Part shown: piece after piece, positions 1 to 64,000 of the stretch
How positions within the stretch are numbered: position 1 is the first letter of the stretch
Layout of the letters: each line of letters opens with the position of its first letter
NCBI RefSeq assembly: GCF_000317475.1
Contig: NC_019729.1
Span: 3,982,501-4,046,500, forward strand
DNA from: Oscillatoria nigro-viridis PCC 7112
GTDB lineage: Bacteria > Cyanobacteriota > Cyanobacteriia > Cyanobacteriales > Microcoleaceae
DNA length: 64,000 bases
Reading direction: 5' to 3'
Notes under the pieces: generated by a model
Seen by the model: the letters and a program-made list of their open reading frames with translations, nothing else
The model's database searches: none
Told to the model about the DNA's origin: nothing
Made by a program: the position numbers and the translations under genes

Positions 1-208
1 GGTCGATCGCCACCACTGTAACATCTGGCGCCGCCGCTAAAATCAAACTCGTGTGTCCGCCGCCCCCAAGCGTCGCGTCCAAATAGTGCCCGCCTGCACG
101 CACAGCCAAACCCGCAATTAATTCTTGACCCAAAACTGGAACGTGATAGGTGTCAATACTGACATCCGATCCAGAGGTATCCTTCTCACAGAGCCCGATA
201 TCCTTCAT
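1..208 (-). CDS. rsmH: 16S rRNA m4C1402 methyltransferase RsmH, N-terminal part (runs off the window)
   Basis: Reading the minus strand from the ATG at 208 gives an open frame to the window edge with the RsmH/MraW N-terminal signature: YHVPVL followed by [11 protein letters not shown], the glycine-rich SAM-binding motif I, and then VVAID, the acidic end of the next strand. The family N4-methylates C1402 of 16S rRNA in the decoding centre. Only about 69 residues are visible, so the catalytic part cannot be checked. It is divergent from ndhH, with only 57 bases between the two start codons, so both promoters must lie in or overlap this short gap. Confidence 0.85.
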
Positions 209-265
209 AATCTATAAAGCGAAACAAAAATCAACAATAGTCAGTAATCATTAATTCATTTAATT

Positions 266-1450
266 ATGTCAAGAATTGAGACTAGAACCGAACCGATGGT
301 GCTCAACATGGGGCCGCACCACCCTTCAATGCACGGGGTACTCCGGTTAATTGTCACCCTAGACGGGGAAGATGTGGTGGACTGCGAGCCTGTTTTGGGC
401 TATCTGCACCGGGGGATGGAAAAAATTGCCGAAAACCGCACCAACGTGATGTACGTGCCCTACGTGAGCCGCTGGGACTACGCTGCGGGGATGTTTAACG
501 AAGCGGTGACAGTGAATGCACCGGAAAAGTTGGCAAATATTGCTGTCCCGAAACGGGCTAGTTATATTCGGGTAATTATGCTGGAGTTGAACCGGATTGC
601 TAACCACTTGATGTGGGTAGGGCCGTTTTTGGCGGACGTGGGGGCGCAAACTCCTTTTTTCTATACTATGCGCGATCGCGAACCAATTCTCGACTTGTGG
701 GAAGCAGCGACCGGTTATCGCATGGTGAACAATAACTATTTCCGCATCGGCGGAGTTGCGGCCGATTTGCCCTACGGTTGGGTAGATAAGTGCCAAGATT
801 TCTGCGATTACTTCCTGCCCAAAATTGACGAGTACGAACGTTTAATTACCAACAACCCAATCTTCCGCCGCCGGATTGAAGGGCTGGGTACTATTTCTCG
901 TGAAGAAGCGATTAACTGGGGACTTTCCGGCCCCATGTTGCGCGGTTCCGGCGTGAAGTGGGATTTGCGGAAGGTTGACCGTTACGAATGCTACGACGAC
1001 TTCGACTGGGAAGTTTGTACCGAAGCGGCTGGCGATTGTTTAGCCCGGTATTTAGTACGGATTCGGGAGATGCGCGAGTCGGTTAAGATTATCTATCAAG
1101 CCTTGAAAGGACTCCCCGGCGGCCCTTACGAGAATTTGGAAGCGAAGCGACTCGAAAGCGGGCCAAAATCTGAGTGGAACGGTTTTGAGTATCAGTTTAT
1201 TGGCAAAAAAGTAGCGCCGACCTTTAAGATTCCCAAGGGCGAACATTACGTCCGCGTTGAAAGCGGCAAGGGTGAGTTGGGGATTTATATTATCGGCGAT
1301 GATAGTGTGTTTCCTTGGCGCTGGAAGATTCGGGCTGCGGATTTTAATAATTTGCAGATTTTGCCTCACATAGTGCGCGGCGTGAAAATTGCGGATTTGG
1401 TAGCAATTTTGGGGAGTATCGACATTATTATGGGCTCGGTTGACAGGTAG
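266..1450 (+). CDS. ndhH: NAD(P)H-quinone oxidoreductase subunit H (NDH-1, 49 kDa-type subunit)
   Basis: This 394-residue protein has the normal length for cyanobacterial and chloroplast NdhH, the homologue of the 49 kDa subunit of complex I. Visible signatures are [14 protein letters not shown] at the N-terminus, the LHRGMEK segment (Arg49), and the C-terminal [27 protein letters not shown] that is almost invariant in the family. It belongs to the hydrophilic arm of the thylakoid NDH-1 complex, near the quinone site, used for respiration and cyclic electron flow. A strong stem-loop terminator follows the stop. The next gene on the same strand is a MidA/NDUFAF7-type methyltransferase, whose mitochondrial homologue methylates an arginine of this same subunit. 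Confidence 0.97.
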
Positions 1451-1477
1451 GTTTGGTCGGTTTTTATCTGAGAAATT

Positions 1478-1515
1478 AACCCGGTTTTTTTTGGGAACCG
1501 GGTTGATTTTTTTTG
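1478..1515 (+). terminator. Rho-independent terminator after ndhH
   Basis: A 9-base stem AACCCGGTT (1478-1486) pairs with AACCGGGTT (1496-1504) and is followed by GA and a run of about nine T. It starts 27 bases after the ndhH stop codon. Confidence 0.75.
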
Positions 1516-1516
1516 A

Positions 1517-1635
1517 ACCGCAGATGAACGCGGATGGATATCGATTAATATTGCTATTAACGTCGCTAAAATGTACCTGATTTCTCTCTTCTCTCTTCCT
1601 CTGTGCCCTCTGCGCCCTCTGCGGTTAATAAAAAA
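1517..1635. repeat. Dispersed intergenic repeats
   Basis: Two short sequences with relatives elsewhere in the window lie in the ndhH-midA gap. One is the 'gaaccgcagatgaacgcgga' type (a related form is near 38730-38770). The other is the 'ctctgcgccctctgcggtt' type, which recurs at about 60885-60925. No reading frame is seen. Confidence 0.5.
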
Positions 1636-1683
1636 AATCTCTCCTTCACAAATCAAATAACATCAACTTTGATTCAATAAATT

Positions 1684-2898
1684 ATGAAAATTCAGCAATC
1701 AGATATCAATGACAGCAACCCCGAACTCTGCGCTTTAATCTGCGAAAGAATTGCCGCCAGCCCGCCGCAGCGTATTACTTTTGCTGAATATATGGATTTG
1801 GCATTATATCATCCGCAGCACGGATATTATAATAGCGATCGCCAGTCGATCGGCAAACAAGGCGATTTTATCACGTCGTCTCATTGGGGCGCTGATTTTG
1901 CCGAGGTTTTGGCGGATCAGTTTGTAGAAATGTGGGAATTTCTCGATCGCCCTCATCCTTTTACTGTCGTAGAAATGGGTGCTGGGCGGGGAAATTTTGC
2001 CGAAAATGTGCTGCAATATCTGCAACGGCAACATCCCGATTTATTTCATATTTTAGAATACATTATTATTGAACTTTCCCCTGGACTCCAAGCAGAACAG
2101 CGGCAAAGGTTAGCCGATATCAAGTGTGTCAAATGGTCTAATTGGGATGAGATAGTTAATAACTCACTTGTCGGTTGTTGTTTTTCTAATGAGTTAGTCG
2201 ATGCTTTACCCGTGCATCAATTTCTTCTGGAAGAAGGGCAAGTGAGGGAGATTTACGTTGCCGCCGCCACCCCCAAAAATATACAAGAAACAATAAATTT
2301 TGTTGAAGTAGTTGGCGAAGTTTCCACCCCTAAAATTGGCGAATATTTTGATTTTGTGGGCATCGATTTGTCGGCGAGTGCTTATGGGGATGGTTATCGC
2401 AGTGAGGTAAATTTGGCGGCTTTGGACTGGATGAGTACAGTTGCTCAAAAGTTGCAGCGGGGATATTTGTTAACTATTGATTACGGTTATCCGGCGCACC
2501 GCTATTACAATCCGAGGCGCAGGGAGGGGACGCTACAGTGTTATTATCGTCACCGATATCACAGCAATCCTTATATTAATGTGGGGCGGCAGGATTTAAC
2601 GGCTCATGTTAATTTTACGGCGCTGGAAAGGCAGGGTGAATTGTGCGGTTTGGATGTGGTAGGGTTTACTCAGCAGGCTTTGTTTTTGATGGCGTTGGGT
2701 TTGGGCGATCGTATTGCTTCTTTATCAACAAATGATGCGGAAGTATTGGATGTGGCAACGTTTTTGCAGCGCCGGGAGGCTTTGCATCAATTGATCGATC
2801 CGATGGGTTTGGGGGGTTTTGGGGTTTTGGTGCAGTCGAAGGGGTTGAAGGAGGAGGAAAAGGGGAGAATATTGAAGGGTTTGATGGTGCCTGATTAA
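1684..2898 (+). CDS. MidA/NDUFAF7-type class I SAM-dependent methyltransferase (DUF185 family)
   Basis: The 404-residue protein has the DUF185 layout: an N-terminal FAEYMDLALYHPQHGYY segment, the KQGDFITSS motif, SAM-binding motif I VVEMGAGRGNFA (near residue 100), then FSNELVDALPVHQF and LLTIDYGYP. Eukaryotic NDUFAF7 (MidA) dimethylates an arginine of NDUFS2, the homologue of NdhH, and is needed for complex I assembly. Since the gene directly follows ndhH, a role in modifying NdhH is a reasonable inference but is not proven here. The last about 25 codons (GFGVLVQSKGLKEEEKG...) are low in sequence complexity, and a second diverged copy of this 3' end lies at about 4030-4146. Confidence 0.85.
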   Translation: MKIQQSDINDSNPELCALICERIAASPPQRITFAEYMDLALYHPQHGYYNSDRQSIGKQGDFITSSHWGADFAEVLADQFVEMWEFLDRPHPFTVVEMGAGRGNFAENVLQYLQRQHPDLFHILEYIIIELSPGLQAEQRQRLADIKCVKWSNWDEIVNNSLVGCCFSNELVDALPVHQFLLEEGQVREIYVAAATPKNIQETINFVEVVGEVSTPKIGEYFDFVGIDLSASAYGDGYRSEVNLAALDWMSTVAQKLQRGYLLTIDYGYPAHRYYNPRRREGTLQCYYRHRYHSNPYINVGRQDLTAHVNFTALERQGELCGLDVVGFTQQALFLMALGLGDRIASLSTNDAEVLDVATFLQRREALHQLIDPMGLGGFGVLVQSKGLKEEEKGRILKGLMVPD

Positions 2899-3137
2899 TT
2901 ATTTTGTGGAAATGCACCTGCTCTCATGAGGAACGATATAGGCTTCACCTTTGAGAACGTTGTCCTCCTCTGGCTAGATGATGATTCAGAAATTCTCCGC
3001 ATAACATCACGTTAGTTAGAGGAGGCGTTGAGTATAAGGAAGGATAAAGGCTGTACGCCGTAGGCTTTCGAGTAGGGTAAGCCCGATCGCACTTTATCCT
3101 TACCCCCAGCCCTGTACCAAAACCCCAACCCACTCCT

Positions 3138-3440
3138 ATGCGACGTTTTTTTCGAGAAAAGAGCCTCAGCCTAGTCATGTTCGGGCTGTTCTTTTTCTCA
3201 CTGGTAGGTCAAATCATCACGGGCGATCGCGACTACAGTCAAGAACTAAAAGATCGCTAGCAGCCCCAGATTTGTATTCTTGAGTATCTTGGAAGCGGTC
3301 AATTTATCGAAGTGCTCTTTGAAAACTGGGGCTGCTGGCGATCGTCACACTAGCGGTTTTGTCTGTTTTCTTGCGCCACAAGGGTTCGCCCGAATCCAAA
3401 CCAGTCGTGAAGCGAAGCTATCTTCCCGCAGGGGTTCGGT
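3138..3440 (+). pseudogene. DUF6766-type small membrane protein, broken (stop plus frameshift)
   Basis: The ATG at 3138 opens a frame that reads as the N-terminus of DUF6766 membrane proteins (MRRFFREKSLSLVMFGLFFF..., one transmembrane helix) but stops at TAG 3258-3260. The same frame continues after the stop with family-like sequence (EYLGSGQFIEVLFENWG). The match then jumps frame near 3335 to LAVLSVFLRHKGSPESKPV, also family-like. The 3' end runs into a dispersed repeat (3406-3438). A stop, a shift and the repeat together mark a decayed gene. A 40-residue product could still be made from the first segment. The family assignment is from memory of its conserved words. Confidence 0.65.
3406..3438 (+). 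repeat. Dispersed repeat, 'gtgaagcgaagctatc' family, copy 1
   Basis: The core gtgaagcgaagctatc followed by a short GGG-rich tail recurs at 4087-4119, in degenerate form at about 47443-47473, and inverted at about 53753-53788. This copy sits at the 3' end of the broken DUF6766 gene. Confidence 0.6.
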
Positions 3441-3721
3441 GAAGGGTAGGAAATCGCCCGAATGACTAAACTAGAAAAGATTAACAAAGCCTTTTGGGGC
3501 GTTTAACTGCTACCTGAATTAGTAGAGCTAGGTAAAATAAATCGGTTTTGACAGCGACATCATCATTAGTTCAAAACTACTCTTTTAGGTAGAGGCATCC
3601 ATATTTTTAGTTTTTTAGAATGACCTGTAACTTGCAAGCAATTACTATCACTCAAACAGGTTTTGCAAGTTTTTTAACCTGTAAACCAACTGGAAAAAGT
3701 TGAGTAAAAAGGAGTTGCATC

Positions 3722-3955
3722 ATGACAGATACAAGCAAGCGTGGATTCGCTTCAATGGATGAGGATAAACAGCGGGAAATTGCCAGCCAAGGCGGAAAAG
3801 CTGCCCACGAACAAGGAACAGCACATGAGTTTACTTCCGAGGAAGCGAAAGAGGCTGGTCGCAAGGGTGGTGAAACAGTCAGCCAAGATCGGGAGCATAT
3901 GTCAGAGATCGGTCGCGAAGGCGGCAAAAGTTCTCGCAAAAAGGGAAATAAATAG
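3722..3955 (+). CDS. KGG-repeat stress-type protein (GsiB/con-10-like)
   Basis: The protein is 77 residues, highly hydrophilic, and built from three KGG-type repeats: GFASMDEDKQREIASQGGKAAHE, then FTSEEAKEAGRKGGETVSQDREHMSEIGREGGKSS. Proteins of this family (B. subtilis GsiB, fungal con-10) accumulate on starvation, desiccation or general stress; the molecular action is unknown. It has a terminator of its own, so it is probably monocistronic. It lies between a broken DUF6766 gene and a duplicated methyltransferase tail, so its neighbourhood has been rearranged. Confidence 0.85.
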   Translation: MTDTSKRGFASMDEDKQREIASQGGKAAHEQGTAHEFTSEEAKEAGRKGGETVSQDREHMSEIGREGGKSSRKKGNK

Positions 3956-3991
3956 TTCTTGAGTGCGTCTGCTGATTCTTTTCCAAGCGAG

Positions 3992-4032
3992 ACTAGAAGT
4001 TTCAATCCGTATTGGAACTTCTAGTTTGTTTT
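3992..4032 (+). terminator. Rho-independent terminator of the KGG gene
   Basis: A 15-base stem actagaagtttcaat (3992-4006) pairs with attggaacttctagt (4011-4025) with one mismatch, has a 4-base loop, and is followed by TTGTTTT. It starts 36 bases after the stop codon. Confidence 0.8.
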
Positions 4033-4146
4033 GGGGGATTTTGGGGTGTTGATGCGGTGTAAGGGGTTGAGGGAGGAGGAAAAAGTGCGTGAAGCGAAGC
4101 TATCCCGTAGGGAATCGCTCAAAGGTTTCACGGTGCCTGAGTGATT
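4030..4146 (+). pseudogene. Decayed second copy of the 3' end of the midA-like gene, with a repeat inserted
   Basis: This stretch aligns by eye with 2816-2902, the last about 28 codons and stop of the methyltransferase gene (shared: ggggttgaaggaggaggaaaa and ggtgcctga.t.attatt), with scattered substitutions. A 'gtgaagcgaagctatc' dispersed repeat (4087-4119) interrupts it. The two copies bracket the DUF6766 relic and the KGG gene. Confidence 0.6.
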
Positions 4147-4165
4147 ATTCCAGATTGATTATTAA

Positions 4166-4741
4166 CTAATTAAGCTGTTTTTTAACCGCACGAGCGATTA
4201 AAGGCGCTTTCTTTTCTAACCCTTCTAAATTAAGTTCGTTCTCTAGATACATCCGATACCACTCCTGACGTTGTTCTATAACCCATTCACTATTCTGAAG
4301 CTGTAACTTTTTGAGGGTAAATTCGGCTCGATCGCGCTCGTGGGAAGGAATCGCATCAGTCAAAATCAACTGACAAGAAGGTAGGATAATCTCAAACCAA
4401 TTATCTTCTACTTCAAACGGATCGAGAATTTGTCGATCGTAAGTTCCTTTGCAGCTATTTACCCGTTGCAAAGCATAGCGATAGTTTTTCCAGTCATAAA
4501 TCAAATGCCGATTTTCTGCTTTACTTTTACTCAAATAATGATCTACAGTACCCATCCGACTCGGTATGTACATAACTGAATAGCCACAAAGATTTTGGAA
4601 CTCTTTAGCTAATTGAGGTTTGAAGCTCGACCAAAAATCTTTTGGTTCTTTGCCAGGATGTTTAACTAACCAATTATTGCCTGCTTTTCGCACCTGTCGA
4701 TCAAAATCTGCTGGTTCCGGTGGCGGAGTAAATCGCATCAT
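4166..4741 (-). CDS. HNH-type nuclease-like protein, PtuB/TIGR02646-like (Septu effector candidate)
   Basis: The start is taken at the ATG at 4741, two bases after the stop of the upstream ATPase gene; an ATG 30 bases earlier would overlap it. The 191-residue product has the layout of TIGR02646/PtuB HNH proteins: a TVDHYLSKSK segment (His68) followed by IYDWKNYRYALQRVNSCKG (Asn95, Lys98), where family members usually read VDHF.PKS and W.NL..SC..CN..KG. Most zinc-binding cysteines expected around the HNH core are absent (one remains, Cys52), so metal binding may differ. In Septu, PtuB is the nuclease partner of an ATPase, and that pairing is seen here. Function in defence is inference from family and neighbour. 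Confidence 0.65.
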   Translation of the reverse strand: MMRFTPPPEPADFDRQVRKAGNNWLVKHPGKEPKDFWSSFKPQLAKEFQNLCGYSVMYIPSRMGTVDHYLSKSKAENRHLIYDWKNYRYALQRVNSCKGTYDRQILDPFEVEDNWFEIILPSCQLILTDAIPSHERDRAEFTLKKLQLQNSEWVIEQRQEWYRMYLENELNLEGLEKKAPLIARAVKKQLN

Positions 4742-4743
4742 TT

Positions 4744-5967
4744 TTACTCTACCTCGGTGCTCACAATCCATCGAGGCCAGAAGCGATCGTGTTCTGGTAA
4801 AACTCGCAGGAGTTCCTGATGAATTTGCTCTTTAGTTCTGAGGTATTCAGGAAAAGTTTCCATGCTTTCTCCTCGCATGAAAGTATACGCAGCCTCAATC
4901 GCTATTTCTGCTTCGCGGGAACGAGCCTGTTTTAACCCAAAAATATCTGAAGTTAGCCAGCCAACAGCATCGCCATGTTTTGTCCAAGGAACTTCATTAA
5001 GAGTTACATTTTTACCTTGTAACTCAAACAAAAATAACTTATCTTGCTCCTCATCAAATTGAGGCTCGATTGAGGCAAGTAGCAGCGGAGAATGAGTTGT
5101 AGCTATTAGCTGAAGTTTCATTTCATTTTCGAGGTTTGTCGCTACTTCTAAGATAGCTGGCAAGATTGAGCGTTGCCACTGTGGATGTAAATGAGCTTCA
5201 ACTTCATCGATTAAAATAATTATCTGATCCAGAGGTTCTTGTTGCCGCAACTTAGAAGCCATTGTGTGTTCATACCAAGTCCATACTAACAAATAAGCTA
5301 ATCCTAAAATTCGCTTAATGCCCGCTGATGCGTAGATAATCGGAACATTGCCATAGGGAAAATTCAAGGTAGGAATCTCACGCACATCCTCAACAGAAAC
5401 CCTGATGGGTTCTCCCGGTTCCATCCATTCATCAGCATCGGGAGAAAGTTGTTTAATGACGCGAGATAATAGTTGGAATTGAGATCGGTCTGGTTGACGT
5501 TGCCAGTTCACCCAATCATGAATTAGACCATTACAGATAAATTTTCCTTCTGAATTAATCAATCCATTCCAAAGACTATCATAATTGAAGTGATAAGCTG
5601 CTAAGCGGTTACGGGCAGGATCTAAGACTGAAAATCCATCAACACGAACGTAAATAATTAACCCTTTGAAACTAGAATACTTGCCAATGTCTAACCACTT
5701 TTGTTCGGAAAAACTAAACAGACTTCGATATTTATCGGATTTTTTTTGATTGCTTAAAAGAGAAGTGATTTCCGGGGAATTGCCCTGTCCCTGCTGTGGC
5801 CAAGCTGGACTATCCGCCCATTTTCCAGTTAGTACCCACCAAGCAACATCAAGCAAAAAAGTTTTCCCCAAACCATTGTCGCCAGTAAATAAATTAATGC
5901 GATCGGCAAATTCTACATCGAACTGGGGGGCGGTTCCGACTTGTTTTAGATGAAGTTCTTTCAGCAT
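4744..5967 (-). CDS. AAA ATPase, PtuA/OLD-like, partner of the HNH protein
   Basis: The 407-residue soluble ATPase has an SMC/OLD-like order: MLKELHLKQVG and INLFTGDNGLGKTFLLD (Walker A, about residues 33-41), an insertion-rich middle, then IILIDEVEAHLHPQWQ (Walker B with the signature-type H-L-H-P) and LIATTHSPLLLASI (the switch histidine region). This is the ATP-binding family that pairs with HNH nucleases in Septu (PtuA) and in some retrons. Its stop is 2 bases before the HNH gene start, so translation is probably coupled. It lies 73 bases downstream of the C5-methyltransferase stop, on the same strand. It is shorter than many PtuA proteins. Confidence 0.75.
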   Translation of the reverse strand: MLKELHLKQVGTAPQFDVEFADRINLFTGDNGLGKTFLLDVAWWVLTGKWADSPAWPQQGQGNSPEITSLLSNQKKSDKYRSLFSFSEQKWLDIGKYSSFKGLIIYVRVDGFSVLDPARNRLAAYHFNYDSLWNGLINSEGKFICNGLIHDWVNWQRQPDRSQFQLLSRVIKQLSPDADEWMEPGEPIRVSVEDVREIPTLNFPYGNVPIIYASAGIKRILGLAYLLVWTWYEHTMASKLRQQEPLDQIIILIDEVEAHLHPQWQRSILPAILEVATNLENEMKLQLIATTHSPLLLASIEPQFDEEQDKLFLFELQGKNVTLNEVPWTKHGDAVGWLTSDIFGLKQARSREAEIAIEAAYTFMRGESMETFPEYLRTKEQIHQELLRVLPEHDRFWPRWIVSTEVE

Positions 5968-6040
5968 TTTGAATATTCACTCTATCAGCTACATAATTAG
6001 CTCAATATTTAGAAATATTGTACTATAAACTACTTGCTGA

Positions 6041-7165
6041 TTATAAAATATTTTCACTTGGTTCTAATTCAGCCCATCTCAATCGTTTCTGAATTGACAT
6101 CCCCTGCAACTTTTTACTCATTTCATATAAATCCACTTTCGGATAATCCCCCTTAAATAGCGGAATTAAAGCCTCAACAACAGCAGCAATTCCCTCCGGT
6201 GGCACTGCATTTCCAATCTGCCGCCGTACTTCTGTGGTAGAACCTTCAAAAACAAAATTATCGGGAAATGTTTGCAATCTTGCTCTTTCACGATTTGTCA
6301 AAGAACGCGGTTCTAAATAATGATAACCCCAAGTCCCGCCGCCTCCACCAGCAATGATTGTCGATGATGGTTTATCTGGATGAATTCTGCGATAAACGTG
6401 ACTGATCATGCCTTTGACATAGTAGGGACTATCCTTGGGAATATCAGCAAAATTGCCTCCCGGTTGAATTCGATTTAAAATTTCAACGGTGCGGGCTTGA
6501 ATTTTATGATGTTTGTTATTGTCAAGAACTGCTTCCACATTTGTGAGTGCTTCGCCCGCTGTTCGATAGGGATATTCTCGATTTGGCCCGTATTCTGGCT
6601 GAGGATGCACAAAGTTAAATCCTGTATCCATCCGAATGCCTACTAATAACACTCTTTGGCGAAACTGGGGAACTCCGTAATCAGCAAAGTTGTAGAGTTT
6701 AGGTTTAACTAAGTAGCCCGGAGCGATACTTTCAAAGTCAGAAATTATTTGTTTTATTGCTTGGTAATTATTCGCACTTAATAAGCCTTTGACGTTTTCT
6801 GCTACAAAAGCTTTGGGCTTTTTTTGATTGACAAAATCGAGAAAGTATGTATATAAATTACCTCTGGTTCCTTCAAGTCCGGGACGTTTCCAAATTAGGG
6901 AGAAATCTTGACAGGGGAACCCTCCTATACATATTTCCGCTTCGGGAACTTGTGCAATGTCTATATTTTCTATGCTGTCGTTGATGATGACATCAGCAAT
7001 GTTTCTGCTGAATGTTTTGCAGGCGTATTTGTTGGAGTCGATCGCCCAAACTACCTCAAATCCGGCTTGGTGGAATGGCAAATCCATGCCGCCGCAACCA
7101 GAAAATAAGGATATGAGTCGCGGTTTTTTTGTCCAGGCGATCGGCTGGAGACGTTCGATTAACAT
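6041..7165 (-). CDS. DNA (cytosine-5) methyltransferase
   Basis: The 374-residue protein carries the ordered C5-methyltransferase motifs: motif I LISLFSGCGGMDLPF, motif IV GGFPCQDFS with the catalytic Cys, motif VI FVAENVKGL, motif VIII FRQRVLLVGIR, and motif X QIGNAVPPEGIA at the C-terminus. It transfers a methyl group from SAM to cytosine C5 in a specific DNA site. The target-recognition part between motifs VIII and IX is of ordinary size, so the enzyme looks complete. No dedicated restriction endonuclease is adjacent, but an ATPase/HNH pair follows on the same strand after 73 bases. The three may form one modification-and-defence operon, or this may be a solitary methyltransferase. Confidence 0.92.
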   Translation of the reverse strand: MLIERLQPIAWTKKPRLISLFSGCGGMDLPFHQAGFEVVWAIDSNKYACKTFSRNIADVIINDSIENIDIAQVPEAEICIGGFPCQDFSLIWKRPGLEGTRGNLYTYFLDFVNQKKPKAFVAENVKGLLSANNYQAIKQIISDFESIAPGYLVKPKLYNFADYGVPQFRQRVLLVGIRMDTGFNFVHPQPEYGPNREYPYRTAGEALTNVEAVLDNNKHHKIQARTVEILNRIQPGGNFADIPKDSPYYVKGMISHVYRRIHPDKPSSTIIAGGGGGTWGYHYLEPRSLTNRERARLQTFPDNFVFEGSTTEVRRQIGNAVPPEGIAAVVEALIPLFKGDYPKVDLYEMSKKLQGMSIQKRLRWAELEPSENIL

Positions 7166-7261
7166 AGGAGTGTAAAGTTAGCCAAGGGCGGGCTGGATGC
7201 CCCCACCACAAGAGTGTCATCATACCAAAACACGATCGAACTCGACTCATCAATTGATATT

Positions 7262-8011
7262 TCACTCTTCCTCATCTAACTCGATCCCGGCTTGACGCAG
7301 TTTTTCGGCCAATCTTTCAGCGCGGAGTCGTTCGCGATCGGCTCGTTCTTCCGACCACAGCAATAACTCGCCTTCAGAATTCCACCACCTCAGCCAAAAG
7401 CCTGTTCTCCCTTCGTGGGTTCCTTCCCAAATACCCAAAAATAGGTCTAATCCCGGTATCCAATAACGTCCGTTTTCATCAGGTTTTTGCAAGTTGTAGC
7501 GCTCTGATTCTAAAGCGTAAACTTCTAAATGAGCTGTTTGTGCTCGGAATATGACGTATCTGGGTACTTTGATTACTTGCTCGTAAAAATACCACTTTCC
7601 CACCCGCGAGGTAAATTCAACCGAGTATTCTTCTCCATAGGTTTCTGAAAGAAATTCCATCACGATTTGGGGGATGGTTCCTTCTGTGTGCGGGGTGTAA
7701 CTGCGGCGGACTTGCGAGACATTTTTTGGATTGACGGGTTTCACGTACATCCAATCTGGTGCTTTGCAGATAATGCGCTGTTCGTCGCTGGTTGAACCTG
7801 GGAAACTAATTCCGGCACACAAGGCAAAGTTGGAAACAATTAAGGCATCCTGCATTAATTCAGGAAAACCTGTTAGCGGCTGGCGCAAAGCGGCGGCTAA
7901 CAATGGTTGGCTTTCGTCTTCCACGGGGTCGTCTGGTAGTTGGAAATCTTCTGGTAGTAGCGGCCAGGTGATTGTGAGTTGTGTTTCAGGATTTTTAGTT
8001 GCTACAGACAT
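7262..8011 (-). CDS. Uma2-family (DUF820) nuclease-like protein
   Basis: The 249-residue protein has the Uma2/DUF820 restriction-like fold markers: CKAPDWMYVKP (the acidic PD element), IPQIVMEFLSETYGEEY (the E-x-x element), and a late GRYWIPGLDLFLGIWEGTH segment typical of cyanobacterial members. The C-terminus is a charged heptad region (RERLRAERLAEKLRQAGIELDEEE) as often appended in this family. Cyanobacterial genomes hold dozens of these genes; the predicted PD-(D/E)xK fold suggests DNA cleavage, but their role is not established. It lies upstream of the methyltransferase on the same strand with a 96-base gap that holds a 'gggcgggc...gccccc' repeat. Confidence 0.85.
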   Translation of the reverse strand: MSVATKNPETQLTITWPLLPEDFQLPDDPVEDESQPLLAAALRQPLTGFPELMQDALIVSNFALCAGISFPGSTSDEQRIICKAPDWMYVKPVNPKNVSQVRRSYTPHTEGTIPQIVMEFLSETYGEEYSVEFTSRVGKWYFYEQVIKVPRYVIFRAQTAHLEVYALESERYNLQKPDENGRYWIPGLDLFLGIWEGTHEGRTGFWLRWWNSEGELLLWSEERADRERLRAERLAEKLRQAGIELDEEE

Positions 8012-8084
8012 AGTTTATCAGAGGTTAAATGTTTTAATGTTTAAATTATATCTCTTGGTTTTTGGGATTCATGTTAATGGTTTA

Positions 8085-8175
8085 ATGACGAGGCAGAGCC
8101 TCTGGATATGTGTTACCGGGCAAAGCCTGATAACGAGAGGATTGGAATTCTAAGTCCCCCTGATTTAGGGGGATC
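8085..8175. repeat. Dispersed repeats between hisS and the Uma2 gene
   Basis: Three palindromic repeats stand in a row: gaggcagagcctc, a 'ccgggcaaagcctgataacgag' unit, and tccccctgatttaggggga. Forms related to the last recur at about 47048-47158 inside the Omp85 gene. The hairpins may end transcription of both convergent neighbours, but no T-run is seen. Confidence 0.55.
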
Positions 8176-8199
8176 TAGACTGGGCTAAAACCGAGAGTT

Positions 8200-9474
8200 C
8201 TAAGGGTTGTTAATTTTCTGCTGTAGTTCGGTGGTCATGGCTAGCAGTTCTGATTGGGCGATCGCACTTTGTTCACCACTCGCCAACCACTTCAATTGTA
8301 CCGTCTCGTTTTCAGCTTCCGCATCTCCCAAAACTAAACACGCAACAGCGCCCCTTTGAGCGGCTCTTTTAAACTGTTTACTGAAAGGACTGCCGCTCAA
8401 ATCCATCTCTACAATAAACCCCGCAATCCGCAATTTTTGAGCTAACAAGACGGATTGCTGTTCAGCTTTTTCGCCCCTGGATACCAAATAAAAATCCAAC
8501 TTGGGCGCGGGCAAAGGTTGCAACTTTTGCAGCAGGATAATTAACCTTTCGATACCCATTGCCCAACCTACTGCTGCCGTATCTGGGCCGCCCAATTCCT
8601 TTACTAAACCGTCGTAGCGGCCGCCACCGCAAACTGTTGCTTGCGCTCCCAAATCGTCGGAGATAATTTCAAATGCGGTGTAGGTATAGTAATCTAAACC
8701 GCGCACTAATCTGGGATTTAACTGATAGCTAATTCCTAAGTTTTTGAGCATTTGCTGCACTTGCTCGAAGTGCGATCGCGATTCCTCACCCAAATAGTCC
8801 AAAATACTCGGCGCACCAGCTACAATTTCTTGAGTTCGTTCATTTTTACTGTCCAATATCCGCAGCGGATTGCGAGTCAAGCGGTCTTGGGAATCCGCGT
8901 CTAATTCGGATTTGTGCGGTGTAAAATAATCGATTAATGCTTGGCGATAATTTTGTCTGTCTTCCTTGTTTCCGACAGAGTTAATATCGAGTCGCAAATT
9001 TTTTAAACCGATAGTTTGCAGGATGTCGCAGGCGATCGCAATTACCTCGACATCCGCACGAGGATTCGCACTCCCCAAGACTTCCACGCCAATTTGGTGA
9101 AATTGCCGCATCCGTCCCTGCTGAGGACGTTCGTAGCGAAACATCGGCCCCGCGTACCAAAGACGCTGCAATCCACCTTGAGCTTCTAAACTATTTTGAA
9201 TAAAAGCTCGGACTACTCCGGCGGTGCCTTCTGGACGCAAAGTAATCGATCGATCGCCCTTATCCTTAAAAGTGTACATTTCTTTGCCCACGACATCGGT
9301 AGCTTCCCCGATGCCGCGTTCAAATAAAGATGTCTGTTCAAAAATTGGCGTCCGAATTTCTCGATAAGCCGCTTTTTTCAAAATTGTTCTAGCGACTTCT
9401 TCTATATTTTGCCAATATTGAATTTCAGCGGGCAAAATATCCCGCGTTCCCGGTAAAGTTTTAATTGCACTCAT
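8200..9474 (-). CDS. hisS: Histidine--tRNA ligase
   Basis: The 424-residue protein matches class II histidyl-tRNA synthetase throughout: N-terminal LPGTRDILP, motif 1 region, motif 2 TLRPEGTAGVVRAF and MFRYERPQQGRMRQFHQIGVE, the histidine-A motif VRGLDYYTYTAFE, motif 3 AVGWAMGIERL, and the C-terminal anticodon-binding domain with FKRAAQRGA. It charges tRNA-His in the cytosol. Length is standard. The 5' flank carries a long heptanucleotide array starting 10 bases upstream of the start codon, so any promoter or ribosome site must lie within or across it. Confidence 0.97.
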   Translation of the reverse strand: MSAIKTLPGTRDILPAEIQYWQNIEEVARTILKKAAYREIRTPIFEQTSLFERGIGEATDVVGKEMYTFKDKGDRSITLRPEGTAGVVRAFIQNSLEAQGGLQRLWYAGPMFRYERPQQGRMRQFHQIGVEVLGSANPRADVEVIAIACDILQTIGLKNLRLDINSVGNKEDRQNYRQALIDYFTPHKSELDADSQDRLTRNPLRILDSKNERTQEIVAGAPSILDYLGEESRSHFEQVQQMLKNLGISYQLNPRLVRGLDYYTYTAFEIISDDLGAQATVCGGGRYDGLVKELGGPDTAAVGWAMGIERLIILLQKLQPLPAPKLDFYLVSRGEKAEQQSVLLAQKLRIAGFIVEMDLSGSPFSKQFKRAAQRGAVACLVLGDAEAENETVQLKWLASGEQSAIAQSELLAMTTELQQKINNP

Positions 9475-9483
9475 TTTGTTAGT

Positions 9484-9616
9484 CAGTAGTCAGTAGTCAG
9501 TAGTCAGTAGTCAGTAGTCAGTAGTCAGTAGTTATTAGTTGTTAGTCAACAGTCAACAGTCAACAGTCAACAGTTAACAGTCAACAGTCAACAGTCAACA
9601 GTTAACAGCTAACAGC
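9484..9616. repeat. Heptanucleotide tandem repeat tract (STRR type)
   Basis: Seven perfect copies of cagtagt (9484-9532) are followed, after a short degenerate stretch, by about ten copies of caacagt with taacagt/taacagc variants (9547-9616). Short tandemly repeated heptamers are a known feature of filamentous cyanobacteria. The tract fills almost the whole gap between hisS and the gene for a small conserved protein. Confidence 0.9.
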
Positions 9617-9632
9617 TAACAATTCCCAATAA

Positions 9633-9935
9633 TTAATGACTGAATAATTCCCACGCTCCGTAACGATCGCCATAATAAGCCAAAATGCGATCGACCCGCT
9701 CGCGACCTGCCAAATCGAACCCTTCAGGATACTGTATCCACAAACCCCCTACTTGGCTGTCGTAGTAATCAAACCGCTGCGACTGCTGCGGAATTAAACC
9801 GGTTTCCACCCCTTCAACTTGACGCAAATGGATCGCCACTTCGCGATATACCGCCAGCGGCAATCCAGGGCATTGAATTTGATAGCGGAGTTGTTTTTCT
9901 TGTGCCGTTTGCATCATTTCTTTGCCTGTCCCCAA
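9633..9935 (-). CDS. Small conserved cyanobacterial protein of unknown function
   Basis: The frame encodes up to 100 soluble residues with no signal peptide or membrane helix. The body (LRYQIQCPGLPLAVYREVAIHLRQVEGVETGLIPQQ) followed by FDYYDSQVGGLWIQY and ILAYYGDRYGAWE reads like a folded, conserved domain; I do not recognise a named family. ATGs at 9917 and 9914 (residues 7 and 8) are alternative starts. It is 13 bases downstream of the pedR-like gene on the same strand and probably cotranscribed with it. Confidence 0.7.
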   Translation of the reverse strand: MGTGKEMMQTAQEKQLRYQIQCPGLPLAVYREVAIHLRQVEGVETGLIPQQSQRFDYYDSQVGGLWIQYPEGFDLAGRERVDRILAYYGDRYGAWELFSH

Positions 9936-9948
9936 CCAGAGTCCCTAC

Positions 9949-10224
9949 TTAAGATACTTCTTTATCGATCGGTCCCGGTAGAGGGCAGCAGTTAATATTG
10001 TCCAAACATACCTTTCCCCACTGCAACGCCCAGCGTACAAGCGTAACTCGATTGTCAGCGCGCGTCTTGTTCAAGATATTGCTAATGTGGTTGTCAACTG
10101 TACGCTTGCTAATCTCTAACTTTTCGGCAATTTTCTCATTAGTCAATCCCGCCGCTACTAACTCTACCACTTGTAATTCTCTGTCCGACAGGGTGACAGG
10201 GGTTCCAGAGACAATCCCACTCAT
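9949..10224 (-). CDS. pedR: Small LuxR-type transcriptional regulator, PedR-like
   Basis: This is a 91-residue stand-alone GerE/LuxR helix-turn-helix protein: LSDRELQVVELVAAGLTNEKIAEKLEISKRTVDNHISNILNKTRADNR is the full domain, with no receiver or sensor. Size and C-terminal cysteines (Cys73, Cys79, Cys80) match PedR (Ssl0564 of Synechocystis), which is inactivated when photosynthetic electron transport reduces its cysteine through thioredoxin, changing expression of chlorophyll-biosynthesis and photoprotection genes. Orthology is inferred from size, domain and cysteine placement. It is followed by a small conserved gene that may be in the same transcript. Confidence 0.75.
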   Translation of the reverse strand: MSGIVSGTPVTLSDRELQVVELVAAGLTNEKIAEKLEISKRTVDNHISNILNKTRADNRVTLVRWALQWGKVCLDNINCCPLPGPIDKEVS

Positions 10225-10695
10225 AAATTTTTCCTATGTCTGCATATTTACCTATCTACAATTCTAAAGGATGAGGGATCGAGTATGAAGACAAAATTAA
10301 ATTTGCTGTGCTACTCTTTCGGGCCCGAAGCACCAACTCGCTTGCAGAATCGCCAGGAGTGCAAACCCAGCGCTAACACAGCATGACTCGCACTTACTTG
10401 CACTGCTGGCACCGGAGGGTTGCGGGCGATCCCTTTACCTGCGCGCATCTGACATCCGTGCCCAACCCGCAAATGTTTTCAGGTAAAACAACTGATACGC
10501 CCGCACTGAACTTGTGCGTTGAGAGAGTAACTGCCAGTAACTGCACTTGTGCGTTGAGAGAGTAACTGCCAGTATCAGTAAGTCTGATATTATAGAAGCA
10601 GCTATTAAAAAATAGCTGGCAATTTTTCTGGGATGGGTTAACAATCATGATTGACCTGTCTACTGCTGGTCTCAAATCTCAAATCTCAACTTTCT
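10225..10695. other. Gene-free interval between the pedR-like gene and the fructokinase gene, with a direct repeat
   Basis: No credible gene is seen. A perfect 29-base direct repeat starting cttgtgcgttgagagagtaa stands at 10511-10539 and 10546-10574 (35-base period). Either it is a recent duplication or it is a pair of regulatory sites upstream of the kinase gene about 120 bases away. Confidence 0.6.
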
Positions 10696-11673
10696 ATGAC
10701 TTATCCTCGCGTTCTGTGTCTGGGTGAAGTTTTATTTGATTGTTTAGCAGACAAACCAGGAGTATCTCTCGAAGAGGTAGAATCTTGGACGGCATATCCC
10801 GGCGGTGCTCCTGCTAATGTTGCCTGTGCTTTGGTTAAATTGGGGACGGCGGCGGGATTTATCGGTGCTGTAGGTGGGGATGAATTCGGGAATTCCCTAG
10901 TGCAGGTATTGCAAGAAGTAGGGGTTGATATTGCTGGAGTGCAGCGACATCCAAGTGCGCCGACGCGGCAAGTTTATGTTTTGCGGAATGAAGCGGGCGA
11001 TCGAAATTTTGCCGGTTTTGGCGAATTCGATACTGCGGATTTTGCAGACACCCGTCTCCTTGCTGCACAACTACCCGAAGTGCTGTTTGAAAATGCCGAA
11101 TATTTAGTGCTAGGCACTTTAGAATTAGCTTATCCTGAAAGTCGAGAGGCGATCGCCCGGGCGATCGAACTAGCAGAACAGTACGATGTTAAAATTATAC
11201 TTGACATCAATTGGCGTCCAGTGTTTTGGCCAAATCCAGACGAAGCAAAAGCGCGCATTAGAAAAATTTTAAAAAAAGTTGATTTTGTCAAGTTATCTGA
11301 GGAAGAAGCCGAATGGTTGTTTGACACTACCGACCCTGGAGCTATTACCTACCGCCTCGATTCCGTAGAAGGCGTTTTGGTGACTGCAGCCGAGAAAGGT
11401 TGCGCTTATTGTATATCGGAAAATGAAGGAAAAATCCCCGCATTTACAGTAGATGTTGAGGATACAACAGGTGCAGGCGACGGTTTTCTGGCTGGTTTTG
11501 TCAGCCAATTGTGCAAGGTGGGAATTAAGAGTTTAGCCACTCCCGAAATAACAAAAAAAGTTGTAAATTATGCGAATGCGGTAGGTTCGATGACAGCGAT
11601 GAAACCGGGTGCAATTGCCGCTCAACCAACCGCCGCTGAAGTAGAAGCTTTCTTGTATTTGTACAAAAATTAG
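10696..11673 (+). CDS. PfkB-family sugar kinase, probable fructokinase
   Basis: The start is placed at the ATG at 10696 because the family begins close to YPRVLCLGEVLFDCLAD; an upstream in-frame codon at 10651 would add 15 unrelated residues. The 325-residue product has the PfkB signatures: the N-terminal GGAPANVACALVKLG sugar-binding motif and the C-terminal DTTGAGDGFLAGF motif with the catalytic Asp and anion hole. Phosphorylation of fructose at C6 from ATP is the likely reaction, fitting cyanobacterial sucrose turnover, but substrate choice in PfkB enzymes cannot be read from motifs alone. It is a single-gene unit. Confidence 0.88.
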   Translation: MTYPRVLCLGEVLFDCLADKPGVSLEEVESWTAYPGGAPANVACALVKLGTAAGFIGAVGGDEFGNSLVQVLQEVGVDIAGVQRHPSAPTRQVYVLRNEAGDRNFAGFGEFDTADFADTRLLAAQLPEVLFENAEYLVLGTLELAYPESREAIARAIELAEQYDVKIILDINWRPVFWPNPDEAKARIRKILKKVDFVKLSEEEAEWLFDTTDPGAITYRLDSVEGVLVTAAEKGCAYCISENEGKIPAFTVDVEDTTGAGDGFLAGFVSQLCKVGIKSLATPEITKKVVNYANAVGSMTAMKPGAIAAQPTAAEVEAFLYLYKN

Positions 11674-12156
11674 CACGCCAAACCTCTTCCCCGGAAACGG
11701 AGAGGGGCTAAATTTGGTTCAGAAACCCGGTTAATCAGAAAAAAAAACTTTTATACTAAATCTGCCTTAAAAAACCTCAATCCGGCTGTTTGAAATCCAT
11801 ACTATATAGCAATCCTTGCAGGAGTCGTAAATTTTTTACCTCACCCCAACCCTCCCCGAACCCAAGGCAGGGCAGTTTAATGCTCACGAAAATCGCGATT
11901 TTGACTCTTGTAGTGTCCTGAATGCCTACCCCCCACAGACGACTTCACAGGCGTTTGGGACATGGGGCAGCCACGGGGGGCGGCCCCTAAAAGATAATGA
12001 AACAGCCCTGCTTACCGAGGGGAGTCCGTAAGAAATTCACAAATGATGCGAGGATTGTTATACAAACTGGTAATTGCTCTCCTCCTAGCTGAGAGAAACT
12101 AAGAAATCAAGGGGTATTGAAGCCACATTTGGTATTAGAGATTTTATTGTGGGCAA
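11674..12156. other. Gene-free interval, degenerate dispersed repeats
   Basis: No reading frame with family resemblance is seen. The stretch holds GC-rich repeat-like material, for example cctcaccccaaccctccccg near 11840 and a cacggggggcggcccctaa segment near 11972, of the type scattered through this genome. Confidence 0.5.
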
Positions 12157-12645
12157 TTAACCGCACATCAGATGAATTCTAATTTGGCGCAAGATTAACT
12201 CTAACGGCTGCGAAGCATCTACGATCATTGCATCTTCTGGTTCTTCGAGACTGTCTAACTGACTTAAAAGCAAGTCTGCTTTCATGTAGTGATTTTCGCG
12301 ATTTTTTAGCCTTGCCGCTAATAGCTGAAAAGAACCTTTTAGATAAACTATCTTCATTCGCTTTTGGTCTCGGTAGAGCATTTCGCGGTAAGATTTTTTT
12401 AAAGCAGAACAAGCCAAAACCACATTTTTATTTTCTAACAGCCACCTGTCTATTGCAGCTTGCAATTGTAATAGCCAAGGAAGGCGATCCGCATCTTCTA
12501 AAGGAATGCCCCGACTCATTTTATCGATATTAGCTGATGGGTGAAAATCGTCGGCATCGCTGAAATCCCAGTTGAGAGATTGCGCCAGCAACTTGCCGAC
12601 AGTAGTTTTGCCAGAACCTGAGACTCCCATCACGATCGTAATCAT
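12157..12645 (-). CDS. gntK: Gluconokinase (GntK/IdnK type)
   Basis: The 162-residue P-loop kinase has the gluconokinase layout: MGVSGSGKTTVGKLLA (Walker A, residues 6-13), WDFSDADDFHPSANIDKMSRGIPLEDADRLPWL (substrate-binding signature), LACSALKKSYREMLY, and a final CxSLEEPEDA-like segment. It phosphorylates D-gluconate to 6-phosphogluconate, feeding the pentose-phosphate pathway. Length is typical. It is transcribed towards 12157 after the aquaporin gene on the same strand, with a 129-base gap holding an inverted repeat. Confidence 0.92.
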   Translation of the reverse strand: MITIVMGVSGSGKTTVGKLLAQSLNWDFSDADDFHPSANIDKMSRGIPLEDADRLPWLLQLQAAIDRWLLENKNVVLACSALKKSYREMLYRDQKRMKIVYLKGSFQLLAARLKNRENHYMKADLLLSQLDSLEEPEDAMIVDASQPLELILRQIRIHLMCG

Positions 12646-12697
12646 GGCACCTATTTACCGAAATACTTGCAATCTCATCGAGTTGTGCGATCGACAA

Positions 12698-12765
12698 ACC
12701 GGGTTTCTTAAGTTGCCGGATGAAATCTACCACCCTAAAAAATTCAATAAACCCGGTTTATTTCT
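12698..12765. terminator. Inverted repeat between aqpZ and gntK
   Basis: aaaccgggttt (about 12698-12708) and aaacccggttt (about 12750-12761) form a stem with a loop of about 40 bases. It could separate transcription of the two minus-strand genes, but the long loop makes it a weak terminator candidate. The same ACCCGG stem core is used in the terminators at 1478 and 46714. Confidence 0.35.
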
Positions 12766-12774
12766 GATTTTCGC

Positions 12775-13479
12775 TCAAATTTCTTCCATAGTGGGTTTAA
12801 TGAAATTATAAGCGAAAACGCCGATAATTCCACCTATCACTGGGAAGACAATAAACGCCCATAACTGTTGGATTGCCCATCCGCCTTGAAAAAGTGCGAC
12901 ACCGATACTTCTAGCTGGGTTAACTGAAGTATTGGTTACGGGAATTCCGATTAAGTGAATCAACACCAGCATCAAGCCGATGGGAATTCCGCCGAAACCG
13001 ACGGGATAATTGGGATGGGTAGTACCCATGATTGTAAATAACAGAAAAGCAGTCAGTACAATTTCCGTCAAAGCTGCTGCCAAAAGTCCGTAACCAGTGG
13101 GAGAATGTTCTGCAAAACCGTTAGACGCAAATCCCGAAGCAGCCGCATCAAAACCTGGTTTTCCTGATGCTATCATATACAAAACAAGACCGCCTAAAAT
13201 TCCCCCTACAATCTGACCTCCTATATAGTAAGGAAGCAAAACAGCATCGATCAGTTTGGCAACTACTAAACCGATACTTACTGCCGGATTAATGTGGCAT
13301 CCAGAGATAGGGCCGATCGTATAAACCATGATTAAGAGGGATAGACCAAAGGCGATCGAAACTCCCAAAAAGCCGATTTTGTCTCCAGCTAAAACCGCAC
13401 TGCCACATCCACCTAATACCAACACAAAAGTACCAAAAGCTTCAGCAACCCCAATCTTTGTTTTTTTGTTCATACTCAT
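12775..13479 (-). CDS. aqpZ: Aquaporin (MIP family, AqpZ-like)
   Basis: The start is set at the ATG at 13479 (MSMNKKTKIGVAEAFGTF), since a longer frame only adds 13 charged residues. The 234-residue protein has six hydrophobic segments and both half-helix NPA boxes: SGCHINPAVSIG and NTSVNPARSIG, the second with the filter Arg. It forms a tetrameric water channel, in cyanobacteria in the plasma membrane, important for osmotic and light responses. Length fits AqpZ rather than the longer glycerol facilitators, but the selectivity filter was not modelled. Confidence 0.92.
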   Translation of the reverse strand: MSMNKKTKIGVAEAFGTFVLVLGGCGSAVLAGDKIGFLGVSIAFGLSLLIMVYTIGPISGCHINPAVSIGLVVAKLIDAVLLPYYIGGQIVGGILGGLVLYMIASGKPGFDAAASGFASNGFAEHSPTGYGLLAAALTEIVLTAFLLFTIMGTTHPNYPVGFGGIPIGLMLVLIHLIGIPVTNTSVNPARSIGVALFQGGWAIQQLWAFIVFPVIGGIIGVFAYNFIKPTMEEI

Positions 13480-13807
13480 AATTATCTGAAGTTTGCGATC
13501 GATCAATTTCACATCCATGTGAGTTCTAAGTATAAAAATTAGAACTCAAATTTGTTTGACTCAGCGCAACAATACTAATCGAAATCATTAGCAATGTTTA
13601 GCTATAATTTTCAGAAATTGTATGGGCTTAACAGAGAATGCGAAATTTGGAATCGATAAATTAGCTCAAACATACTCTATTATGTAAAAAATGTCAACAT
13701 TGAGCTAATTATTTGTATAAATTGTGCAATCTTCTGTATTCAATTCACAATAATTAACTTGACTTTTTCCCTAATTATGCGATCGTAATTTTACTTATTG
13801 TTGCTGA
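13480..13807. other. Gene-free A+T-rich interval
   Basis: Between the aquaporin and HIRAN genes lie about 330 A+T-rich bases without a plausible gene. The aquaporin promoter is expected on the minus strand near 13500-13560, but no convincing -35/-10 pair was picked out. Confidence 0.5.
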
Positions 13808-14569
13808 TTATCCGATCGCGCTTGCAGCTAAAACATCACTGCTAACCGGCTGGTACATCCGACCTTGGAAGGGGCGAAAGCCTTGCTGGCAATCGGCAGT
13901 CATCTTGCACAGCAAGCGGAACTGTAGGGGCGTTGGGGGTTGATTGAGACGATCGACTTCTACGCTAACCAATTCTGGATGCTGCGAAATAATTTCAAAA
14001 ATATCATCCACAAGATAGCGCTGACAATAGCCGACAATCCAGTGATCTTTAGTACACAGAAGCAGACGGGAAGCGCGCGGATTTTGAAATTCGTGGGCTA
14101 AATACAAAAGTTCGCCCACTTGAAGCCGATTAATCCGTTCAATTGCCGACTTGGAAAGGTATCGCAGTCCATCTGCAAAAAAATGGATACAGCAACGTCC
14201 ATTTTCATCCGGTTCGGGATAAGGGAACACCTCAAATTTATCAGTTACCCGTTTGCCTCCGCTGCGCGCCAATAAAGCAATTAGGTCATGTTCGTGTTCA
14301 GGGATATTCAACCACTGTACAAATTCAGGGTAGTCAGGGCGCGATCGCGCCATCACTCGATTAGAAAACAACGAAAACAGTTTCTGTGAAGTGTAAACAT
14401 TATTGAAATCCGGGAAAGATGGCAAAGGCAGAAACCCGCACTTAAGTTTCGCTTCTAGAACACCATTTGTATAATTGAACTGGTATTCTTTACCGTTAAA
14501 TGTCAATCTACCAATCGGAAACCAAGAACCGCGGCCCGGGCTTTGCCAAGCCAAAAATAGTGTTTTCAA
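13808..14569 (-). CDS. HIRAN-domain protein
   Basis: The 253-residue protein begins MKTLFLAWQSPGRGSWFPIGRLTF and has, after about residue 140, a HIRAN-like segment: LQVGELLYLAHEFQNPRASRLLLCTKDHWIVGYCQRYLVDDI, matching the family pattern L..G..L.L..EP.N..D..A......VGY.PRYL. HIRAN domains bind DNA ends or stalled-fork structures in helicase-linked proteins. The N-terminal half is a conserved bacterial extension of unknown role. No catalytic motif is seen. The assignment rests on memory of the motif. Confidence 0.65.
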   Translation of the reverse strand: MKTLFLAWQSPGRGSWFPIGRLTFNGKEYQFNYTNGVLEAKLKCGFLPLPSFPDFNNVYTSQKLFSLFSNRVMARSRPDYPEFVQWLNIPEHEHDLIALLARSGGKRVTDKFEVFPYPEPDENGRCCIHFFADGLRYLSKSAIERINRLQVGELLYLAHEFQNPRASRLLLCTKDHWIVGYCQRYLVDDIFEIISQHPELVSVEVDRLNQPPTPLQFRLLCKMTADCQQGFRPFQGRMYQPVSSDVLAASAIG

Positions 14570-14838
14570 AGCAAATCTCCTGTCAATTCAAGCAGTGCAC
14601 ATTTTACACGAGGATCGGGTTGCGCCCGGCAGCGCACATTACCGCTATAAGTAGCCTGTCAAACCAATTTTTACGTAAGTCCTGTGAATTTATTCTCCTA
14701 GTCTATAGGAAATGGCATCAAAATTTAGTATTTTTGGCTTTCTGCCATGAGGACAACAGCACCAATCAACTGAATAAACATCTTTTTTAACCAGAAGCTC
14801 AAGCTATTATAATAATACCACAAATGCGGACAATAAAT

Positions 14839-15266
14839 TCAATTGTGCTTAACATGATTGTAGTGAATATAGTTTAAATGCTGTTCCAAATCATCTTGTT
14901 TGCCAATAGGATATCCCCAAAAGCGCCGATACAAAACATCACTTTCTCGACGCTGGCGACCAGAAAATGAGACATTTTGAGCCAAAGTTCCTTGACCTCA
15001 CAAAGATTGTGTAAATAAAACTTTTATCTCTCCAATAAGCTTGGCATAGGCACTACGATCGGGAGGTAATTTTCACAAAAGATGGATGTGGTCGGGCAAT
15101 ACAACTGCCCAAGAATTTCACCAGGTTATTCTGATTTAATAGCCCCTAAAGCCTTGGCGAGTCGCGAGACATTTTCTGACTCTGAAAATAGCGGTGTGCG
15201 ATTGTAGGTAACAAGCGTTAGGAAGAAACTTCCACCAGCAAGGTAAAACCGGCGATAGTTGGGCAT
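14839..15266 (-). pseudogene. REP-associated tyrosine transposase (IS200-like Y1 family), decayed
   Basis: From the ATG at 15266 the minus strand reads MPNYRRFYLAGGSFFLTLVTYNRTPLF..., the typical start of RAYT/Y1 transposases, and hits TAA after IKSE. Family sequence resumes in another frame (VVLPDHIHLL, the metal-binding HxH region, then KLPPDRSAYAKLIGEIK) and runs, with more stops, through SFSGRQRRESDVLYRRFWGYPI and LEQHLNYIHYNHVKHN to 14839. This is the near-complete length of the family with several stops and shifts, so the gene is dead. Confidence 0.8.
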
Positions 15267-15312
15267 TAATATCGTCCTCCTACTTTTTTATAGGGCATTT
15301 TACACCTATTTT

Positions 15313-15405
15313 TGCGGGTGTGCCGAAGAACACCTGAAATTCATCTCGTAGGGTACTCTTCGGCGCACCTTCCAGGGGCCTCCGGGGGCGCCGAAGAGCA
15401 CCTGA
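15313..15405. repeat. Inverted/direct GC-rich repeat after leuC
   Basis: The unit gtgccgaagaacacctga occurs at about 15319, inverted at about 15351-15368 (tactcttcggcgcacc), and direct again at about 15389 (cgccgaagagcacctga). The stems could end leuC transcription. Confidence 0.5.
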
Positions 15406-15418
15406 CATCAGCTACTTT

Positions 15419-16741
15419 CTAACACAGGAATTCGCGCGGATCGGTGACATACCCAGTCAGGGCAGAAGCCGCCGCCGTGTAAGGCGAAGCTAGATAAACT
15501 TGCGCTTCTTTATTCCCCATCCGGCCGGGGAAATTGCGGTTAGTGGTCGATACACAAATTTCTGCTTCGTTCATCCGCCCGAAAGTATCTTTCGGGCCGC
15601 CCAAACAAGCGGCGCAAGAAGGCGCGGCCGGTTCGATACAGCCGGCAGCTAAGAAGATTTCCGAAAGCGTTTGACCTTCGTATTTTGTGACAAACAAATC
15701 TTCGTAAACTTTCTGAGTTGCTGGTACTAAATAAGTCGGAACTTTGACTTGATTTCCTTTCAGAATGCGGGCGGCATTCAGAAAGTCGGAGGTTTTGCCG
15801 CCGGTGCAGGAACCGATGTAAACTCGATCGATCTTGACATCGCGGCAGTTGCGGGCTAAGTCGCGGTTGTCGGGAGAGTGCGGTTTGGCGACGACTGGTT
15901 CTAATTTGCTGACATCGTAGGTGCGATCGCTATAAAATTTAGCATCCCCATCGCTGTAAAATGAATCGAAGGGTTTGTCAGTCCGCGAAGTAACGTAATC
16001 AAACGTAGTTTTGTCCGGCGCAACGGTGCCGTTTTTACCGCCAGCTTCAATCACCATATTGCACAGCGTCATCCGTTCTTCCATCGTCAAACGCTCAACT
16101 GTATCGCCCGCAAATTCCATCGTCCGGTAGTTAGCACCGGCCACGCTAATATCACCAATAATCTGCAAAATCAGGTCTTTTGCTAACAAATAATCCGGCA
16201 GTTCGCCGTTGAACACAAAGCGCATGGTTGCGGGAACTTTGATTAACAGTTTGCCGGTTCCCATGATAAAAGCCGCGTCTGTATTGCCGATACCGGTGGC
16301 AAATTGTCCGAAAGCGCCGGCATTGCAGGTGTGGGAATCTGTGCCGAAGAGCACTTCGCCGGGCCGGGTGTGGCCTTCTTGTGCTAGCGCGATGTGGCAA
16401 ACTCCTTTGTAGTCGGGATTTGCTTTGAAGTCCGATCGATCCGTGATGTCGTAAAAGTATTTTATCCCTTGTTCTTGGGCAAAATCGCGGAGAATATCGA
16501 CGTTGCGGTTAGCGCGTTCGTCGTTGGTGAAAATGTAGTGGTCGGGAATGAGGACGATTTTGTCAGGGTTCCAGACTTTAGCATTCTCGCCGAATTCGCG
16601 TTTGAAAACGCCGATGGTGCCGGGCCCGCAGACATCGTGGGTCATCAACACGTCTGTTTCTACCCAAATATTTTCTCCGGGCTCAACTTGAGTGCGGGCT
16701 GATGCTTTAGCTAAGATTTTTTCGGTCAGAGTCATTCCCAT
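15419..16741 (-). CDS. leuC: 3-isopropylmalate dehydratase large subunit (plant IIL1-like aconitase family)
   Basis: The 440-residue protein is an aconitase-superfamily large subunit: VLMTHDVCGPGTIGVF, LIPDHYIFTNDERANRN, and LFGTDSHTCNAGAFGQFATGIGNTD. The [4Fe-4S] ligands are in GSCTGG and PSCAACLGG. It isomerises 2-isopropylmalate to 3-isopropylmalate in leucine synthesis, together with a small LeuD subunit not found in this window. The sequence is of the type found in plants and shorter than the E. coli-type LeuC. A second ATG two codons in (16735) is an alternative start. Related homoaconitase activity cannot be excluded by sequence alone. Confidence 0.88.
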   Translation of the reverse strand: MGMTLTEKILAKASARTQVEPGENIWVETDVLMTHDVCGPGTIGVFKREFGENAKVWNPDKIVLIPDHYIFTNDERANRNVDILRDFAQEQGIKYFYDITDRSDFKANPDYKGVCHIALAQEGHTRPGEVLFGTDSHTCNAGAFGQFATGIGNTDAAFIMGTGKLLIKVPATMRFVFNGELPDYLLAKDLILQIIGDISVAGANYRTMEFAGDTVERLTMEERMTLCNMVIEAGGKNGTVAPDKTTFDYVTSRTDKPFDSFYSDGDAKFYSDRTYDVSKLEPVVAKPHSPDNRDLARNCRDVKIDRVYIGSCTGGKTSDFLNAARILKGNQVKVPTYLVPATQKVYEDLFVTKYEGQTLSEIFLAAGCIEPAAPSCAACLGGPKDTFGRMNEAEICVSTTNRNFPGRMGNKEAQVYLASPYTAAASALTGYVTDPREFLC

Positions 16742-17077
16742 AGTGCGATCGCTCTTTTTTATTAGATGCTACATAGTGTATTGTAATCGAAACATTCCCT
16801 GTTGCCGAAGATACTAAGGTATGAAAATGTCTCGGATGTACTTCCAACTTTAGAGAAACCTCAAGTTTTATAGCAGTTTTCAATTGCATGGAATACCAAT
16901 TGTAGGGCAGGAAATCCCCACCTTACGAAATTATGCGTAATGTTATGTGTTGTTAAATAATTAGAGTTAATTATCAGGATGTCAAGTATATTAGACATCG
17001 ACCTAATTTCAATATTCAGTTTTTGCCGAACAAAAATTCTGTAATATTTTGCGTACAGGTTGCAAGGAGAAATTACT
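16742..17077. other. Gene-free interval before the broken secreted-protein gene
   Basis: No gene is seen. The 3' part is A+T-rich and ends in a good ribosome site (aaggaga, about 17065-17071) in front of the ATG at 17078. Confidence 0.5.
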
Positions 17078-17580
17078 ATGATTTGCGAAAAAGTTCAACA
17101 TTTCAAAGTGCAGCTAATACAAAGCGATCGCCTGCCGGAATTTGTACCCATAGAAAAAAAACCCGATCGCTAAAAACATCCGCTGCGGGAACTGCGATCG
17201 GCACTCTGCTGATTCTGTTGGCACCGCCAGTTGAAGCTGCTAATCTGACATTTGTGAGCGATCGCGCTGCATTAGGAGGAAGCGATCGGGTTGATTGGTC
17301 GATTTTAGGGTCAGTCCAGCCACCGTTTAAAGTATTGCCCAATTCCTTCTCAGTCACCTCGGAACAAGGACTCGGAGTTAATATCAGCATTCCCCAGGCT
17401 GCAACTCCTGGAGTGACGCCTCCCTTACTGTTTCAAACCTTACCGTCACCGGGTATTCCCACCAACTTTGCCAGCGGCGATTTCATTTTGTTGACTGGTT
17501 TAATACCCTCGATCGTTCTGCGTATCCTTCGGCGGTTGAAACCGCTCAAGAGTCAAACGAAGTCCGCCTCCGCAGACTGA
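17078..17580 (+). pseudogene. Secreted, PEP-CTERM-like protein gene, frameshifted and truncated
   Basis: A ribosome site (aaggagaa) precedes the ATG at 17078, but that frame stops after 32 codons. The secreted-protein sequence lies in the neighbouring frame: KTSAAGTAIGTLLILLAPPVEA is a signal peptide, followed by ANLTFVSDRAALGGSDRVDWSILGSV and IPTNFASGDFILLTGL. One missing base in the run of eight A at 17154-17161 would join the two frames. The 3' end is replaced by a dispersed repeat (about 17536-17580), so the product ends with repeat-derived residues before the expected C-terminal anchor. Intact relatives in cyanobacteria are, as I recall, PEP-CTERM proteins. Confidence 0.55.
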
Positions 17581-17582
17581 GA
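17536..17582 (+). repeat. Dispersed repeat 'ggcggttgaaaccgc...caaacgaagtccgc'
   Basis: The palindrome gcggttgaaaccgc followed by caaacgaagtccgcctccgc and gactga is a repeat unit of this genome. Related units are at about 34497-34610, 36932-36975 and 53829-53890. Here it forms the 3' end of the broken secreted-protein gene. Confidence 0.65.
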
Positions 17583-17641
17583 TAAAAGGAGTAGTTAAGC
17601 CGGATTTAGTATTATAGCCTTTCTCAGATAGATGAGGTACA

Positions 17642-17675
17642 AGTTTAGATTTTAGATTTTAGATTTTAGATTGGG
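17642..17675. repeat. Short tandem repeat, ttttaga heptamer
   Basis: About four tandem copies of ttttaga are followed by two copies of ttgggggat. The inverse form (atctaaa) occurs at about 63930-63950 before the window end. Confidence 0.6.
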
Positions 17676-17759
17676 GGATTGGGGGATTGAGGAATTGTTA
17701 ATTAATTAGTAAATACCTCATCTTTATGAGAATCGCTATATACAGCACTTTGCGTGACT

Positions 17760-18800
17760 AAGAAGTACAGTAACAGCAGTGAGCTTTCATAATTTTCGAT
17801 TTGCTTAGTTGAACATAATTTCACTCCCAATTCCAAGAGTTTTTCCACAATCTGTACACTTCGAGGTACAAATCTCCTGAGCCATGCCTTTAATTCCCAC
17901 CATAAATGTTCGATGGTTTAAACTCAGGTGAGTACGGTGATAAGCTGTTGCGGCATTTAAATTGTGAGTCCCAAAAAATCAAAGTCTTGTGGGGTGGGCG
18001 TCCCGCCCGCCCTCAATATACAATTTAAATGCGCGACAGCTTAAATACACTACTTTTGCTCCCACTGCTTCGATCATTTTTTCCACACCTTCTACCTTGT
18101 GTGCCTTCAGATTATCCATCACCAATACCGCTCCTTTCCATAATGAAGGCACCAGTTCTTATTGCACAAATTTATGGAAATCCTCTCCATTCATAGATTT
18201 TCCCATTGTCTTCATGGCGACGACCTTCTTATTGCTTATTGCTCCAACCACCGTTACCCTACTTCCTCTATAAAATGGCTTGATATCGTAGCTTATTTCT
18301 CCCTTTTTACTTCTAGCTACTTGTCTCATTCTCCCCAGCAATCCGCCCATTTCATCCAAAAAAATCAGATTTTCTGGTTCGACATCTCGGATTTTTTCCC
18401 AATATTCTATGCGCTTCTTTTGATTAATTTCTTTATGGGCTTGACTGCTAGGAGAGTGTTTTTTTTTCAAAGTGAGTTGCTGCTTTTTTAGGAATCTGCA
18501 CATGGCACTCTCGCTCAACCATACTCCTGTTTTTTCGTGCCAATACTCACAGTATTCTGCGAGTGTGTAATCTGGATACTGGGCTACCATCTCTTCAATC
18601 TGTTGTTCGTGACCAAACAGTAGGCTCGGTTTACCACCATGAGCCTGACTAGGGAGTAATTTTCCTGTCTCTTTTTTTCGTTTGAGTAGCGCCGCAATCC
18701 GTACTTTTACTCACTTGAAATCTTTCTGCTACTTTCCGAATAGAGGTGTTACCTGCTTCTCCTTGTGTTAATAATCTTTTGACGTATATCTAGGGAGTAG
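17760..18800 (-). pseudogene. IS630-family transposase, fragmented
   Basis: The longest intact piece (18159-18590, 143 residues) holds YPDYTLAEYCEYWHEKTGVWLSESAMCRFLKKQ (helix-turn-helix) and ENLIFLDEMGGLLG (first catalytic Asp), then VTVVGAISNKKVVAMKT. Upstream bases to about 18720 read QVSKST..LLKRKKETGKLLPSQAHGGKPSL in shifted frames. Downstream VMDNLKAHKVEGVEKMIEAVG (second Asp) and TIEHLWWELKAWLRRF (final Glu) are recognisable but separated by stops and by the MITE. It cannot make a full transposase. Confidence 0.85.
17941..18044. mobile_element. MITE of about 104 bp inside the IS630 relic
   Basis: Imperfect terminal inverted repeats of about 24 bases (left taagctgttgcggcatttaa to 17965; right acaatttaaatgcgcgacag to 18044) flank a short GC-rich core (gtggggtgggcgtcccgccc). 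Both ends abut TA, consistent with mariner-type mobilisation. It interrupts the transposase between its second Asp and final Glu regions. Confidence 0.7.
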
Positions 18801-18968
18801 GGTTTCATTTTTCTCTTTCTTACCACCTCTAACATTGTACCTAATCCTTAAGCAAAGTGCTGTAGCATATTTCAACAAAAAGTAGCCACGCATGATAAAT
18901 ATCCTCTAATCTTCTGATGCTATAGCCACACATATTAATCTAATATTCCTAATAAAGCGGACTTGATA

Positions 18969-21900
18969 TTATTCCGTTTTAATCCGATCGCACAAATGTC
19001 TGTCCTCCTCCTTCACATCGGCATTTGTCCGCAAATAATCCCGGACGCGATCGCAACCATCAGCCAACAAATCCACTTTCAAAACTCGCTCCACATCCCA
19101 CAAAATCAGCGTATTATCCTCACTCACAGAAGCCACAAATGACCCATCCCCACTATAAGCTACCCCCCGAATCGCCGCAGAGTTACCTCTGAGCGTCGTT
19201 AATTGGGTACCGTCAAACTTCCAAAACTTCAGCGTATTGTCTACACTACCAGAAGCAATAATATTACCATCCGGGCTAAACGCTACCCCCCACACCGCGG
19301 CCAGATGACCTTCCAGACTTCTCAGTAACTTACCATCCACAGTCCAAAGCTTAATCGTATTGTCCCCGCTGCCAGAAGCCAGAAATTTACCGTCAGGGCT
19401 AAATGCCACCCTCCACACAGCAGCAGTATGACCTTGAAAAGTTCTCACCAAAGTACCATCAAGCTTCCACAGCTTCACAGTACCATCCCCCCCTGCCGAG
19501 GCAATTAGCTGACTGTCAGGGCTAAATACCACCTGCCAAATAGGAGCATGATGTCCTGTCATCGTATGCAATAAAGTACCATCGGGCCGCCAAAGCTTGA
19601 TAGTATTATCTTGACTTCCCGAAGCAATAATTTGACCGTCAGGACTGAAAGCCAGTCCCATAACTGTAGCGTTATGACCTACCAAAGTGGCGATCGCTTT
19701 TCCGTTTCGAGTCCAGATATTCACCTTATTATCATTTCTGCCAGAAGCAATTAACTTGCCATCGCCACTCATGGCAGCAGCATAAATCGCAGCGTTTTCT
19801 ACAGTGAAAGTCCTCAACAATTTACCTTGCCGACTCCAAAGCTTAGTCGTGCCATCCTCGCTGCCTGTAGCAATTGTAGAACTATCCGAACTCAGTGCGA
19901 TCGCCAAAATCCCGGCTTTATGTGCAGTAATCATCGTCCGCAATGGGTTTTGACTCTGCCACAGCCTCACCCTGTTTTCTGCACCCGCCGAAGCAATAAA
20001 ACTGCCGTCCGGGCTCCAAGCTATCCCCCAAATCGCAGCAGTGTGACCTCTCAATGTCGTCCGTTCTGTTCCGTCAACATTCCATAGTTTTACAGTTTGA
20101 TCGCGACTTGCAGAAGCAACAGTCTGACCATCTGGACTGAAAACAACTCCCGAGACTACAGCAGAATGACCTTCAAGCGTTCTCAGCAAAGTACCGTTTT
20201 TGTTCCACAGTTTCACCGTTTTGTCTGCACTTCCTGAAGCCACAATCTGACCGTCTGGACTAAACGCTACTGCAGATACCACAGAAGTATGACCCAGGAA
20301 AGTTCTTAACAGTTTGCCGTCTTTGTTCCAGAGTTTCACCGTTTTGTCTCCACTTGCCGTAACAATAGTCTGACCGTCTGGACTGAAAGCCACTGAGGGT
20401 ACCCCAGCAGTATGACCCTGGAGAGTTCGTAGGGGCAGTGCCCCCGTGCCTGCCCCGTCTTTGTTCCACAGTTTCACCGTTTTGTCCATGCTGGCAGAGG
20501 CAATTGTTTGACCGTCGGGACTAAACGCCACTGTCCAGATACCAGCAGTATGACCCTGAAAAGTTCGTAGGGGCAGTGCCCCCGTGCCTGCCCTATCCAG
20601 TTTCCAAAGTTTTACAGTTCCATCATCACTTCCAGAAGCAATAAACTGACCGTCCGGGCTAAATTTGACAGATCGAACGATCGCCTGATGACCTTTGAGT
20701 GTTGCTATTTGCGTTCCGTCCCGCCGCCACAGTTTAATAGTTTTATCCACACTTGTTGAAGCAATAAACTTACTGTCCCGACTAATATCAATTCCAATAA
20801 CAGCCGCTTTATGTCCCGATAAACGGTTGTATTCAGCCGCTTCATAAACCGCTTGACGCAATACATCGATCGCTTGATTCTCAATCTTTTTATCTATCTT
20901 GTCTAAACTTTGTAGTCGGCGCTCAGCTTTAATTGCTTCTATTAGTGCATCCAATCGGCGATTAGAGGCAAACAGTCCCTCAGAGGAAGAAACCAGGGCT
21001 TTAATTTCACTCAATCGAGCTTCGCGCTCACTAATAACGGCTCGGCGATACTGAAAATAACTTGTTACTCCTAAACCACAGGCAAGCAGCAGTGCCATAC
21101 TCACAGAAAATAGTAATTTTCTCTGTCGTTTCGCTGCTTTTTTTTCTTGAATTAATCGCATTTGTTCCACTGCCAGTCGCGCTTCCACTTCCTTGACACG
21201 TTCTGCTTCTAAAGATTGTTGAACTTCCCTTCTGTCTGTTTCGGCACTGGCGGCTAAGAACTGATAATCCAAATCGCTCAAACTTTTTCCCTGTGCCCAT
21301 ATTTGAGCGTCAGTTAAGGCTTGTCCTCTCACCAGACGGGAAGAATCTGTTTGTTTAGAAGCAATCCAAGCCTCAAAAGTTTGGGAATAAGGACGCAGTT
21401 CTCTTAATTGTTTTTCTACCCATTCTCGGTTGACTACTTCTTGATAAATTCGGTTTTTGACTTTCAGCAATCCGGCTTGTTTGATGACTAATCCTGAAAG
21501 GAGCAATTCGATTTGATCTCGACTGTCATCTGTCGGTACTGCCACGCCTTGTAAGATTTGCTGGTAAATGCCGAGTAATCTTCCGGCGCGTTGTTCGTTT
21601 CGCAAGATGCGATCGCGTATCGTCTTCAAATGCTCCGGCTCATCTTGCGATTCCCAGTTGTGGATAATATGCCTTTTTACTACCGATTCGACAAAAAATC
21701 CTTCGGTTCCCGGTGGTATTGTTAAATTGCTGCTGCGAGATTCTTTAGCAGTTCTTACCACCAATACACATAGTTTTTGGGTCAGAAATGGTTGTCCACC
21801 CGTCCAAGCTAAGATTTCTTTGATAACTGCTTGCGGATTATTTATTACATTTTCTAATCCTTTCGCTAAGGGTTGCGCTTCTTCTAAGCTAAATCCTGAC

Positions 21901-22520
21901 AAATCGATCGCTCGTCCGATATTAAAAGGAGTGCGCTTTTTATCTGCTGTTAAATCGCTGGGTGTCGCCACTCCGAAAATTGCAAAGGTAATCCGGTTGT
22001 ATTCTGGATTAATTGCTCGTTGGTTGTAACAATAACGAATCAAGGCAAAAAAGTCATCGACGGGAAAATCCAAGCTTAAAATACTATCAATCTCATCGAC
22101 AAATATCAAAATTCGCTCTTTAGGAAATCTCGCTAATAATACCTCTTCAATAAATTGACTCAATCTTTGCAGGAGAGAAACTTCTTCTTGTTCTTGCCAC
22201 CAAGTTTTTAAATTAACTTTTCCTAACAAATTGAAGCTGCGGCCCAAATCTCCAACAATTCCTTTGTACCACTGTAAGGGAGTGATATTTTCGCTACCGA
22301 TGCGCGTCATGTCGATCGTGCTGCATTGAAAACCTTCTGCTTGCAGTCGGTGCAGGGTACGGACTAAGAGAGAAGATTTGCCCATTTGCCGGGAGTTAAG
22401 GACGTAACAAAATTCGCCAGCTTTTAAGGCTTCGTAGAGTTCGCAATCTGTTTCTCTTACCACATAAGTAGGCGCATCATTAGCGAGACTCCCACCGATT
22501 TGATATTGGTAATTGTTCAT
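18969..22520 (-). CDS. AAA_35 NTPase - transmembrane - WD40 protein (14 WD repeats), intact paralog
   Basis: The 1183-residue protein opens with an AAA_35 (AAA-like) NTPase: [14 protein letters not shown] (Walker A, residues 41-54) and [12 protein letters not shown] (Walker B, 137-148). A charged helix (about 430-467) leads to one transmembrane segment (about 469-490). Residues about 560-1150 form 14 WD40 repeats (GH...FSPDG...IASGS.D.TIKLW), enough for two seven-blade propellers. The C-terminus is a short [23 protein letters not shown] tail. The build, a STAND-like NTPase with a propeller sensor, is typical of multicellular cyanobacteria and suggests ligand-triggered signalling or immunity; ligand and output are unknown. 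It overlaps the stop of the upstream paralog by 4 bases (ATGA), so the two genes were translationally coupled. Two WD40 loops contain a GC-rich repeat. Confidence 0.85.
20428..20456 (-). repeat. GC-rich dispersed repeat in frame in the WD40 gene (copy 1)
   Basis: A unit related to gtaggggcggtgcccccgtg encodes [13 protein letters not shown] between two WD blades. The same unit occurs at 20567-20593 and 24464-24492 in WD40 loops and at 61666-61693 and 47064-47091 in unrelated genes. Confidence 0.7.
20567..20593 (-). repeat. GC-rich dispersed repeat in frame in the WD40 gene (copy 2)
   Basis: It encodes [13 protein letters not shown] at the equivalent position one blade away, so the copy may have spread by blade duplication. 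Confidence 0.7.
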
Positions 22521-23056
22521 GGTTTTGAGTTCATGGTTTCTGTGACTTTAGCGATCTCGCCCACTAGATCGCACAAATGTCTGTCCTCCTCCTTCAGATC
22601 GGCATTTGTTCGCAGATAATCCCGGACGCGATCGCACGCATAACCCAGTTCATCGAGTTTGAGAATGCGCTCCACATCCCACAAAATCACAGTGCGATCG
22701 TCCCCAACAGAGGCAATGAGTTTGCCATCGGGGCTAAACGCAACTCCCCAAACGTTCCCTTCATGTCCGGTTAGGGTCGTTATTTCTGTCCCGTCGGTTT
22801 TCCAGAGTTTGAGTGCGCCTGTTGAGCCTCCCCCCACCAGCATTTGACCGTCAGGACTGAAATCAACCGCCATCAGACCTCTAGTATTTCCCTTGAGGGT
22901 TTTGAGCAACGTGCCATCGATCGTCCAGAGTTTAATCGTGTCATCCCTGCTGGCAGTTGCCAAAGTGCGATCGTCTGGACTGATGGCAACTTCCCAAATC
23001 GGGCTGCGATGACCTTTTAGAGAACGCCACAGAATGATTGATCCTATAATAGTCAA
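22517..23056 (-). pseudogene. C-terminal fragment (last three WD40 repeats) of the IS-split AAA_35-WD40 gene
   Basis: This frame encodes the final three WD40 repeats (LKGHRSPIWEVAISPDD..., [34 protein letters not shown]) and the [23 protein letters not shown] tail shared with the downstream paralog. Its first 12 or so residues, from ATG 23056, are encoded by the end of the insertion sequence. Removing 23020-24332 and one TTA rejoins it in frame with the part at 24336-27426. As it stands it lacks the NTPase and most of the propeller. Confidence 0.85.
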
Positions 23057-24335
23057 AATATAATTTCAGTGTGCAGCCTATCTTATGTCTCTAAAATCTA
23101 TCATGAAACTGACCGAACACGCCAAATCTCTTTACATCGAAACAGCTAAAAAACTCAAGGGGACAGACAGACGACAATTCATGGCATCGGTAGTCAAAGA
23201 TTTAGGAATAGGTGGACAAACGTTAGTAGAACGGGAGTTAGGATGGAATAGACGGACCATCCGTAAAGGGATGAAAGAATTGAAAAGTGGTGAGCCAATT
23301 GTCGATGGTTTCAAGCGCAGTGGACGAAAGCGGGTTGAAACAAAATTACCCAACTTATTGAAAGATATTACATCGTTAGTAGACCCACACAGTCAAACTG
23401 ATCCTAGCTTTAAGAGTACACGATTATATACGCGCATGACTGCCAATGAAGTCCGTCGTCAATTAATTAAACAATTTGGTTATAGTGATGAAGAACTACC
23501 GAGCGCCGAAACAATTAGAAGAAGATTGAATGATTTGGGTTATACCTTAAAACGAGTTTTGAAAACTAAACCAGTCAAAAAAATCCCCGAGACCTCAGCC
23601 ATTTTTGAACAACTTGAACAAGTCAATACAGCAGCCGATAATAACCCAAATACTCTCCGAATTTCCATTGATGCCAAAGCTTCCGTCAAGATTGGAGAAT
23701 TTGATAGAGGTGGTAAAAATCGGACGCCAACTATTGCAGTTGACCACGATTTTTCGACTCAATCAAGTGTGATTCCCTATGGTATTTTTCTGCCTGAGTA
23801 CAATGAGCTATTTTTATTCTTCGTTACTTCTAAGTTGACGGCTGATTGTATAGTTGACTTACTTGAAAGTTGGTGGCAAACTGTTAAACACCGTTTTAGT
23901 CACATTCAAAAATTGGTCATCAATCAGGATAATGGACCGGAAAATCATTCTCGTCGTACTCAGTTTATGAAACGAATTTTAGATTTTTCCCAACAATCTC
24001 AACTGACGTTACAATTAGCTTATTATCCGCCCTATCATAGTAAATATAACCCAATAGAACGTTGTTTTGGTTGGTTAGAAAAGCATTGGAATGGTAGTTT
24101 ACTTGACACTGTTGAGACTGTTGTAAATTTCGCCAAAACTCTCACATTTAAGGATAAAAATCCAGTGGTGACATTGGTAGAAACAATTTACTCCACAGGA
24201 GTTAAACTTTCGGAGTTAGCTATGGCAGAAATTGAAACCCAGATTCATCGTCTCCCCAATCTTCACAAATGGTTTGTAGAAATTTTCGCTAAACCCACAT
24301 AGCTATTGGATCATTCTTTTTGTGGAGGTCTCTTA
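23017..24335 (+). mobile_element. ISAzo13-type insertion sequence (23020-24332) with TTA target duplication
   Basis: The element begins gagaacgccacagaatgat and ends with the inverted form (atcattctttttgtggaggtctc), imperfect terminal repeats of about 25 bases, and is 1313 bases long. TTA at 23017-23019 and 24333-24335 is the target duplication. Deleting the element plus one TTA restores an unbroken WD40 codon run (FSKTLKGHRSP). One transposase gene fills it on the strand opposite to the host gene. Confidence 0.88.
23085..24302 (+). CDS. ISAzo13-family DDE transposase
   Basis: The 405-residue protein appears intact. The N-terminal 60-100 residues form a helix-turn-helix ([20 protein letters not shown]), followed by a second HTH-like part ([17 protein letters not shown]...[14 protein letters not shown]). 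The RNase H-fold catalytic residues are visible as [13 protein letters not shown] (first Asp), [18 protein letters not shown] (second Asp) and [15 protein letters not shown] (Glu). Phrases such as [16 protein letters not shown] are typical of ISAzo13 transposases. With complete ends and a matched target duplication the element is probably a recent arrival. Confidence 0.88.
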
Positions 24336-27300
24336 GAGTCTTGGAAAACCGACCGTCAAGGCTCCACAACCGAGCAGTGCTGTCGCTACTGCCTGAAAGC
24401 AGCCTCTGTCCGTCAGAGGTAAAGTCCACATCGTAAACCCTAGCCCGATGCCCTGTGAAAGTTCGTAGGAGCGGTGCCCCCGTGCCCGCCCTGCCGTCCT
24501 TTTTCCACAGTTTCACGGTTTTATCGTTGCTAGCAGAAGCCAGCAGCCGACCATCTGGACTTGGGGAGATATCCCAAACTCCAGCCCCATGACCTGTTAT
24601 GGTTTTCAGCAGCGTCCCGTCCAACTGCCAGAATTTAATTGTTTTATCTTCACCAGCGGTAGCAAGGAAAGGCGCGATCGCAGGATTGGCGCTGGCACCA
24701 GAGAGGAAAGCAACCGAGCGAACTGCAGTCTCGTTTCCGGCAAAAGACTTCAGCAACGTGCCGTCTCGGGCCCACAGTTTGAAACTGCCATCGGAAGACG
24801 CGGAAGCTAGCATCTGACCTCCGGGGGAGAAATCCACATCCCAAATCGTCCCGCCATGTCCGTAAAGGACTTTTGAGAAGGGGTTTGTCGGATTCCAGAG
24901 TCGAACAGTATTGTCGTCGCTAGCAGAGACAACCATTTGATTGTTGGGAATAAAAGCAAGCCCGCGAATTCCAGATTGATGCCCTTTAAGGACTTTCAAA
25001 AGTGTCCCGTCAGGCTTCCAGAGGTTGATGGTTTGGTCGGCGCTGGCGGAAGCAATGACATCACCTGCTGTGCTGACGGCGACTTCAAACACTTCCGCAC
25101 TGTGACCGCTAAGAGTTCGCAGCAGAGTGCCGTCGGGTTGCCAGAGTTTGACAGTGTTGTCAGCGCTGGCAGAGACAATGGCGGGACGTTTTGCGCCGCT
25201 TTTGTCTGCAAGCAAGACAAACTCAACGTCCCAAACGCTGGCGCTGTGACCTTCCAGGGTTCTCACCAGTTTGCCGTCTAGAGTCCAGACCTTGACCGTA
25301 TTGTCTGTGCTGCTAGAGGCGAGCAGGTTTCCATCGGGGCTAAAGGCAACACCCCAAACTGCACCTTGATGTCCGTTCAGGGTTTTGAGCAGTTTGCCAT
25401 CGACACTCCACAGCCGAATGGTGCTGTCTTCGCTGGCGGAGGCGATGCGCTCACCGTCTGGACTCACGGCGATCGCCCAGATCGCAGCGCTGTGTCCCTG
25501 AAAGGTTTTGAGCAGCTTGCCGAACCGACTCCACAGATAAATGTTGCCGTCTACGCTGGACGTTACCAGGCGCTGGCCGTCGGGACTAAAACGAAGGGCG
25601 TAGACGCTGCTGATCGTGTGGTCGAGAGTGTGCAGCAAGGTGCCATCCCGTTGCCACACCTTGGCTGTTTGGTCGCCGCCTCCGGTGGCGATGAGTTGAC
25701 CGTCTGGGCTGACATCAACTGCCAGAACCGGGCTGGAATGCCCCAACAGGCGATTGAATTCTGCCGTTCCGTAGATGGCTTGTTGCAGGACTTGTCGAAC
25801 TTGAGATTGCAACTGCGGGCTGGAATGCGCGAGACGGTCGAGCCTCCCTCTGGCTTTGATGGCGCTCACGAGGGCGTCCAATCGCTGTTGGGAGGCGAAT
25901 TGTCCTGCGGAGGAGGAGACGAGGGCTTGAATTTCGCTGGTGACGGCGTTATGGTATTGCCAGAGGGCGAGAATGCTGGAGGCGATCGCAACTATCAGCG
26001 CTGCACTCAACGCCCCAATAAACCTCCTCTGTCGCTTCGCTGTCTGTCGCTGTAAAACTAACCGCTTGTGTTCCTCTAGCAGTCGGGCTTCTACTTCTCT
26101 AACTCGTTCTGCTTCTAGTGCTTGTTGCACTTCGATTCGGTCTAATTCTTGACTTCGGGATAAAAACTGATAATCTAGGTCACTTAAACTTTTTCCTCGC
26201 GCCCAATTTTGAGCGTCTTTCAATGCTTGTCCCCGCAAGAGGCGCGATTTATCTTGTTGTTTTGCCGCCCACCACGCATCTAAGTTTTGCGAGTAAGGAC
26301 GTAGTAATCCTAATTTTGTTTCGACCCATTCGCTGTCAAAAACTTTTTGATAAATTAGATTTTTTACTTTCAGGAAACCTGGTTTTTTTTCTACCAAGCC
26401 ACTGAGTAGCAATTCTATTTGTTCTCGACTGTCCTCTGTCGGTACTGCCACGCCTTGTAAGATTTGCTGGTAAATGCCGAGTAATCTTCCGGCGCGTTGT
26501 TCGTTTCGCAAGATGCGATCGCGTATCGTCTTCAAATGCTCCGGCTCATCTTGCGATTCCCAGTTGTGGATAATATGCCTTTTTACTACCGATTCGACAA
26601 AAAATCCTTCGGTTCCCGGTGGTATTGTTAAATTGCTGCTGCGAGATTCTTTAGCAGTTCTTACCACCAATACACATAGTTTTTGGGTCAGAAATGGTTG
26701 TCCACCCGTCCAAGCTAAGATTTCTTTGATAACTGCTTGCGGATTATTTATTACATTTTCTAATCCTTTCGCTAAGGGTTGCGCTTCCGCTAAATTAATT
26801 CCTGACAAATCGATCGCTTGTCCGATATTAAAAGGTGTCCGATTTTTATCTGCTATTAAATCGCTGGGTGTAGCCACTCCGAAAATTGCAAAGGTAATCC
26901 GGTTGTATTCTGGATTAATTGCTCGTTGGTTGTAACAATAACGAATCAAGGCAAAAAAGTCATCGACGGGAAAATCCAAGCTTAAAATACTATCAATCTC
27001 ATCGACAAATATCAAAATTCGCTCTTTAGGAAATCTCGCTAATAATACCTCTTCAATAAATTGACTCAATCTTTGCAGGAGAGAAACTTCTTCTTGTTCT
27101 TTCCACCAAGTTTTTAAATTAACTTTTCCTAACAAATTGAAGCTGCGGCCCAAATCTCCAACAATTCCTTTGTACCACTGTAAGGGAGTGATATTTTCGC
27201 TACCGATGCGCGTCATGTCGATCGTGCTGCATTGAAAACCTTCTGCTTGCAGTCGGTGCAGGGTACGGACTAAGAGAGAAGATTTGCCCATTTGCCGGGA

Positions 27301-27426
27301 GTTAAGGACGTAACAAAATTCGCCAGCTTTTAAGGCTTCGTAGAGTTCGGAATCTGCTTGCCTCACTACGTATGTAGGCGCATCACTGGCGAGACTGCCA
27401 CCAATTTGGTATGTTACCTGGGTCAT
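24289..27426 (-). CDS. AAA_35 NTPase - transmembrane - WD40 protein, truncated by the IS (11 of 14 WD repeats)
   Basis: This 1045-residue frame has the same plan as its downstream neighbour: AAA_35 NTPase (RQMGKSSLL Walker [13 protein letters not shown] Walker B), a coiled charged region, a transmembrane helix ([21 protein letters not shown]) and WD40 repeats. The reading frame runs 16 codons or so into the insertion sequence and ends [12 protein letters not shown]. Eleven WD repeats remain here and three are on the far side, making 14 in the ancestral gene. The NTPase-coding part (about 26447-27349) is almost identical in DNA to that of the paralog (about 21541-22443), while the WD40 parts are strongly diverged. 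A truncated second propeller probably does not fold fully. It is the first gene of the former two-gene operon. Confidence 0.85.
24464..24492 (-). repeat. GC-rich dispersed repeat in frame in the truncated WD40 gene
   Basis: It encodes [14 protein letters not shown] in a loop between blades, the same family and relative position as the copies at 20428 and 20567 in the paralog. Confidence 0.7.
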
Positions 27427-27562
27427 GCGGTTTATGGGTGGGTTTCAATGTGAAAGTTTATAAAAAGAGGCAGTCTGAGCGTTAATTTTTGTCACCATTC
27501 CTGCTTAATTATAATCCATCCTTAAAATTTACGTTTCCAGAGTAGTTTGTTTAAGAATAATA

Positions 27563-27596
27563 TTGACAAAGTAACGATTGGAAGTTATTTTACAAT
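27563..27596 (+). promoter_or_regulatory. Possible promoter of the Uma2 gene
   Basis: TTGACA (27563-27568) is followed after 17 bases by TATTTT (27586-27591); TACAAT (27591-27596) is an alternative -10 at wider spacing. It lies about 80-110 bases before the start codon in an A+T-rich gap. Pattern match only. Confidence 0.35.
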
Positions 27597-27674
27597 ATAG
27601 ATAGCCTAATGTAGTTAATTTCTATTGACATTTTATATTAACATTTAAATTAACAGCAAACAAGGAGAATCAAT

Positions 27675-28301
27675 ATGCTTATTCAAGAACAACCGGCCCA
27701 GTCTAAACAAATGACCCTAGACGAGTTTCTGGACTGGTATCCAGAGGGTCAAGGTCGCTTTGAACTACATGATGGAGCTGTTATCGAAATGCAAGCAACT
27801 GGAACTCACGAACAAGTAGGGGGCTTCCTCGCCCTTGAAGTGGGAGTAGAAATTAAACGTTTGGCTTTGCCCTATTTCATTCCCCGCCAAGGAATTATTA
27901 AGGCTATTGATTCTGATAAGTCTGGCTACAGCCCAGATGTGATGGTGTTAGATTGGCAACAAATCGAAACGGAACCGATGTGGAAAAATAGATCTACTAT
28001 TACCAGAGGTGAAACTATCCGTTTAGTCATAGAAATCGTGAGTACAAATTGGCAAGATGACTACTTGATAAAGTTAGCAGAGTATGAAAAATTGGCAATT
28101 CCTGAATACTGGATTGTCGATTATTTAGGGTTAGGCGGCAGAAGATATATTGGCAACCCCAAACAACCCACTATTTCCGTCAACCAATTGGTTGACGGTG
28201 AGTATGTAGTTAATCAGTTTAGAGGTGATGAGCGGCTGCGATCGCTTGCTTTCCCAGATTTAAACTTAACGGCAGAACAGATTTTTCAGGTGGGGCAATA
28301 A
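27675..28301 (+). CDS. Uma2-family (DUF820) nuclease-like protein
   Basis: The 208-residue protein has the full Uma2 pattern: MTLDEFLDWYPEGQGRFELHDGAVIEM at the start, GYSPDVMVLDW (acidic PD element), IRLVIEIVSTNWQDDYLIKLAEYEKLAIPEYWIVD (E-x-x and the K-x-x-x-Y helix), ending FPDLNLTAEQIFQ. The fold is PD-(D/E)xK-like with all acidic residues kept, so nuclease activity is possible; no role is established for the family. A ribosome site (aaggagaa) lies 7 bases before the ATG. It is convergent with, and directly abuts, the HTH/AAA_35 gene. Confidence 0.88.
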   Translation: MLIQEQPAQSKQMTLDEFLDWYPEGQGRFELHDGAVIEMQATGTHEQVGGFLALEVGVEIKRLALPYFIPRQGIIKAIDSDKSGYSPDVMVLDWQQIETEPMWKNRSTITRGETIRLVIEIVSTNWQDDYLIKLAEYEKLAIPEYWIVDYLGLGGRRYIGNPKQPTISVNQLVDGEYVVNQFRGDERLRSLAFPDLNLTAEQIFQVGQ

Positions 28302-29624
28302 CTAAATAAAGTGTTCCGAACCAAAATACAGGCGGTACAACTCGCAGCTTAGCGTACAGCGGTTGTTATCGATATGAATCAGCCCCATGCTAAATAATTT
28401 AGAAGCCACTATCGGATCTAATTCCACTCCGTGTTCCGATTTTACCACTTGTTTAAGTGCAACCGCCAGTTCGGGATACTCTTGCAAGGTTGTCCAAAAA
28501 CTCCGCAAGTAATCTTTATAAATTCCCGCTATTGTCGGAGCTTCTTGTAGTAGCCGATCTAGCCTTACACTGTTTTGACAGAGGTGGTAAAGAGCTAGCC
28601 GCACCAGATAAGGATGTCCCCCCACCATTGCCATCAGTCGATCGGCATTGGGGCCATCTGTCCAATCCAGTCCGTGACGCTGGGCTAAAGCAAGTATCTG
28701 CTCTTCTGTAAAATAGGGCAATTGCAGCGGTAAACCGACATTAAAAGGCGATTCAGTAAGCTTTAAAGGAATATAAATTTCTGTGGAGTGAAGAACAACT
28801 AACCGCAGTTTTCCCAAAGTTTCAATCCGCTTTGCTTCTTCATGCCAGCTTCGCAGCAGCGGCAAAAATTCTCGGGCAATTTTTGGATACTCAAAAATTC
28901 TATTTATTTCATTTAAAGCTAACACAAGAGGGGTACTTATTTTTGCTAATACATATTGTTGTAAATAGATGGTGCAGCTTACTTTGCCGCCCATGTCTTC
29001 ATCCCAATAATCATCTAATAGAGGTGGCAATTCTAGGTGACGGCTGATGTTGGCACAAAACCAGCGTAAAAATTTATCGAGGTTGTCTAAAACAGCTTCC
29101 TCGGCTTGCTGAAAATCTAAACTTACAGTTCGATAGTCAAGAGAAGTCGCGCGATCTAAAATCCTTAGCAGAAGGGAACTTTTTCCCATCTTCCTGGGAG
29201 CTTTAATCCGCAGCACACTTCCTGGTTTGGCAATCTCTCGATAGGCGAGTTCTTCAATTAGCGGGTGAGGGATATAAAATGGCGAATCGAGGGGCACGGG
29301 AGAGCCGGGAAATTCTAAAGGTGTTGCGAGGCATTGGCTGCGGGTTAATTCTTCAATTAATTCTCGTTCCTCTGCTGTCAGGGAACGTGATTCTACACAA
29401 GATCGAAAATTTGATTTGCTAATAGATGTCTGCAAGATTTGAGAGAGAGATTGCCATAAAGACGAGGCGATGTTTCTCAGGTAATGCTCTGCGTAATGAG
29501 AGCCAGATGCAATACTTGTATAAGTCTTTCCTTCCCAAACTTGGCGGAGTATTATTTCTTGTACTGGATATAAATCTTTTTGCAATCGGACACGAGTTAG
29601 CTGTAGTACCTCATCTATCGTCAT
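28302..29624 (-). CDS. VMAP-type HTH - AAA_35 NTPase
   Basis: The start is set at the ATG at 29624; the longer frame begins with TTG. The N-terminal about 75 residues (TIDEVLQLTRVRLQKDLYPVQEIILRQVWEGKTYTSIASGSHYAEHYLRNIASSLWQSLSQ) match the helix-turn-helix domain of vWA-MoxR-associated proteins. An AAA_35 NTPase follows, with APRKMGKSSLLLRIL (Walker A). The Walker B position reads LVLALNEINRIF, where Asn stands in place of the usual Asp. It lacks WD40 repeats and a transmembrane segment. Such proteins are counted among the NTP-dependent conflict systems of multicellular bacteria. No vWA or MoxR gene is adjacent. Confidence 0.75.
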   Translation of the reverse strand: MTIDEVLQLTRVRLQKDLYPVQEIILRQVWEGKTYTSIASGSHYAEHYLRNIASSLWQSLSQILQTSISKSNFRSCVESRSLTAEERELIEELTRSQCLATPLEFPGSPVPLDSPFYIPHPLIEELAYREIAKPGSVLRIKAPRKMGKSSLLLRILDRATSLDYRTVSLDFQQAEEAVLDNLDKFLRWFCANISRHLELPPLLDDYWDEDMGGKVSCTIYLQQYVLAKISTPLVLALNEINRIFEYPKIAREFLPLLRSWHEEAKRIETLGKLRLVVLHSTEIYIPLKLTESPFNVGLPLQLPYFTEEQILALAQRHGLDWTDGPNADRLMAMVGGHPYLVRLALYHLCQNSVRLDRLLQEAPTIAGIYKDYLRSFWTTLQEYPELAVALKQVVKSEHGVELDPIVASKLFSMGLIHIDNNRCTLSCELYRLYFGSEHFI

Positions 29625-30277
29625 AACTGGCAATAAGCATATAAGTGTATCGTTGATATTATCACTTATGATTGAGTGTAAAGCTCAGAGCGATCGCCTA
29701 TTCGATTCCCACACGCTCCTGTCGCGACATTTCTCAGGGGGTCATTGGTCACAGCGGTTAATTTTCCCCCGAAGAGTATCACTGTCAATAATAAAGAATT
29801 ACCTCGCGGGGTGGGGGCGGCTGTATTTAACCTGTCTGCACTGTTCAAGGGTACAAGAGTGAACCAATCTCTACAGGTTTTTGAGAATGGTTCTCTTCGT
29901 TAAATTAAATTCGTGACATCCGTTAAATCTAGTGATTGCCCCGTTGCCTGACCGATCGCTGAGTGCTATAACCTAATTTCAATGGGCGCTGGCGATCCTA
30001 CTGGAAAGGAATCTGCGCTCAGTTTTTCTCGATCGTCGGTCAAAATGTCATGTCGGTGTCACAGTTGATAGTAAAGGCAAAATTAAAAATGTGACAGTTG
30101 ACCTTGCTAAAGCTTAGTCGATCGATGTTAAGTTAATTAACAGTAGTTTCAGATCGCTGCCTTTACTCATCAAAAGTGTTAAGTCCAAGAGCCGAATTTT
30201 TATTTTTGTACCCGCCATTTTTAATTTTTTCCAGTAATCACTTCTCAAAAATATTAGCAAGTAACCAAGTTGATTTG
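29625..30277. other. Gene-poor interval before the ethylene-receptor kinases
   Basis: No complete gene is seen. A reading frame of about 38 codons ending at TAG 30115-30117 (...GVTVDSKGKIKNVTVDLAKA) looks like the C-terminus of a lost gene, but the family was not recognised and there is no start. The kinase promoter should lie after about 30120. Confidence 0.4.
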
Positions 30278-31831
30278 ATGCAAATGGTTCATGAAATGTT
30301 TTCAAATTATTTTATTCCTCACGGTCATTGCTACTTGTGGAAGCCTGGATTAGTGGGGCTACACGTTTTGTCCGATGGCTTGATAGCCGTCGCTTATTTT
30401 TTGATACCGATCACGCTGATTTATATTGTCAAAAAGCGGCAAGACGTGCCTTTTGACTGGGTTTTTATGCTGTTTGGCTCTTTTATTATCTGCTGCGGGA
30501 TTACCCATATTATGGAAATATGGACGCTGTGGCATCCTAATTATTGGTTCTCTGGTTTTCTTAAAGCGATTACGGCGCTGATTTCGCTATGTACAGCAGC
30601 ACTGCTGGTGGAACTAATCCCAAAAATCTTGGCTATTCCCAGTCCCGATCAATTGGCGGCGGCAAATTTGGCTTTACAAAATGAGATTGGCGATCGCAAA
30701 CAAGCTCAAGAAGCACTCTCGGAATTAATGCTAGAATTGGAAAAACGGGTGATAGAGAGGACGATCGCTTTAGAATCCACTAATGAACTTTTGCTACAGG
30801 AAAATCGCGATCGCTCTTTGGCTGAAAATTCATTGCGGCACTCTGAAGCTAAACTGCTAGAACAAACTCAGCAGTTAGAGAACGCTCTGCAACAACTTAA
30901 AGGCGCTCAAACTCAACTCGTGCAAACTGAAAAAATGTCGTCTTTGGGGCAAATGGTAGCTGGGGTTGCCCACGAAATCAATAACCCTGTTAACTTTATT
31001 TATGGCAATCTGATTCCGGCTGAGGAATACATTAAAGAGCTTTTAGAATTGATTAAGGCTTATCAAGTTTATTACCCCACTCCTGCACCGGAAATTGTAG
31101 ATAAAATTAACAGAATTGATCTAGGTTTTATTTTAGAAGATATGCAAAAACTTTTTCGTTCGATCAAAATAGGAGCGGAGCGAATTAGAGAGATTGTTAA
31201 ATCTTTACGCACTTTCTCTAGGTTAGACGAAGCCGACATGAAAAAAGTAAATATCCATGAAGGGCTCGATAGCACTTTAATGATTTTGCAGCACCGCTTG
31301 AAAGAACAACCAAACCGTCCGCCTATCCAAGTGATTAAAGAGTATGGAGATTTGCCAGAATTGGAATGCTACGCTGGGCAGCTTAACCAAGTATTTATGA
31401 ATATTTGTTCTAATGCTATTGATGCTTTAGAACAGATTGTACAGCAGGGAGATTTGACCAACGGCTATTGGGAAAATAATTTATGTGACGACTTACAAAA
31501 CACCTATTGCCCACTGCTAAAAATTCGCATCCGCACCCTTTTAGTTGATGGCAAGTGGGTGCAGATTCACATTGCGGATAATGGCACTGGCATAGATTAT
31601 GATGCGATCGCTAAAATTTACGATCCATTTTATACAACGAAACCTATCGGTGCTGGTACCGGGCTGGGTTTGGCGATTTCTTATCAGATTATTCAAGCCC
31701 ATGAAGGTTATTTGCGCTGCACTTCCGAGGTGGGGAGAGGTACTGAGTTTATTATTGAAATTCCTTTGCGATCGCAATTTGATGAGCGCTACATACTGCA
31801 AAAGGAAGCTGTTATGAACAATTTGGGTTGA
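30278..31831 (+). CDS. Sensor histidine kinase with ETR1-type ethylene-binding membrane domain
   Basis: The start is set at the ATG at 30278; the longer frame adds residues unlike the family. The 517-residue protein has three hydrophobic helices in residues about 23-118, opening with FIPHGHCYLW. Numbered from this start, Asp33, Tyr40, Ile70, Cys73 and His77 stand at ETR1 positions 25, 32, 62, 65 and 69, the copper and ethylene site. A coiled coil (about 130-220) leads to a kinase core with VAHEINNPVNFIYGNL (phospho-accepting His232) and an HATPase with N, G1 (DNGTGI) and G2 (GAGTGLGLAIS) boxes. No receiver is attached. It is 105 bases upstream of a second ETR1-type kinase. Ethylene binding is a strong inference from residues; it is untested. 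Confidence 0.88.
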   Translation: MQMVHEMFSNYFIPHGHCYLWKPGLVGLHVLSDGLIAVAYFLIPITLIYIVKKRQDVPFDWVFMLFGSFIICCGITHIMEIWTLWHPNYWFSGFLKAITALISLCTAALLVELIPKILAIPSPDQLAAANLALQNEIGDRKQAQEALSELMLELEKRVIERTIALESTNELLLQENRDRSLAENSLRHSEAKLLEQTQQLENALQQLKGAQTQLVQTEKMSSLGQMVAGVAHEINNPVNFIYGNLIPAEEYIKELLELIKAYQVYYPTPAPEIVDKINRIDLGFILEDMQKLFRSIKIGAERIREIVKSLRTFSRLDEADMKKVNIHEGLDSTLMILQHRLKEQPNRPPIQVIKEYGDLPELECYAGQLNQVFMNICSNAIDALEQIVQQGDLTNGYWENNLCDDLQNTYCPLLKIRIRTLLVDGKWVQIHIADNGTGIDYDAIAKIYDPFYTTKPIGAGTGLGLAISYQIIQAHEGYLRCTSEVGRGTEFIIEIPLRSQFDERYILQKEAVMNNLG

Positions 31832-31936
31832 GGCGTTAATAAATAATGCTGAATCTAGCTACAACTTTCGGTTTATTTTATTTTTTGCCTAACTTAGGTA
31901 TCATCAAATCCATATTATCTGGCAATAACAATAATT

Positions 31937-34900
31937 ATGTGGGAATCACTCAAAAATATCTTTTCTCCAACTCAGTATATGCCTCACGGTCATTGCTATC
32001 TTTGGCAAACGCCTTTAGTGTGGCTGCACGTAACTGGGGACTTTTTAATCGCGATCGCCTACTATTCAATTCCGGCGATGCTAATTTATTTTATCTTCAA
32101 GCGGCGCGATGTTCCTTTTTTAAGGATATTTGCTTTATTTGGTGCATTTATTGTTCTCTGCGGCACGGGTCACTTGCTAGAAATTTGGACGCTGTGGCAT
32201 TCCGCTTATTGGCTGTCGGGGATTGAAAAAGGAATTACTGGACTTGTTTCCTGCTTCACGGCCGGCTCGATGGTAACGCTATTGCCACAGTTTTTGTCTT
32301 TAAAAACCCCCCAAGAATTAGAGACCATAAATCGCAAGTTGCAGAGTGAGATCGCCGTGCGTGAAGATGCAGAATTAGCGTTGCGCCACGCTTATGATGA
32401 TTTAGAAATTAAAGTCCAAGAGCGCACCGCAGAGTTGACAGAAATTAACGGTTATTTAGAAGCAGAAATTAGAGAAAGAATAGCTGCTGAATCGGCTTTG
32501 CGAGAACGAGAAACTAGGTTGACAGAACAACAAAATGGCTTGCTAGAATTAGCAAAAAATTCTAGTATCTACGAGGGAAATATCGGCGAGGCGTTGAGAG
32601 AGATTACGCAAATGGCAACTCGTACTCTGAATGTCGCTCGGGCAAGTATTTGGTTTTATCAAGAAGATAAATCCGCAATGTACTGTGCGGATCTTTACGA
32701 ACTGACACCCAATCAACACAGCGGGGGTGCAGAACTGAAAGTTGCTGAGTATCCTAGCTATTTCCAAGCTTTGAATACAGAACAGGCGATCGCAGCGGTT
32801 GATGCCAAAACCGATCCCCGCACCCTAGAATTTAGCGAATCTTATTTGAAGCCTTTCAACATCTCGTCGATGCTAGATGTTCCTATTACCCATAAAGGGC
32901 AAATTGCGGGTGTAATTTGTTTAGAACATCAGGGAACAACCAGGAATTGGACGATCGACGAACAAAGCTTCGCTAGCTATGTGGCGCAGATCGCAGCTTT
33001 AGCAATGGAAGCTCGCGATCGCAAGCAAGCCGAGTTAAACTTGCGTTCTGTCACCGAACGCTTGCAATATTTGCTGGCGACTACTCCGGCGGTGATTTTT
33101 AGCTGCAAATTAGAGGGAAATTATGACGTAACATTTGTCAGCGATAATATTGTTTCAATGATGGGTTACGAAGCCAGAGAATTTCTTGATGGTTCCCTTG
33201 ATTGGCATAGCCTCATTCACCCAGACGATCGAGAAACTGTTGCAACTGCATTCGCTCAACTATTGGAAAAAGAATCGATTTCCTACGAATACCGCGAACG
33301 GCATAAAGACGGTAGTTATCGCTGGATTTACGATGAGATCAAGTTAGTCAAAGATGCTGCTGGTCTACCTGTGGAGTGCGTTGGTTATGGAGTAGATGTT
33401 ACTCTTCGCAAACAGGCGGAAATAGCGTTGCAGCAACAAGTAAAAAGGGAGCGGCTCGTAAATGCTATTCAAGAGCGGATTCGCTCCTCTCTTAACGTCG
33501 AAGAAGTAATGACAATGGCTGTGGAAGAAGTGCGCCAGTTTTTGTCAACTGATAGAACAGTTATTTACCGCTTTAATCCAGATTGGAGTGGATTTATAGC
33601 CGTCGAGTCGGTATCCGTCGGTACGATGCCGATTTTGGGAATTGACATTAATGACCCTTGTTTTAGAGAACGTTACGTCTCTGTTTACGAGCAGGGACAC
33701 GTGCGCGCGATCGACAATATTTATACGGCAGGTATTTCCGAGTGCCACGTTAATTTACTCAGCGAGTTGGAAATTAAAGCTAACCTCGTGGTTCCCATTT
33801 TGCAAGGTGAAAAACTATGGGGGCTACTCATTGCTCATCACTGCCGCAGTCAAAGGCATTGGAACTCTTCTGAGATAGAATCTCTCAAGCACATTTCCGT
33901 GCAGCTAGCAATTGCCATCCAGCAATCCACCCTTTTTGAACAAGCTCAAACAGAAATTGCCGAGCGCAAATTAGCAGAAACAGCATTACAAAAAGCTGTT
34001 GTAGCTGCTGATACAGCTAACCGCGCCAAGAGCGAATTCCTTTCTTCTATGAGCCATGAATTGCGGACTCCCCTGAATGCCATTCTTGGATTTAGTCAGG
34101 TGATGGTGCGCGATTCATCTCTCAACAATCAACACCAGCAGCACCTAGAAATTATTAATCGCGCGGGCGAGCACTTGCTTGCCCTAATTAATGATATTTT
34201 GGAAATGTCCAAAATTGAAGCGGGCAGAAGTCAGCTTAATGAAAGCAGTTTTAATTTAATGCGCTTGCTAAAAACCTTAGAAGAAATGTTTCGATTAAAA
34301 GCTAAATCTAAGAAATTGCAGCTAAATTTGGAAGTGGGTCAGGGTGTACCGCAGTTTGTTAGTGGAGATGAAGGTAAATTGCGCCAAATTTTGATTAATC
34401 TTGTAGGAAATGCGATCAAGTTTACAGAGAGGGGTAGCGTTACTTTGCGAGTGAAAAAGAAGGTAGAAGAAAGTTTGGGGGCTGAAACCGCAGAGTTGTC
34501 AGACACACAAGAAAGCTTGGCGGTTGAAACCGCAGCTATACAAACAAAACCCGCCTACGCGGGTTCTAATCAGTCCGCGCAGGCGGACTTTGATTGTGTA
34601 GACGCGAATTCTATTCGACCGGTATTTTTACAAAAGTCGGAATTATTACGCCTTCAGTTTGAAATTGAAGATACTGGCCTTGGCATTGCCCCTGAAGAGA
34701 TAAATAAGTTATTTGAACCCTTTGAGCAAACAAAAACAGGTCAAAAGTCTCAACAGGGGACTGGATTAGGTTTACCAATTAGCCACAAATTTGTACAAAT
34801 GATGGGAGGAGATATTACTGTCAGCAGTAAACATGAGTTGGGAAGTAAGTTTGCATTTGATATTCAAATCAGCCTTGCCACTCCCAGCGAAATTAAAAAT

Positions 34901-35596
34901 TTTAAATTGACAAAAAAAGTAATTGGTTTAGCACCTAATCAACCAGAATACCGGATTTTGGTTGTTGACGATCGCGCCGATAACGGCCTAGTCATAGACA
35001 GATTATTGTCACCACTAGGCATCGTCGTGCGATCGGCTAGAGATGGTCAAGAAGCTATTGCTATCTGGGAGGATTGGCAACCGCACCTGATCTGGATGGA
35101 TATGCAAATGCCTGTCATGGATGGCTATGAAGCCACCAGACAAATTAAAGCTCATCCTCTCGGAAAACAAACTGTAATAGTTGCTCTTACTGCTAGCGTT
35201 TTTGAAGAGGAACGACAAACTATTTTAGGAGCAGGCTGCGATGATTTCATGCGTAAACCCTTCGAGGCAAAGATATTATTTGCGAAAATGGAAGAACTTT
35301 TAGGAGTGCGTTACATTTACGAGGAATCTGTTGAGGCACCACTTGAAAATGAAAGCGAAATTAGCGGAGTGACCAGCAATCAATCTGTAGAATCACAAAT
35401 CGGCCAAATGCCTCTTGAGTGGGTAGAAAAGATATCTCATGCTGCTCATGAATGTTGCGACGATAAAATTGTCAAGTTGATTGAGGAATTGCCTAGAGAA
35501 TTTGCTTTAGCTGCAGAATTCTTAACTACTTTAGTGGAGGATTTCCTGTTTGACGATATTATAGATATAGCGCGCTCGGCAGTTGCGAGGAGGTAA
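31937..35596 (+). CDS. Hybrid histidine kinase: ETR1 ethylene domain - GAF - PAS - DXCF cyanobacteriochrome GAF - HK - REC
   Basis: The domains of this 1219-residue protein run: ETR1-type membrane domain (1-120; Asp35, Tyr42, Ile72, Cys75, His79 all at ethylene-receptor positions), GAF (about 205-360), PAS with PAC (about 372-495; FVSDNIVSMMGY, WHSLIHPDDRE, RHKDGSYRWI), a second GAF (about 505-665), HisKA (SMSHELRTPLN, His707), HATPase (about 807-980), receiver (Asp1055 in IWMDMQMPVMDG) and a helical tail. The second GAF carries DPCF (573-576) and Cys603-His604, the second-cysteine and bilin-attachment motifs of DXCF cyanobacteriochromes. This is the plan of Synechocystis Slr1212 (UirS/SynEtr1), a light and ethylene receptor. 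A dispersed repeat is inserted in the HATPase (about residues 848-897). Confidence 0.9.
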   Translation: MWESLKNIFSPTQYMPHGHCYLWQTPLVWLHVTGDFLIAIAYYSIPAMLIYFIFKRRDVPFLRIFALFGAFIVLCGTGHLLEIWTLWHSAYWLSGIEKGITGLVSCFTAGSMVTLLPQFLSLKTPQELETINRKLQSEIAVREDAELALRHAYDDLEIKVQERTAELTEINGYLEAEIRERIAAESALRERETRLTEQQNGLLELAKNSSIYEGNIGEALREITQMATRTLNVARASIWFYQEDKSAMYCADLYELTPNQHSGGAELKVAEYPSYFQALNTEQAIAAVDAKTDPRTLEFSESYLKPFNISSMLDVPITHKGQIAGVICLEHQGTTRNWTIDEQSFASYVAQIAALAMEARDRKQAELNLRSVTERLQYLLATTPAVIFSCKLEGNYDVTFVSDNIVSMMGYEAREFLDGSLDWHSLIHPDDRETVATAFAQLLEKESISYEYRERHKDGSYRWIYDEIKLVKDAAGLPVECVGYGVDVTLRKQAEIALQQQVKRERLVNAIQERIRSSLNVEEVMTMAVEEVRQFLSTDRTVIYRFNPDWSGFIAVESVSVGTMPILGIDINDPCFRERYVSVYEQGHVRAIDNIYTAGISECHVNLLSELEIKANLVVPILQGEKLWGLLIAHHCRSQRHWNSSEIESLKHISVQLAIAIQQSTLFEQAQTEIAERKLAETALQKAVVAADTANRAKSEFLSSMSHELRTPLNAILGFSQVMVRDSSLNNQHQQHLEIINRAGEHLLALINDILEMSKIEAGRSQLNESSFNLMRLLKTLEEMFRLKAKSKKLQLNLEVGQGVPQFVSGDEGKLRQILINLVGNAIKFTERGSVTLRVKKKVEESLGAETAELSDTQESLAVETAAIQTKPAYAGSNQSAQADFDCVDANSIRPVFLQKSELLRLQFEIEDTGLGIAPEEINKLFEPFEQTKTGQKSQQGTGLGLPISHKFVQMMGGDITVSSKHELGSKFAFDIQISLATPSEIKNFKLTKKVIGLAPNQPEYRILVVDDRADNGLVIDRLLSPLGIVVRSARDGQEAIAIWEDWQPHLIWMDMQMPVMDGYEATRQIKAHPLGKQTVIVALTASVFEEERQTILGAGCDDFMRKPFEAKILFAKMEELLGVRYIYEESVEAPLENESEISGVTSNQSVESQIGQMPLEWVEKISHAAHECCDDKIVKLIEELPREFALAAEFLTTLVEDFLFDDIIDIARSAVARR
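34497..34615 (+). repeat. Dispersed repeat in frame within the hybrid kinase
   Basis: ggcggttgaaaccgc, acccgcctacgcgggttcta and gtccgcgcaggcggac stand in a row, in frame, between the N box and the next beta strand of the HATPase domain. Close relatives are noncoding or terminal elsewhere (17536, 36932, 53829). Confidence 0.75.
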
Positions 35597-35777
35597 AAAT
35601 ACCAGTTTTCACCTAATCTAAACTTAGGAGATTTTTATATTTAAAAAATACCTAACATTAAGCCCCAAGAGCGTCTCCTTGCCATCTCTTTTTAGGAGAG
35701 CAAATCTGAATTTATATTGTGGCGTTTTTTGACGTACACTTCTTAAGTGTTAATATCTTTTATCTTGACAAACTACC

Positions 35778-37007
35778 GTGAGCGAGTGCATGGACAGCTA
35801 TCAATATCCTACAATTCAACCCAACATTTTAGTAGTTGATGATAAGCCCGATAATGTGCGGCTTTTATCTACAATCTTGACCGAACGAGGGTATCAGGTT
35901 CGTAAAGCGCTGAACGGGCAAAGGGCGATCGCTACAGTGCAAGAGTTTCCGCCGACTCTAATTTTGCTGGACGTGATGATGCCAGACATGAATGGATATG
36001 AGGTATGTGCAAAGTTGAAAGCTTCACCAAAAACCAGTTCCATTCCCGTGATTTTCTTAAGCGCCTTAGATGACGTTATAGATAAGGTGAAAGCTTTTGA
36101 GGTAGGAGGAGTTGACTATATTACTAAACCTTTTCAAGGTAAAGAAGTATTGGCACGAGTGGCAAATCAGTTAACTATTCAAAGTCAACAACACTTACTT
36201 CAAGAGCAAACGAAGCAATTCCAAGAACTTGTCGAACGTTTGCAAAACGAAATTAAAGAGCGGCAGGGGGTGGAGCTAGCTTTACGACTTGCTCAAACAA
36301 AGTCGGATCATTTGTTGCTGAATATTTTACCAGCAGCGATTGTTGAAAATTTGAAAAAGGGCGAGGGTTCTCTTGCCCAGAGGTTTGATTCAGCAACAGT
36401 TCTTTTTGCCGATATAGTCGATTTTACGTCTATTGCTGCTAGAATGTTACCTCTAGAATTGGTAAATTTACTGAACCAGATTTTTTCAATGTTTGACCAA
36501 CTAACTGAAAAACACGGTTTGGAAAAAATTAAAACAATTGGAGATGCTTATATGGTAGCGGGGGGGTTGCCTGTGCCGAGGGCAGATCATGTAGAAGCGA
36601 TCGCAAATATGGCCTTGGATATGCAGGAAGCGATCGCTGATTTTCAAACTGACAGAGGCGAACCATTTCAAATTCGGATTGGCATTCATACAGGGCCCGT
36701 AGTTGCCGGCGTAATTGGCACTAAAAAATTTATCTACGACTTGTGGGGAGATACTGTTAATGTTGCTTCTCGGATGGAATGTCAAGGATTACCGGGATAT
36801 ATTCAAGTTACTACTGATATTTACGAACTGTTAAAAGATCGGTATTTATTTGAGGAAAGAGGTACGATCGCGATTAAAGGAAAAGGAGAGATGATTGCCT
36901 ATTGGCTAAAAGCTAAAAAAGATGATTCGGCGGTTGAAACCGATGCTTGTCAAACGAAGTCCGCTCCTAGCGAACTAAGAGAGTACCCAAATACCCGAAT
37001 TATTTAA
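35778..37007 (+). CDS. Receiver - class III adenylate cyclase
   Basis: The 409-residue protein starts at GTG 35778 or ATG 35790. Residues 15-130 are a receiver (VVDDKP, phospho-acceptor Asp65 in LLDVMMPDMNGY, Lys117). A coiled linker (about 135-180) leads to a class III cyclase with metal Asp212 (FADIVDFT) and Asp256, purine-reading Lys252 and Asp321 (YDLWGD), and transition-state Asn328 and Arg332 (NVASRM). The Lys/Asp pair predicts ATP, not GTP, as substrate. It follows the ETR1/CBCR kinase by 181 bases on the same strand, so phosphotransfer from those kinases to this receiver is a natural hypothesis. The last about 25 residues derive from a dispersed repeat. Confidence 0.9.
   Translation: MSECMDSYQYPTIQPNILVVDDKPDNVRLLSTILTERGYQVRKALNGQRAIATVQEFPPTLILLDVMMPDMNGYEVCAKLKASPKTSSIPVIFLSALDDVIDKVKAFEVGGVDYITKPFQGKEVLARVANQLTIQSQQHLLQEQTKQFQELVERLQNEIKERQGVELALRLAQTKSDHLLLNILPAAIVENLKKGEGSLAQRFDSATVLFADIVDFTSIAARMLPLELVNLLNQIFSMFDQLTEKHGLEKIKTIGDAYMVAGGLPVPRADHVEAIANMALDMQEAIADFQTDRGEPFQIRIGIHTGPVVAGVIGTKKFIYDLWGDTVNVASRMECQGLPGYIQVTTDIYELLKDRYLFEERGTIAIKGKGEMIAYWLKAKKDDSAVETDACQTKSAPSELREYPNTRII
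36932..36975 (+). repeat. Dispersed repeat at the 3' end of the cyclase gene
   Basis: gcggttgaaaccgatgcttg followed by tcaaacgaagtccgctcc is a diverged copy of the unit at 17536-17582. It replaces the C-terminal codons (SAVETDACQTKSAPS) beyond the catalytic domain. Confidence 0.65.
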
Positions 37008-37056
37008 GAAGTCGGGCATCTCACCTAGGATCTAGGGATGAACGTCGAGCTAATCC

Positions 37057-38337
37057 TTAAAAAATGAAAATAATTTGCAGTTTCCAATTTGTATTTTCCC
37101 GGATGATTTCAATGCGATCGATAAATTCTCGAAAGTAAAACCTGCGTTCTGATTCTGATAAATCGAGCCAAAATTGCGGCAGGGAAACTGTTTGGGCAGT
37201 TTCTCGCAAATTTACTGGGGGCAGTTGCGCTAATTTGCTTTGCAGTTCGGCAATTTCGGTGCGGATTTTGTAGGCTCTAAACTCTGCCGTTTCGGTGTCT
37301 AATATGCCGCTGTCAATCAGGGCGGAAAGTTGCTGTATGATTTCTTGTTTGGAAGCGATCGCCCCGACAATTCCTGCTTTAATTCCATTCATATTCGGCA
37401 TTTGCAACCCAGCAACAGCATCGGGTAAATCCCGACAAATACCGGCGATGGTTAATTGCAATACTTCATCGTAGGAAAGGCCGCTACATTTAGGCTGTTT
37501 TGGACAGTTAATCGGTCGCAAATAAAGGTATTCTTTTTCTTTGCGGTAGGAGGTGACTTTGGCAACTGTCATGGGCGATTTGCATTCTGCACAAGTTGCT
37601 AAACCTGCAAGGGAACGCGGGGCGCTAGCGCTGCGAGGAGAAAGGCAGCGGTTGCGGCGCAGCAACCTGTCTATTTGGGCGGCTTCTTCTCTGGAAATAA
37701 TCGGGACGTGGGTGTTAGAAATTACTTGGCTGTTTTGATATTCCAAATCGCCTCGGTAGGCGGGATTTGTCAGCCAGCGGCGGCCGGTACTTACAGAGAT
37801 TTTTTTGTTGTATTTCTTGGCTAGATACCGCACGGAACCTCGCAATGAACCGTAGATTAAAAAGTGTTCAAAAAAGTCTTTGACGGTGGGGGCGGTGGTT
37901 TTATCGATCGTATAACAATCTTTGCCGCGCCGGTAGCCGTAAGGAGCCTTACCCGGTGGAATCCGGGATTTGATGCGGTTGCGCGCGTGCCCTTTGCGAA
38001 TACTCCTGCTGTGTTGGCTGCGCTGGATTTCTGCGAGGATGAGCAGCAAATTTTTGCGGTTTCGCGGTTCTGTTTCTGCTTGTACGATGATTTCGACGCC
38101 GAGGTTTTCGAGTTGGGCGAGGTGCGAACACACTTGCTGCAATGTGTCGCCTAGTTCTTCAAATCGCTGAATTAATAAGTATTTGACTGGTTCTGTTTGG
38201 CAGTCTTTGAGGAGTTGCTGAAGTTGCTGCCGCCCTCCTAAGTCTTGATAGGTGCGATCGACTTCTTGACCCCAAATTTCCGGTGCGGGTGCTGCTTCGA
38301 GTAGCGGTTCGGTGTAAGAATAAGCGATGATTTTCAT
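37057..38337 (-). CDS. Large serine recombinase-like protein with degenerate catalytic domain
   Basis: The 426-residue protein has the three parts of a large serine recombinase: an N-terminal resolvase-like domain, the recombinase DNA-binding region (PPGKAPYGYRRG... and NPAYRGDLEYQN), a zinc ribbon (CAECKSPM... CPKQPKC) and a coiled C-terminus. The N-terminal motif reads IIAYSYTEPLLEA where active enzymes have AYxRVSTxxQ, so the catalytic Arg and Ser are missing, and the LDRLGRS-type helix reads QRFEELGDTL. It is therefore unlikely to cut DNA by the usual route. It is 3 bases downstream of a VOC gene and convergent with the cyclase. A GC-rich insert (LSPRSASAPRSLAG) may be repeat-derived. Confidence 0.75.
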   Translation of the reverse strand: MKIIAYSYTEPLLEAAPAPEIWGQEVDRTYQDLGGRQQLQQLLKDCQTEPVKYLLIQRFEELGDTLQQVCSHLAQLENLGVEIIVQAETEPRNRKNLLLILAEIQRSQHSRSIRKGHARNRIKSRIPPGKAPYGYRRGKDCYTIDKTTAPTVKDFFEHFLIYGSLRGSVRYLAKKYNKKISVSTGRRWLTNPAYRGDLEYQNSQVISNTHVPIISREEAAQIDRLLRRNRCLSPRSASAPRSLAGLATCAECKSPMTVAKVTSYRKEKEYLYLRPINCPKQPKCSGLSYDEVLQLTIAGICRDLPDAVAGLQMPNMNGIKAGIVGAIASKQEIIQQLSALIDSGILDTETAEFRAYKIRTEIAELQSKLAQLPPVNLRETAQTVSLPQFWLDLSESERRFYFREFIDRIEIIRENTNWKLQIIFIF

Positions 38338-38340
38338 CTG

Positions 38341-38700
38341 TTACTCGCTGAGTTCGATGATGTTGCCGTCGGGATCTTGGGTAAATAATGCCGATCGACC
38401 TGACGCGCTCATTTGAAACGGGCAATTGTGAGCGATTAACTGCTGTTTGGCTGCCTCTAAGTTAGCAACAGAAAATGCTAGATGTCGGTTGCGTCCCCAT
38501 TTGGCATGGTCTACGGCATCTGGGATAATTGTTGCACCTAAAATTAGGTGGAGCTGGAAGTCGCCGATTTGATACCAGATTCCGGGAAATTTTAAGTCTC
38601 GATCGATTTTTTGCAGTCTTAGTACGGTGCTGTAAAAGTGTTGGGATTGTTCCAGGTTGGAGATGAGGATGGCGCTGTGGAGGGATTGAGTAATTTGCAT
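38341..38700 (-). CDS. VOC-superfamily (glyoxalase/bleomycin-resistance-like) protein
   Basis: The 119-residue single-domain protein has two beta-alpha-beta-beta-beta modules typical of the vicinal oxygen chelate fold: HSAILISNLEQSQHFYSTVLRLQ and, in the second half, NRHLAFSVANLEAAKQQLIAHN with the closing FTQDPDGNIIELSE. Potential metal ligands are His8, His51/52, His73 and the final Glu. The reaction cannot be assigned from the fold. It is followed after 3 bases by the recombinase-like gene, so the two are cotranscribed. Confidence 0.85.
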   Translation of the reverse strand: MQITQSLHSAILISNLEQSQHFYSTVLRLQKIDRDLKFPGIWYQIGDFQLHLILGATIIPDAVDHAKWGRNRHLAFSVANLEAAKQQLIAHNCPFQMSASGRSALFTQDPDGNIIELSE

Positions 38701-38928
38701 TTTTGTTAGGATTTATTGTTTTATTTTAACCGCTGATGCAGGCATATGAGCGCTGATGAACGCAGATTGGTTGATGTTTGTTTAGTTTTTGATATGATAA
38801 CATTGTCCGTCGCTATTAAATACATTCAAAACTGTTCTGAGTAAGTCGCGCTCGCATATTTTAGGATCGATTGTATTGTCTCTTTTTCTGAGTATGCTGT
38901 AAACTGCCCGCTGGGAGTGTTTTTAACA

Positions 38929-41073
38929 ATGGTTTCAGAAAAAAGTGCGATCGTCTCCAGAGCGGGCAAATTCCGCCTCCGCAATGTCTTGGTAGTTCCC
39001 TTTGTTCTCCAAATTTTGGCTGCTGTTGGCTGCGTTGGCTATCTCTCTTACAGAAACGGAGAGCAGATAGTCAACGATATTGTTAGTCAGTTGCGCCAGG
39101 AAGTGAGTGCGAGAGTTTACGAACGTGTTCAAACCTATTTGGAAGCTCCGCCACTGGTGAATCAGATCAATCAGGATGCTGTACCTTTGGGGGTGTTGAA
39201 CTTTGACGATTTGGAGCAAGCTAGACCATATTTTTGGAAACAAGTTCTGCAATTTAAATCGATCGGTCACGCGGGAATTGCCAACGAAAAAGGTCAGTAC
39301 CTGCGTGTGGGTTGGGTCAATCGGCTGGTTGGACTTGAACAACCTCAGCTTGCCCAGCAACTGATTCCGGGGGGTGGCGACTTGATATATTACAACCTTG
39401 ACGATAATGGAAACCCGACAACAATCGAGAAAACCACCCCCAATTATGATGTTCGCACGCGCCCTTTTTACAGAGTAGCTGTTGAGAAGAAACAGGCAGG
39501 TTGGAGTGAAGTTTATATTAATTTTGGCTACGGTACGCTGCAAATTAATGCGAGTCTACCCTATTATGATGCCGAAGGGAAACTAATAGGCGTGCTGACT
39601 TGCCAGATGGGACTCGATCAAATTCGCCACTTCCTGCAAACCTTACGTGTGGGCAATTCCGGTCAAGTATTTATCATTGAACCCCAGGGTGAGTTAATAG
39701 CCACTTCGGTTAAAGAACAGCCTCTTTCGGTGGGAACAGGCAAAGATACAAAGCGGCTCAAAGCACAGGAAAGCAGCAACCCACTGATGCGTCAAAGTGT
39801 GATTTATCTGCTCGATCGCTTCAAGCGTTTGGAAGACATCCATCAAACTGTTCAACTTGACTTTAAGCTAAACGGTGAGCGGCAATTTATCCAAGTTTCT
39901 CCGCTAACTGACAAGTACGGTCTCAATTGGCTGAGTGTAGTAGTAATTCCGGAAGCGGACTTTATGGCGCAAATTTATGCTAACACTCGCCAGACCATTT
40001 TGCTGTGTATGGTGGCTGTCATTGTCTCTGTTGGAGTGGGTATTTTCACCGCTAGCTGGATTACTCGCCCCCTAAACCAAATTGCTCGAGCTTCAGAATA
40101 TCTAGCAGGTGGTGCGCTCAACCAGAACGTTGCTTCCAGTCGGATTTGGGAAATTGAAACCTTAACAAATTCCTTTAACAGCATGGCGAGACAACAGCAA
40201 GAATCCTTTGAAACTCTAGAAGATAAAGTCAAAGAACGCACCTCTGAACTCGCCACAGCCACTAAACAAATTGCTGCTCTCAACCAGCTCCTGAAAGCGG
40301 AAAACCTCCGCATGAGCTCCGAACTCGATATGCTCAAACAAATGCAGCAGTTGATTCTGCCAAAACCTGCTGAACTCGCAGCCATTGAAGATTTAGATAT
40401 TGCCGGATTTATGGAGCCAGCCTCGGAAGTAGGCGGTGATTACTACGACGTACTTTGTACTAACGGGGTTGTCACTATTTGCATTGGTGATGTCACCGGA
40501 CACGGATTAGAAAGCGGCATTTTGATGGTGATGACTCAAGCTGCTGTCCGCACTCTTCAGGAAATGCAAGAATCCGACTCTGTGCGTTTTTTAGATACGC
40601 TTAACCGCACTATTTATAAAAATATCCAGCGCATGAACTCCGACAAAAATATGACACTAGCTTTGCTCAACTATGCGGAACGCAAAATTAGTATCAGCGG
40701 TCAACACGAGGAAACTATCGTAGTCAGAAGAGGCGGTAAAATTGAGCGGATTAACATGATGGATTTAGGATTTCCGCTCGGCTTAGATGAGGATATTTCC
40801 GATTGGATCAGCCATGTTTTAGTAGACTTAGAACCGGGGGACGGGGTGGTGCTTTATACTGACGGCATCCCGGAAGCTAGAAATATACACAAAAAATTCT
40901 ACGGTATCGAAAGACTCTGTGAAGTGGTTTCTCAAAACTGGCATTTGAGCGCCGAACAAATCAAGGAAGCTACCATCGCTGATTTGCGAAAATTTATTGG
41001 AGAACAAAAGGTATTTGATGACATTACTTTGCTAGTATTAAAGCAACAGGGAAATATTGTGCATAATTTATGA
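38929..41073 (+). CDS. Membrane SpoIIE-type PP2C serine phosphatase with Cache sensor and HAMP domain
   Basis: The start is set at ATG 38929; GTG 38917 is possible. Of 714 residues, about 20-45 form the first membrane helix, 50-345 an extracytoplasmic double-Cache sensor (RPFYRVAVEKKQAGWSEVY, TCQMGLDQIRHFL), and about 355-380 the second helix (TILLCMVAVIVSVGVGIFTA). HAMP (TRPLNQIARASEYLAGG) and a coiled coil lead to the PP2C/SpoIIE domain from about 475: EPASEVGGDYYDVL, ICIGDVTGHGLESGILM, VLYTDGIPEA, FDDITLLVLK, which carry the metal-binding Asp residues. Such phosphatases dephosphorylate STAS antagonists in partner switching. It heads an operon with a cyclase, an RsbW-like ATPase and a STAS protein; Synechocystis IcfG is the nearest known parallel. 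Confidence 0.9.
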   Translation: MVSEKSAIVSRAGKFRLRNVLVVPFVLQILAAVGCVGYLSYRNGEQIVNDIVSQLRQEVSARVYERVQTYLEAPPLVNQINQDAVPLGVLNFDDLEQARPYFWKQVLQFKSIGHAGIANEKGQYLRVGWVNRLVGLEQPQLAQQLIPGGGDLIYYNLDDNGNPTTIEKTTPNYDVRTRPFYRVAVEKKQAGWSEVYINFGYGTLQINASLPYYDAEGKLIGVLTCQMGLDQIRHFLQTLRVGNSGQVFIIEPQGELIATSVKEQPLSVGTGKDTKRLKAQESSNPLMRQSVIYLLDRFKRLEDIHQTVQLDFKLNGERQFIQVSPLTDKYGLNWLSVVVIPEADFMAQIYANTRQTILLCMVAVIVSVGVGIFTASWITRPLNQIARASEYLAGGALNQNVASSRIWEIETLTNSFNSMARQQQESFETLEDKVKERTSELATATKQIAALNQLLKAENLRMSSELDMLKQMQQLILPKPAELAAIEDLDIAGFMEPASEVGGDYYDVLCTNGVVTICIGDVTGHGLESGILMVMTQAAVRTLQEMQESDSVRFLDTLNRTIYKNIQRMNSDKNMTLALLNYAERKISISGQHEETIVVRRGGKIERINMMDLGFPLGLDEDISDWISHVLVDLEPGDGVVLYTDGIPEARNIHKKFYGIERLCEVVSQNWHLSAEQIKEATIADLRKFIGEQKVFDDITLLVLKQQGNIVHNL

Positions 41074-41225
41074 TTGACGGTCGTCCACCCGCTTTCTACG
41101 AAGGGTCTTGGATTTAGTGACCAAGCATCGAAGCCGAAACAGGATTCCGGTTCCACGCCTGTAAGTTATAATTTACAGCGAGGAAGTCAAACAATTTTGC
41201 GCTTCCAGATTCGGAAGTATAAATT

Positions 41226-42461
41226 ATGAAACCACAAATAAATGTAGCACGCTCTAAATCTCCCGAAGAACTCCATACCCAGCTACAGGAGTTGAGCCAA
41301 AAACTTGAGGAAGTAGAGGATGAAAAAAATAGCTATGAAACCTTAGTAGATATTATCACGCAACACTCCACGGATCTGGAAAATCAGATCCGTCATAAAA
41401 ATCGAGAGATGCAGACTTACATCGAGCAGGTAAAAAAGGTTATAGATGCAGCTATTGCTGTAAAAAACAATAGCTTTCAACCCCAGATATTGTCAGATGT
41501 GGCAGCGCGCAGTGATGCACTGGGAGAACTGGCACAGGTATTTTCTCATATGGTGCAAACGGTGAAAGCGCGGGAACAAGAATTAGAGAAACTTTTGCAG
41601 GCTTACGGACGTTTCGTTCCCGATGAATTTCTCCAATTTCTCGGCAAGCAGAGCATAGTTGATTTCCAGCTTGGAGATCACGTGAGCAAAGAGATGGCAA
41701 TTATGTTTTCCGATATGCGCTCGTTCACCACGATGGCGGAGCAAATGACTCCTCAAGAAAACTTTGACTTCATCAATAACTATTTACAGCAAATTAGTCC
41801 CGAAATTCGCAAGCACAACGGTTTTATTGTCAAGTATATTGGAGATGGAGTCATGGCAGTTTTTCCTGATGGCGTTGATGATGCTATTCAGGCAGGAATT
41901 GTGAAATTGGAGCAGTTGCAGAAATACAATCAAAGCCGTAAAATAAATGGGGATATACCGCTGAAGATTGGGATTGGTATCCATGTGGGTGATACGATGG
42001 TTGGGATTATTGGAGATGTGAATCGGATGCAAGCAGATGCGCTCTCAGATCATGTCAATCTCACCGCTCGTCTGGAAGGTTTGACTAAGTATTATGGCGT
42101 ATCTTTATTAATTTCTGGAGATGCGGTACAACGTTTGAGTCAACCCGAAAAGTATCATATCCGTTTTTTGGATCGGGCTATTGTCAAAGGTAGACAAGAA
42201 GCTATTACAGTTTGTGAGGTGTTAGATGTTGAAGTAGAACCAGTGCGATCGCTCAAAATTAAAACTTTACCTATATTTGAGGAGGGACTCCAAGAATATT
42301 CTCAGGGAAATTTTGCTAAGGCTATAGTTTGTTTTGAACAGATAGTAGCCCTAAATCCAGATGACAAGCCCAGTCAACTTTACCTAAAACGCATCCAATC
42401 GCTGTTAAAAAATAGTATTCCTGCTAACTGGAATGGCGTGTGGAAATTCACCCAGAAGTGA
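41226..42461 (+). CDS. Class III adenylate cyclase with N-terminal coiled coil and C-terminal TPR-like tail
   Basis: The 411-residue soluble protein begins with a long coiled coil (about 12-125). The cyclase domain (about 155-335) shows metal Asp163 (MFSDMRSFTTMAEQM) and Asp207, purine-reading Lys203 (IVKYIGDGVM) and Asp271, and VNLTARLEG for the transition-state Asn and Arg. The GD pair before VNL is SD (ALSDHVNL), as in a cyanobacterial subgroup I remember. The tail (EYSQGNFAKAIVCFEQIVALNPDD) is one TPR-like hairpin. No membrane segment or receiver is present, so it is probably controlled by partners, plausibly the phosphatase and STAS proteins of the same operon. Confidence 0.88.
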   Translation: MKPQINVARSKSPEELHTQLQELSQKLEEVEDEKNSYETLVDIITQHSTDLENQIRHKNREMQTYIEQVKKVIDAAIAVKNNSFQPQILSDVAARSDALGELAQVFSHMVQTVKAREQELEKLLQAYGRFVPDEFLQFLGKQSIVDFQLGDHVSKEMAIMFSDMRSFTTMAEQMTPQENFDFINNYLQQISPEIRKHNGFIVKYIGDGVMAVFPDGVDDAIQAGIVKLEQLQKYNQSRKINGDIPLKIGIGIHVGDTMVGIIGDVNRMQADALSDHVNLTARLEGLTKYYGVSLLISGDAVQRLSQPEKYHIRFLDRAIVKGRQEAITVCEVLDVEVEPVRSLKIKTLPIFEEGLQEYSQGNFAKAIVCFEQIVALNPDDKPSQLYLKRIQSLLKNSIPANWNGVWKFTQK

Positions 42462-42492
42462 CATTAATACATCAAGTGGAGGGAGAAAAATT

Positions 42493-43101
42493 ATGACATC
42501 TGGAAGCTTAAAAACAATGACACAAATCTTTGGAGAATTCATTGAAGAATTTCCTCCTGAACACGACTCCCTAGAACTTACATTTACCCCCAGTTCTCGC
42601 CCCATCAAACAGCGCTGGCGCAACAACAGGCTTTCAGCTCATTTTGTAGCCGATTATTTGTCTAGCTTTCTACCGGTGGATGAGGAAGATGCTAGGAGCG
42701 AGAAACGGATAAAAGAAAGCAAGGGAGCGGTGAGCTACGTAGCCAACGAACTGTTAGAAAATGCGATAAAATTTAATAACGATGATACTCATTACAAGGT
42801 CAGATTTGGCATACATTTTCTTGGTGAAATAGAGGTGACTGCGGTAATTTTTGCCAGTAATAGTGTCAATTCACAAGGGGCAAATAAGTTGAAGGAGTTT
42901 ATTGAAGAAATTCTGGATTCCGATCCAAATGAACTTTATTTGCAGCAGGTTGAAAAGAATGCGGAATCTGAAAGCGATACCTCGGGATTGGGATTGCTGA
43001 CGATGATTAATGACTATTCAGCTAAGATAGGTTGGAAATTCGATCGCAGGCCAGATAGTGATACCATCATTGTTACGACTGTGGTTCAAATTAGGGTCTA
43101 G
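42493..43101 (+). CDS. RsbW-like GHKL ATP-binding protein (serine kinase/anti-sigma type)
   Basis: The start ATG 42493 follows a strong ribosome site (ggagggaga). The 202-residue protein is a single GHKL domain: VSYVANELLENAIKFNND is the N box and ESDTSGLGLLTMINDY the G box; the Asp-x-Gly G1 box is replaced by VIFASNSVNSQG. There is no HisKA domain, so it is of the RsbW/SpoIIAB type, though longer. It probably binds or phosphorylates the STAS protein encoded 66 bases downstream, opposed by the SpoIIE-type phosphatase at the head of the operon. Confidence 0.8.
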   Translation: MTSGSLKTMTQIFGEFIEEFPPEHDSLELTFTPSSRPIKQRWRNNRLSAHFVADYLSSFLPVDEEDARSEKRIKESKGAVSYVANELLENAIKFNNDDTHYKVRFGIHFLGEIEVTAVIFASNSVNSQGANKLKEFIEEILDSDPNELYLQQVEKNAESESDTSGLGLLTMINDYSAKIGWKFDRRPDSDTIIVTTVVQIRV

Positions 43102-43167
43102 TTTCTAGCATTTCAATATTTACTCTCTTGTGCGATCGCAATATTTTAGTCAGGAAACACAATCACA

Positions 43168-43521
43168 ATGGGCATTCAAGAAATTAAAGGTGAAGATTAC
43201 AGCATTCAGTACGATGCAGAATCAGTCACAGTCACTTTCCAAGGCGAACTCAGCCTGAGCGGCCCTGCAGAGTATGCACCAATAGCCGAATTGTTAGATG
43301 AGGTCGCCAATGGCGAACCGCCTACTATTACCTTGAACCTAAAACAATTGGAATTTGTTAACAGTTCCGGTATCAGTATGCTGTCTAAATTTGTCATTAG
43401 CGTCCGAAAAAAGAAAACGATTCAACTTTTGGTATTGGGTTCAAATGATATTCCTTGGCAACAGAAATCTCTCAGAAATTTAGAAAAGCTGTTGCCAACT
43501 TTGAAGCTCGAATTAGGGTAG
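43168..43521 (+). CDS. STAS-domain protein (anti-sigma antagonist-like)
   Basis: The 117-residue protein is a single STAS domain: VTVTFQGELSLSGPAEYAPIAELLDEV, then ITLNLKQLEFVNSSGISMLSKFVI, where the NSSGIS motif contains the serine normally phosphorylated in SpoIIAA/RsbV proteins. A ribosome site (aggaaa) precedes the ATG. It closes the phosphatase-cyclase-kinase-STAS operon. Together they make a complete partner-switching set except for a sigma factor, so the output may be an enzyme such as the cyclase rather than transcription. Confidence 0.85.
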   Translation: MGIQEIKGEDYSIQYDAESVTVTFQGELSLSGPAEYAPIAELLDEVANGEPPTITLNLKQLEFVNSSGISMLSKFVISVRKKKTIQLLVLGSNDIPWQQKSLRNLEKLLPTLKLELG

Positions 43522-43540
43522 CATATGTGTCAATTTTAAC

Positions 43541-43827
43541 TACAGTTAACACAGGCGGGACGCCCGTGCCACACACAGTTAACACAGGCGGGACGCCCGT
43601 GCCACAGTTAACACAGGCGGGACGCCCGTGCCACAGTTAACACAGGCGGGACGCCCGTGCCACAGTTAACACAGGCGGGACGCCCGTGCCACACACAGTT
43701 AACACAGGCGGGACGCCCGTGCCACACACAGTTAACACAGGCGGGACGCCCGTGCCACACACAGTTAACACAGGCGGGACGCCCGTGCCACAGTTAACAC
43801 AGGCGGGACGCCCGTGCCACAGTTAAC
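43541..43827. repeat. Nine-copy GC-rich tandem repeat (29/33-bp unit)
   Basis: The unit acaggcgggacgcccgtgcc with cacagtta(ac) occurs nine times, starting at 43551, 43583, 43613, 43642, 43671, 43703, 43737, 43770 and 43799. Spacing is 29 or 33-34 bases depending on an optional extra acac. Each unit can fold into a GGC-GGG/CCC-GCC hairpin. It fills the gap between the convergent STAS and kinase genes and may act as a two-way terminator. Single units of the same base theme occur elsewhere in the window. Confidence 0.95.
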
Positions 43828-43857
43828 ATAGAGAAATTGGGATGATTAGTAAATTGC

Positions 43858-45339
43858 TTAAGTTTGCTGGATCGGCAGTTCAATGATAAACTCGGTTCCC
43901 TTGCAGGGTTCCGACTCGCAGCGGAGCGAGCCTCGGTGATTTTCTACTAAGATTTTGTAGACAATAGACAATCCTAAACCGGTACCTTTACCTATTTCTT
44001 TGGTGGTGAAAAACTGCTCGAACATTCGCTCTTTTATCTCTGCTGTCATTCCGGTTCCCGTGTCAGCAATCCGCACTCTCACGCGATCGGGCCCTGCTAA
44101 TTCTGTGGCGATAAAAATTTTTAGCGCAGCATAGGGCTGATTTTGTGATACCTCGTCCAAAGCATCGATCGCGTTGGTAATTAGATTCATAAATACTTGA
44201 TTGAGCTGTCCTGAATAACACTCAACAAGAGGCAATTTTCCATAATTTTTAACTATTTGAATGTCGCGACGGTCTATTTGAGAATTGAGACGGTTTCGCA
44301 AAATTAACACGGTGCTGTCAATGCAGTCGTGCAAATCGCACATGGTCATGTTACTGTTATCGGTTCGCGAAAAGTTGCCCATAGATTTGACAATTTCGCG
44401 AATGCGATTGGAACCCATTTGCATGGAAGAGATAACTTTAGGCAAGTCTTCAACTAGAAAACCAAGATCTATCTCTTCGATTTTAGCTGTGATTTCGGGA
44501 CAGGGATTGGGATAGCATTCTTGATAGAGACACAGCAGGTGCAACAAATCTTGAGTATAAATTGCGGCATGGCTCAAGTTGCCGTAAATAAAACTAACTG
44601 GGTTATTAATTTCGTGGACGATACTAGCCATTAGCGCTCCCAGCGAAGACATTTTTTCGCTGTGGAGGAGTTGAGCTTGAGTTTCTTTTAGTTCGCAAAG
44701 TGCGCGATCGAGCTGGGCCGCTTGAGCTTCCGCTTTGGCGGTAGCAGCACAACTTTCTTGATAAAGTTCTACCTGTTTAAGGTCAATTTCAAATTGTTCG
44801 ATTTCGCTTTCTTGCTGGTATTGGCTCACCACGGCATCGAAAGCTTCTAGCAACTCGTCACCTGCCGCTTCGACAATGTACAGCAGGTGGGGGTTTTCCA
44901 GCCTGAGTTCGGCATCGGGAACTTGCACCAAGGCTTTAATTCGATCGATATACGCGCGCACTTGTTTGTCTAAATACAGTGGCGGCTCAAAATACATTGC
45001 CTTGAGGGTGGCTGAAGGAGGACTGCCTAAGTTGATGCTGCTGCCAATATTAATTAAGTCGCGGTGCGATTTTTCCATAAGCTCGATCGCCTCTAACAAA
45101 TTTCCGCGCAGTTTTGCTCTTTCTGCCGCATTCTTAGAGCAAACTAACCTCATACTAAAAAAAGCCGTTCGTTGCGAAAGCATTCGCTGGCGGCCGCTGA
45201 TATTAATCACCGCAGCACTAATTTTTCTGGCTGTCGTAATTTCTTCCAGATTAAAGTAGTTGCTCAGTGCTGCCATTGGTAATGCCCCCGACTCGCCTAA
45301 ATGTCTGTAGCTCCTGCTGATACAAGATTTAAGAGCCAT
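43858..45339 (-). CDS. Histidine kinase with PilJ-type N-terminal sensor domain
   Basis: Of 493 residues, about 30-170 form a helical type IV pilus methyl-accepting (PilJ) sensor domain: ITTARKISAAVINISGRQRMLSQRTAFF is its conserved nitrate-sensor-like helix. A coiled coil leads to a kinase core with MASIVHEINNPVSFIYGNL (phospho-accepting His), ECYSGQLNQVFMNLITNAIDAL (N box), IADTGTGM (G1) and GKGTGLGLSIVYKI (G2). There is no clear transmembrane segment, so it should be cytosolic. An internal ATG (45273, MAALSNYF) is an alternative start. The kinase core is closely related to that of the ethylene-type kinase at 30278, including IDLGF..ED and IREIVKS.. words, so the two share an origin. Confidence 0.85.
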   Translation of the reverse strand: MALKSCISRSYRHLGESGALPMAALSNYFNLEEITTARKISAAVINISGRQRMLSQRTAFFSMRLVCSKNAAERAKLRGNLLEAIELMEKSHRDLINIGSSINLGSPPSATLKAMYFEPPLYLDKQVRAYIDRIKALVQVPDAELRLENPHLLYIVEAAGDELLEAFDAVVSQYQQESEIEQFEIDLKQVELYQESCAATAKAEAQAAQLDRALCELKETQAQLLHSEKMSSLGALMASIVHEINNPVSFIYGNLSHAAIYTQDLLHLLCLYQECYPNPCPEITAKIEEIDLGFLVEDLPKVISSMQMGSNRIREIVKSMGNFSRTDNSNMTMCDLHDCIDSTVLILRNRLNSQIDRRDIQIVKNYGKLPLVECYSGQLNQVFMNLITNAIDALDEVSQNQPYAALKIFIATELAGPDRVRVRIADTGTGMTAEIKERMFEQFFTTKEIGKGTGLGLSIVYKILVENHRGSLRCESEPCKGTEFIIELPIQQT

Positions 45340-45469
45340 AAAAAATTTTTGTACAAGACACTAACCAATATATTCTGTATTTCGTAGTAAAGTAGTATAC
45401 TAAAACACAATTGTTTTCCCGTTGTGGCTTATCACAATTTTCAGGATTCCCCTTGTTGCACCGTTTTTC

Positions 45470-46300
45470 TTAATTATTCAAAAAATTACAAATCAACTTC
45501 GCCATAGTTTGAGCTTGAGTTTGCGGCAACCCGTGAGTGGCATTGGAAATAATTGCTAACTCAGCCCCCGGTATCTCGTTAGCGCAGGTTTCACAGTGCC
45601 ATAGAGGAATTGTTTCGTGACTATCTGCTGCGATAACTAAGGTAGGAATTTGCAATTTGTGAATTTCTTTTTCTACTGTATCAACTGCATCTTCTGGCCG
45701 CATCCGACTCATTAAAAATGATCTTGCTACTGGTTGAGACATCAACTCCCTGCGCCACCCGGAAATTTGCTGCAATTGCTCACTTTTTCCCGCTAAACTA
45801 GCGAAAGGTTTTGCCAACTGCAAGACCCAATCAACGGCTGGGGTTTCCCACAGCAGCGGCCGCAAAGCATCGTATTGACCGCAAAAAGTGTCGTCTCGAA
45901 TTCCGTCCGGTGCTGCTAACACTAAACTGCTAACAGAATTAGGATATTTGAGGGAATATGCAGATGCTACCCAACCGCCAAAAGAATGCCCGATAATGCA
46001 GCATGGTTCAATATTTAGTTGTTCTACAACTTGGCGCACAAAAGCAACTTCTACAGCTATGTCATAGCGGATTTCTGGTTGGCTGGATTCTCCAAAACCT
46101 AAAATATCTAAACTGATGCACCGAAACTGAGATGGCAATAACTCAATTAATGGCAGCCAGCAAGTCTTTTCTCCTAAGAAACCGTGCAGCATCGATCGGG
46201 GTCTGCCGCACCCGATTTCCAGGTAGGCTGATGTTTGGCTACTGCTATTGACAAATATACTTAATGTGTGCTTTTGTCCTACAATTGCTTGAGACTGCAC
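45470..46300 (-). CDS. Alpha/beta-hydrolase fold protein
   Basis: The 276-residue protein begins at GTG 46300. It has the fold markers SMLHGFLGEKTCW (oxyanion HG), CISLDILGFGESSQP, and the nucleophile elbow CIIGHSFGGWVAS (Ser), with later PTLVIAADSHETIPLW (acid) and SNATHGLPQTQ (catalytic His). The triad appears complete, so it is an esterase, lipase or C-C hydrolase; the substrate is unknown. No operon partners are evident. Confidence 0.88.
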   Translation of the reverse strand: MQSQAIVGQKHTLSIFVNSSSQTSAYLEIGCGRPRSMLHGFLGEKTCWLPLIELLPSQFRCISLDILGFGESSQPEIRYDIAVEVAFVRQVVEQLNIEPCCIIGHSFGGWVASAYSLKYPNSVSSLVLAAPDGIRDDTFCGQYDALRPLLWETPAVDWVLQLAKPFASLAGKSEQLQQISGWRRELMSQPVARSFLMSRMRPEDAVDTVEKEIHKLQIPTLVIAADSHETIPLWHCETCANEIPGAELAIISNATHGLPQTQAQTMAKLICNFLNN

Positions 46301-46458
46301 GGGGATCGACTCGTGATAGGTAAAATACCTTTGTAAAGGATTGTAACAAAACAGCAGTCCAAAGGTTAAACTTCATTACGGAGTATACAGTTAGAAATAG
46401 ACCGTGATATTCTCTATGATTATTAGAAAATACTACAAACCCAAAGCAGGAGAACACT

Positions 46459-46659
46459 TTGAACTCTACTTTAAAACAGTACCCGGCTTGCTCTCTTCGC
46501 GAAGATGTCAGTGAGTACGTAGCACACCTACAGCTTCACATGACGTTACAAGCTCGCAACTTGCTCCCTACCATTACCACTGCTAAGGATAGTCGCGAAC
46601 AACTGTTGCAGCAGACTCAGGCTCATTTTGAGAAACGAGTTTCTCGACAAGCTATTTAA
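46459..46659 (+). CDS. Small hypothetical protein with TTG start
   Basis: A TTG at 46459 follows a good ribosome site (caggagaac), giving 66 residues rich in Gln, Leu and Arg (MNSTLKQYPACSLREDVSEYV..., HFEKRVSRQ), predicted helical and soluble. A perfect terminator lies 55 bases after the stop. Both signals support a real short gene, but I do not recognise the family. Confidence 0.55.
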   Translation: MNSTLKQYPACSLREDVSEYVAHLQLHMTLQARNLLPTITTAKDSREQLLQQTQAHFEKRVSRQAI

Positions 46660-46713
46660 ACAAATTTTACGATCGCCCGCAGTCGATCGAACTTTCCCAC
46701 ATTTCAGCATCCC

Positions 46714-46750
46714 AGAAACCCGGTAGCCTCAAAAATACCGGGTTTCTTTT
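46714..46750 (+). terminator. Rho-independent terminator
   Basis: A perfect 12-base stem agaaacccggta (46714-46725) pairs with taccgggtttct (46736-46747), with a 10-base loop and T-rich end. It ends the small gene before it and insulates the Omp85 gene 10 bases later. Confidence 0.8.
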
Positions 46751-46759
46751 CGGCTAATT

Positions 46760-48916
46760 ATGCAGGGGGCTCGGTTTTGGGTAATATGCGTTGGGTGTGC
46801 TTTAAATTTAATGTCTATGCGAATTCCGATTATTGCATTTTTGACTTTGGCGGCGCTGGCTGGCGGCGAATTGGCAGCGCGGGCGATCGATCCGAGTGCC
46901 GCACCGACTGAGGCCCTGTTGAGAGAGGGAACCGCAGAAATTGACAGGCGAGACGCCTGTCCCACAAGGGGACAGAGGGAGGAAGATCGGGTAATTGGTG
47001 ATAACTTAACGTTAAACCGACCGTCTCTGTTGTTTGTAGCGAAGTCTAGATCCCCCCTAACCAAGGGCGGGCACGGGGGCACCGCCCCTACTAAGGGGGG
47101 GACAAGAAATCTGCTCAAAGTCCCCCTTCTTAAGGGGGATTTAGGGGGATCTAGACTTGATGACAAGCGACATTTGTTATCGGTTCCAGTCTTAAATAGT
47201 CACCAATCGGATGAGGTGAGTCTCACATCTGACACCATTCTCCTGAACGGGCAAGATGCCCGTGAAGCGAGAGATGAATTGTTGTGTGGAACAGGCATCT
47301 TGCCTGTTCATCAAAAGCTGATTGAAAATGGTGCAGCATCTCTCAAGAACGGTGCAGCATCTGTCAAGAACGGGCAAGATGCCCGTGAAGCCAGAGATGA
47401 ATTGTTTGGTGGCACAGGAATGTTGGCTGAAGTACCCGCAGCGCAGCTATCCCCTAGGGAATCGCCCTCACTCAAGTCCAGCCACAACAAAGATTTTACA
47501 TCTCTGTTAAAAACTCCGGCGACGATCGCGGCACAAGCCGAAACCCCCGAAGCAGTAAACAGCAACGCCCAACAGTTAGGCGGTACTCTAAAAATCAGTC
47601 AAGCCAACAATGCTGAAGGCGTTTACGTTGCAGAGGTGAAAATTCGCTTTGTTAATTCCCGAGGGGAAGCTGTTGATAGAAAAGGGAATCCAATTGAGGG
47701 CAGAATTTCGGAAGATTTTATCCGAGGCGAGCTCAAACTCAAGCCGGGGGATAACTACAGCCGGGAAGTTGTACGATCGGATTTGCAGCAGTTGCAGCAA
47801 TTGGGATTGTTTGAGAAAGTTACGGTTTCGATCGAAGAAGTTGGCACGGATGTTAATGTAATCTACAACGTTCAAGAGCGATCGGCTCGCTCTTTTAGCG
47901 TGAGTGCCAGTCTTAGTGATGATGTTGGCGTTGCGCTTCCTCTTTCATATACCGATCGAACTTTCGGAACAACCCCGCAGCGGCTGGCGGTGGAACTTCA
48001 GCCCAGCCTCCGAGGTATCCAGTACGATGTCGAGTTTGTCAGCCCTTACGTTGCCGCCGAAGACCGTTTGGGATACAGTGTGAGAGCTTTTGGCGATCGC
48101 AGAATATCGGAAATTTTCAACAAAGATATTGATTTGCCCAACGGAGACCGGGTACGGGAAATTCGGATGGGGGGAAATCTCAGGTTTACCAGACCTTTGG
48201 GCGATTGGCAATCGACTTTGGGATTAAATTATACAAACATCAGCACGCGCGATCGCAACTTAAATATCGCCCGCCGCGACGAACTCGGAAATCCTCTCAC
48301 ATTCAGCGGCAGCGGCGTTGACGACTTATACACTGTTTCTTTTGGCGCAATGCTCGATCGGCGGGACAATCCCTTCAACCCTACCAGCGGCTCGATTCTC
48401 AGCCTCAGCACCGAGCAGTCGATACCTCTGGGGCGAGGCAACATTGTGAGCAACAGGATGTTGGCGAATTATATACAGTATGTACCAGTAACTTTGTTGG
48501 GCATCAGCGAGTCCGAAGCCTTGCCCGAAATGCTGGCTTTTAACTTGCAAGCGGGGACGGTAATCGGGGATTTGCCACCGACGGAAGCTTTTCGCCTCGG
48601 CGGCCGCAATTCGGTGCGGGGTTACGACGGCGGGGATATTGGCAGCGGCCGGAGTTATTTTTTGGCTTCCGGTGAATATCGGTTTCCTGTAGGTCAAGAT
48701 GTCGGCGGCGTGATATTTGTTGATTTTGCGTCGGATTTGGGAACGGGAGATAGCGTACTCGGAAAACCGGCGGTAGTCAGGGACAAACCGGGGACTGGGG
48801 CGGGTGTTGGGGTGGGTGTGAGGGTGCGATCGTCCTTGGGATTAATTCGCTTAGATGTGGGTGTTAGCGACTCCGGCGACATCAAATTTATACTCGGTAC
48901 AAAGCAACGTTTTTGA
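46760..48916 (+). CDS. Omp85-family outer-membrane assembly protein (BamA/Toc75-like), with repeat-derived linker
   Basis: This 718-residue product has a signal peptide (MSMRIPIIAFLTLAALAGG; ATG 46811 is an alternative start). A long low-complexity linker spans about 50-260. A POTRA domain of the conserved type follows (FIRGELKLKPGDNYSREVVRSDLQQLQQLGLFEKVTVSIEEVG, about 305-370). The C-terminal bacterial surface-antigen barrel (about 385-718) ends DSGDIKFILGTKQRF and includes the lid-loop motif FRLGGRNSVRGYDGGDIG (VRGY Arg). Omp85 proteins fold outer-membrane proteins; cyanobacterial forms usually have three POTRA domains, and only one is clear here. The linker is largely built from dispersed repeats in frame. 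Confidence 0.88.
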   Translation: MQGARFWVICVGCALNLMSMRIPIIAFLTLAALAGGELAARAIDPSAAPTEALLREGTAEIDRRDACPTRGQREEDRVIGDNLTLNRPSLLFVAKSRSPLTKGGHGGTAPTKGGTRNLLKVPLLKGDLGGSRLDDKRHLLSVPVLNSHQSDEVSLTSDTILLNGQDAREARDELLCGTGILPVHQKLIENGAASLKNGAASVKNGQDAREARDELFGGTGMLAEVPAAQLSPRESPSLKSSHNKDFTSLLKTPATIAAQAETPEAVNSNAQQLGGTLKISQANNAEGVYVAEVKIRFVNSRGEAVDRKGNPIEGRISEDFIRGELKLKPGDNYSREVVRSDLQQLQQLGLFEKVTVSIEEVGTDVNVIYNVQERSARSFSVSASLSDDVGVALPLSYTDRTFGTTPQRLAVELQPSLRGIQYDVEFVSPYVAAEDRLGYSVRAFGDRRISEIFNKDIDLPNGDRVREIRMGGNLRFTRPLGDWQSTLGLNYTNISTRDRNLNIARRDELGNPLTFSGSGVDDLYTVSFGAMLDRRDNPFNPTSGSILSLSTEQSIPLGRGNIVSNRMLANYIQYVPVTLLGISESEALPEMLAFNLQAGTVIGDLPPTEAFRLGGRNSVRGYDGGDIGSGRSYFLASGEYRFPVGQDVGGVIFVDFASDLGTGDSVLGKPAVVRDKPGTGAGVGVGVRVRSSLGLIRLDVGVSDSGDIKFILGTKQRF
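46943..47473 (+). repeat. Cluster of at least five dispersed repeat units within the Omp85 coding region
   Basis: Visible units are gacaggcgagacgcctgtc (46943-46961); the agatcccccctaa... / ...ggggggatctagac palindrome with a gggcgggcacgggggcaccg core (about 47046-47156); two aacgggcaagatgcccgtga units (about 47256 and 47369) with an inverted ggaacaggcatcttgcctgt between them (about 47288); and a gcgcagctatcccctaggga unit (about 47443-47473). The reading frame stays open through all of them. Confidence 0.8.
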
Positions 48917-49208
48917 AGCAAGTCATCAGTCAGCAGTCATTAGTCACGAGTTAAGTGTAGGGGCGGGTTTCACCAATCATCTATCTCAGAAACCAACAAT
49001 ATAATAAACCCGCCCCCACGAACACGACAAATCCGAATCTACATTTTTTGGATTCGATCGAACATCAGGTTAATCTGGGTTATCGGTTGTGTGGGGGCGG
49101 GTTTACAAGATTGTTTGCGGTCATCAGATATTGTTGGTAAAACCCTCTCCTACAGGATGCGTGAAGATACAAGAAGCGATTTCAATCGCCACTTGCTAAA
49201 AAAAGGTT
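48917..49208. repeat. Intergenic repeats between the Omp85 and haloperoxidase genes
   Basis: gtaggggcgggttt (about 48957) and aaacccgcccccac (about 49006-49019) form an inverted pair. A third arm, tgtgggggcgggttt, stands at about 49090. Short cagtcat heptamer-like words precede them. No gene is seen. Confidence 0.55.
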
Positions 49209-50870
49209 TCAGCCTACGGTTTTAAACAGATTTTGCGCGACGAAATTGCCGACCGCCAAACCCGTTGGCAGCGCATCATCAACCGTAGCCTCGCGCACGT
49301 GCACGCCGCCGTAAACCCGGCTGATGGCATCCTCATAAGCAGCATCGTAAAAACTGTTGTAAGTGCGCGTTACACCGGGCATTTCTTGGGAAACTGCCGT
49401 AAAAGAGTAGTTGTCACCAAAAAAGTTGGTCATCACTCCGGCAAATGCACCGCTAAAAGTCGAATGTCCAGAGATGTAATCTGGGAAGGGCGGGGTGGGG
49501 CTCAGTAGGGGCTCCCATTCCGGGTCAGTCACCGTTCCTGAAATGCCTTTTTTCTCGCCAAATCCCCCGGTAATCAAATCGTCAGGTCGGGGTTGAATGA
49601 CTTTGCTGTTGTACTTGGCATCCCAAGCCACAATCCCAGCATCGGCCAAAGCGACGTTCAACTCGGCAAACAAGCGGGCATTTTCCGGGACGGTTGTTTC
49701 CTCGCGCATGGCGACTTCTTCAGCAATTTGGTTCAATTGTCCGTAAGGCCGGAAAGTGTCGGCGCGATCGTCCGCCCAGAAAATCGCGATTTCGGTTTGG
49801 TCGGGAGTCCGCGTCACGGTGGTGTTTGCGGTACTCTGTTTCCCCCCCAACAGTCGAACTTCTTCCAAGTCTTGCACGAAGCGATCGGTTCCCGGTACGC
49901 CATCTAAGCCTTTCGGGGCAAAGGCTGCGGTGTTGGGGATAGCGAAGGGCTTGACTTTGCCCCAGTTTGGCCCTAGTGCCGCGCCTTTGTTGGGGCCTTC
50001 TGTTTTCGGTCGCCAAACGTAATCACCCTCTGGGGGAACGTAAGGGGCATTGTTGCTGGAACCGTCGTTGGCGCGGGAGGCGAGGATGGTGTCAGCAACG
50101 AAGTTCCCAAAGGCGACTCCATCGGCCTCGGCTTGCGGTGTGTCGTCGATCTCTGCTAGGGATCGGGCGAGTTGTCGATCGAATAATTGAGTTTGATTTG
50201 GCAGCAGTGTCACTAACGCTTTGTGGGCTGCTGCTGCTGCTGCTGCTTCCTCGGATGCGCCAATGGGGGCGGGAGTGTTGACAGCATAGGACGTGTGAGT
50301 GCGATCGAACGCATTCACCGCATCGTAAACTGAGAGGGAAGTAATCGCCATCAGGCGCGACCCTACAGTAGGCGGCACGCCCCGTCCCGCTTTCCCTTCA
50401 GCTTGGATCGCATTTAAAGCGGTGGCATTCCAGTCGATGACAACATCGCTTCCGGTGGCCGAAACCAGTTTTGAGATTTGCTTGGTGTTATTGTTCTGGT
50501 TAATTTCGGCAATCAGGTTGCAAGCCCCCGGAGCTCCAACCGAGGTCATGTTGCCATAGTTCAACCTAACGGTTGTGGATTGTCCCGGAAGCAGGTTGAC
50601 TTGTTGGATAGTGGAGGTTAGCAAGCAATCGTTGACTAATTTGCCGTCTGGGGCGCGATCGATGGTCGAGTCTGTGGAAGTGTAGAGTTTGACTGTGACG
50701 GGGCCTGTGACTGGTGCGGAACCTTGATTTGTCAGCTTCACGTTGACTTTAGCTCGATCGCCCATTTCAATAGTTTTGGGCAAATCTATCTTGCTGAATT
50801 TAGCCACTAAATCCCCTTGAGAGGGAAGTAAATTTTGAGCTGTTACTAGATCTACAACTTCCTGATCCAT
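49209..50870 (-). CDS. Vanadium-dependent haloperoxidase-type protein with N-terminal CARDB domain
   Basis: The start is set at ATG 50870, with an aagaagg ribosome site 9 bases upstream; the longer frame starts with GTG. The 553-residue protein begins with a CARDB-like beta domain (LPKTIEMGDRAKVNVKLTNQGSAPVTGPVTVKLY, about 25-125). The vanadium haloperoxidase/PAP2-like domain then shows KYNSKVIQPRPDDL (Lys and Arg), FPDYISGHSTFSGAFAG (Ser-Gly-His) and SRVYGGVHVREA (Arg and the vanadate-ligand His). All vanadate-pocket residues are thus present. Activity could be halide oxidation or phosphatase. No clear signal peptide is seen. Confidence 0.85.
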   Translation of the reverse strand: MDQEVVDLVTAQNLLPSQGDLVAKFSKIDLPKTIEMGDRAKVNVKLTNQGSAPVTGPVTVKLYTSTDSTIDRAPDGKLVNDCLLTSTIQQVNLLPGQSTTVRLNYGNMTSVGAPGACNLIAEINQNNNTKQISKLVSATGSDVVIDWNATALNAIQAEGKAGRGVPPTVGSRLMAITSLSVYDAVNAFDRTHTSYAVNTPAPIGASEEAAAAAAAHKALVTLLPNQTQLFDRQLARSLAEIDDTPQAEADGVAFGNFVADTILASRANDGSSNNAPYVPPEGDYVWRPKTEGPNKGAALGPNWGKVKPFAIPNTAAFAPKGLDGVPGTDRFVQDLEEVRLLGGKQSTANTTVTRTPDQTEIAIFWADDRADTFRPYGQLNQIAEEVAMREETTVPENARLFAELNVALADAGIVAWDAKYNSKVIQPRPDDLITGGFGEKKGISGTVTDPEWEPLLSPTPPFPDYISGHSTFSGAFAGVMTNFFGDNYSFTAVSQEMPGVTRTYNSFYDAAYEDAISRVYGGVHVREATVDDALPTGLAVGNFVAQNLFKTVG

Positions 50871-51175
50871 TGATGTGACCTTCTTAAAAATTTCCAGCTT
50901 TTTGTTTTCTTGCTTCAAAACTATCCGACGATGTACCCCTTCCACCAGTTCTTATTGAAATCTTTATAAAAATCCACCTATTCACCATTGCTTTGTTTAA
51001 TCTTTATAAATATGCTGAGCATTCCCTATCACTGAGTAAGTGCGGATATTTTTACTCAACTTTATTCTCAATCTCTGTTCGTAATTTATGTAAACCAGGC
51101 TACATATAACTTATTGATAATTATAAATAATAACTTGTTTATCTACTATCTTCAGAACTAGAACAGAGCCTCGGT

Positions 51176-51401
51176 AGGGACACAACATTGTTGTGTCCTG
51201 TGTTGTAGGCAATGGAGAATTGCTATATATGTTTGTGGTATTAATCGGAACTCAGTGCAATACAGCACCTCGCTAGGGATACAACAATGTTGTGTCCTGT
51301 GTTGCAGGCAATTGAGAATTGCTAGATATTTGTGGTATTCATCGAATCGGCAGGGACACAACAATGTTGTGTCCTGTGTTGCAGGCAATTGAGAATTGCT
51401 A
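51176..51401. repeat. Three copies of a 50-bp palindromic repeat
   Basis: Copies lie at 51176-51225, 51275-51324 and 51352-51401. Each starts with the near-perfect palindrome ggacacaacaatgttgtgtc and continues tgtgttgcaggcaattgaga to attgcta, with only a few base differences between copies. Spacers differ in length and sequence. Confidence 0.9.
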
Positions 51402-51451
51402 CATTTATCCTAATATAGCCTTTCGAGCGTAACATGAGGTACTCTCGCGGG

Positions 51452-51489
51452 CATAGGGTATAGGGCATAGGGCATAGGGCATAGGGCAT
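51452..51489. repeat. Heptamer tandem repeat (cataggg)
   Basis: About six tandem copies of cataggg, the second reading tataggg, make another short tandemly repeated heptamer of the cyanobacterial type. Confidence 0.8.
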
Positions 51490-51538
51490 CACTTGCGAGC
51501 GGTATGTACCTCATTTTATTGAGAACCGCTATAACTGG

Positions 51539-52837
51539 TTAACGCTTGGGTTTCTTCAGATCAACATTTTTCGGTTTAGCGGCCGGAGTGCGCGGATAAA
51601 ACTTAAACTTATTGAGCGCAGCACTTGCCGATTTAGCCACACCGCTATCTATATCTCGCAAAGCTTTTTGCAACAGCGGAATCACTTTTTCAGACTTAAT
51701 CATTGCTAGTGCTTCCACAGCAGCTTCGCGCACCTCCGGGTGAATATCTTGAGCTAATTTTCCCAAGGTTTCTATTGCTCGCTGACCTTCTGCTCTCAGA
51801 GCATTAGCAGCAGCTATTTTACCTAAAGCAGACGCTGCAAACTTGCGAGTTTCTTTGTCCTGACTTTGAACGCATCCCATCAACTGCGGTAGGGAATAGC
51901 TTGGTGCTTGTCTGGTAATTGGAAGCTGTTGTTCGACTGGTGGTTGATGTAAATCACTGGGTTGCGGTTCCGAAAAATCTGTGTAATTTAACTCTTCTTC
52001 AACTTCTGTTTGATTTAACTCACTTGACTGTTCCTGCCAAACTTCTTGTTGTGGTAAATATTCTCCAAATTCTGTTGAATTTAACTGACTGAACTGCTGC
52101 TCCGGGACTTCTTGTTGTACATTACTCTCGTACTGCTCTTGCAAAGACCTGATAGTAGCTTGCATCTGAGCTTCGTGAGTTCTCAACTGCTCGTGAGCCG
52201 CTTGCAACTGACTCTCGTATTGCTCTTGCAAAGCCTCCATATTTAACTGCATCTCAACCTCGCGGTTCTCATATTCTTCAGCAGTTTGCCTCAAGCGAAT
52301 TTCGTGTTCATTTTGCAAGTTTTGCAAATGTTGCTCCATCTGAGCTTGATAATTTAGATGCAATTCGTCAGCAACTCTAAGTAAATGATGTTCGTGTTCT
52401 GCTTGCAAAGATTGGATATTTTGCTGCATCCTAGCATTGTTAGCAGCTTCTAATTCCTCGCTGATTTGTCGCCGCAGCTCATGCTCGTCTACGCTGGCAA
52501 CTTGTTGGATCTGACTGTCGCGTTCTGCCTGAAGTTGTTGGAGCTGATTTTCATATTGAGCCGCAACTTGTTTGAGCTGGTTTTCGTATTGGGTAGTAAC
52601 TTGTCTGAGTAAATTTTCGTGTTCGATAGTAGCTTTTCTAAGCTGATTTTCCCGTTCTCCTTGCTGAGATTCGACAGCTTGTTGCACCCGAGACATCTGA
52701 GCTAATTCTATTTCCTCACTAATTCTGCGAGTTTGCTGCAAGTATTCTTGTTTTTGCTTGTTTAAGCGCTTTTCATACAACCAATAAGCAACTGCTACCC
52801 CTGCCAAAAAACCTACGATCGCTCCTATGATACCCAC
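51539..52837 (-). CDS. Membrane-anchored coiled-coil protein with C-terminal HEAT repeats
   Basis: The 432-residue protein has an N-terminal membrane anchor (GIIGAIVGFLAGVAVAYWLY, 2-21), about 210 residues of Gln/Glu-rich coiled coil with a repeated QYENQLQQ-type motif, and a Pro/Gln-rich linker. About 110 residues of PBS-lyase-type HEAT repeats follow (KFAASALGKIAAANALRAEG, HPEVREAAVEALAMIKSEKVIPLLQKALRDIDSGVAKSASAALN), and the tail is basic. No enzyme motif is present; a scaffold role in the membrane is inference. Confidence 0.7.
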   Translation of the reverse strand: MGIIGAIVGFLAGVAVAYWLYEKRLNKQKQEYLQQTRRISEEIELAQMSRVQQAVESQQGERENQLRKATIEHENLLRQVTTQYENQLKQVAAQYENQLQQLQAERDSQIQQVASVDEHELRRQISEELEAANNARMQQNIQSLQAEHEHHLLRVADELHLNYQAQMEQHLQNLQNEHEIRLRQTAEEYENREVEMQLNMEALQEQYESQLQAAHEQLRTHEAQMQATIRSLQEQYESNVQQEVPEQQFSQLNSTEFGEYLPQQEVWQEQSSELNQTEVEEELNYTDFSEPQPSDLHQPPVEQQLPITRQAPSYSLPQLMGCVQSQDKETRKFAASALGKIAAANALRAEGQRAIETLGKLAQDIHPEVREAAVEALAMIKSEKVIPLLQKALRDIDSGVAKSASAALNKFKFYPRTPAAKPKNVDLKKPKR

Positions 52838-52882
52838 AATTGAGATCCTCCCGACAAAATAGTGATGCTGGACTTTTTACAT

Positions 52883-53461
52883 TTAACCATACAGCCTCCT
52901 GTAACCGCCCAGTAGCAACAGCCAGGCTGTCACTGCGAGCCAGTGAACCGCCACCGCAGGCCAGATAGAACCGCTTTGCAGGTATGCGAGGGAGCACGCA
53001 ACTCCCAAAATTGCCGCCAGTAGCAAAAACACTGGATTCATAAAGGTCGATCGACCAACCGGGTAAAAAGTCAGCGCGTTCAGCGGGTGGTAAACTACAA
53101 AAACCGCCAAACTCGCGCATCCCCAAAACCACAGCATTAACCCAGAAGCATTCTCGAACGGGTGCGGCAGCATTAACACGCGGAAATATACTTCCTCGGT
53201 GATACCGGGACTTAACAAACAGCCAACGAGCACTCCCACAATTGTAGCCCTGGAGGTTTGCACATCAACTTTCAAAAATCCCGACCAAAAACCGATAGGA
53301 AGCGCCATCGAAGTGTAAACCAGCGCGAGCATAGCTGCAACCAGCCAATCAGTGAAATCGGGAATAGTTGAAAAAGCTAGGGTGACGCGGCGTACCAGCA
53401 ATCCCAGCAGCGCCATCGCACTAAAATTTAACATAATCAAACCGATCCTTAAAATTTTCAA
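52883..53461 (-). CDS. CPBP-family intramembrane protease-like protein
   Basis: This 192-residue, strongly hydrophobic protein with several membrane helices holds the CPBP/Abi (type II CAAX protease-like) signature: SPGITEEVYFRVLMLP (the EExxxR motif) and later VVYHPLNAL and VAVHWLAVTAW, which supply the conserved histidines. The family cleaves within membranes and includes bacteriocin-immunity proteins; a substrate is not evident. It is divergent from acyP, with 32 bases between their starts. Confidence 0.85.
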   Translation of the reverse strand: MKILRIGLIMLNFSAMALLGLLVRRVTLAFSTIPDFTDWLVAAMLALVYTSMALPIGFWSGFLKVDVQTSRATIVGVLVGCLLSPGITEEVYFRVLMLPHPFENASGLMLWFWGCASLAVFVVYHPLNALTFYPVGRSTFMNPVFLLLAAILGVACSLAYLQSGSIWPAVAVHWLAVTAWLLLLGGYRRLYG

Positions 53462-53493
53462 ACAGATGTTAGCAGTAAGTTGAGCCGTTTATT

Positions 53494-53808
53494 ATGCAAA
53501 ACCAATCATTGCCGCCCGTCAGAGTCCGCGTTTTTGTTTCGGGATTAGTTCAAGGAGTAGGATACCGATATTCAACGATGAATCAAGCAAAGTATTTCGG
53601 CTTGGGCGGCTGGGTAAGAAATCTCCCCGATGGGCGCGTCGAGGCTGTCTTTGAAGGCTCCAAAAAAGCTGTGGAAGAAATGATTAGTTGGTGCCGCCGC
53701 GGCCCCACCGGTGCTACGGTTAGCGAGTTGGTTTTGGCATACGAAGACGCGGAGGGCGATTCCCTTCAAGATAGCTCCGCTTCAGGCACTTTTGAGATCC
53801 GCCGATAA
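53494..53808 (+). CDS. acyP: Acylphosphatase, with a repeat-derived C-terminal segment
   Basis: The 104-residue protein carries the acylphosphatase signatures VRVFVSGLVQGVGYRYST (catalytic Arg) and GLGGWVRNLPDGRVEAVFEG (catalytic Asn), then the second half AVEEMISWCRRGPTGATVSELVL. It hydrolyses acyl phosphates in the cytosol. The family normally ends soon after this with a short strand closing in F.I+R. Here EDAEGDSLQDSSASG lies before the final TFEIRR and is encoded by an inverted copy of a dispersed repeat. Confidence 0.92.
   Translation: MQNQSLPPVRVRVFVSGLVQGVGYRYSTMNQAKYFGLGGWVRNLPDGRVEAVFEGSKKAVEEMISWCRRGPTGATVSELVLAYEDAEGDSLQDSSASGTFEIRR
53753..53788 (-). repeat. Inverted copy of the 'gtgaagcgaagctatc' repeat inside acyP
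   Basis: The minus strand reads gtgcctgaagcggagctatc followed by ttgaagggaatcgccctc, matching the core and tail of the copies at 3406 and 4087. It encodes GDSLQDSSASG in frame in acyP. Confidence 0.65.
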
Positions 53809-53828
53809 AACAATAAAGGGAATAAACT

Positions 53829-53900
53829 GCGGTTGAAACCGCTACTGTAGAAACGAGTTCTGCCTTGTATAAGGCAGGCTTCGCTCACGCTGACTAAAGA
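53829..53900 (+). repeat. Dispersed repeat downstream of acyP
   Basis: gcggttgaaaccgctactgt is followed by gaaacgagttctgccttgta and aaggcaggcttcgctcacgc: the same palindrome as at 17536 and 34497 with a different tail. Confidence 0.6.
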
Positions 53901-53938
53901 ATCAATCGCAGAAAAAGCGCGAATTTGGTATTGCCAAT

Positions 53939-54589
53939 TTATCGATGATTAGCAAGTTGACTTAATTTAGCAAACAACTGAGCAACTTTGGTCAAATCTT
54001 TATCTCCCGGCGCTATTTCTACGCCGCTAGAAAGGTCAACGCCGCTGAAGTTATAGCCGATCGCGCTATCAATTGCATTTAAAATATTATCCGGTGTTAA
54101 ACCGCCCGCCAGCAGCCAAGGACACTGCGGTCTAAACTCTGATAGCATCATCCAGTCGATCGTTTTACCAGTACCGCCCAATTGCTCTGGATGGTAAGCA
54201 TCCAGCAGTAAAGTATCAACACGAACAGCATAAACAGCAGCGGTGGCTAAAGTTTCAGGAGTCTTAACTCTCAGGGCTTTGATAATTTCAATTCCCGGCA
54301 AAAACTCCCGCAGCCGATCGCAATATTCCGCCGTTTCATTTCCGTGCAACTGCACCCCGCTTAAATTTGACTCTGCGGCTACTTGACAGATATTTTCTAT
54401 TGTGGTGTTGGCAAAAACGCCGATGCGATCGACATTTTTCGGCAACTGCTCGACAATCAGGCGAATTGTTTCTGGGCTGACATAGCGCGGGGAAGCCGGC
54501 ACGCAGATAAACCCCAAAGCCTGGGCTCCCAAGCGGGCGATCGCAATTCCTTGGTCTAATTTAGTGATTCCGCAAATTTTAACCCGCAC
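53939..54589 (-). CDS. trpF: Phosphoribosylanthranilate isomerase
   Basis: The start is taken at GTG 54589 because it gives the family N-terminus ([14 protein letters not shown]) and follows a ggagg ribosome site by 7 bases; the longer frame begins with TTG. The 216-residue TIM barrel shows VKICGIT with the catalytic Cys, [47 protein letters not shown] with the catalytic Asp, [11 protein letters not shown] and [11 protein letters not shown] (phosphate binding). It converts phosphoribosylanthranilate to CdRP in tryptophan synthesis. It is divergent from psaK. Confidence 0.95.
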
Positions 54590-54676
54590 TCCCGGTCCTC
54601 CGTTCCGAATTTGTATCAAAATATCAACGAATTGTTAACTATTAAAACAAATCTTAGTTTAATGCAAACAGCTTTT

Positions 54677-54682
54677 TATAAT
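54677..54682 (+). promoter_or_regulatory. Probable -10 element of psaK
   Basis: TATAAT lies 41-46 bases before the psaK ATG. The -35 region 17 bases upstream (TTAGTT) is weak. The position would give a 5' leader of about 35 bases. Pattern match only. Confidence 0.4.
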
Positions 54683-54722
54683 CTTGGAAATCAATTTATC
54701 TGTGAAATCAGGAGATAAGAAC

Positions 54723-55007
54723 ATGATCGCCTCATCTTTGCTGTTAGCCGTACAATCTACCGCTCCCTCAACACCCGAGTGGTCGCCAACGGTAGGACTG
54801 ACAATGATTTTATGTAATTTGTTGGCGATCGCGATCGGCTACTACGGCATAAACAAGCAAAACCGAGGCAAGGGCCCAGCTTTACCCGTTGCAGTGCCTG
54901 GAATGTTCAAAGGCTTCGGCATACCAGAATTGCTGGCAACAACCAGCTTCGGCCACTTGCTCGGAGCCGGAGTAATCTTGGGCTTGGGTAACGCCGGAGT
55001 TCTGTAA
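54723..55007 (+). CDS. psaK: Photosystem I reaction centre subunit PsaK
   Basis: The start is ATG 54723, preceded by an aggaga ribosome site; an upstream frame extension is not PsaK-like. The 94-residue protein has two transmembrane helices joined by a cytoplasmic loop: VGLTMILCNLLAIAIGYYGI, the loop KQNRGKGPALP, and FGIPELLATTSFGHLLGAGVILGL. This matches PsaK, a peripheral antenna-side subunit of photosystem I that supports state transitions and IsiA/phycobilisome association. The short N-terminal leader is normal for cyanobacterial PsaK. Confidence 0.95.
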   Translation: MIASSLLLAVQSTAPSTPEWSPTVGLTMILCNLLAIAIGYYGINKQNRGKGPALPVAVPGMFKGFGIPELLATTSFGHLLGAGVILGLGNAGVL

Positions 55008-55087
55008 AAATCAGCGCCAGGGGAAAGGCAAGGGGAAGAAAAGATATAATAGAAACTCTTTCTTGCTCTCCTTTCCCAGGAAACTTC

Positions 55088-56284
55088 ATGCAGACAGGTT
55101 GGCGAATCGGCTCTTTATTTGGCATCCCCCTACTTATAGATTACTCGTGGTTTATAATTTTAGCCTTAGCAACCCGCGAATACGCCAGCAGTTACCGCCT
55201 GTGGGGGCCTGCGCTCTCCTGGAGTGCGGGGTTAGCAATAGCTCTGCTACTGTTTGCTTCCGTGCTCTTGCACGAACTCGGACACAGCTTGGCGGCGATA
55301 TCGCAAGGCATTAAAGTTAATTCTATTACCTTATTCTTATTTGGAGGAGTAGCTTCGATCGACTCGGAATCCAAAACTCCCGGTCAAGCTTTTCAAGTAG
55401 CTATTGCCGGCCCTCTAGTCAGCTTTGCGCTGTTTTTAATCCTCGGTTTGGGTTCTCAAGTTCTTCCCCCGAAAAGTTTGCTAGCAATTGTCACCGACAG
55501 GGTAGCGCTCATCAATCTCGTTTTGGGATTATTTAACTTAATTCCCGGTCTGCCTTTGGATGGAGGACAAGTTTTAAAAGCAGCAATTTGGAAAATCACC
55601 GGCTCTCGATTTGCCGGCGTTCGCTGGGCGGCAAAAACAGGACAAGTTTTAGGTTGGCTGGCTGTTGCTTTGGGTCTGAGTTTATGCTTTTTAGCGCGCG
55701 AGTACGGCGGCTTGTGGATTGCCCTGATCGGCTGGTTTGGCATTCGCAATGCCACTGCTTATAGCCAATTTACTTCGCTGCAAGAAGCCCTGCTCAAAAT
55801 TAAAGCCAGCGATGCAATGAGTCGCGAGTTTCGAGTTGTAGATGCAGATTTGACTCTGCGAGAATTTGCCGATCGATATTTGTTAGAAGTCAATCCGTTT
55901 CCATTTTACATTGCTGCGACCAACGGCAGGGATTTGGGCTTAGTGTCGATCGACGATATCCGCTTCACAGAACGCAGTCAATGGCAACATCAGACTTTGC
56001 ACAACATTTTGAAACCCCTGGGAACAACCCCCACAGTCTCCGAAAAAGCATCCATCGCAGAAGTAATTAACAGCATGGAAGCCCGTCAACTCCCCCGAAT
56101 CATCGTCCTCTCGCCGATTGGTTCAGTAGCGGGGACGATCGATCGGGGCGACGTGGTTAAAGTTTTGGCAAAATACCTCAAACCGCAGATTTCCGAAGCC
56201 GACATCAAGCGCAGCAAAGAAGAAAACAGCTATCCGCAGGGATTGAAATTAAGTGCGATCGCCAAAACCGCACAAGAAAACTAA
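55088..56284 (+). CDS. Site-2 protease (M50) family metalloprotease with C-terminal CBS domains
   Basis: The 398-residue membrane protein has the zinc motif VLLHELGHSLAA (HExxH, about residues 62-66) in a hydrophobic segment and the third ligand in NLIPGLPLDGGQVLKA. Residues about 235-370 form a CBS-domain pair (ASDAMSREFRVVDADLTLREFADRYLL, GLVSIDDIRF, LPRIIVLSPIGSVAGTIDRGDVV). This layout is the SpoIVFB-like CBS subgroup of intramembrane proteases; CBS domains probably sense adenosine nucleotides. A TATAAT at about 55044 stands 39 bases before the start. Confidence 0.92.
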   Translation: MQTGWRIGSLFGIPLLIDYSWFIILALATREYASSYRLWGPALSWSAGLAIALLLFASVLLHELGHSLAAISQGIKVNSITLFLFGGVASIDSESKTPGQAFQVAIAGPLVSFALFLILGLGSQVLPPKSLLAIVTDRVALINLVLGLFNLIPGLPLDGGQVLKAAIWKITGSRFAGVRWAAKTGQVLGWLAVALGLSLCFLAREYGGLWIALIGWFGIRNATAYSQFTSLQEALLKIKASDAMSREFRVVDADLTLREFADRYLLEVNPFPFYIAATNGRDLGLVSIDDIRFTERSQWQHQTLHNILKPLGTTPTVSEKASIAEVINSMEARQLPRIIVLSPIGSVAGTIDRGDVVKVLAKYLKPQISEADIKRSKEENSYPQGLKLSAIAKTAQEN

Positions 56285-56475
56285 AAATTTGGCATTAGTC
56301 AAACAATTTGGGATTTGGGATTTGGCATTAAAAGAAGAATAACCCCCGGATTCATCTGTGCGGACTATGTAAAGTCCAATTCCACGATCTCAAATAAAAA
56401 ATCCCAAATTGTTAGATTTGATAACTTAAGAGGCGGTGCATTTTTTCAAGAAAATTTGAAAAAATAATTATCAAT

Positions 56476-58431
56476 ATGCCCAAATTTTTGCATCAATTTC
56501 ATCATCAGTTGAAGGATAGAGGCTGGAGTTGGAAAAACGTAACTCATTTCTTCCCCTTCCCTGACTTGCAACCTCTTGCTATTATCTGGATTGTCGTGAC
56601 CGGAACTCTATTGGGAGTGCGACATTTAGGCGGGTTGCAGCCACTAGAATTAAATGCTTACGACCTCATGGTGCAGTTGCGGCCCGATCCGGGCCCTGAC
56701 CCCAGGTTGCTGATAGTGACAATCACCGATCGGGATATTAATACTCTTGAAAAATGGCCAATTTCCGATCGCGTTTTAGCAAAAGCGATCGCCGAAATAG
56801 CGCGTTTTGAACCCCAAGCTATTGGCATAGATATAATTCGCTCGACTCCCTACGAACCGGGAAAAGCAGAATTAGCAACTCAACTGAAAAACCCCAAAGT
56901 ATTTCCCATTACCTTCATCGGCAACTCAGAGTACGATCGAGCTCCGCCACCTCCCAATATACCAGAAAATCGGATAGGGTTTAACGATTTAGTCCTCGAT
57001 CCAGACGGTAGAGTGCGTCGAAATTTGATGTTTGCTGGCGATGGTAAAACGACACTGGCTTCATTTTCAATGCGGCTAGCTTTTGCCTATTTGGATAGCA
57101 AAAAAATAGATTCTAAATTGACTGAGAAACAAGAAATTCAGGCTAATAAAACAGTATTTTCAAAATTGCGATCGGACTCAGGAGGTTATCAAAACATTAA
57201 TGCCCAAGGCTATCAAGTCTTACTCAATTACCGCTCTGCTGAAAATATAGCAAAGAGCGTGACACTAACTCAAGTTTTGGATCGAAAAGTCGATCCAAAA
57301 TTGGTGAAGGGTAAAATAGTGCTAATAGGCGTTACAGCCCGAACAGTCAGAGATTTATTCTCCAGCCCTTACAGTGCTAATGCCAGCGGAAACCGCCTGA
57401 TGCCTGGGGTATTAATTCACGCCACGGCCACCAGCCAAATTATCAGTGCAGTTTTAGACGGCAAAGGGCTATTTTGGTATTGGGACGAATGGCAAGAAAT
57501 TCTCTGGATCGCTGTTTGGGGCGCAGTGGGCGGCTGTTTAGCTTGGCGGCTAGAAAAATCGCTGAATTTGATGGGAAGTGCGATCGCAGCTTGCGGTTCA
57601 TTATTCGGATTCACCTTTTTCCTCTTCATGCAACATGGGTGGATACCTCTAATTTCCCCTACCCTGGCACTTTTAATCACCGCAGGAGTCGCAGTTACCT
57701 ATAAATACGAGCAATCGAGGCAACAGCAAGGGATTGTGATGAAATTATTAGGACAACAAACTTCACCGGCGATCGCAAATGCCCTGTGGAAAGAGCGCGT
57801 CCATCTGCTCGAATCAGGGTTATTGCCGGGCCAAAAAGTTACTGCTACCATCATCCTCACCGACTTGCAGGGTTTTAGTACAATCTCCGAAAAACTACCG
57901 CCAGAAGTAGTAATGAGTTGGTTAAATGAGTATTTATCAGCAATGGCCCAAGAAGTCCAAGCACATCAAGGCGTGATTAATAAATTTACCGGAGATGGAA
58001 TGCTGGCAGTATTTGGCGTACCCATTCCCCGCACCACTCCAGAAGAAATTGCAGAAGATGCTCGCCTTGCCGTATCTTGCGCTTTAGCTATAAGTTCGCG
58101 CTTGCCACAAATGAATCAAAATTGGATCGATCGCGGTTTACCGGCCGCAAAAATGCGAGTAGGCATCTTTACAGGGGCTGTGATGGTGGGTAGTCTGGGA
58201 GGCTCAACCCGTTTAGAATATGGAGTGATCGGCGACAGCGTAAATATTGCCTCTCGCCTGGAAAGCTGCGAAAAGGATCGGCAAGAGGACACTTGCCGGA
58301 TATTGATTGCAGAAGAAACCTTTCTGCATCTGGCCGACAAATTTGAGGTAGAATCTTGGGGAGCTTTGCCTTTAAGAGGCAGGGAACAAAAAGTTAATGT
58401 CTACCGGATATTGGGAAGGAAAAAGAAATAA
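56476..58431 (+). CDS. CHASE2-domain class III nucleotide cyclase
   Basis: Of 651 residues, an N-terminal helix (about 36-55) precedes an extracytoplasmic CHASE2 sensor (about 60-300; LNAYDLMVQLRPDPGPDPRLLIVTITD, GIDIIRSTPY). Three transmembrane helices follow (about 325-415), then a class III cyclase (about 450-620) with ATIILTDLQGFSTISEKL (metal Asp), GVINKFTGDGMLAVFG (Lys and second Asp) and EYGVIGDSVNIASRLES (Asn, Arg). Purine-reading Lys is present, while the partner position is Gly rather than Asp or Thr, so specificity is less certain than for the other two cyclases. It is 38 bases upstream of a DUF928 gene. Confidence 0.9.
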   Translation: MPKFLHQFHHQLKDRGWSWKNVTHFFPFPDLQPLAIIWIVVTGTLLGVRHLGGLQPLELNAYDLMVQLRPDPGPDPRLLIVTITDRDINTLEKWPISDRVLAKAIAEIARFEPQAIGIDIIRSTPYEPGKAELATQLKNPKVFPITFIGNSEYDRAPPPPNIPENRIGFNDLVLDPDGRVRRNLMFAGDGKTTLASFSMRLAFAYLDSKKIDSKLTEKQEIQANKTVFSKLRSDSGGYQNINAQGYQVLLNYRSAENIAKSVTLTQVLDRKVDPKLVKGKIVLIGVTARTVRDLFSSPYSANASGNRLMPGVLIHATATSQIISAVLDGKGLFWYWDEWQEILWIAVWGAVGGCLAWRLEKSLNLMGSAIAACGSLFGFTFFLFMQHGWIPLISPTLALLITAGVAVTYKYEQSRQQQGIVMKLLGQQTSPAIANALWKERVHLLESGLLPGQKVTATIILTDLQGFSTISEKLPPEVVMSWLNEYLSAMAQEVQAHQGVINKFTGDGMLAVFGVPIPRTTPEEIAEDARLAVSCALAISSRLPQMNQNWIDRGLPAAKMRVGIFTGAVMVGSLGGSTRLEYGVIGDSVNIASRLESCEKDRQEDTCRILIAEETFLHLADKFEVESWGALPLRGREQKVNVYRILGRKKK

Positions 58432-58469
58432 AAAGAGAGAATCTATCCCTAAAAATTCATGGAGTTAAT

Positions 58470-59306
58470 ATGAAAAAAATTACTAAGTTTCTCATCAATC
58501 TGATATCAGTTGGCTCAATAGTATTGATAGCAACACTTGATGCTTCCCAATTAGCAGTTGTGGGACTGCCGACTCCAAGCACAGATGGCAAGCCAGGCAC
58601 TGAATCGGGAGGGCCGCGCTTCGGTCCGCCGACTCCAAGCACAGATGGCAAGCCATTCACTGAATCGGGAGGGCCGCGCTTGGTTCAGCCTATTGAAGAT
58701 ATGCTACCGGGCGATCTACGGAGAGTGACGCGCAAAGCAAGTAAATGCGTGAAGGGTGAGATAGAGTTTACAGCCTTGATACCAGAAAATAAAATCGGAC
58801 GGACTGTTTCGGAATATCCTGTATTCTTTTTCTACTTGCCTCAAACAGAGGCGGAATTAGCCGAATTTGTTCTGAAAGATGAAAACGGGAACCCGATTTA
58901 TCAAACAACCCTAAAAACTAACAATTCATCAGGGGTAATCGGTGTTAGTCTCCCCGCCAATAAAAATGTGTCGCCCTTGCAAGTAGGCAAAAATTACCGT
59001 TGGTCTGTTGCATTGATTTGTGAGGCTCAAGACAGATCCGCAGATATTTTGGAACAAGGTATTGTGCGCCGAGTTGAACTCAGTGAAGATATCCGCAGTC
59101 AATTAGAGAAGGCTGATGCGCGCCAGAAAACCTTTATTTATGCTGAAAATGGGATTTGGCAAGAGGCTCTCAGCAATCTAGCTGCCGCTCGTCGCGCTAA
59201 TCCTAATGATGCAGAATTAACTGCTGATTGGGAAAGCTTGCTGGATTCTGTGAAATTGGGCAAAATTGCCAAAGAGCCGATCGTTGAAATTGAGCCACAG
59301 CCATAA
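58470..59306 (+). CDS. DUF928 secreted protein
   Basis: The 278-residue protein has a signal peptide (KFLINLISVGSIVLIATLDAS). A tandem duplication then gives LPTPSTDGKPGTESGGPRFG and PPTPSTDGKPFTESGGPRLV (60-base DNA repeat, about 58568-58687), followed by a DUF928 domain: CVKGEIEFTALIPENKIGRTVSEYPVFFFYLPQT, YRWSVALICEAQDRS, and a late helical EALSNLAAARRANPNDAELTADWESLL. DUF928 genes in cyanobacteria are commonly next to CHASE2-cyclase or CHAT genes, as here; this suggests the protein works in the periplasm with the CHASE2 sensor. Function is not known. Confidence 0.85.
   Translation: MKKITKFLINLISVGSIVLIATLDASQLAVVGLPTPSTDGKPGTESGGPRFGPPTPSTDGKPFTESGGPRLVQPIEDMLPGDLRRVTRKASKCVKGEIEFTALIPENKIGRTVSEYPVFFFYLPQTEAELAEFVLKDENGNPIYQTTLKTNNSSGVIGVSLPANKNVSPLQVGKNYRWSVALICEAQDRSADILEQGIVRRVELSEDIRSQLEKADARQKTFIYAENGIWQEALSNLAAARRANPNDAELTADWESLLDSVKLGKIAKEPIVEIEPQP
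58568..58687 (+). repeat. Two-copy 60-bp tandem repeat inside the DUF928 gene
   Basis: ccgactccaagcacagatgg and the bases after it recur with a 60-base period, differing at only a few bases. It duplicates about 20 codons just after the signal peptide. Confidence 0.85.
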
Positions 59307-59406
59307 GCTGTACTGCATTTAAATTTAACTTTTTTGGTGGCGTTAGAGCAACGGGCCACAAGACTTTTAATAAAAATAAGTGTACAAGTTTTTAACTTGT
59401 ATCAGT

Positions 59407-59540
59407 AACAGCCAAGATGACGGTTCTACAATAAAAATTCTTTGTTGTAGAACGGCCATCTTGGCTGTTCCCAACAGGCGGTATACCTCACAAAAAGTAT
59501 CCCAGAAATATGTGGCACGGCCATCTTGGCTGTTCCGAAA
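59407..59540. repeat. Large hairpin and related repeat between the DUF928 and ligase genes
   Basis: aacagccaagatgacggttc with tacaa (59407-59431) pairs with ttgtagaacggccatcttgg with ctgtt (59445-59469) in a stem of about 25 pairs with a 13-base loop. A partial third copy, cggccatcttggctgttcc, stands at about 59518-59537. The remaining bases up to 59574 are repeat-like (cccgcccccaaatatgcagg). No gene is seen in this gap. Confidence 0.8.
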
Positions 59541-59574
59541 AAGTGGCAGGAAAGCCCGCCCCCAAATATGCAGG

Positions 59575-60327
59575 TTAAATGTGAAACAGCTTACTACTTG
59601 TTAATTCCCAAATATCCTGCCATTCCTCTTCTGAAAGTGGCTGCACCTCCAAATCAATTTCAAAACAGCGACAAGCCTCCGCACTCAAAACATCAATTAC
59701 AGTTGCAATCAAATCATCTCCCCCTTCAGATAGAGGTAATTGCACAGGAATTAATTCCTCCCCAAACACTTGAGAAAATAATTTAACATCCGGCTGCAAA
59801 CGCATCGAACCGTGCTGCAAAATAGCATCACCCCGTCGCAATTGCGCGCTACCAATTAACTTGCAGCCATCAAGTGTAACTAAATCCGCACCCGTCGCAG
59901 TACCAAAACAATTCGGATTGTGAATGTAACCCCTTCCAGCTTCCCCGTATTGCAAATCCAAACCCATCGCCCTCCAACCCTCAATCAAAAACTCGCAAAT
60001 AGTCTGATAAGCTTTCATACGGCTGCTTCCAAATCCTGACGCCACAACGGCATAAGTTAAATCCCCTTGGTGCAGCACGGCGCGCCCGCCGCTGGGCCTC
60101 CTCACCAACTCTACAGGCATTCCTTGCCAAGACAACTGCTGCCAAAACTCCGGCCATCGGCGCTGGTGGTAGCCCAAGGAAATCGCCGCCGGTTGCCAAG
60201 TGTAAAATCGCAGAGTTGGCGGATTTTTCCCCGCTAGATGCTGTTCCAGCAGCCAGTGGTCGATCGCCATCTGCACGCTACCAGACGCCGACAACAGTGG
60301 AATTAAACGCCATACAGAATTATCCAT
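59575..60327 (-). CDS. Lipoate/octanoate protein ligase family protein, LipM-like
   Basis: The start is set at ATG 60327; GTG 60351 is an alternative. The 250-residue BPL/LplA-fold protein has FYTWQPAAISLGYHQR, VRRPSGGRAVLHQGDLTYAVV (the lipoyl/octanoyl-binding RRxSGGGAVxH-type motif), and NPNCFGTATGADLVTLDGCKLIGSAQLR. In the last, a Cys stands at the position used as acyl acceptor in LipM octanoyltransferases, and the Lys is the conserved fold lysine. It probably attaches octanoyl or lipoyl groups to 2-oxoacid dehydrogenase or GcvH domains. Ligase versus transferase activity cannot be told with certainty. Confidence 0.82.
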   Translation of the reverse strand: MDNSVWRLIPLLSASGSVQMAIDHWLLEQHLAGKNPPTLRFYTWQPAAISLGYHQRRWPEFWQQLSWQGMPVELVRRPSGGRAVLHQGDLTYAVVASGFGSSRMKAYQTICEFLIEGWRAMGLDLQYGEAGRGYIHNPNCFGTATGADLVTLDGCKLIGSAQLRRGDAILQHGSMRLQPDVKLFSQVFGEELIPVQLPLSEGGDDLIATVIDVLSAEACRCFEIDLEVQPLSEEEWQDIWELTSSKLFHI

Positions 60328-60470
60328 CAGTTCCCAGTCCTGAGTTTGCACTCAATAATTCGCAGAATGTTTTAAAATTATTAACAGTTTTTTGGGGCTG
60401 TCTTGTCAGTTGGTGCAAGTTTTACCCAGTCGGTGCTTTAGAAATAAATAGAAAAAATAATCGCAGAACC

Positions 60471-60797
60471 ATGAGCAACAGTGTAATTGTCATTAACGAC
60501 GAAAAATTTGAAACAGAAGTCCTGAAAGCAGAGCAACCAGTGCTTGCCTATTTTTGGGCTAGTTGGTGCGGGCCTTGCAAACTGATCGCGCCTTCGGTAG
60601 ACTGGGTGGCGGCCAACTACAGCGATCGGCTGAAAGTGGTTAAAATGGAAATTGACCCCAATCCTAATACTGTCAAGCAGTATAAAGTAGAAGGAGTCCC
60701 AGCTCTCAGGCTGTTTAAAAATGCCGAAGTAGTGCTTTCTCACGAGGGAGCTATTACTAAACAAACTTTGGTCGGTTTGCTCGACGCTCACTTATAA
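60471..60797 (+). CDS. Thioredoxin
   Basis: ATG 60471 is chosen because the family begins here (MSNSVIVINDEKFETEVL); the open frame upstream to 60216 overlaps the divergent ligase gene and is not thioredoxin-like. The 108-residue product is a single thioredoxin domain with FWASWCGPCKLIAPSVDW (CGPC active site), KMEIDPNP, and the cis-proline loop VEGVPALRLFKN. The motif differs from the common WCGPCR by Lys. It is a stand-alone dithiol reductant. Confidence 0.93.
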   Translation: MSNSVIVINDEKFETEVLKAEQPVLAYFWASWCGPCKLIAPSVDWVAANYSDRLKVVKMEIDPNPNTVKQYKVEGVPALRLFKNAEVVLSHEGAITKQTLVGLLDAHL

Positions 60798-61020
60798 AGT
60801 TTGGAAATGATTCGGGAGTTTCCAACTCCCAACTCATAACTATAGCAATCAAAAATATTTTTTAACATCTCTCTTTTATCCGCGATCTTCCTCTCTGACT
60901 CTGCGCCCTCTGCGCTCTCTGCGGTTATAAAAAAAACTTTACAAAGCAGCACATAAAAATGAAAAAAAAATAAATCAGCCATGTAAAAAATATTAATATG
61001 CCCCAAAAGTTAGAAAAAAT
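60798..61020. repeat. Intergenic repeat 'ctctgcgccctctgcgctct'
   Basis: About 60880-60935 repeats the motif found after ndhH (about 1590-1630), ending in ctgcggtt followed by A-rich DNA. No gene is seen here; the aminotransferase starts at 61021. Confidence 0.5.
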
Positions 61021-62253
61021 ATGCAATTTGCCAAACGTTTAGAGCCACTGCAATTTAATGTATTTGCCGATATGGATAGAGCAAAAGCTCAAGCTAGAGC
61101 AGCGGGGCAGAATGTGATTGACTTGTCTCTGGGTTCTTCGGATTTGCCGGCGGCGGCTCACATTACAGATGCGATCGCACATTCTCTGTCCGACACCAGC
61201 ACTCACGGCTATTTGCTGTTTAACGGCACAAGAGATTTTCGGGAAGCAGCAGCTATTTGGTACGAGCAAAAATTTGGGATTGCAGTCAATCCAGAAACAG
61301 AAGTGCTGCCGTTAATTGGTTCCCAAGAAGGCACGGCGCATATGCCTTTAGCTGTACTCAACCCTGGAGATTTTGCTTTGCTGCTCGATCCGGGCTATCC
61401 TTCCCACGCGGGCGGCGTGCATTTGGCCGGCGGTCAAATTTATCCGATGCCGATATTAGCAGAAAATGCGTTTTTGCCGATATTTGAAGATATTCCGGCA
61501 GCAGTGCTGGCTGAGTCGAAGATGATGGTTTTGAGCTATCCTCACAATCCTACAACTGCGATCGCCCCGGTTGCTTTTTTTGAGAAAGCTGTGGCTTTTT
61601 GTCGGGAACATCGGCTGGTGTTAGTTCACGATTTCCCTTATGTGGATTTGGTGTTTGACGATTCTGTAGGGGCGGTGCCCCCGTGCCCGCCCTCTGGTAA
61701 CGGGGAAGAATATCGAAAATTGATGGCGCCGTCAATCTTTCAGGCGGATCGAGATAAGAGTGTGGCGATCGAGTTTTTTACACTATCCAAATCCTACAGT
61801 ATGGGAGGTTTTCGAGTCGGATACGCGATCGGCAATTCCGAACTAATTGCAGCGCTGCGACAGGTAAAAGCCGCAGTGGACTTTAACCAATACCGAGGGA
61901 TTTTGAACGGAGCGATCGCAGCTTTAACCGGCCCTCAAGATACCGTTAGAACCAGCGTAGAAACCTTCAGAAAACGCCGGGATGCCTTTGTAAACGCGCT
62001 ACAGCCCATTGGCTGGCAAGTACCCGTACCCCCCGCCACCATGTACGTCTGGGCGAAACTGCCGGAACCTTGGGCCCAAGATTCCGTGAAATTTTGCACT
62101 CAGCTAGTACAGAGTACAGGAGTCGCAGCTTCCCCCGGTGCCGGTTTCGGGAAATCAGGAGAAGGCTACGTGCGATTTGCCTTAGTCGAGTCGCCAGCAA
62201 TTTTGGAAGCAGCAGTTAGAAAAATTGCTGAGTTTCTAAATCAAGGGATGTGA
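61021..62253 (+). CDS. Class I/II PLP aminotransferase (LL-diaminopimelate or aspartate type), with in-frame repeat
   Basis: The 410-residue fold-type I aminotransferase shows IDLSLGSSDLPAA, STHGYLLFNGTRDFREAAA, VLPLIGSQEGTAHM, LLDPGYPSHAGG, VLSYPHNPTTAIAP (Asn), VHDFPYVDLVFDD (Asp and Tyr), FTLSKSYSMGGFRVG (PLP Lys) and a C-terminal YVRFALVES (substrate Arg). Cyanobacterial homologues are annotated as LL-diaminopimelate or related aminotransferases; the exact substrate is open. Residues about 216-231 ([15 protein letters not shown]), between the Asp-Tyr strand and the PLP-Lys segment, are encoded by a GC-rich dispersed repeat. Confidence 0.88.
   Translation: MQFAKRLEPLQFNVFADMDRAKAQARAAGQNVIDLSLGSSDLPAAAHITDAIAHSLSDTSTHGYLLFNGTRDFREAAAIWYEQKFGIAVNPETEVLPLIGSQEGTAHMPLAVLNPGDFALLLDPGYPSHAGGVHLAGGQIYPMPILAENAFLPIFEDIPAAVLAESKMMVLSYPHNPTTAIAPVAFFEKAVAFCREHRLVLVHDFPYVDLVFDDSVGAVPPCPPSGNGEEYRKLMAPSIFQADRDKSVAIEFFTLSKSYSMGGFRVGYAIGNSELIAALRQVKAAVDFNQYRGILNGAIAALTGPQDTVRTSVETFRKRRDAFVNALQPIGWQVPVPPATMYVWAKLPEPWAQDSVKFCTQLVQSTGVAASPGAGFGKSGEGYVRFALVESPAILEAAVRKIAEFLNQGM
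61666..61693 (+). repeat. GC-rich dispersed repeat inside the aminotransferase gene
   Basis: gtaggggcggtgcccccgtg followed by cccgccct is the same unit as in the WD40 and Omp85 genes. It encodes GAVPPCPP in frame. Confidence 0.8.
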
Positions 62254-62315
62254 TGTGTGTCAACTTAACCCGAAACACCCTCGCGAGAATTCAGCCCACC
62301 AGAATCGAGCTTTGA

Positions 62316-62337
62316 GGCAGGGGTTAAAACCCCTGCC
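62316..62337. terminator. Palindrome after the aminotransferase gene
   Basis: ggcaggggtt and aacccctgcc form a perfect 10-base stem around AA, 63 bases after the stop. There is no T-run, so it may be a repeat unit rather than a terminator. Confidence 0.4.
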
Positions 62338-62496
62338 GGACTGGGGTTTTGACGTTTTTGGACACAGGAAGAAGGGCACGGCGTCTAAGTGCTTACCCGC
62401 AGCTCAAGATGGATGCAATTGCTAAAATAGTGTGATTTCTACCTAAAGGAATAGATATTTGCACGCAGTATCTGTCACAATTTCTTTTAAGAAATG

Positions 62497-62895
62497 TTAA
62501 CGTGAGATATCTTGGGAATTACCAGTTCCGCTCACCCACTCTAAAAATCCTTGCAGTGAATTCTGTCGGAGTAGCGATTGTTCCGTAGCGGCGAGCGCAC
62601 ACCCGAAAAAGACCACACTGCCCAAAATTGCAATCAGGGGCAAAGGCTTGCCCAGCCCAAAGTCCCGCTGAAGGCGAGCTAACGGTCTGCTCTCGCGCCT
62701 GAGCATCTTTCCCACCGTCAGTTGTTTGAGACTAAAAGGATCGCGCACAAAATGACCGCTCCAGCTAATTACCATATGAGAATGGCAGTGGGGACAAGTG
62801 AATAGTCCACTGACCATTCCGACTGGGCCTACGACGCTGGAACGGTTGCAGATCGGGCAAGTGACAGAATGAGTGTTATAGGTGGGAGCGTTCAT
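62497..62895 (-). CDS. Zinc-ribbon membrane protein of unknown function
   Basis: ATG 62895 is preferred; the longer frame adds 27 residues with no family look. Of 132 residues, Cys12/Cys15 (VTCPICN) and Cys34/Cys37 (FTCPHCHSH) form a zinc ribbon. Charged residues follow (MLRRESRPLARLQRDFG) and then one transmembrane helix (PLIAILGSVVFFGCALAAT, about 83-102). I do not recognise a named family. It stands alone between the aminotransferase and surE. Confidence 0.65.
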   Translation of the reverse strand: MNAPTYNTHSVTCPICNRSSVVGPVGMVSGLFTCPHCHSHMVISWSGHFVRDPFSLKQLTVGKMLRRESRPLARLQRDFGLGKPLPLIAILGSVVFFGCALAATEQSLLRQNSLQGFLEWVSGTGNSQDISR

Positions 62896-63022
62896 AACTG
62901 TTTTTCTTGAGTAAAAAAAACTAACAAGTAATTGGGAGCCTGTGTTAACGCCTAAGGTATAGACCTTGAGAGGCACTTTTCCTTAATTCCTAGTTTACCG
63001 CTCCGATCGGGTCGATCGGAGC

Positions 63023-63829
63023 TCACTGCTTGGGAAAACCTTCAACTTGCCAATCCCGCAACGAGTGCAAGTCGGGAGCACAGGTGAGATTATATTGCAA
63101 AGGAGTTACGGTTATTCTGTTGTCGCGAATAGCTTGTACGTCCGTAGGAATATCATGCGGCATCGCCAAATCGGCGATTTCTTCTACATCTTCTAACAAT
63201 TCCCCAGCCAGCCAATAATAAGTTTTGCCGCGCGGATCGGTGCGCTTTTGAAATATGTCGAAATAGCGGCGAATGCCTTGACGGGCGATCGCAACTCCGG
63301 TAATTTCTGCTTGTGTGACTGCCGGTATGTTGACATTCAACAGCACCGGTTTGGGCAGTGGCTGTTTTTCCAACTGCGACAGCAAGGTGACAGCGAAATC
63401 CACTGCCGGCCCAAATTCCTGGGAAGTATAGCTCGCGAGGCTGAAAGCAATGCTGGGAATGCCTTCCATAATTCCTTCCATTGCCGCCGAAACCGTGCCC
63501 GAACAGATGATATCCGTGCCTAAATTCGGCCCGTGGTTGATACCGGAAAGGACAAAATCCGGTGGTTTGTCAAGTAAAGCCCACAAAGCGAGTTTCACGC
63601 AGTCGGCGGGAGTACCCGAACAAGCCCAAGCTTGGACTGCGGGATCAAAAATAGATTCGACAATTTCGGCGCGGATGGGTTGGTGCAAGGTAAGGCCGTG
63701 GCCGGTAGCGGAGCGCTCTCTGTCGGGACAAACAACGCTCACGTCGTGACCTGCGGCGGCGAGAGCGTTGGCGAGGCTGCGGATGCCTTGTGCAAAGATG
63801 CCGTCGTCGTTGCTAATTAAAAGTTTCAT
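63023..63829 (-). CDS. surE: 5'/3'-nucleotidase SurE
   Basis: The 268-residue protein matches Sur[17 protein letters not shown] (metal Asp8 and Asp9), [18 protein letters not shown] (Ser), [36 protein letters not shown] (Asn). It dephosphorylates nucleoside 5'- and 3'-monophosphates and short polyphosphate with a divalent metal. The length is normal and no insertion is seen. Confidence 0.96.
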
Positions 63830-63950
63830 TGAAATTTTTATAGGCCTTATAACAATACTAAACTAGATTCAACTAGGACGATCGCTCTAACATCGAATTA
63901 CTTATTACCAATTATCCGTAAGTGCCGAAAATCTAAAATCTAAAATCTAA

Positions 63951-64000
63951 ATGGCTGTAGAGCCAAATTGCGCTAAACTCAACTTGGCCCAAACTACCAT
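63951..64000 (+). CDS. Possible start of a gene running off the window
   Basis: ATG 63951 opens a frame to the window end (MAVEPNCAKLNLAQTT). It follows three atctaaa repeats and lacks a clear ribosome site. Too short to identify. Confidence 0.2.
   Translation, partial: MAVEPNCAKLNLAQTT

Follow-up and report, generated by a model that had tools for sequence, protein, structure and literature searches.

A conserved hybrid kinase and cyclase gene pair of Oscillatoria nigro-viridis PCC 7112 suggests joint ethylene and violet/blue light sensing with cAMP as its output

The window analyzed here, a stretch of 64,000 nucleotides from Oscillatoria nigro-viridis PCC 7112, contains a gene for a 1219-aa hybrid histidine kinase with predicted ethylene- and light-sensing domains (31937..35596, + strand), and the gene adjoining it downstream encodes a class III cyclase with a receiver. 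The host is a mat-forming type of cyanobacterium, and together the two genes suggest a switch governed by both gas and light whose output is cAMP. The principle of joint ethylene and light sensing is already known; what goes beyond it is the linkage to a cyclase, the conservation of the cysteines and of the ethylene residues, and the mosaic build of the receptor.

On translation, the receptor gene is a single uninterrupted frame from the ATG at 31937 to the stop at 35596, and the one reverse frame translated from the opposite strand contains many stops. Pfam matches on the + strand mark, in order, an ETR1_N ethylene-binding membrane domain (aa 27-122, 32015..32302; PF25487, 6e-38), a first GAF domain, GAF1, of the GAF_2 type with neither a DXCF nor a Cys-His motif (aa 216-358, 32582..33010), a PAS_3 domain (aa 399-483, 33131..33385), a DXCF cyanobacteriochrome GAF as the predicted light sensor (aa 521-661, the best of two matching stretches at 1e-38, 33497..33919), HisKA with the phospho-acceptor His707 (aa 697-763, 34025..34225), HATPase_c (34397..34864) and a Response_reg receiver with Asp1055 and Lys1107 (aa 1007-1117, 34955..35287). 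The N box of HATPase_c begins at aa 821 and its G boxes lie at 912 and 941; the Pfam match, again the best of two stretches, covers 905-976, and a variable, partly repeat-derived loop occupies approximately aa 840-903. His707, Asp1055 and Lys1107 are kept in all 25 receptor orthologues. The extra GAF, the PAS domain and the fused receiver listed in the preliminary description are all present. No HPt domain was matched by Pfam in the receptor, including its C terminus (aa 1123-1219), and by eye the His of the last helices is not kept in the related receptor L145; for these reasons, an HPt is not proposed. RNA families at gathering threshold were absent from the window, and promoter and terminator scans of 29600-37200 yielded no more than did shuffled sequences.

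The predicted light-sensing GAF carries a DPCF motif, in which the second cysteine is C575 (aa 573-576, 33653..33664), and the canonical bilin pair Cys603-His604 (33743..33748). These residues, like D35, Y42, I72, C75 and H79 of the ethylene domain, lie exactly where they had been claimed to lie. The closest solved relatives of this GAF are phytochrome-family bilin GAFs, and in alignment C575 and C603 are 28 residues apart, as in TePixJ, the blue/green reference used for this comparison. A model of the domain (pLDDT 91.5) superimposes on the blue-absorbing form of TePixJ (4fof) with TM scores of 0.83/0.84 and an rmsd of 1.4. The TePixJ GAF (3vv4, 4fof) has the same fold, with DPCF and CH likewise 28 apart, but TePixJ is listed as a methyl-accepting chemotaxis protein and not as an ethylene receptor kinase. 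The model's top fold match, the dual sensor kinase 6oap, has a GAF without the DXCF cysteine. The preliminary description had proposed placing this GAF in a tree, with a position outside the cyanobacteriochromes as the first result that would speak against it; in the tree that we ran it falls inside them, and that objection is therefore removed. D573, C575, F576, C603 and H604 are kept in 25/25 receptor orthologues, where the D-x-C-F motif varies at x only (P, Q, S, T, N or D). The genome also contains three intact genes of the bilin-reductase family, so that a bilin is likely to be available. From these features, we infer a dual-cysteine violet/blue sensor, with bilin binding and color as predictions.

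The ethylene domain matches positions 2-97 of the 97 in the ETR1_N model and, as in an ETR1-type receptor, has the copper/ethylene residues; all five (D35, Y42, I72, C75 and H79) are kept in 24 of the 25 orthologues. This conservation and that of the GAF motif residues in 25/25 argue that the motifs did not arise by chance, and domains and residues alike support the earlier proposal of a dual-cysteine sensor with two inputs, ethylene and light. I45 and P46, also visible in the translation, are presumably the remaining two of the seven ETR1 residues. Seven residues are needed in ETR1 according to an excerpt of PMC6682694. In the orthologue of genome G391, the ethylene part is out of the kinase frame, and the light module, kinase and cyclase are retained. 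Upstream of the receptor lies a second ethylene-domain histidine kinase, assigned by Pfam (551 aa, without a receiver; 30176..31831, + strand), in which none of the five ethylene residues is missing and the acceptor His is intact. Against the three membrane helices expected of an ETR1-type receptor, a simple hydropathy scan with a cutoff of 1.6 gave two stretches in the receptor and three distinct ones in the upstream kinase. The latter is intact in 12 of the 25 orthologous clusters, with the five residues unchanged in 12/12; it is absent from the retrieved flank in 9 clusters and damaged or split in 2 more.

The downstream gene, identified by Pfam and alignment (35778..37007, + strand), encodes a 409-aa protein with a receiver and a class III cyclase domain, the catalytic residues of which align with those of adenylate cyclase 9. 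It has the adenylate-type residues K252 and D321, which we take to indicate a preference for ATP, together with the metal ligands D212 and D256 and with N328 and R332. All six are present in 26 of 27 cyclase rows, the 27th being a 106-aa piece at a contig end, and the enzyme probably makes cAMP. Among 61 family genomes searched, the cyclase adjoins the receptor in each of the 25 that have a receptor orthologue, always on the same strand and with gaps of -7 to 183 bp. At 1e-150, a cyclase orthologue was found in 26 of the 61 genomes, and 25 of these are exactly the genomes with an orthologue of the receptor GAF; in the 26th, G386, the neighbor is an ethylene-domain kinase with another class of cyanobacteriochrome. 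Across 386 genomes of the phylum, with the best four candidates per genome scored at 1e-135, the cyclase occurred in 7, all among those 25, and no cyclase of any kind was seen at the 20 other ethylene-cyanobacteriochrome loci with retrieved flanks. This linkage points to cAMP as the output of the receptor. The cyclase and the upstream kinase, the nearest functional clues, both lie outside the stretch covered by the preliminary description.

We consider it reasonably probable that ethylene and violet/blue light together set a phosphorelay that controls cAMP. The N-terminal ETR1-type domain would bind ethylene by means of copper, and in the DXCF GAF a bilin attached to Cys603, with Cys575 as a second anchor in the dark state, would absorb violet/blue light. 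Both inputs would set the autophosphorylation of His707, from which phosphate would pass to the receptor's own receiver and, in trans, to that of the adjacent cyclase (35778-37007); the resulting change in cAMP level would then alter motility or mat behavior. The upstream kinase, where present, may feed the same cyclase or form mixed dimers. We infer the phosphotransfer to the cyclase, the sign of each input and the physiology, as linkage and co-loss are no proof of phosphotransfer. Excerpts of PMC4284465 describe cAMP and motility raised by blue light in Synechocystis and a proposed phosphorylation of the cyclase CyaC by the kinase AphC in Anabaena. A similarly built receptor exists in Geitlerinema; there, ethylene altered red-light but not green- or blue-light behavior, and blue phototaxis was absent even in air (PMC6682694, in part). 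This behavior and the out-of-frame ethylene part in G391 were counted against the phosphorelay, together with the missing HPt match and the outcome of the promoter and terminator scans, which give no sign of co-transcription.

Both signals may be sensed while the output runs through the receptor's own receiver to an unlinked regulator, with the cyclase under other kinases such as the upstream one. It is common for hybrid kinases to act on unlinked partners, related kinase domains abound in the genome (274 matches to the receptor protein), and the upstream kinase, having an intact acceptor His, is without a receiver of its own; however, we regard this course as rather unlikely, given that the cyclase stands beside the hybrid kinase in 25/25 clusters and the upstream kinase is missing from the retrieved flank in 9 and damaged or split in 2. 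That the receptor is in practice a light sensor only, its ethylene domain serving as a membrane anchor or as a copper/oxidant sensor, seems improbable to us: the copper/ethylene residues are unchanged in 24/25 orthologues and in 12/12 intact upstream kinases, and SynEtr1, with the same kind of ethylene domain, binds ethylene (PMC6682694, excerpt), even though the ethylene part is out of frame in G391 and the N terminus of plant ETR1 has also been tied to peroxide signaling (PMC3546692, excerpt). Loss of the canonical cysteine does occur, as a resident GAF near the window subclade (L124) has EH instead of CH, and a pure gas sensor with a structural or apo GAF and a relic motif could be imagined on that ground; with both cysteines and His604 invariant in 25/25 orthologues and the motif varying at x only, we hold this to be very improbable.

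The phosphorelay controlling cAMP is proposed for a receptor that is, judged by its closest matches, a mosaic. A relative equipped with an insert-Cys light sensor matches it in the ethylene domain, GAF1, kinase and receiver, whereas the matches of the light GAF are resident DXCF kinases; PAS_3 probably belongs to the exchanged light module. L145, the G386 orthologue from the same family, is 83% identical to the window receptor in the ethylene domain, 56% in GAF1, 75% in HisKA and 61% in the receiver, and is adjoined by the same cyclase (66% identical). It differs in having one GAF more, no PAS match and a light GAF of the insert-Cys type that is 33% identical to that of the window. GAF1 was rejected as a defining part, being absent from 13 of the 25 orthologues and, in one more (G391), from the kinase frame; the extra GAF of the preliminary description is real in the window protein but restricted to 11/25 orthologues.

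Excerpts of PMC6682694 and PMC3546692 describe UirS/SynEtr1 (Slr1212) of Synechocystis PCC 6803 as an ethylene and UV-A/blue receptor, and like the window receptor it combines an ethylene domain, PAS, dual-cysteine GAF and histidine kinase. The comparison with UirS was made through three UirS-like proteins (L060, L075 and L079). Unlike the window receptor, all three have no receiver match, and L075, the one tested, has no GAF1 match. Their GAF motif is E-x-C-F in place of D-x-C-F, and a UirS-like locus (L152) has a receiver-AraC neighbor, as for UirR, whereas no AraC-type response regulator adjoins the window receptor, its neighbor being the receiver-cyclase. Despite the alike architecture, orthology was rejected for the window light GAF, whose joint clade with UirS-like GAFs did not hold (p-AU 3.7e-5). 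GeiEtr2 of Geitlerinema PCC 7105 (1025 aa) has an ethylene domain, PAS/PAC, GAF, kinase and receiver, with a diguanylate-cyclase protein and starch phosphorylase as neighbors (PMC6682694, in part). The window receptor shares this layout, plus GAF1; loci of approximately GeiEtr2 length and layout carry an insert-Cys GAF and not DXCF, GeiEtr2 itself being compared by description. A fused receiver is present in the window protein, as had been stated, but it is not a novelty, having been published for GeiEtr2 in 2019 (PMC6682694, excerpt). The proposed pairing with a cyclase resembles AphC-CyaC of Anabaena, in which a phytochrome-like kinase is proposed to phosphorylate an adenylate cyclase (PMC4284465, excerpt). 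That pair is red/far-red, the window receptor predicted to be violet/blue, and they are likened by description. AphC has, to our knowledge, no ethylene domain.

We then considered ethylene-linked light GAFs among the best matches listed, of which 69 other frames had at least 800 aa, with a few more from the same genome and others. Two cysteines are present in 34/34 of those examined, mostly in frames of at least 800 aa and leaving out L074 and L076 (weak GAF match, no canonical Cys) and the duplicates L001 and L020. Within the GAF tree, where gain and loss are indistinguishable, they occupy three or more parts, and a single clade for all was rejected (p-AU 9.8e-5). A joint clade of the window type and a second DXCF type (G002, G066, G298 and G207) was not rejected (p-AU 0.24), and we therefore claim three places and not four. 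In the genome of the window, 15 of 23 other canonical-Cys GAFs, two of which look phytochrome-like, have two cysteines, or 17/23 when L104 and L112, each with an offset Cys, are included. An excess of two-cysteine sensors among ethylene-domain receptors is suggestive but not significant, because the background is 15/23 and the 34 amount to only about three independent cases. In the ethylene-domain tree, 27 of the 34 rows fall in a supported set of 30 (97/97), which includes 3 rows without a cyanobacteriochrome GAF; support for adding the 3 UirS-like rows is weak (82/39), and 4 insert-Cys rows (L040, L050, L065 and L071) lie elsewhere. A single ethylene-domain lineage for all was thus not fully borne out.

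We found no ethylene-domain kinase linked to cAMP in titles and abstract openings of part of the open-licence literature, and no joint mention of UirS and DXCF in our literature search. A review, in the part cited, calls the benefit of ethylene control over photobehavior unclear (PMC5812497). The conserved receptor-cyclase pair offers a short measurable readout, cAMP, for two joined inputs, and natural variants in the light module, the extra GAF and the ethylene part make the question of benefit testable. As a tentative reading, possible yet short of probable, most cyanobacterial ethylene/light receptors may form one ethylene-domain lineage in which the light sensor was exchanged at least once, and probably oftener, and the partner switched between AraC regulators, c-di-GMP enzymes and a cAMP cyclase, each sensor being a two-cysteine type for near-UV to blue light. 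If this is true, selection would favor sensing ethylene and short-wavelength light jointly, for instance as an indicator that sunlight is acting on dissolved organic matter, and mats of the Microcoleus type would answer with a cAMP signal.

The receptor is encoded by a single open frame of 1,219 amino acids (31937-35596, + strand), in which Pfam matched, in order, ETR1_N, GAF_2, PAS_3, GAF, HisKA, HATPase_c and Response_reg; the additional GAF, the PAS and the fused receiver of the preliminary description were thus all recovered. The five ethylene residues that it had named (D35, Y42, I72, C75 and H79) are likewise present, as are D573-P574-C575-F576 and the predicted bilin-binding C603-H604 in the second GAF, here termed the light GAF. 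The protein also has the usual kinase and receiver residues (His707, N box, G boxes, Asp1055 and Lys1107). Seven ETR1_N matches were found in the genome in total, and a second ethylene-domain kinase is arranged in tandem at 30176-31831. We observed palindromic repeats inside the ATPase-domain coding region (34540-34600, about amino acids 868-888); the repeat AGTCCGCGYAGGCGGACT has 10 exact genome copies versus 0 for the reversed control, and the loop containing it differs widely in length among orthologues.

The closest solved structures to the light GAF were bilin GAFs, including the dual sensor kinase 6oap (5e-50), 6bhn and miRFP670nano, with TePixJ (3vv4) lower in the ranking (1e-31). 6oap has no Cys at the DXCF position, and the spacing from DPCF to CH is identical in the light GAF and TePixJ. 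An AlphaFold2 model built from 16 aligned sequences (pLDDT 91.5, pTM 0.88) gave 6oap as its first structural match (TM 0.90), and comparison with blue-absorbing TePixJ gave TM 0.83/0.84. Since the genome carries three intact bilin-reductase-family genes, it is plausible that a chromophore is available; a broken fourth copy lies at G000:C1:1228266-1228723.

Searching 61 family genomes (E at most 1e-75) identified a light GAF orthologue in 25, with an additional, more distant match in one of them (G412). D573, C575, F576, C603 and H604, together with His707, N825, Asp1055 and Lys1107, are kept in all 25, and the five ethylene residues are all kept in 24. In the remaining genome, G391, the ethylene part lies in a different, interrupted frame; the PAS-DXCF-kinase-receiver portion (3016-5340 of locus L143) is otherwise intact and adjoins the cyclase. 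The first GAF is present in 11 orthologues, missing in 13 and also missing from the G391 kinase frame. The upstream ethylene-domain kinase is intact in 12 of the 25 clusters, split or damaged in 2 and not found in the examined flank in 9, the flank being too short in the other 2.

Downstream of the receptor lies a gene for a receiver fused to a class III cyclase (35778-37007, + strand). When the 30 best candidates of each of the 61 family genomes were scored at a threshold of E 1e-150 or lower, orthologues of this cyclase were present in 26, including all 25 with a light GAF orthologue. In all 25 clusters, cyclase and kinase are adjacent and co-oriented, separated by -7 to 183 bp, the evidence in G412 being the first 106 amino acids at a contig end. 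In the 26th genome, G386, the adjoining gene encodes an ethylene-domain hybrid kinase whose GAF has its second Cys in an insert (insert-Cys). A search of 386 genomes of the phylum (E at most 1e-135), in which scoring was limited to four candidates from each, found the cyclase in 7, every one within the set of 25; at that depth, its absence elsewhere is weakly shown. Eight receiver and catalytic residues are kept in 26 of 27 cyclase rows, the 27th being a 106-amino-acid fragment whose genome has its other piece among the 26. Alignment to adenylate cyclase 9 revealed a Lys and an Asp that we take to mark the adenylate type. Fifteen cyclic-nucleotide-binding matches in the genome make possible cAMP receptors plausible. 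The full kinase-cyclase pair was found in 19 of 76 loci of a named collection, largely the same genomes as the family set and hence not independent; hosts were Microcoleus, Tychonema, Kamptonema, a Lyngbya and less exactly named cyanobacteria. In Microcoleus vaginatus WJT46-NPBG5 (L189), the gene after an ethylene-domain hybrid kinase encodes another cyanobacteriochrome kinase, and the examined stretch has no cyclase. The window also holds, in a row at 38917-43521, a dCache-HAMP-SpoIIE phosphatase, a class III cyclase with a TPR-like tail, a DUF6272 protein and a STAS protein, presumably a partner-switching set of the Sia/Hmp type that includes a cyclase.

Compared piece by piece with the G386 protein, the receptor is 83% identical in the ethylene domain, 56% in the first GAF, 75% in HisKA, 45% in the HATPase, 61% in the receiver and 40% at the C terminus; the light GAF is only 33% identical, and the PAS has no match there. 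Two resident kinases (L002 and L008) have GAFs with 64-67% identity to the light GAF, and a third (L003) has one with 57%; the PAS domains of these kinases match the receptor PAS weakly (30-36%). On these piecewise identities, an ethylene receptor seems to have acquired a PAS-GAF light module from a kinase of the resident type while retaining its cyclase partner; an exchange in the reverse order would be the less simple account. A tree of 70 GAFs clustered the light GAF with six orthologues (99/98), and this cluster sits in a larger one that also contains three GAFs resident in the receptor's own genome (99/91). A second tree, of 80 ethylene-domain rows over 130 columns, left many forks unresolved; it joined the window type to the insert-Cys proteins L145, from G386, and L068 (99/88), within a 30-row set (97/97) that includes 27 of 34 ethylene-cyanobacteriochrome rows; UirS-like rows attach to this set weakly (82/39), and four insert-Cys rows are placed elsewhere.

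Ethylene-linked GAFs fall into separate supported groups of the GAF tree, each including GAFs without an ethylene domain. The insert-Cys GAFs L121 and L122 of this genome group with ethylene-linked insert-Cys GAFs, and none of the genome's ETR1_N matches lies at their positions. In AU tests, which presume groups named before the tree and were applied here to groups defined by architecture with the tree already known, a single clade of all ethylene-linked GAFs (p-AU 9.8e-5) and a joint clade of the window and UirS-like types (3.7e-5) were rejected, and a joint clade of the window type and the second DXCF type was not (0.24). Two cysteines are present in each of the 34 ethylene-linked GAFs of the tree set (14 [DE]-x-C-F, 20 insert Cys); because 15 of 23 other canonical-Cys GAFs in this genome do too, the excess is not significant. 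PMC5240096 describes the insert-Cys dark state as near-UV to violet.

No cyclase was found at 20 other ethylene-cyanobacteriochrome loci within flanks of 12 to 13.8 kb each. Seven receiver proteins from six of these loci were typed: four are receiver-GGDEF-EAL proteins (one 1.8 kb from the kinase), one is a receiver-AraC protein at the UirS-like locus L152, one is a receiver-HATPase and one a receiver only. Dual ethylene and light sensing is established for UirS/SynEtr1, and the ETR-PAS-GAF-kinase-receiver layout has been published for GeiEtr2 (PMC6682694); the receptor shares this layout but has the additional GAF_2. Among the matches listed in open-licence literature (titles and abstract openings), we found neither an ethylene-domain kinase linked to an adenylate cyclase nor an exchange of the light module.

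By analogy with the family, the membrane domain would bind ethylene with copper, and a doubly linked bilin in the light GAF would absorb blue in the dark and convert in light to a longer-wave form, as PMC11284453 describes for such bilins. Ethylene is regarded as inhibiting the Synechocystis receptor and makes the cells move faster (PMC5812497 and PMC7700396); under blue light, both cAMP and motility rise in that organism (PMC4284465). We infer that in the window type the ethylene and light inputs would converge on cAMP through the neighbouring receiver-cyclase.
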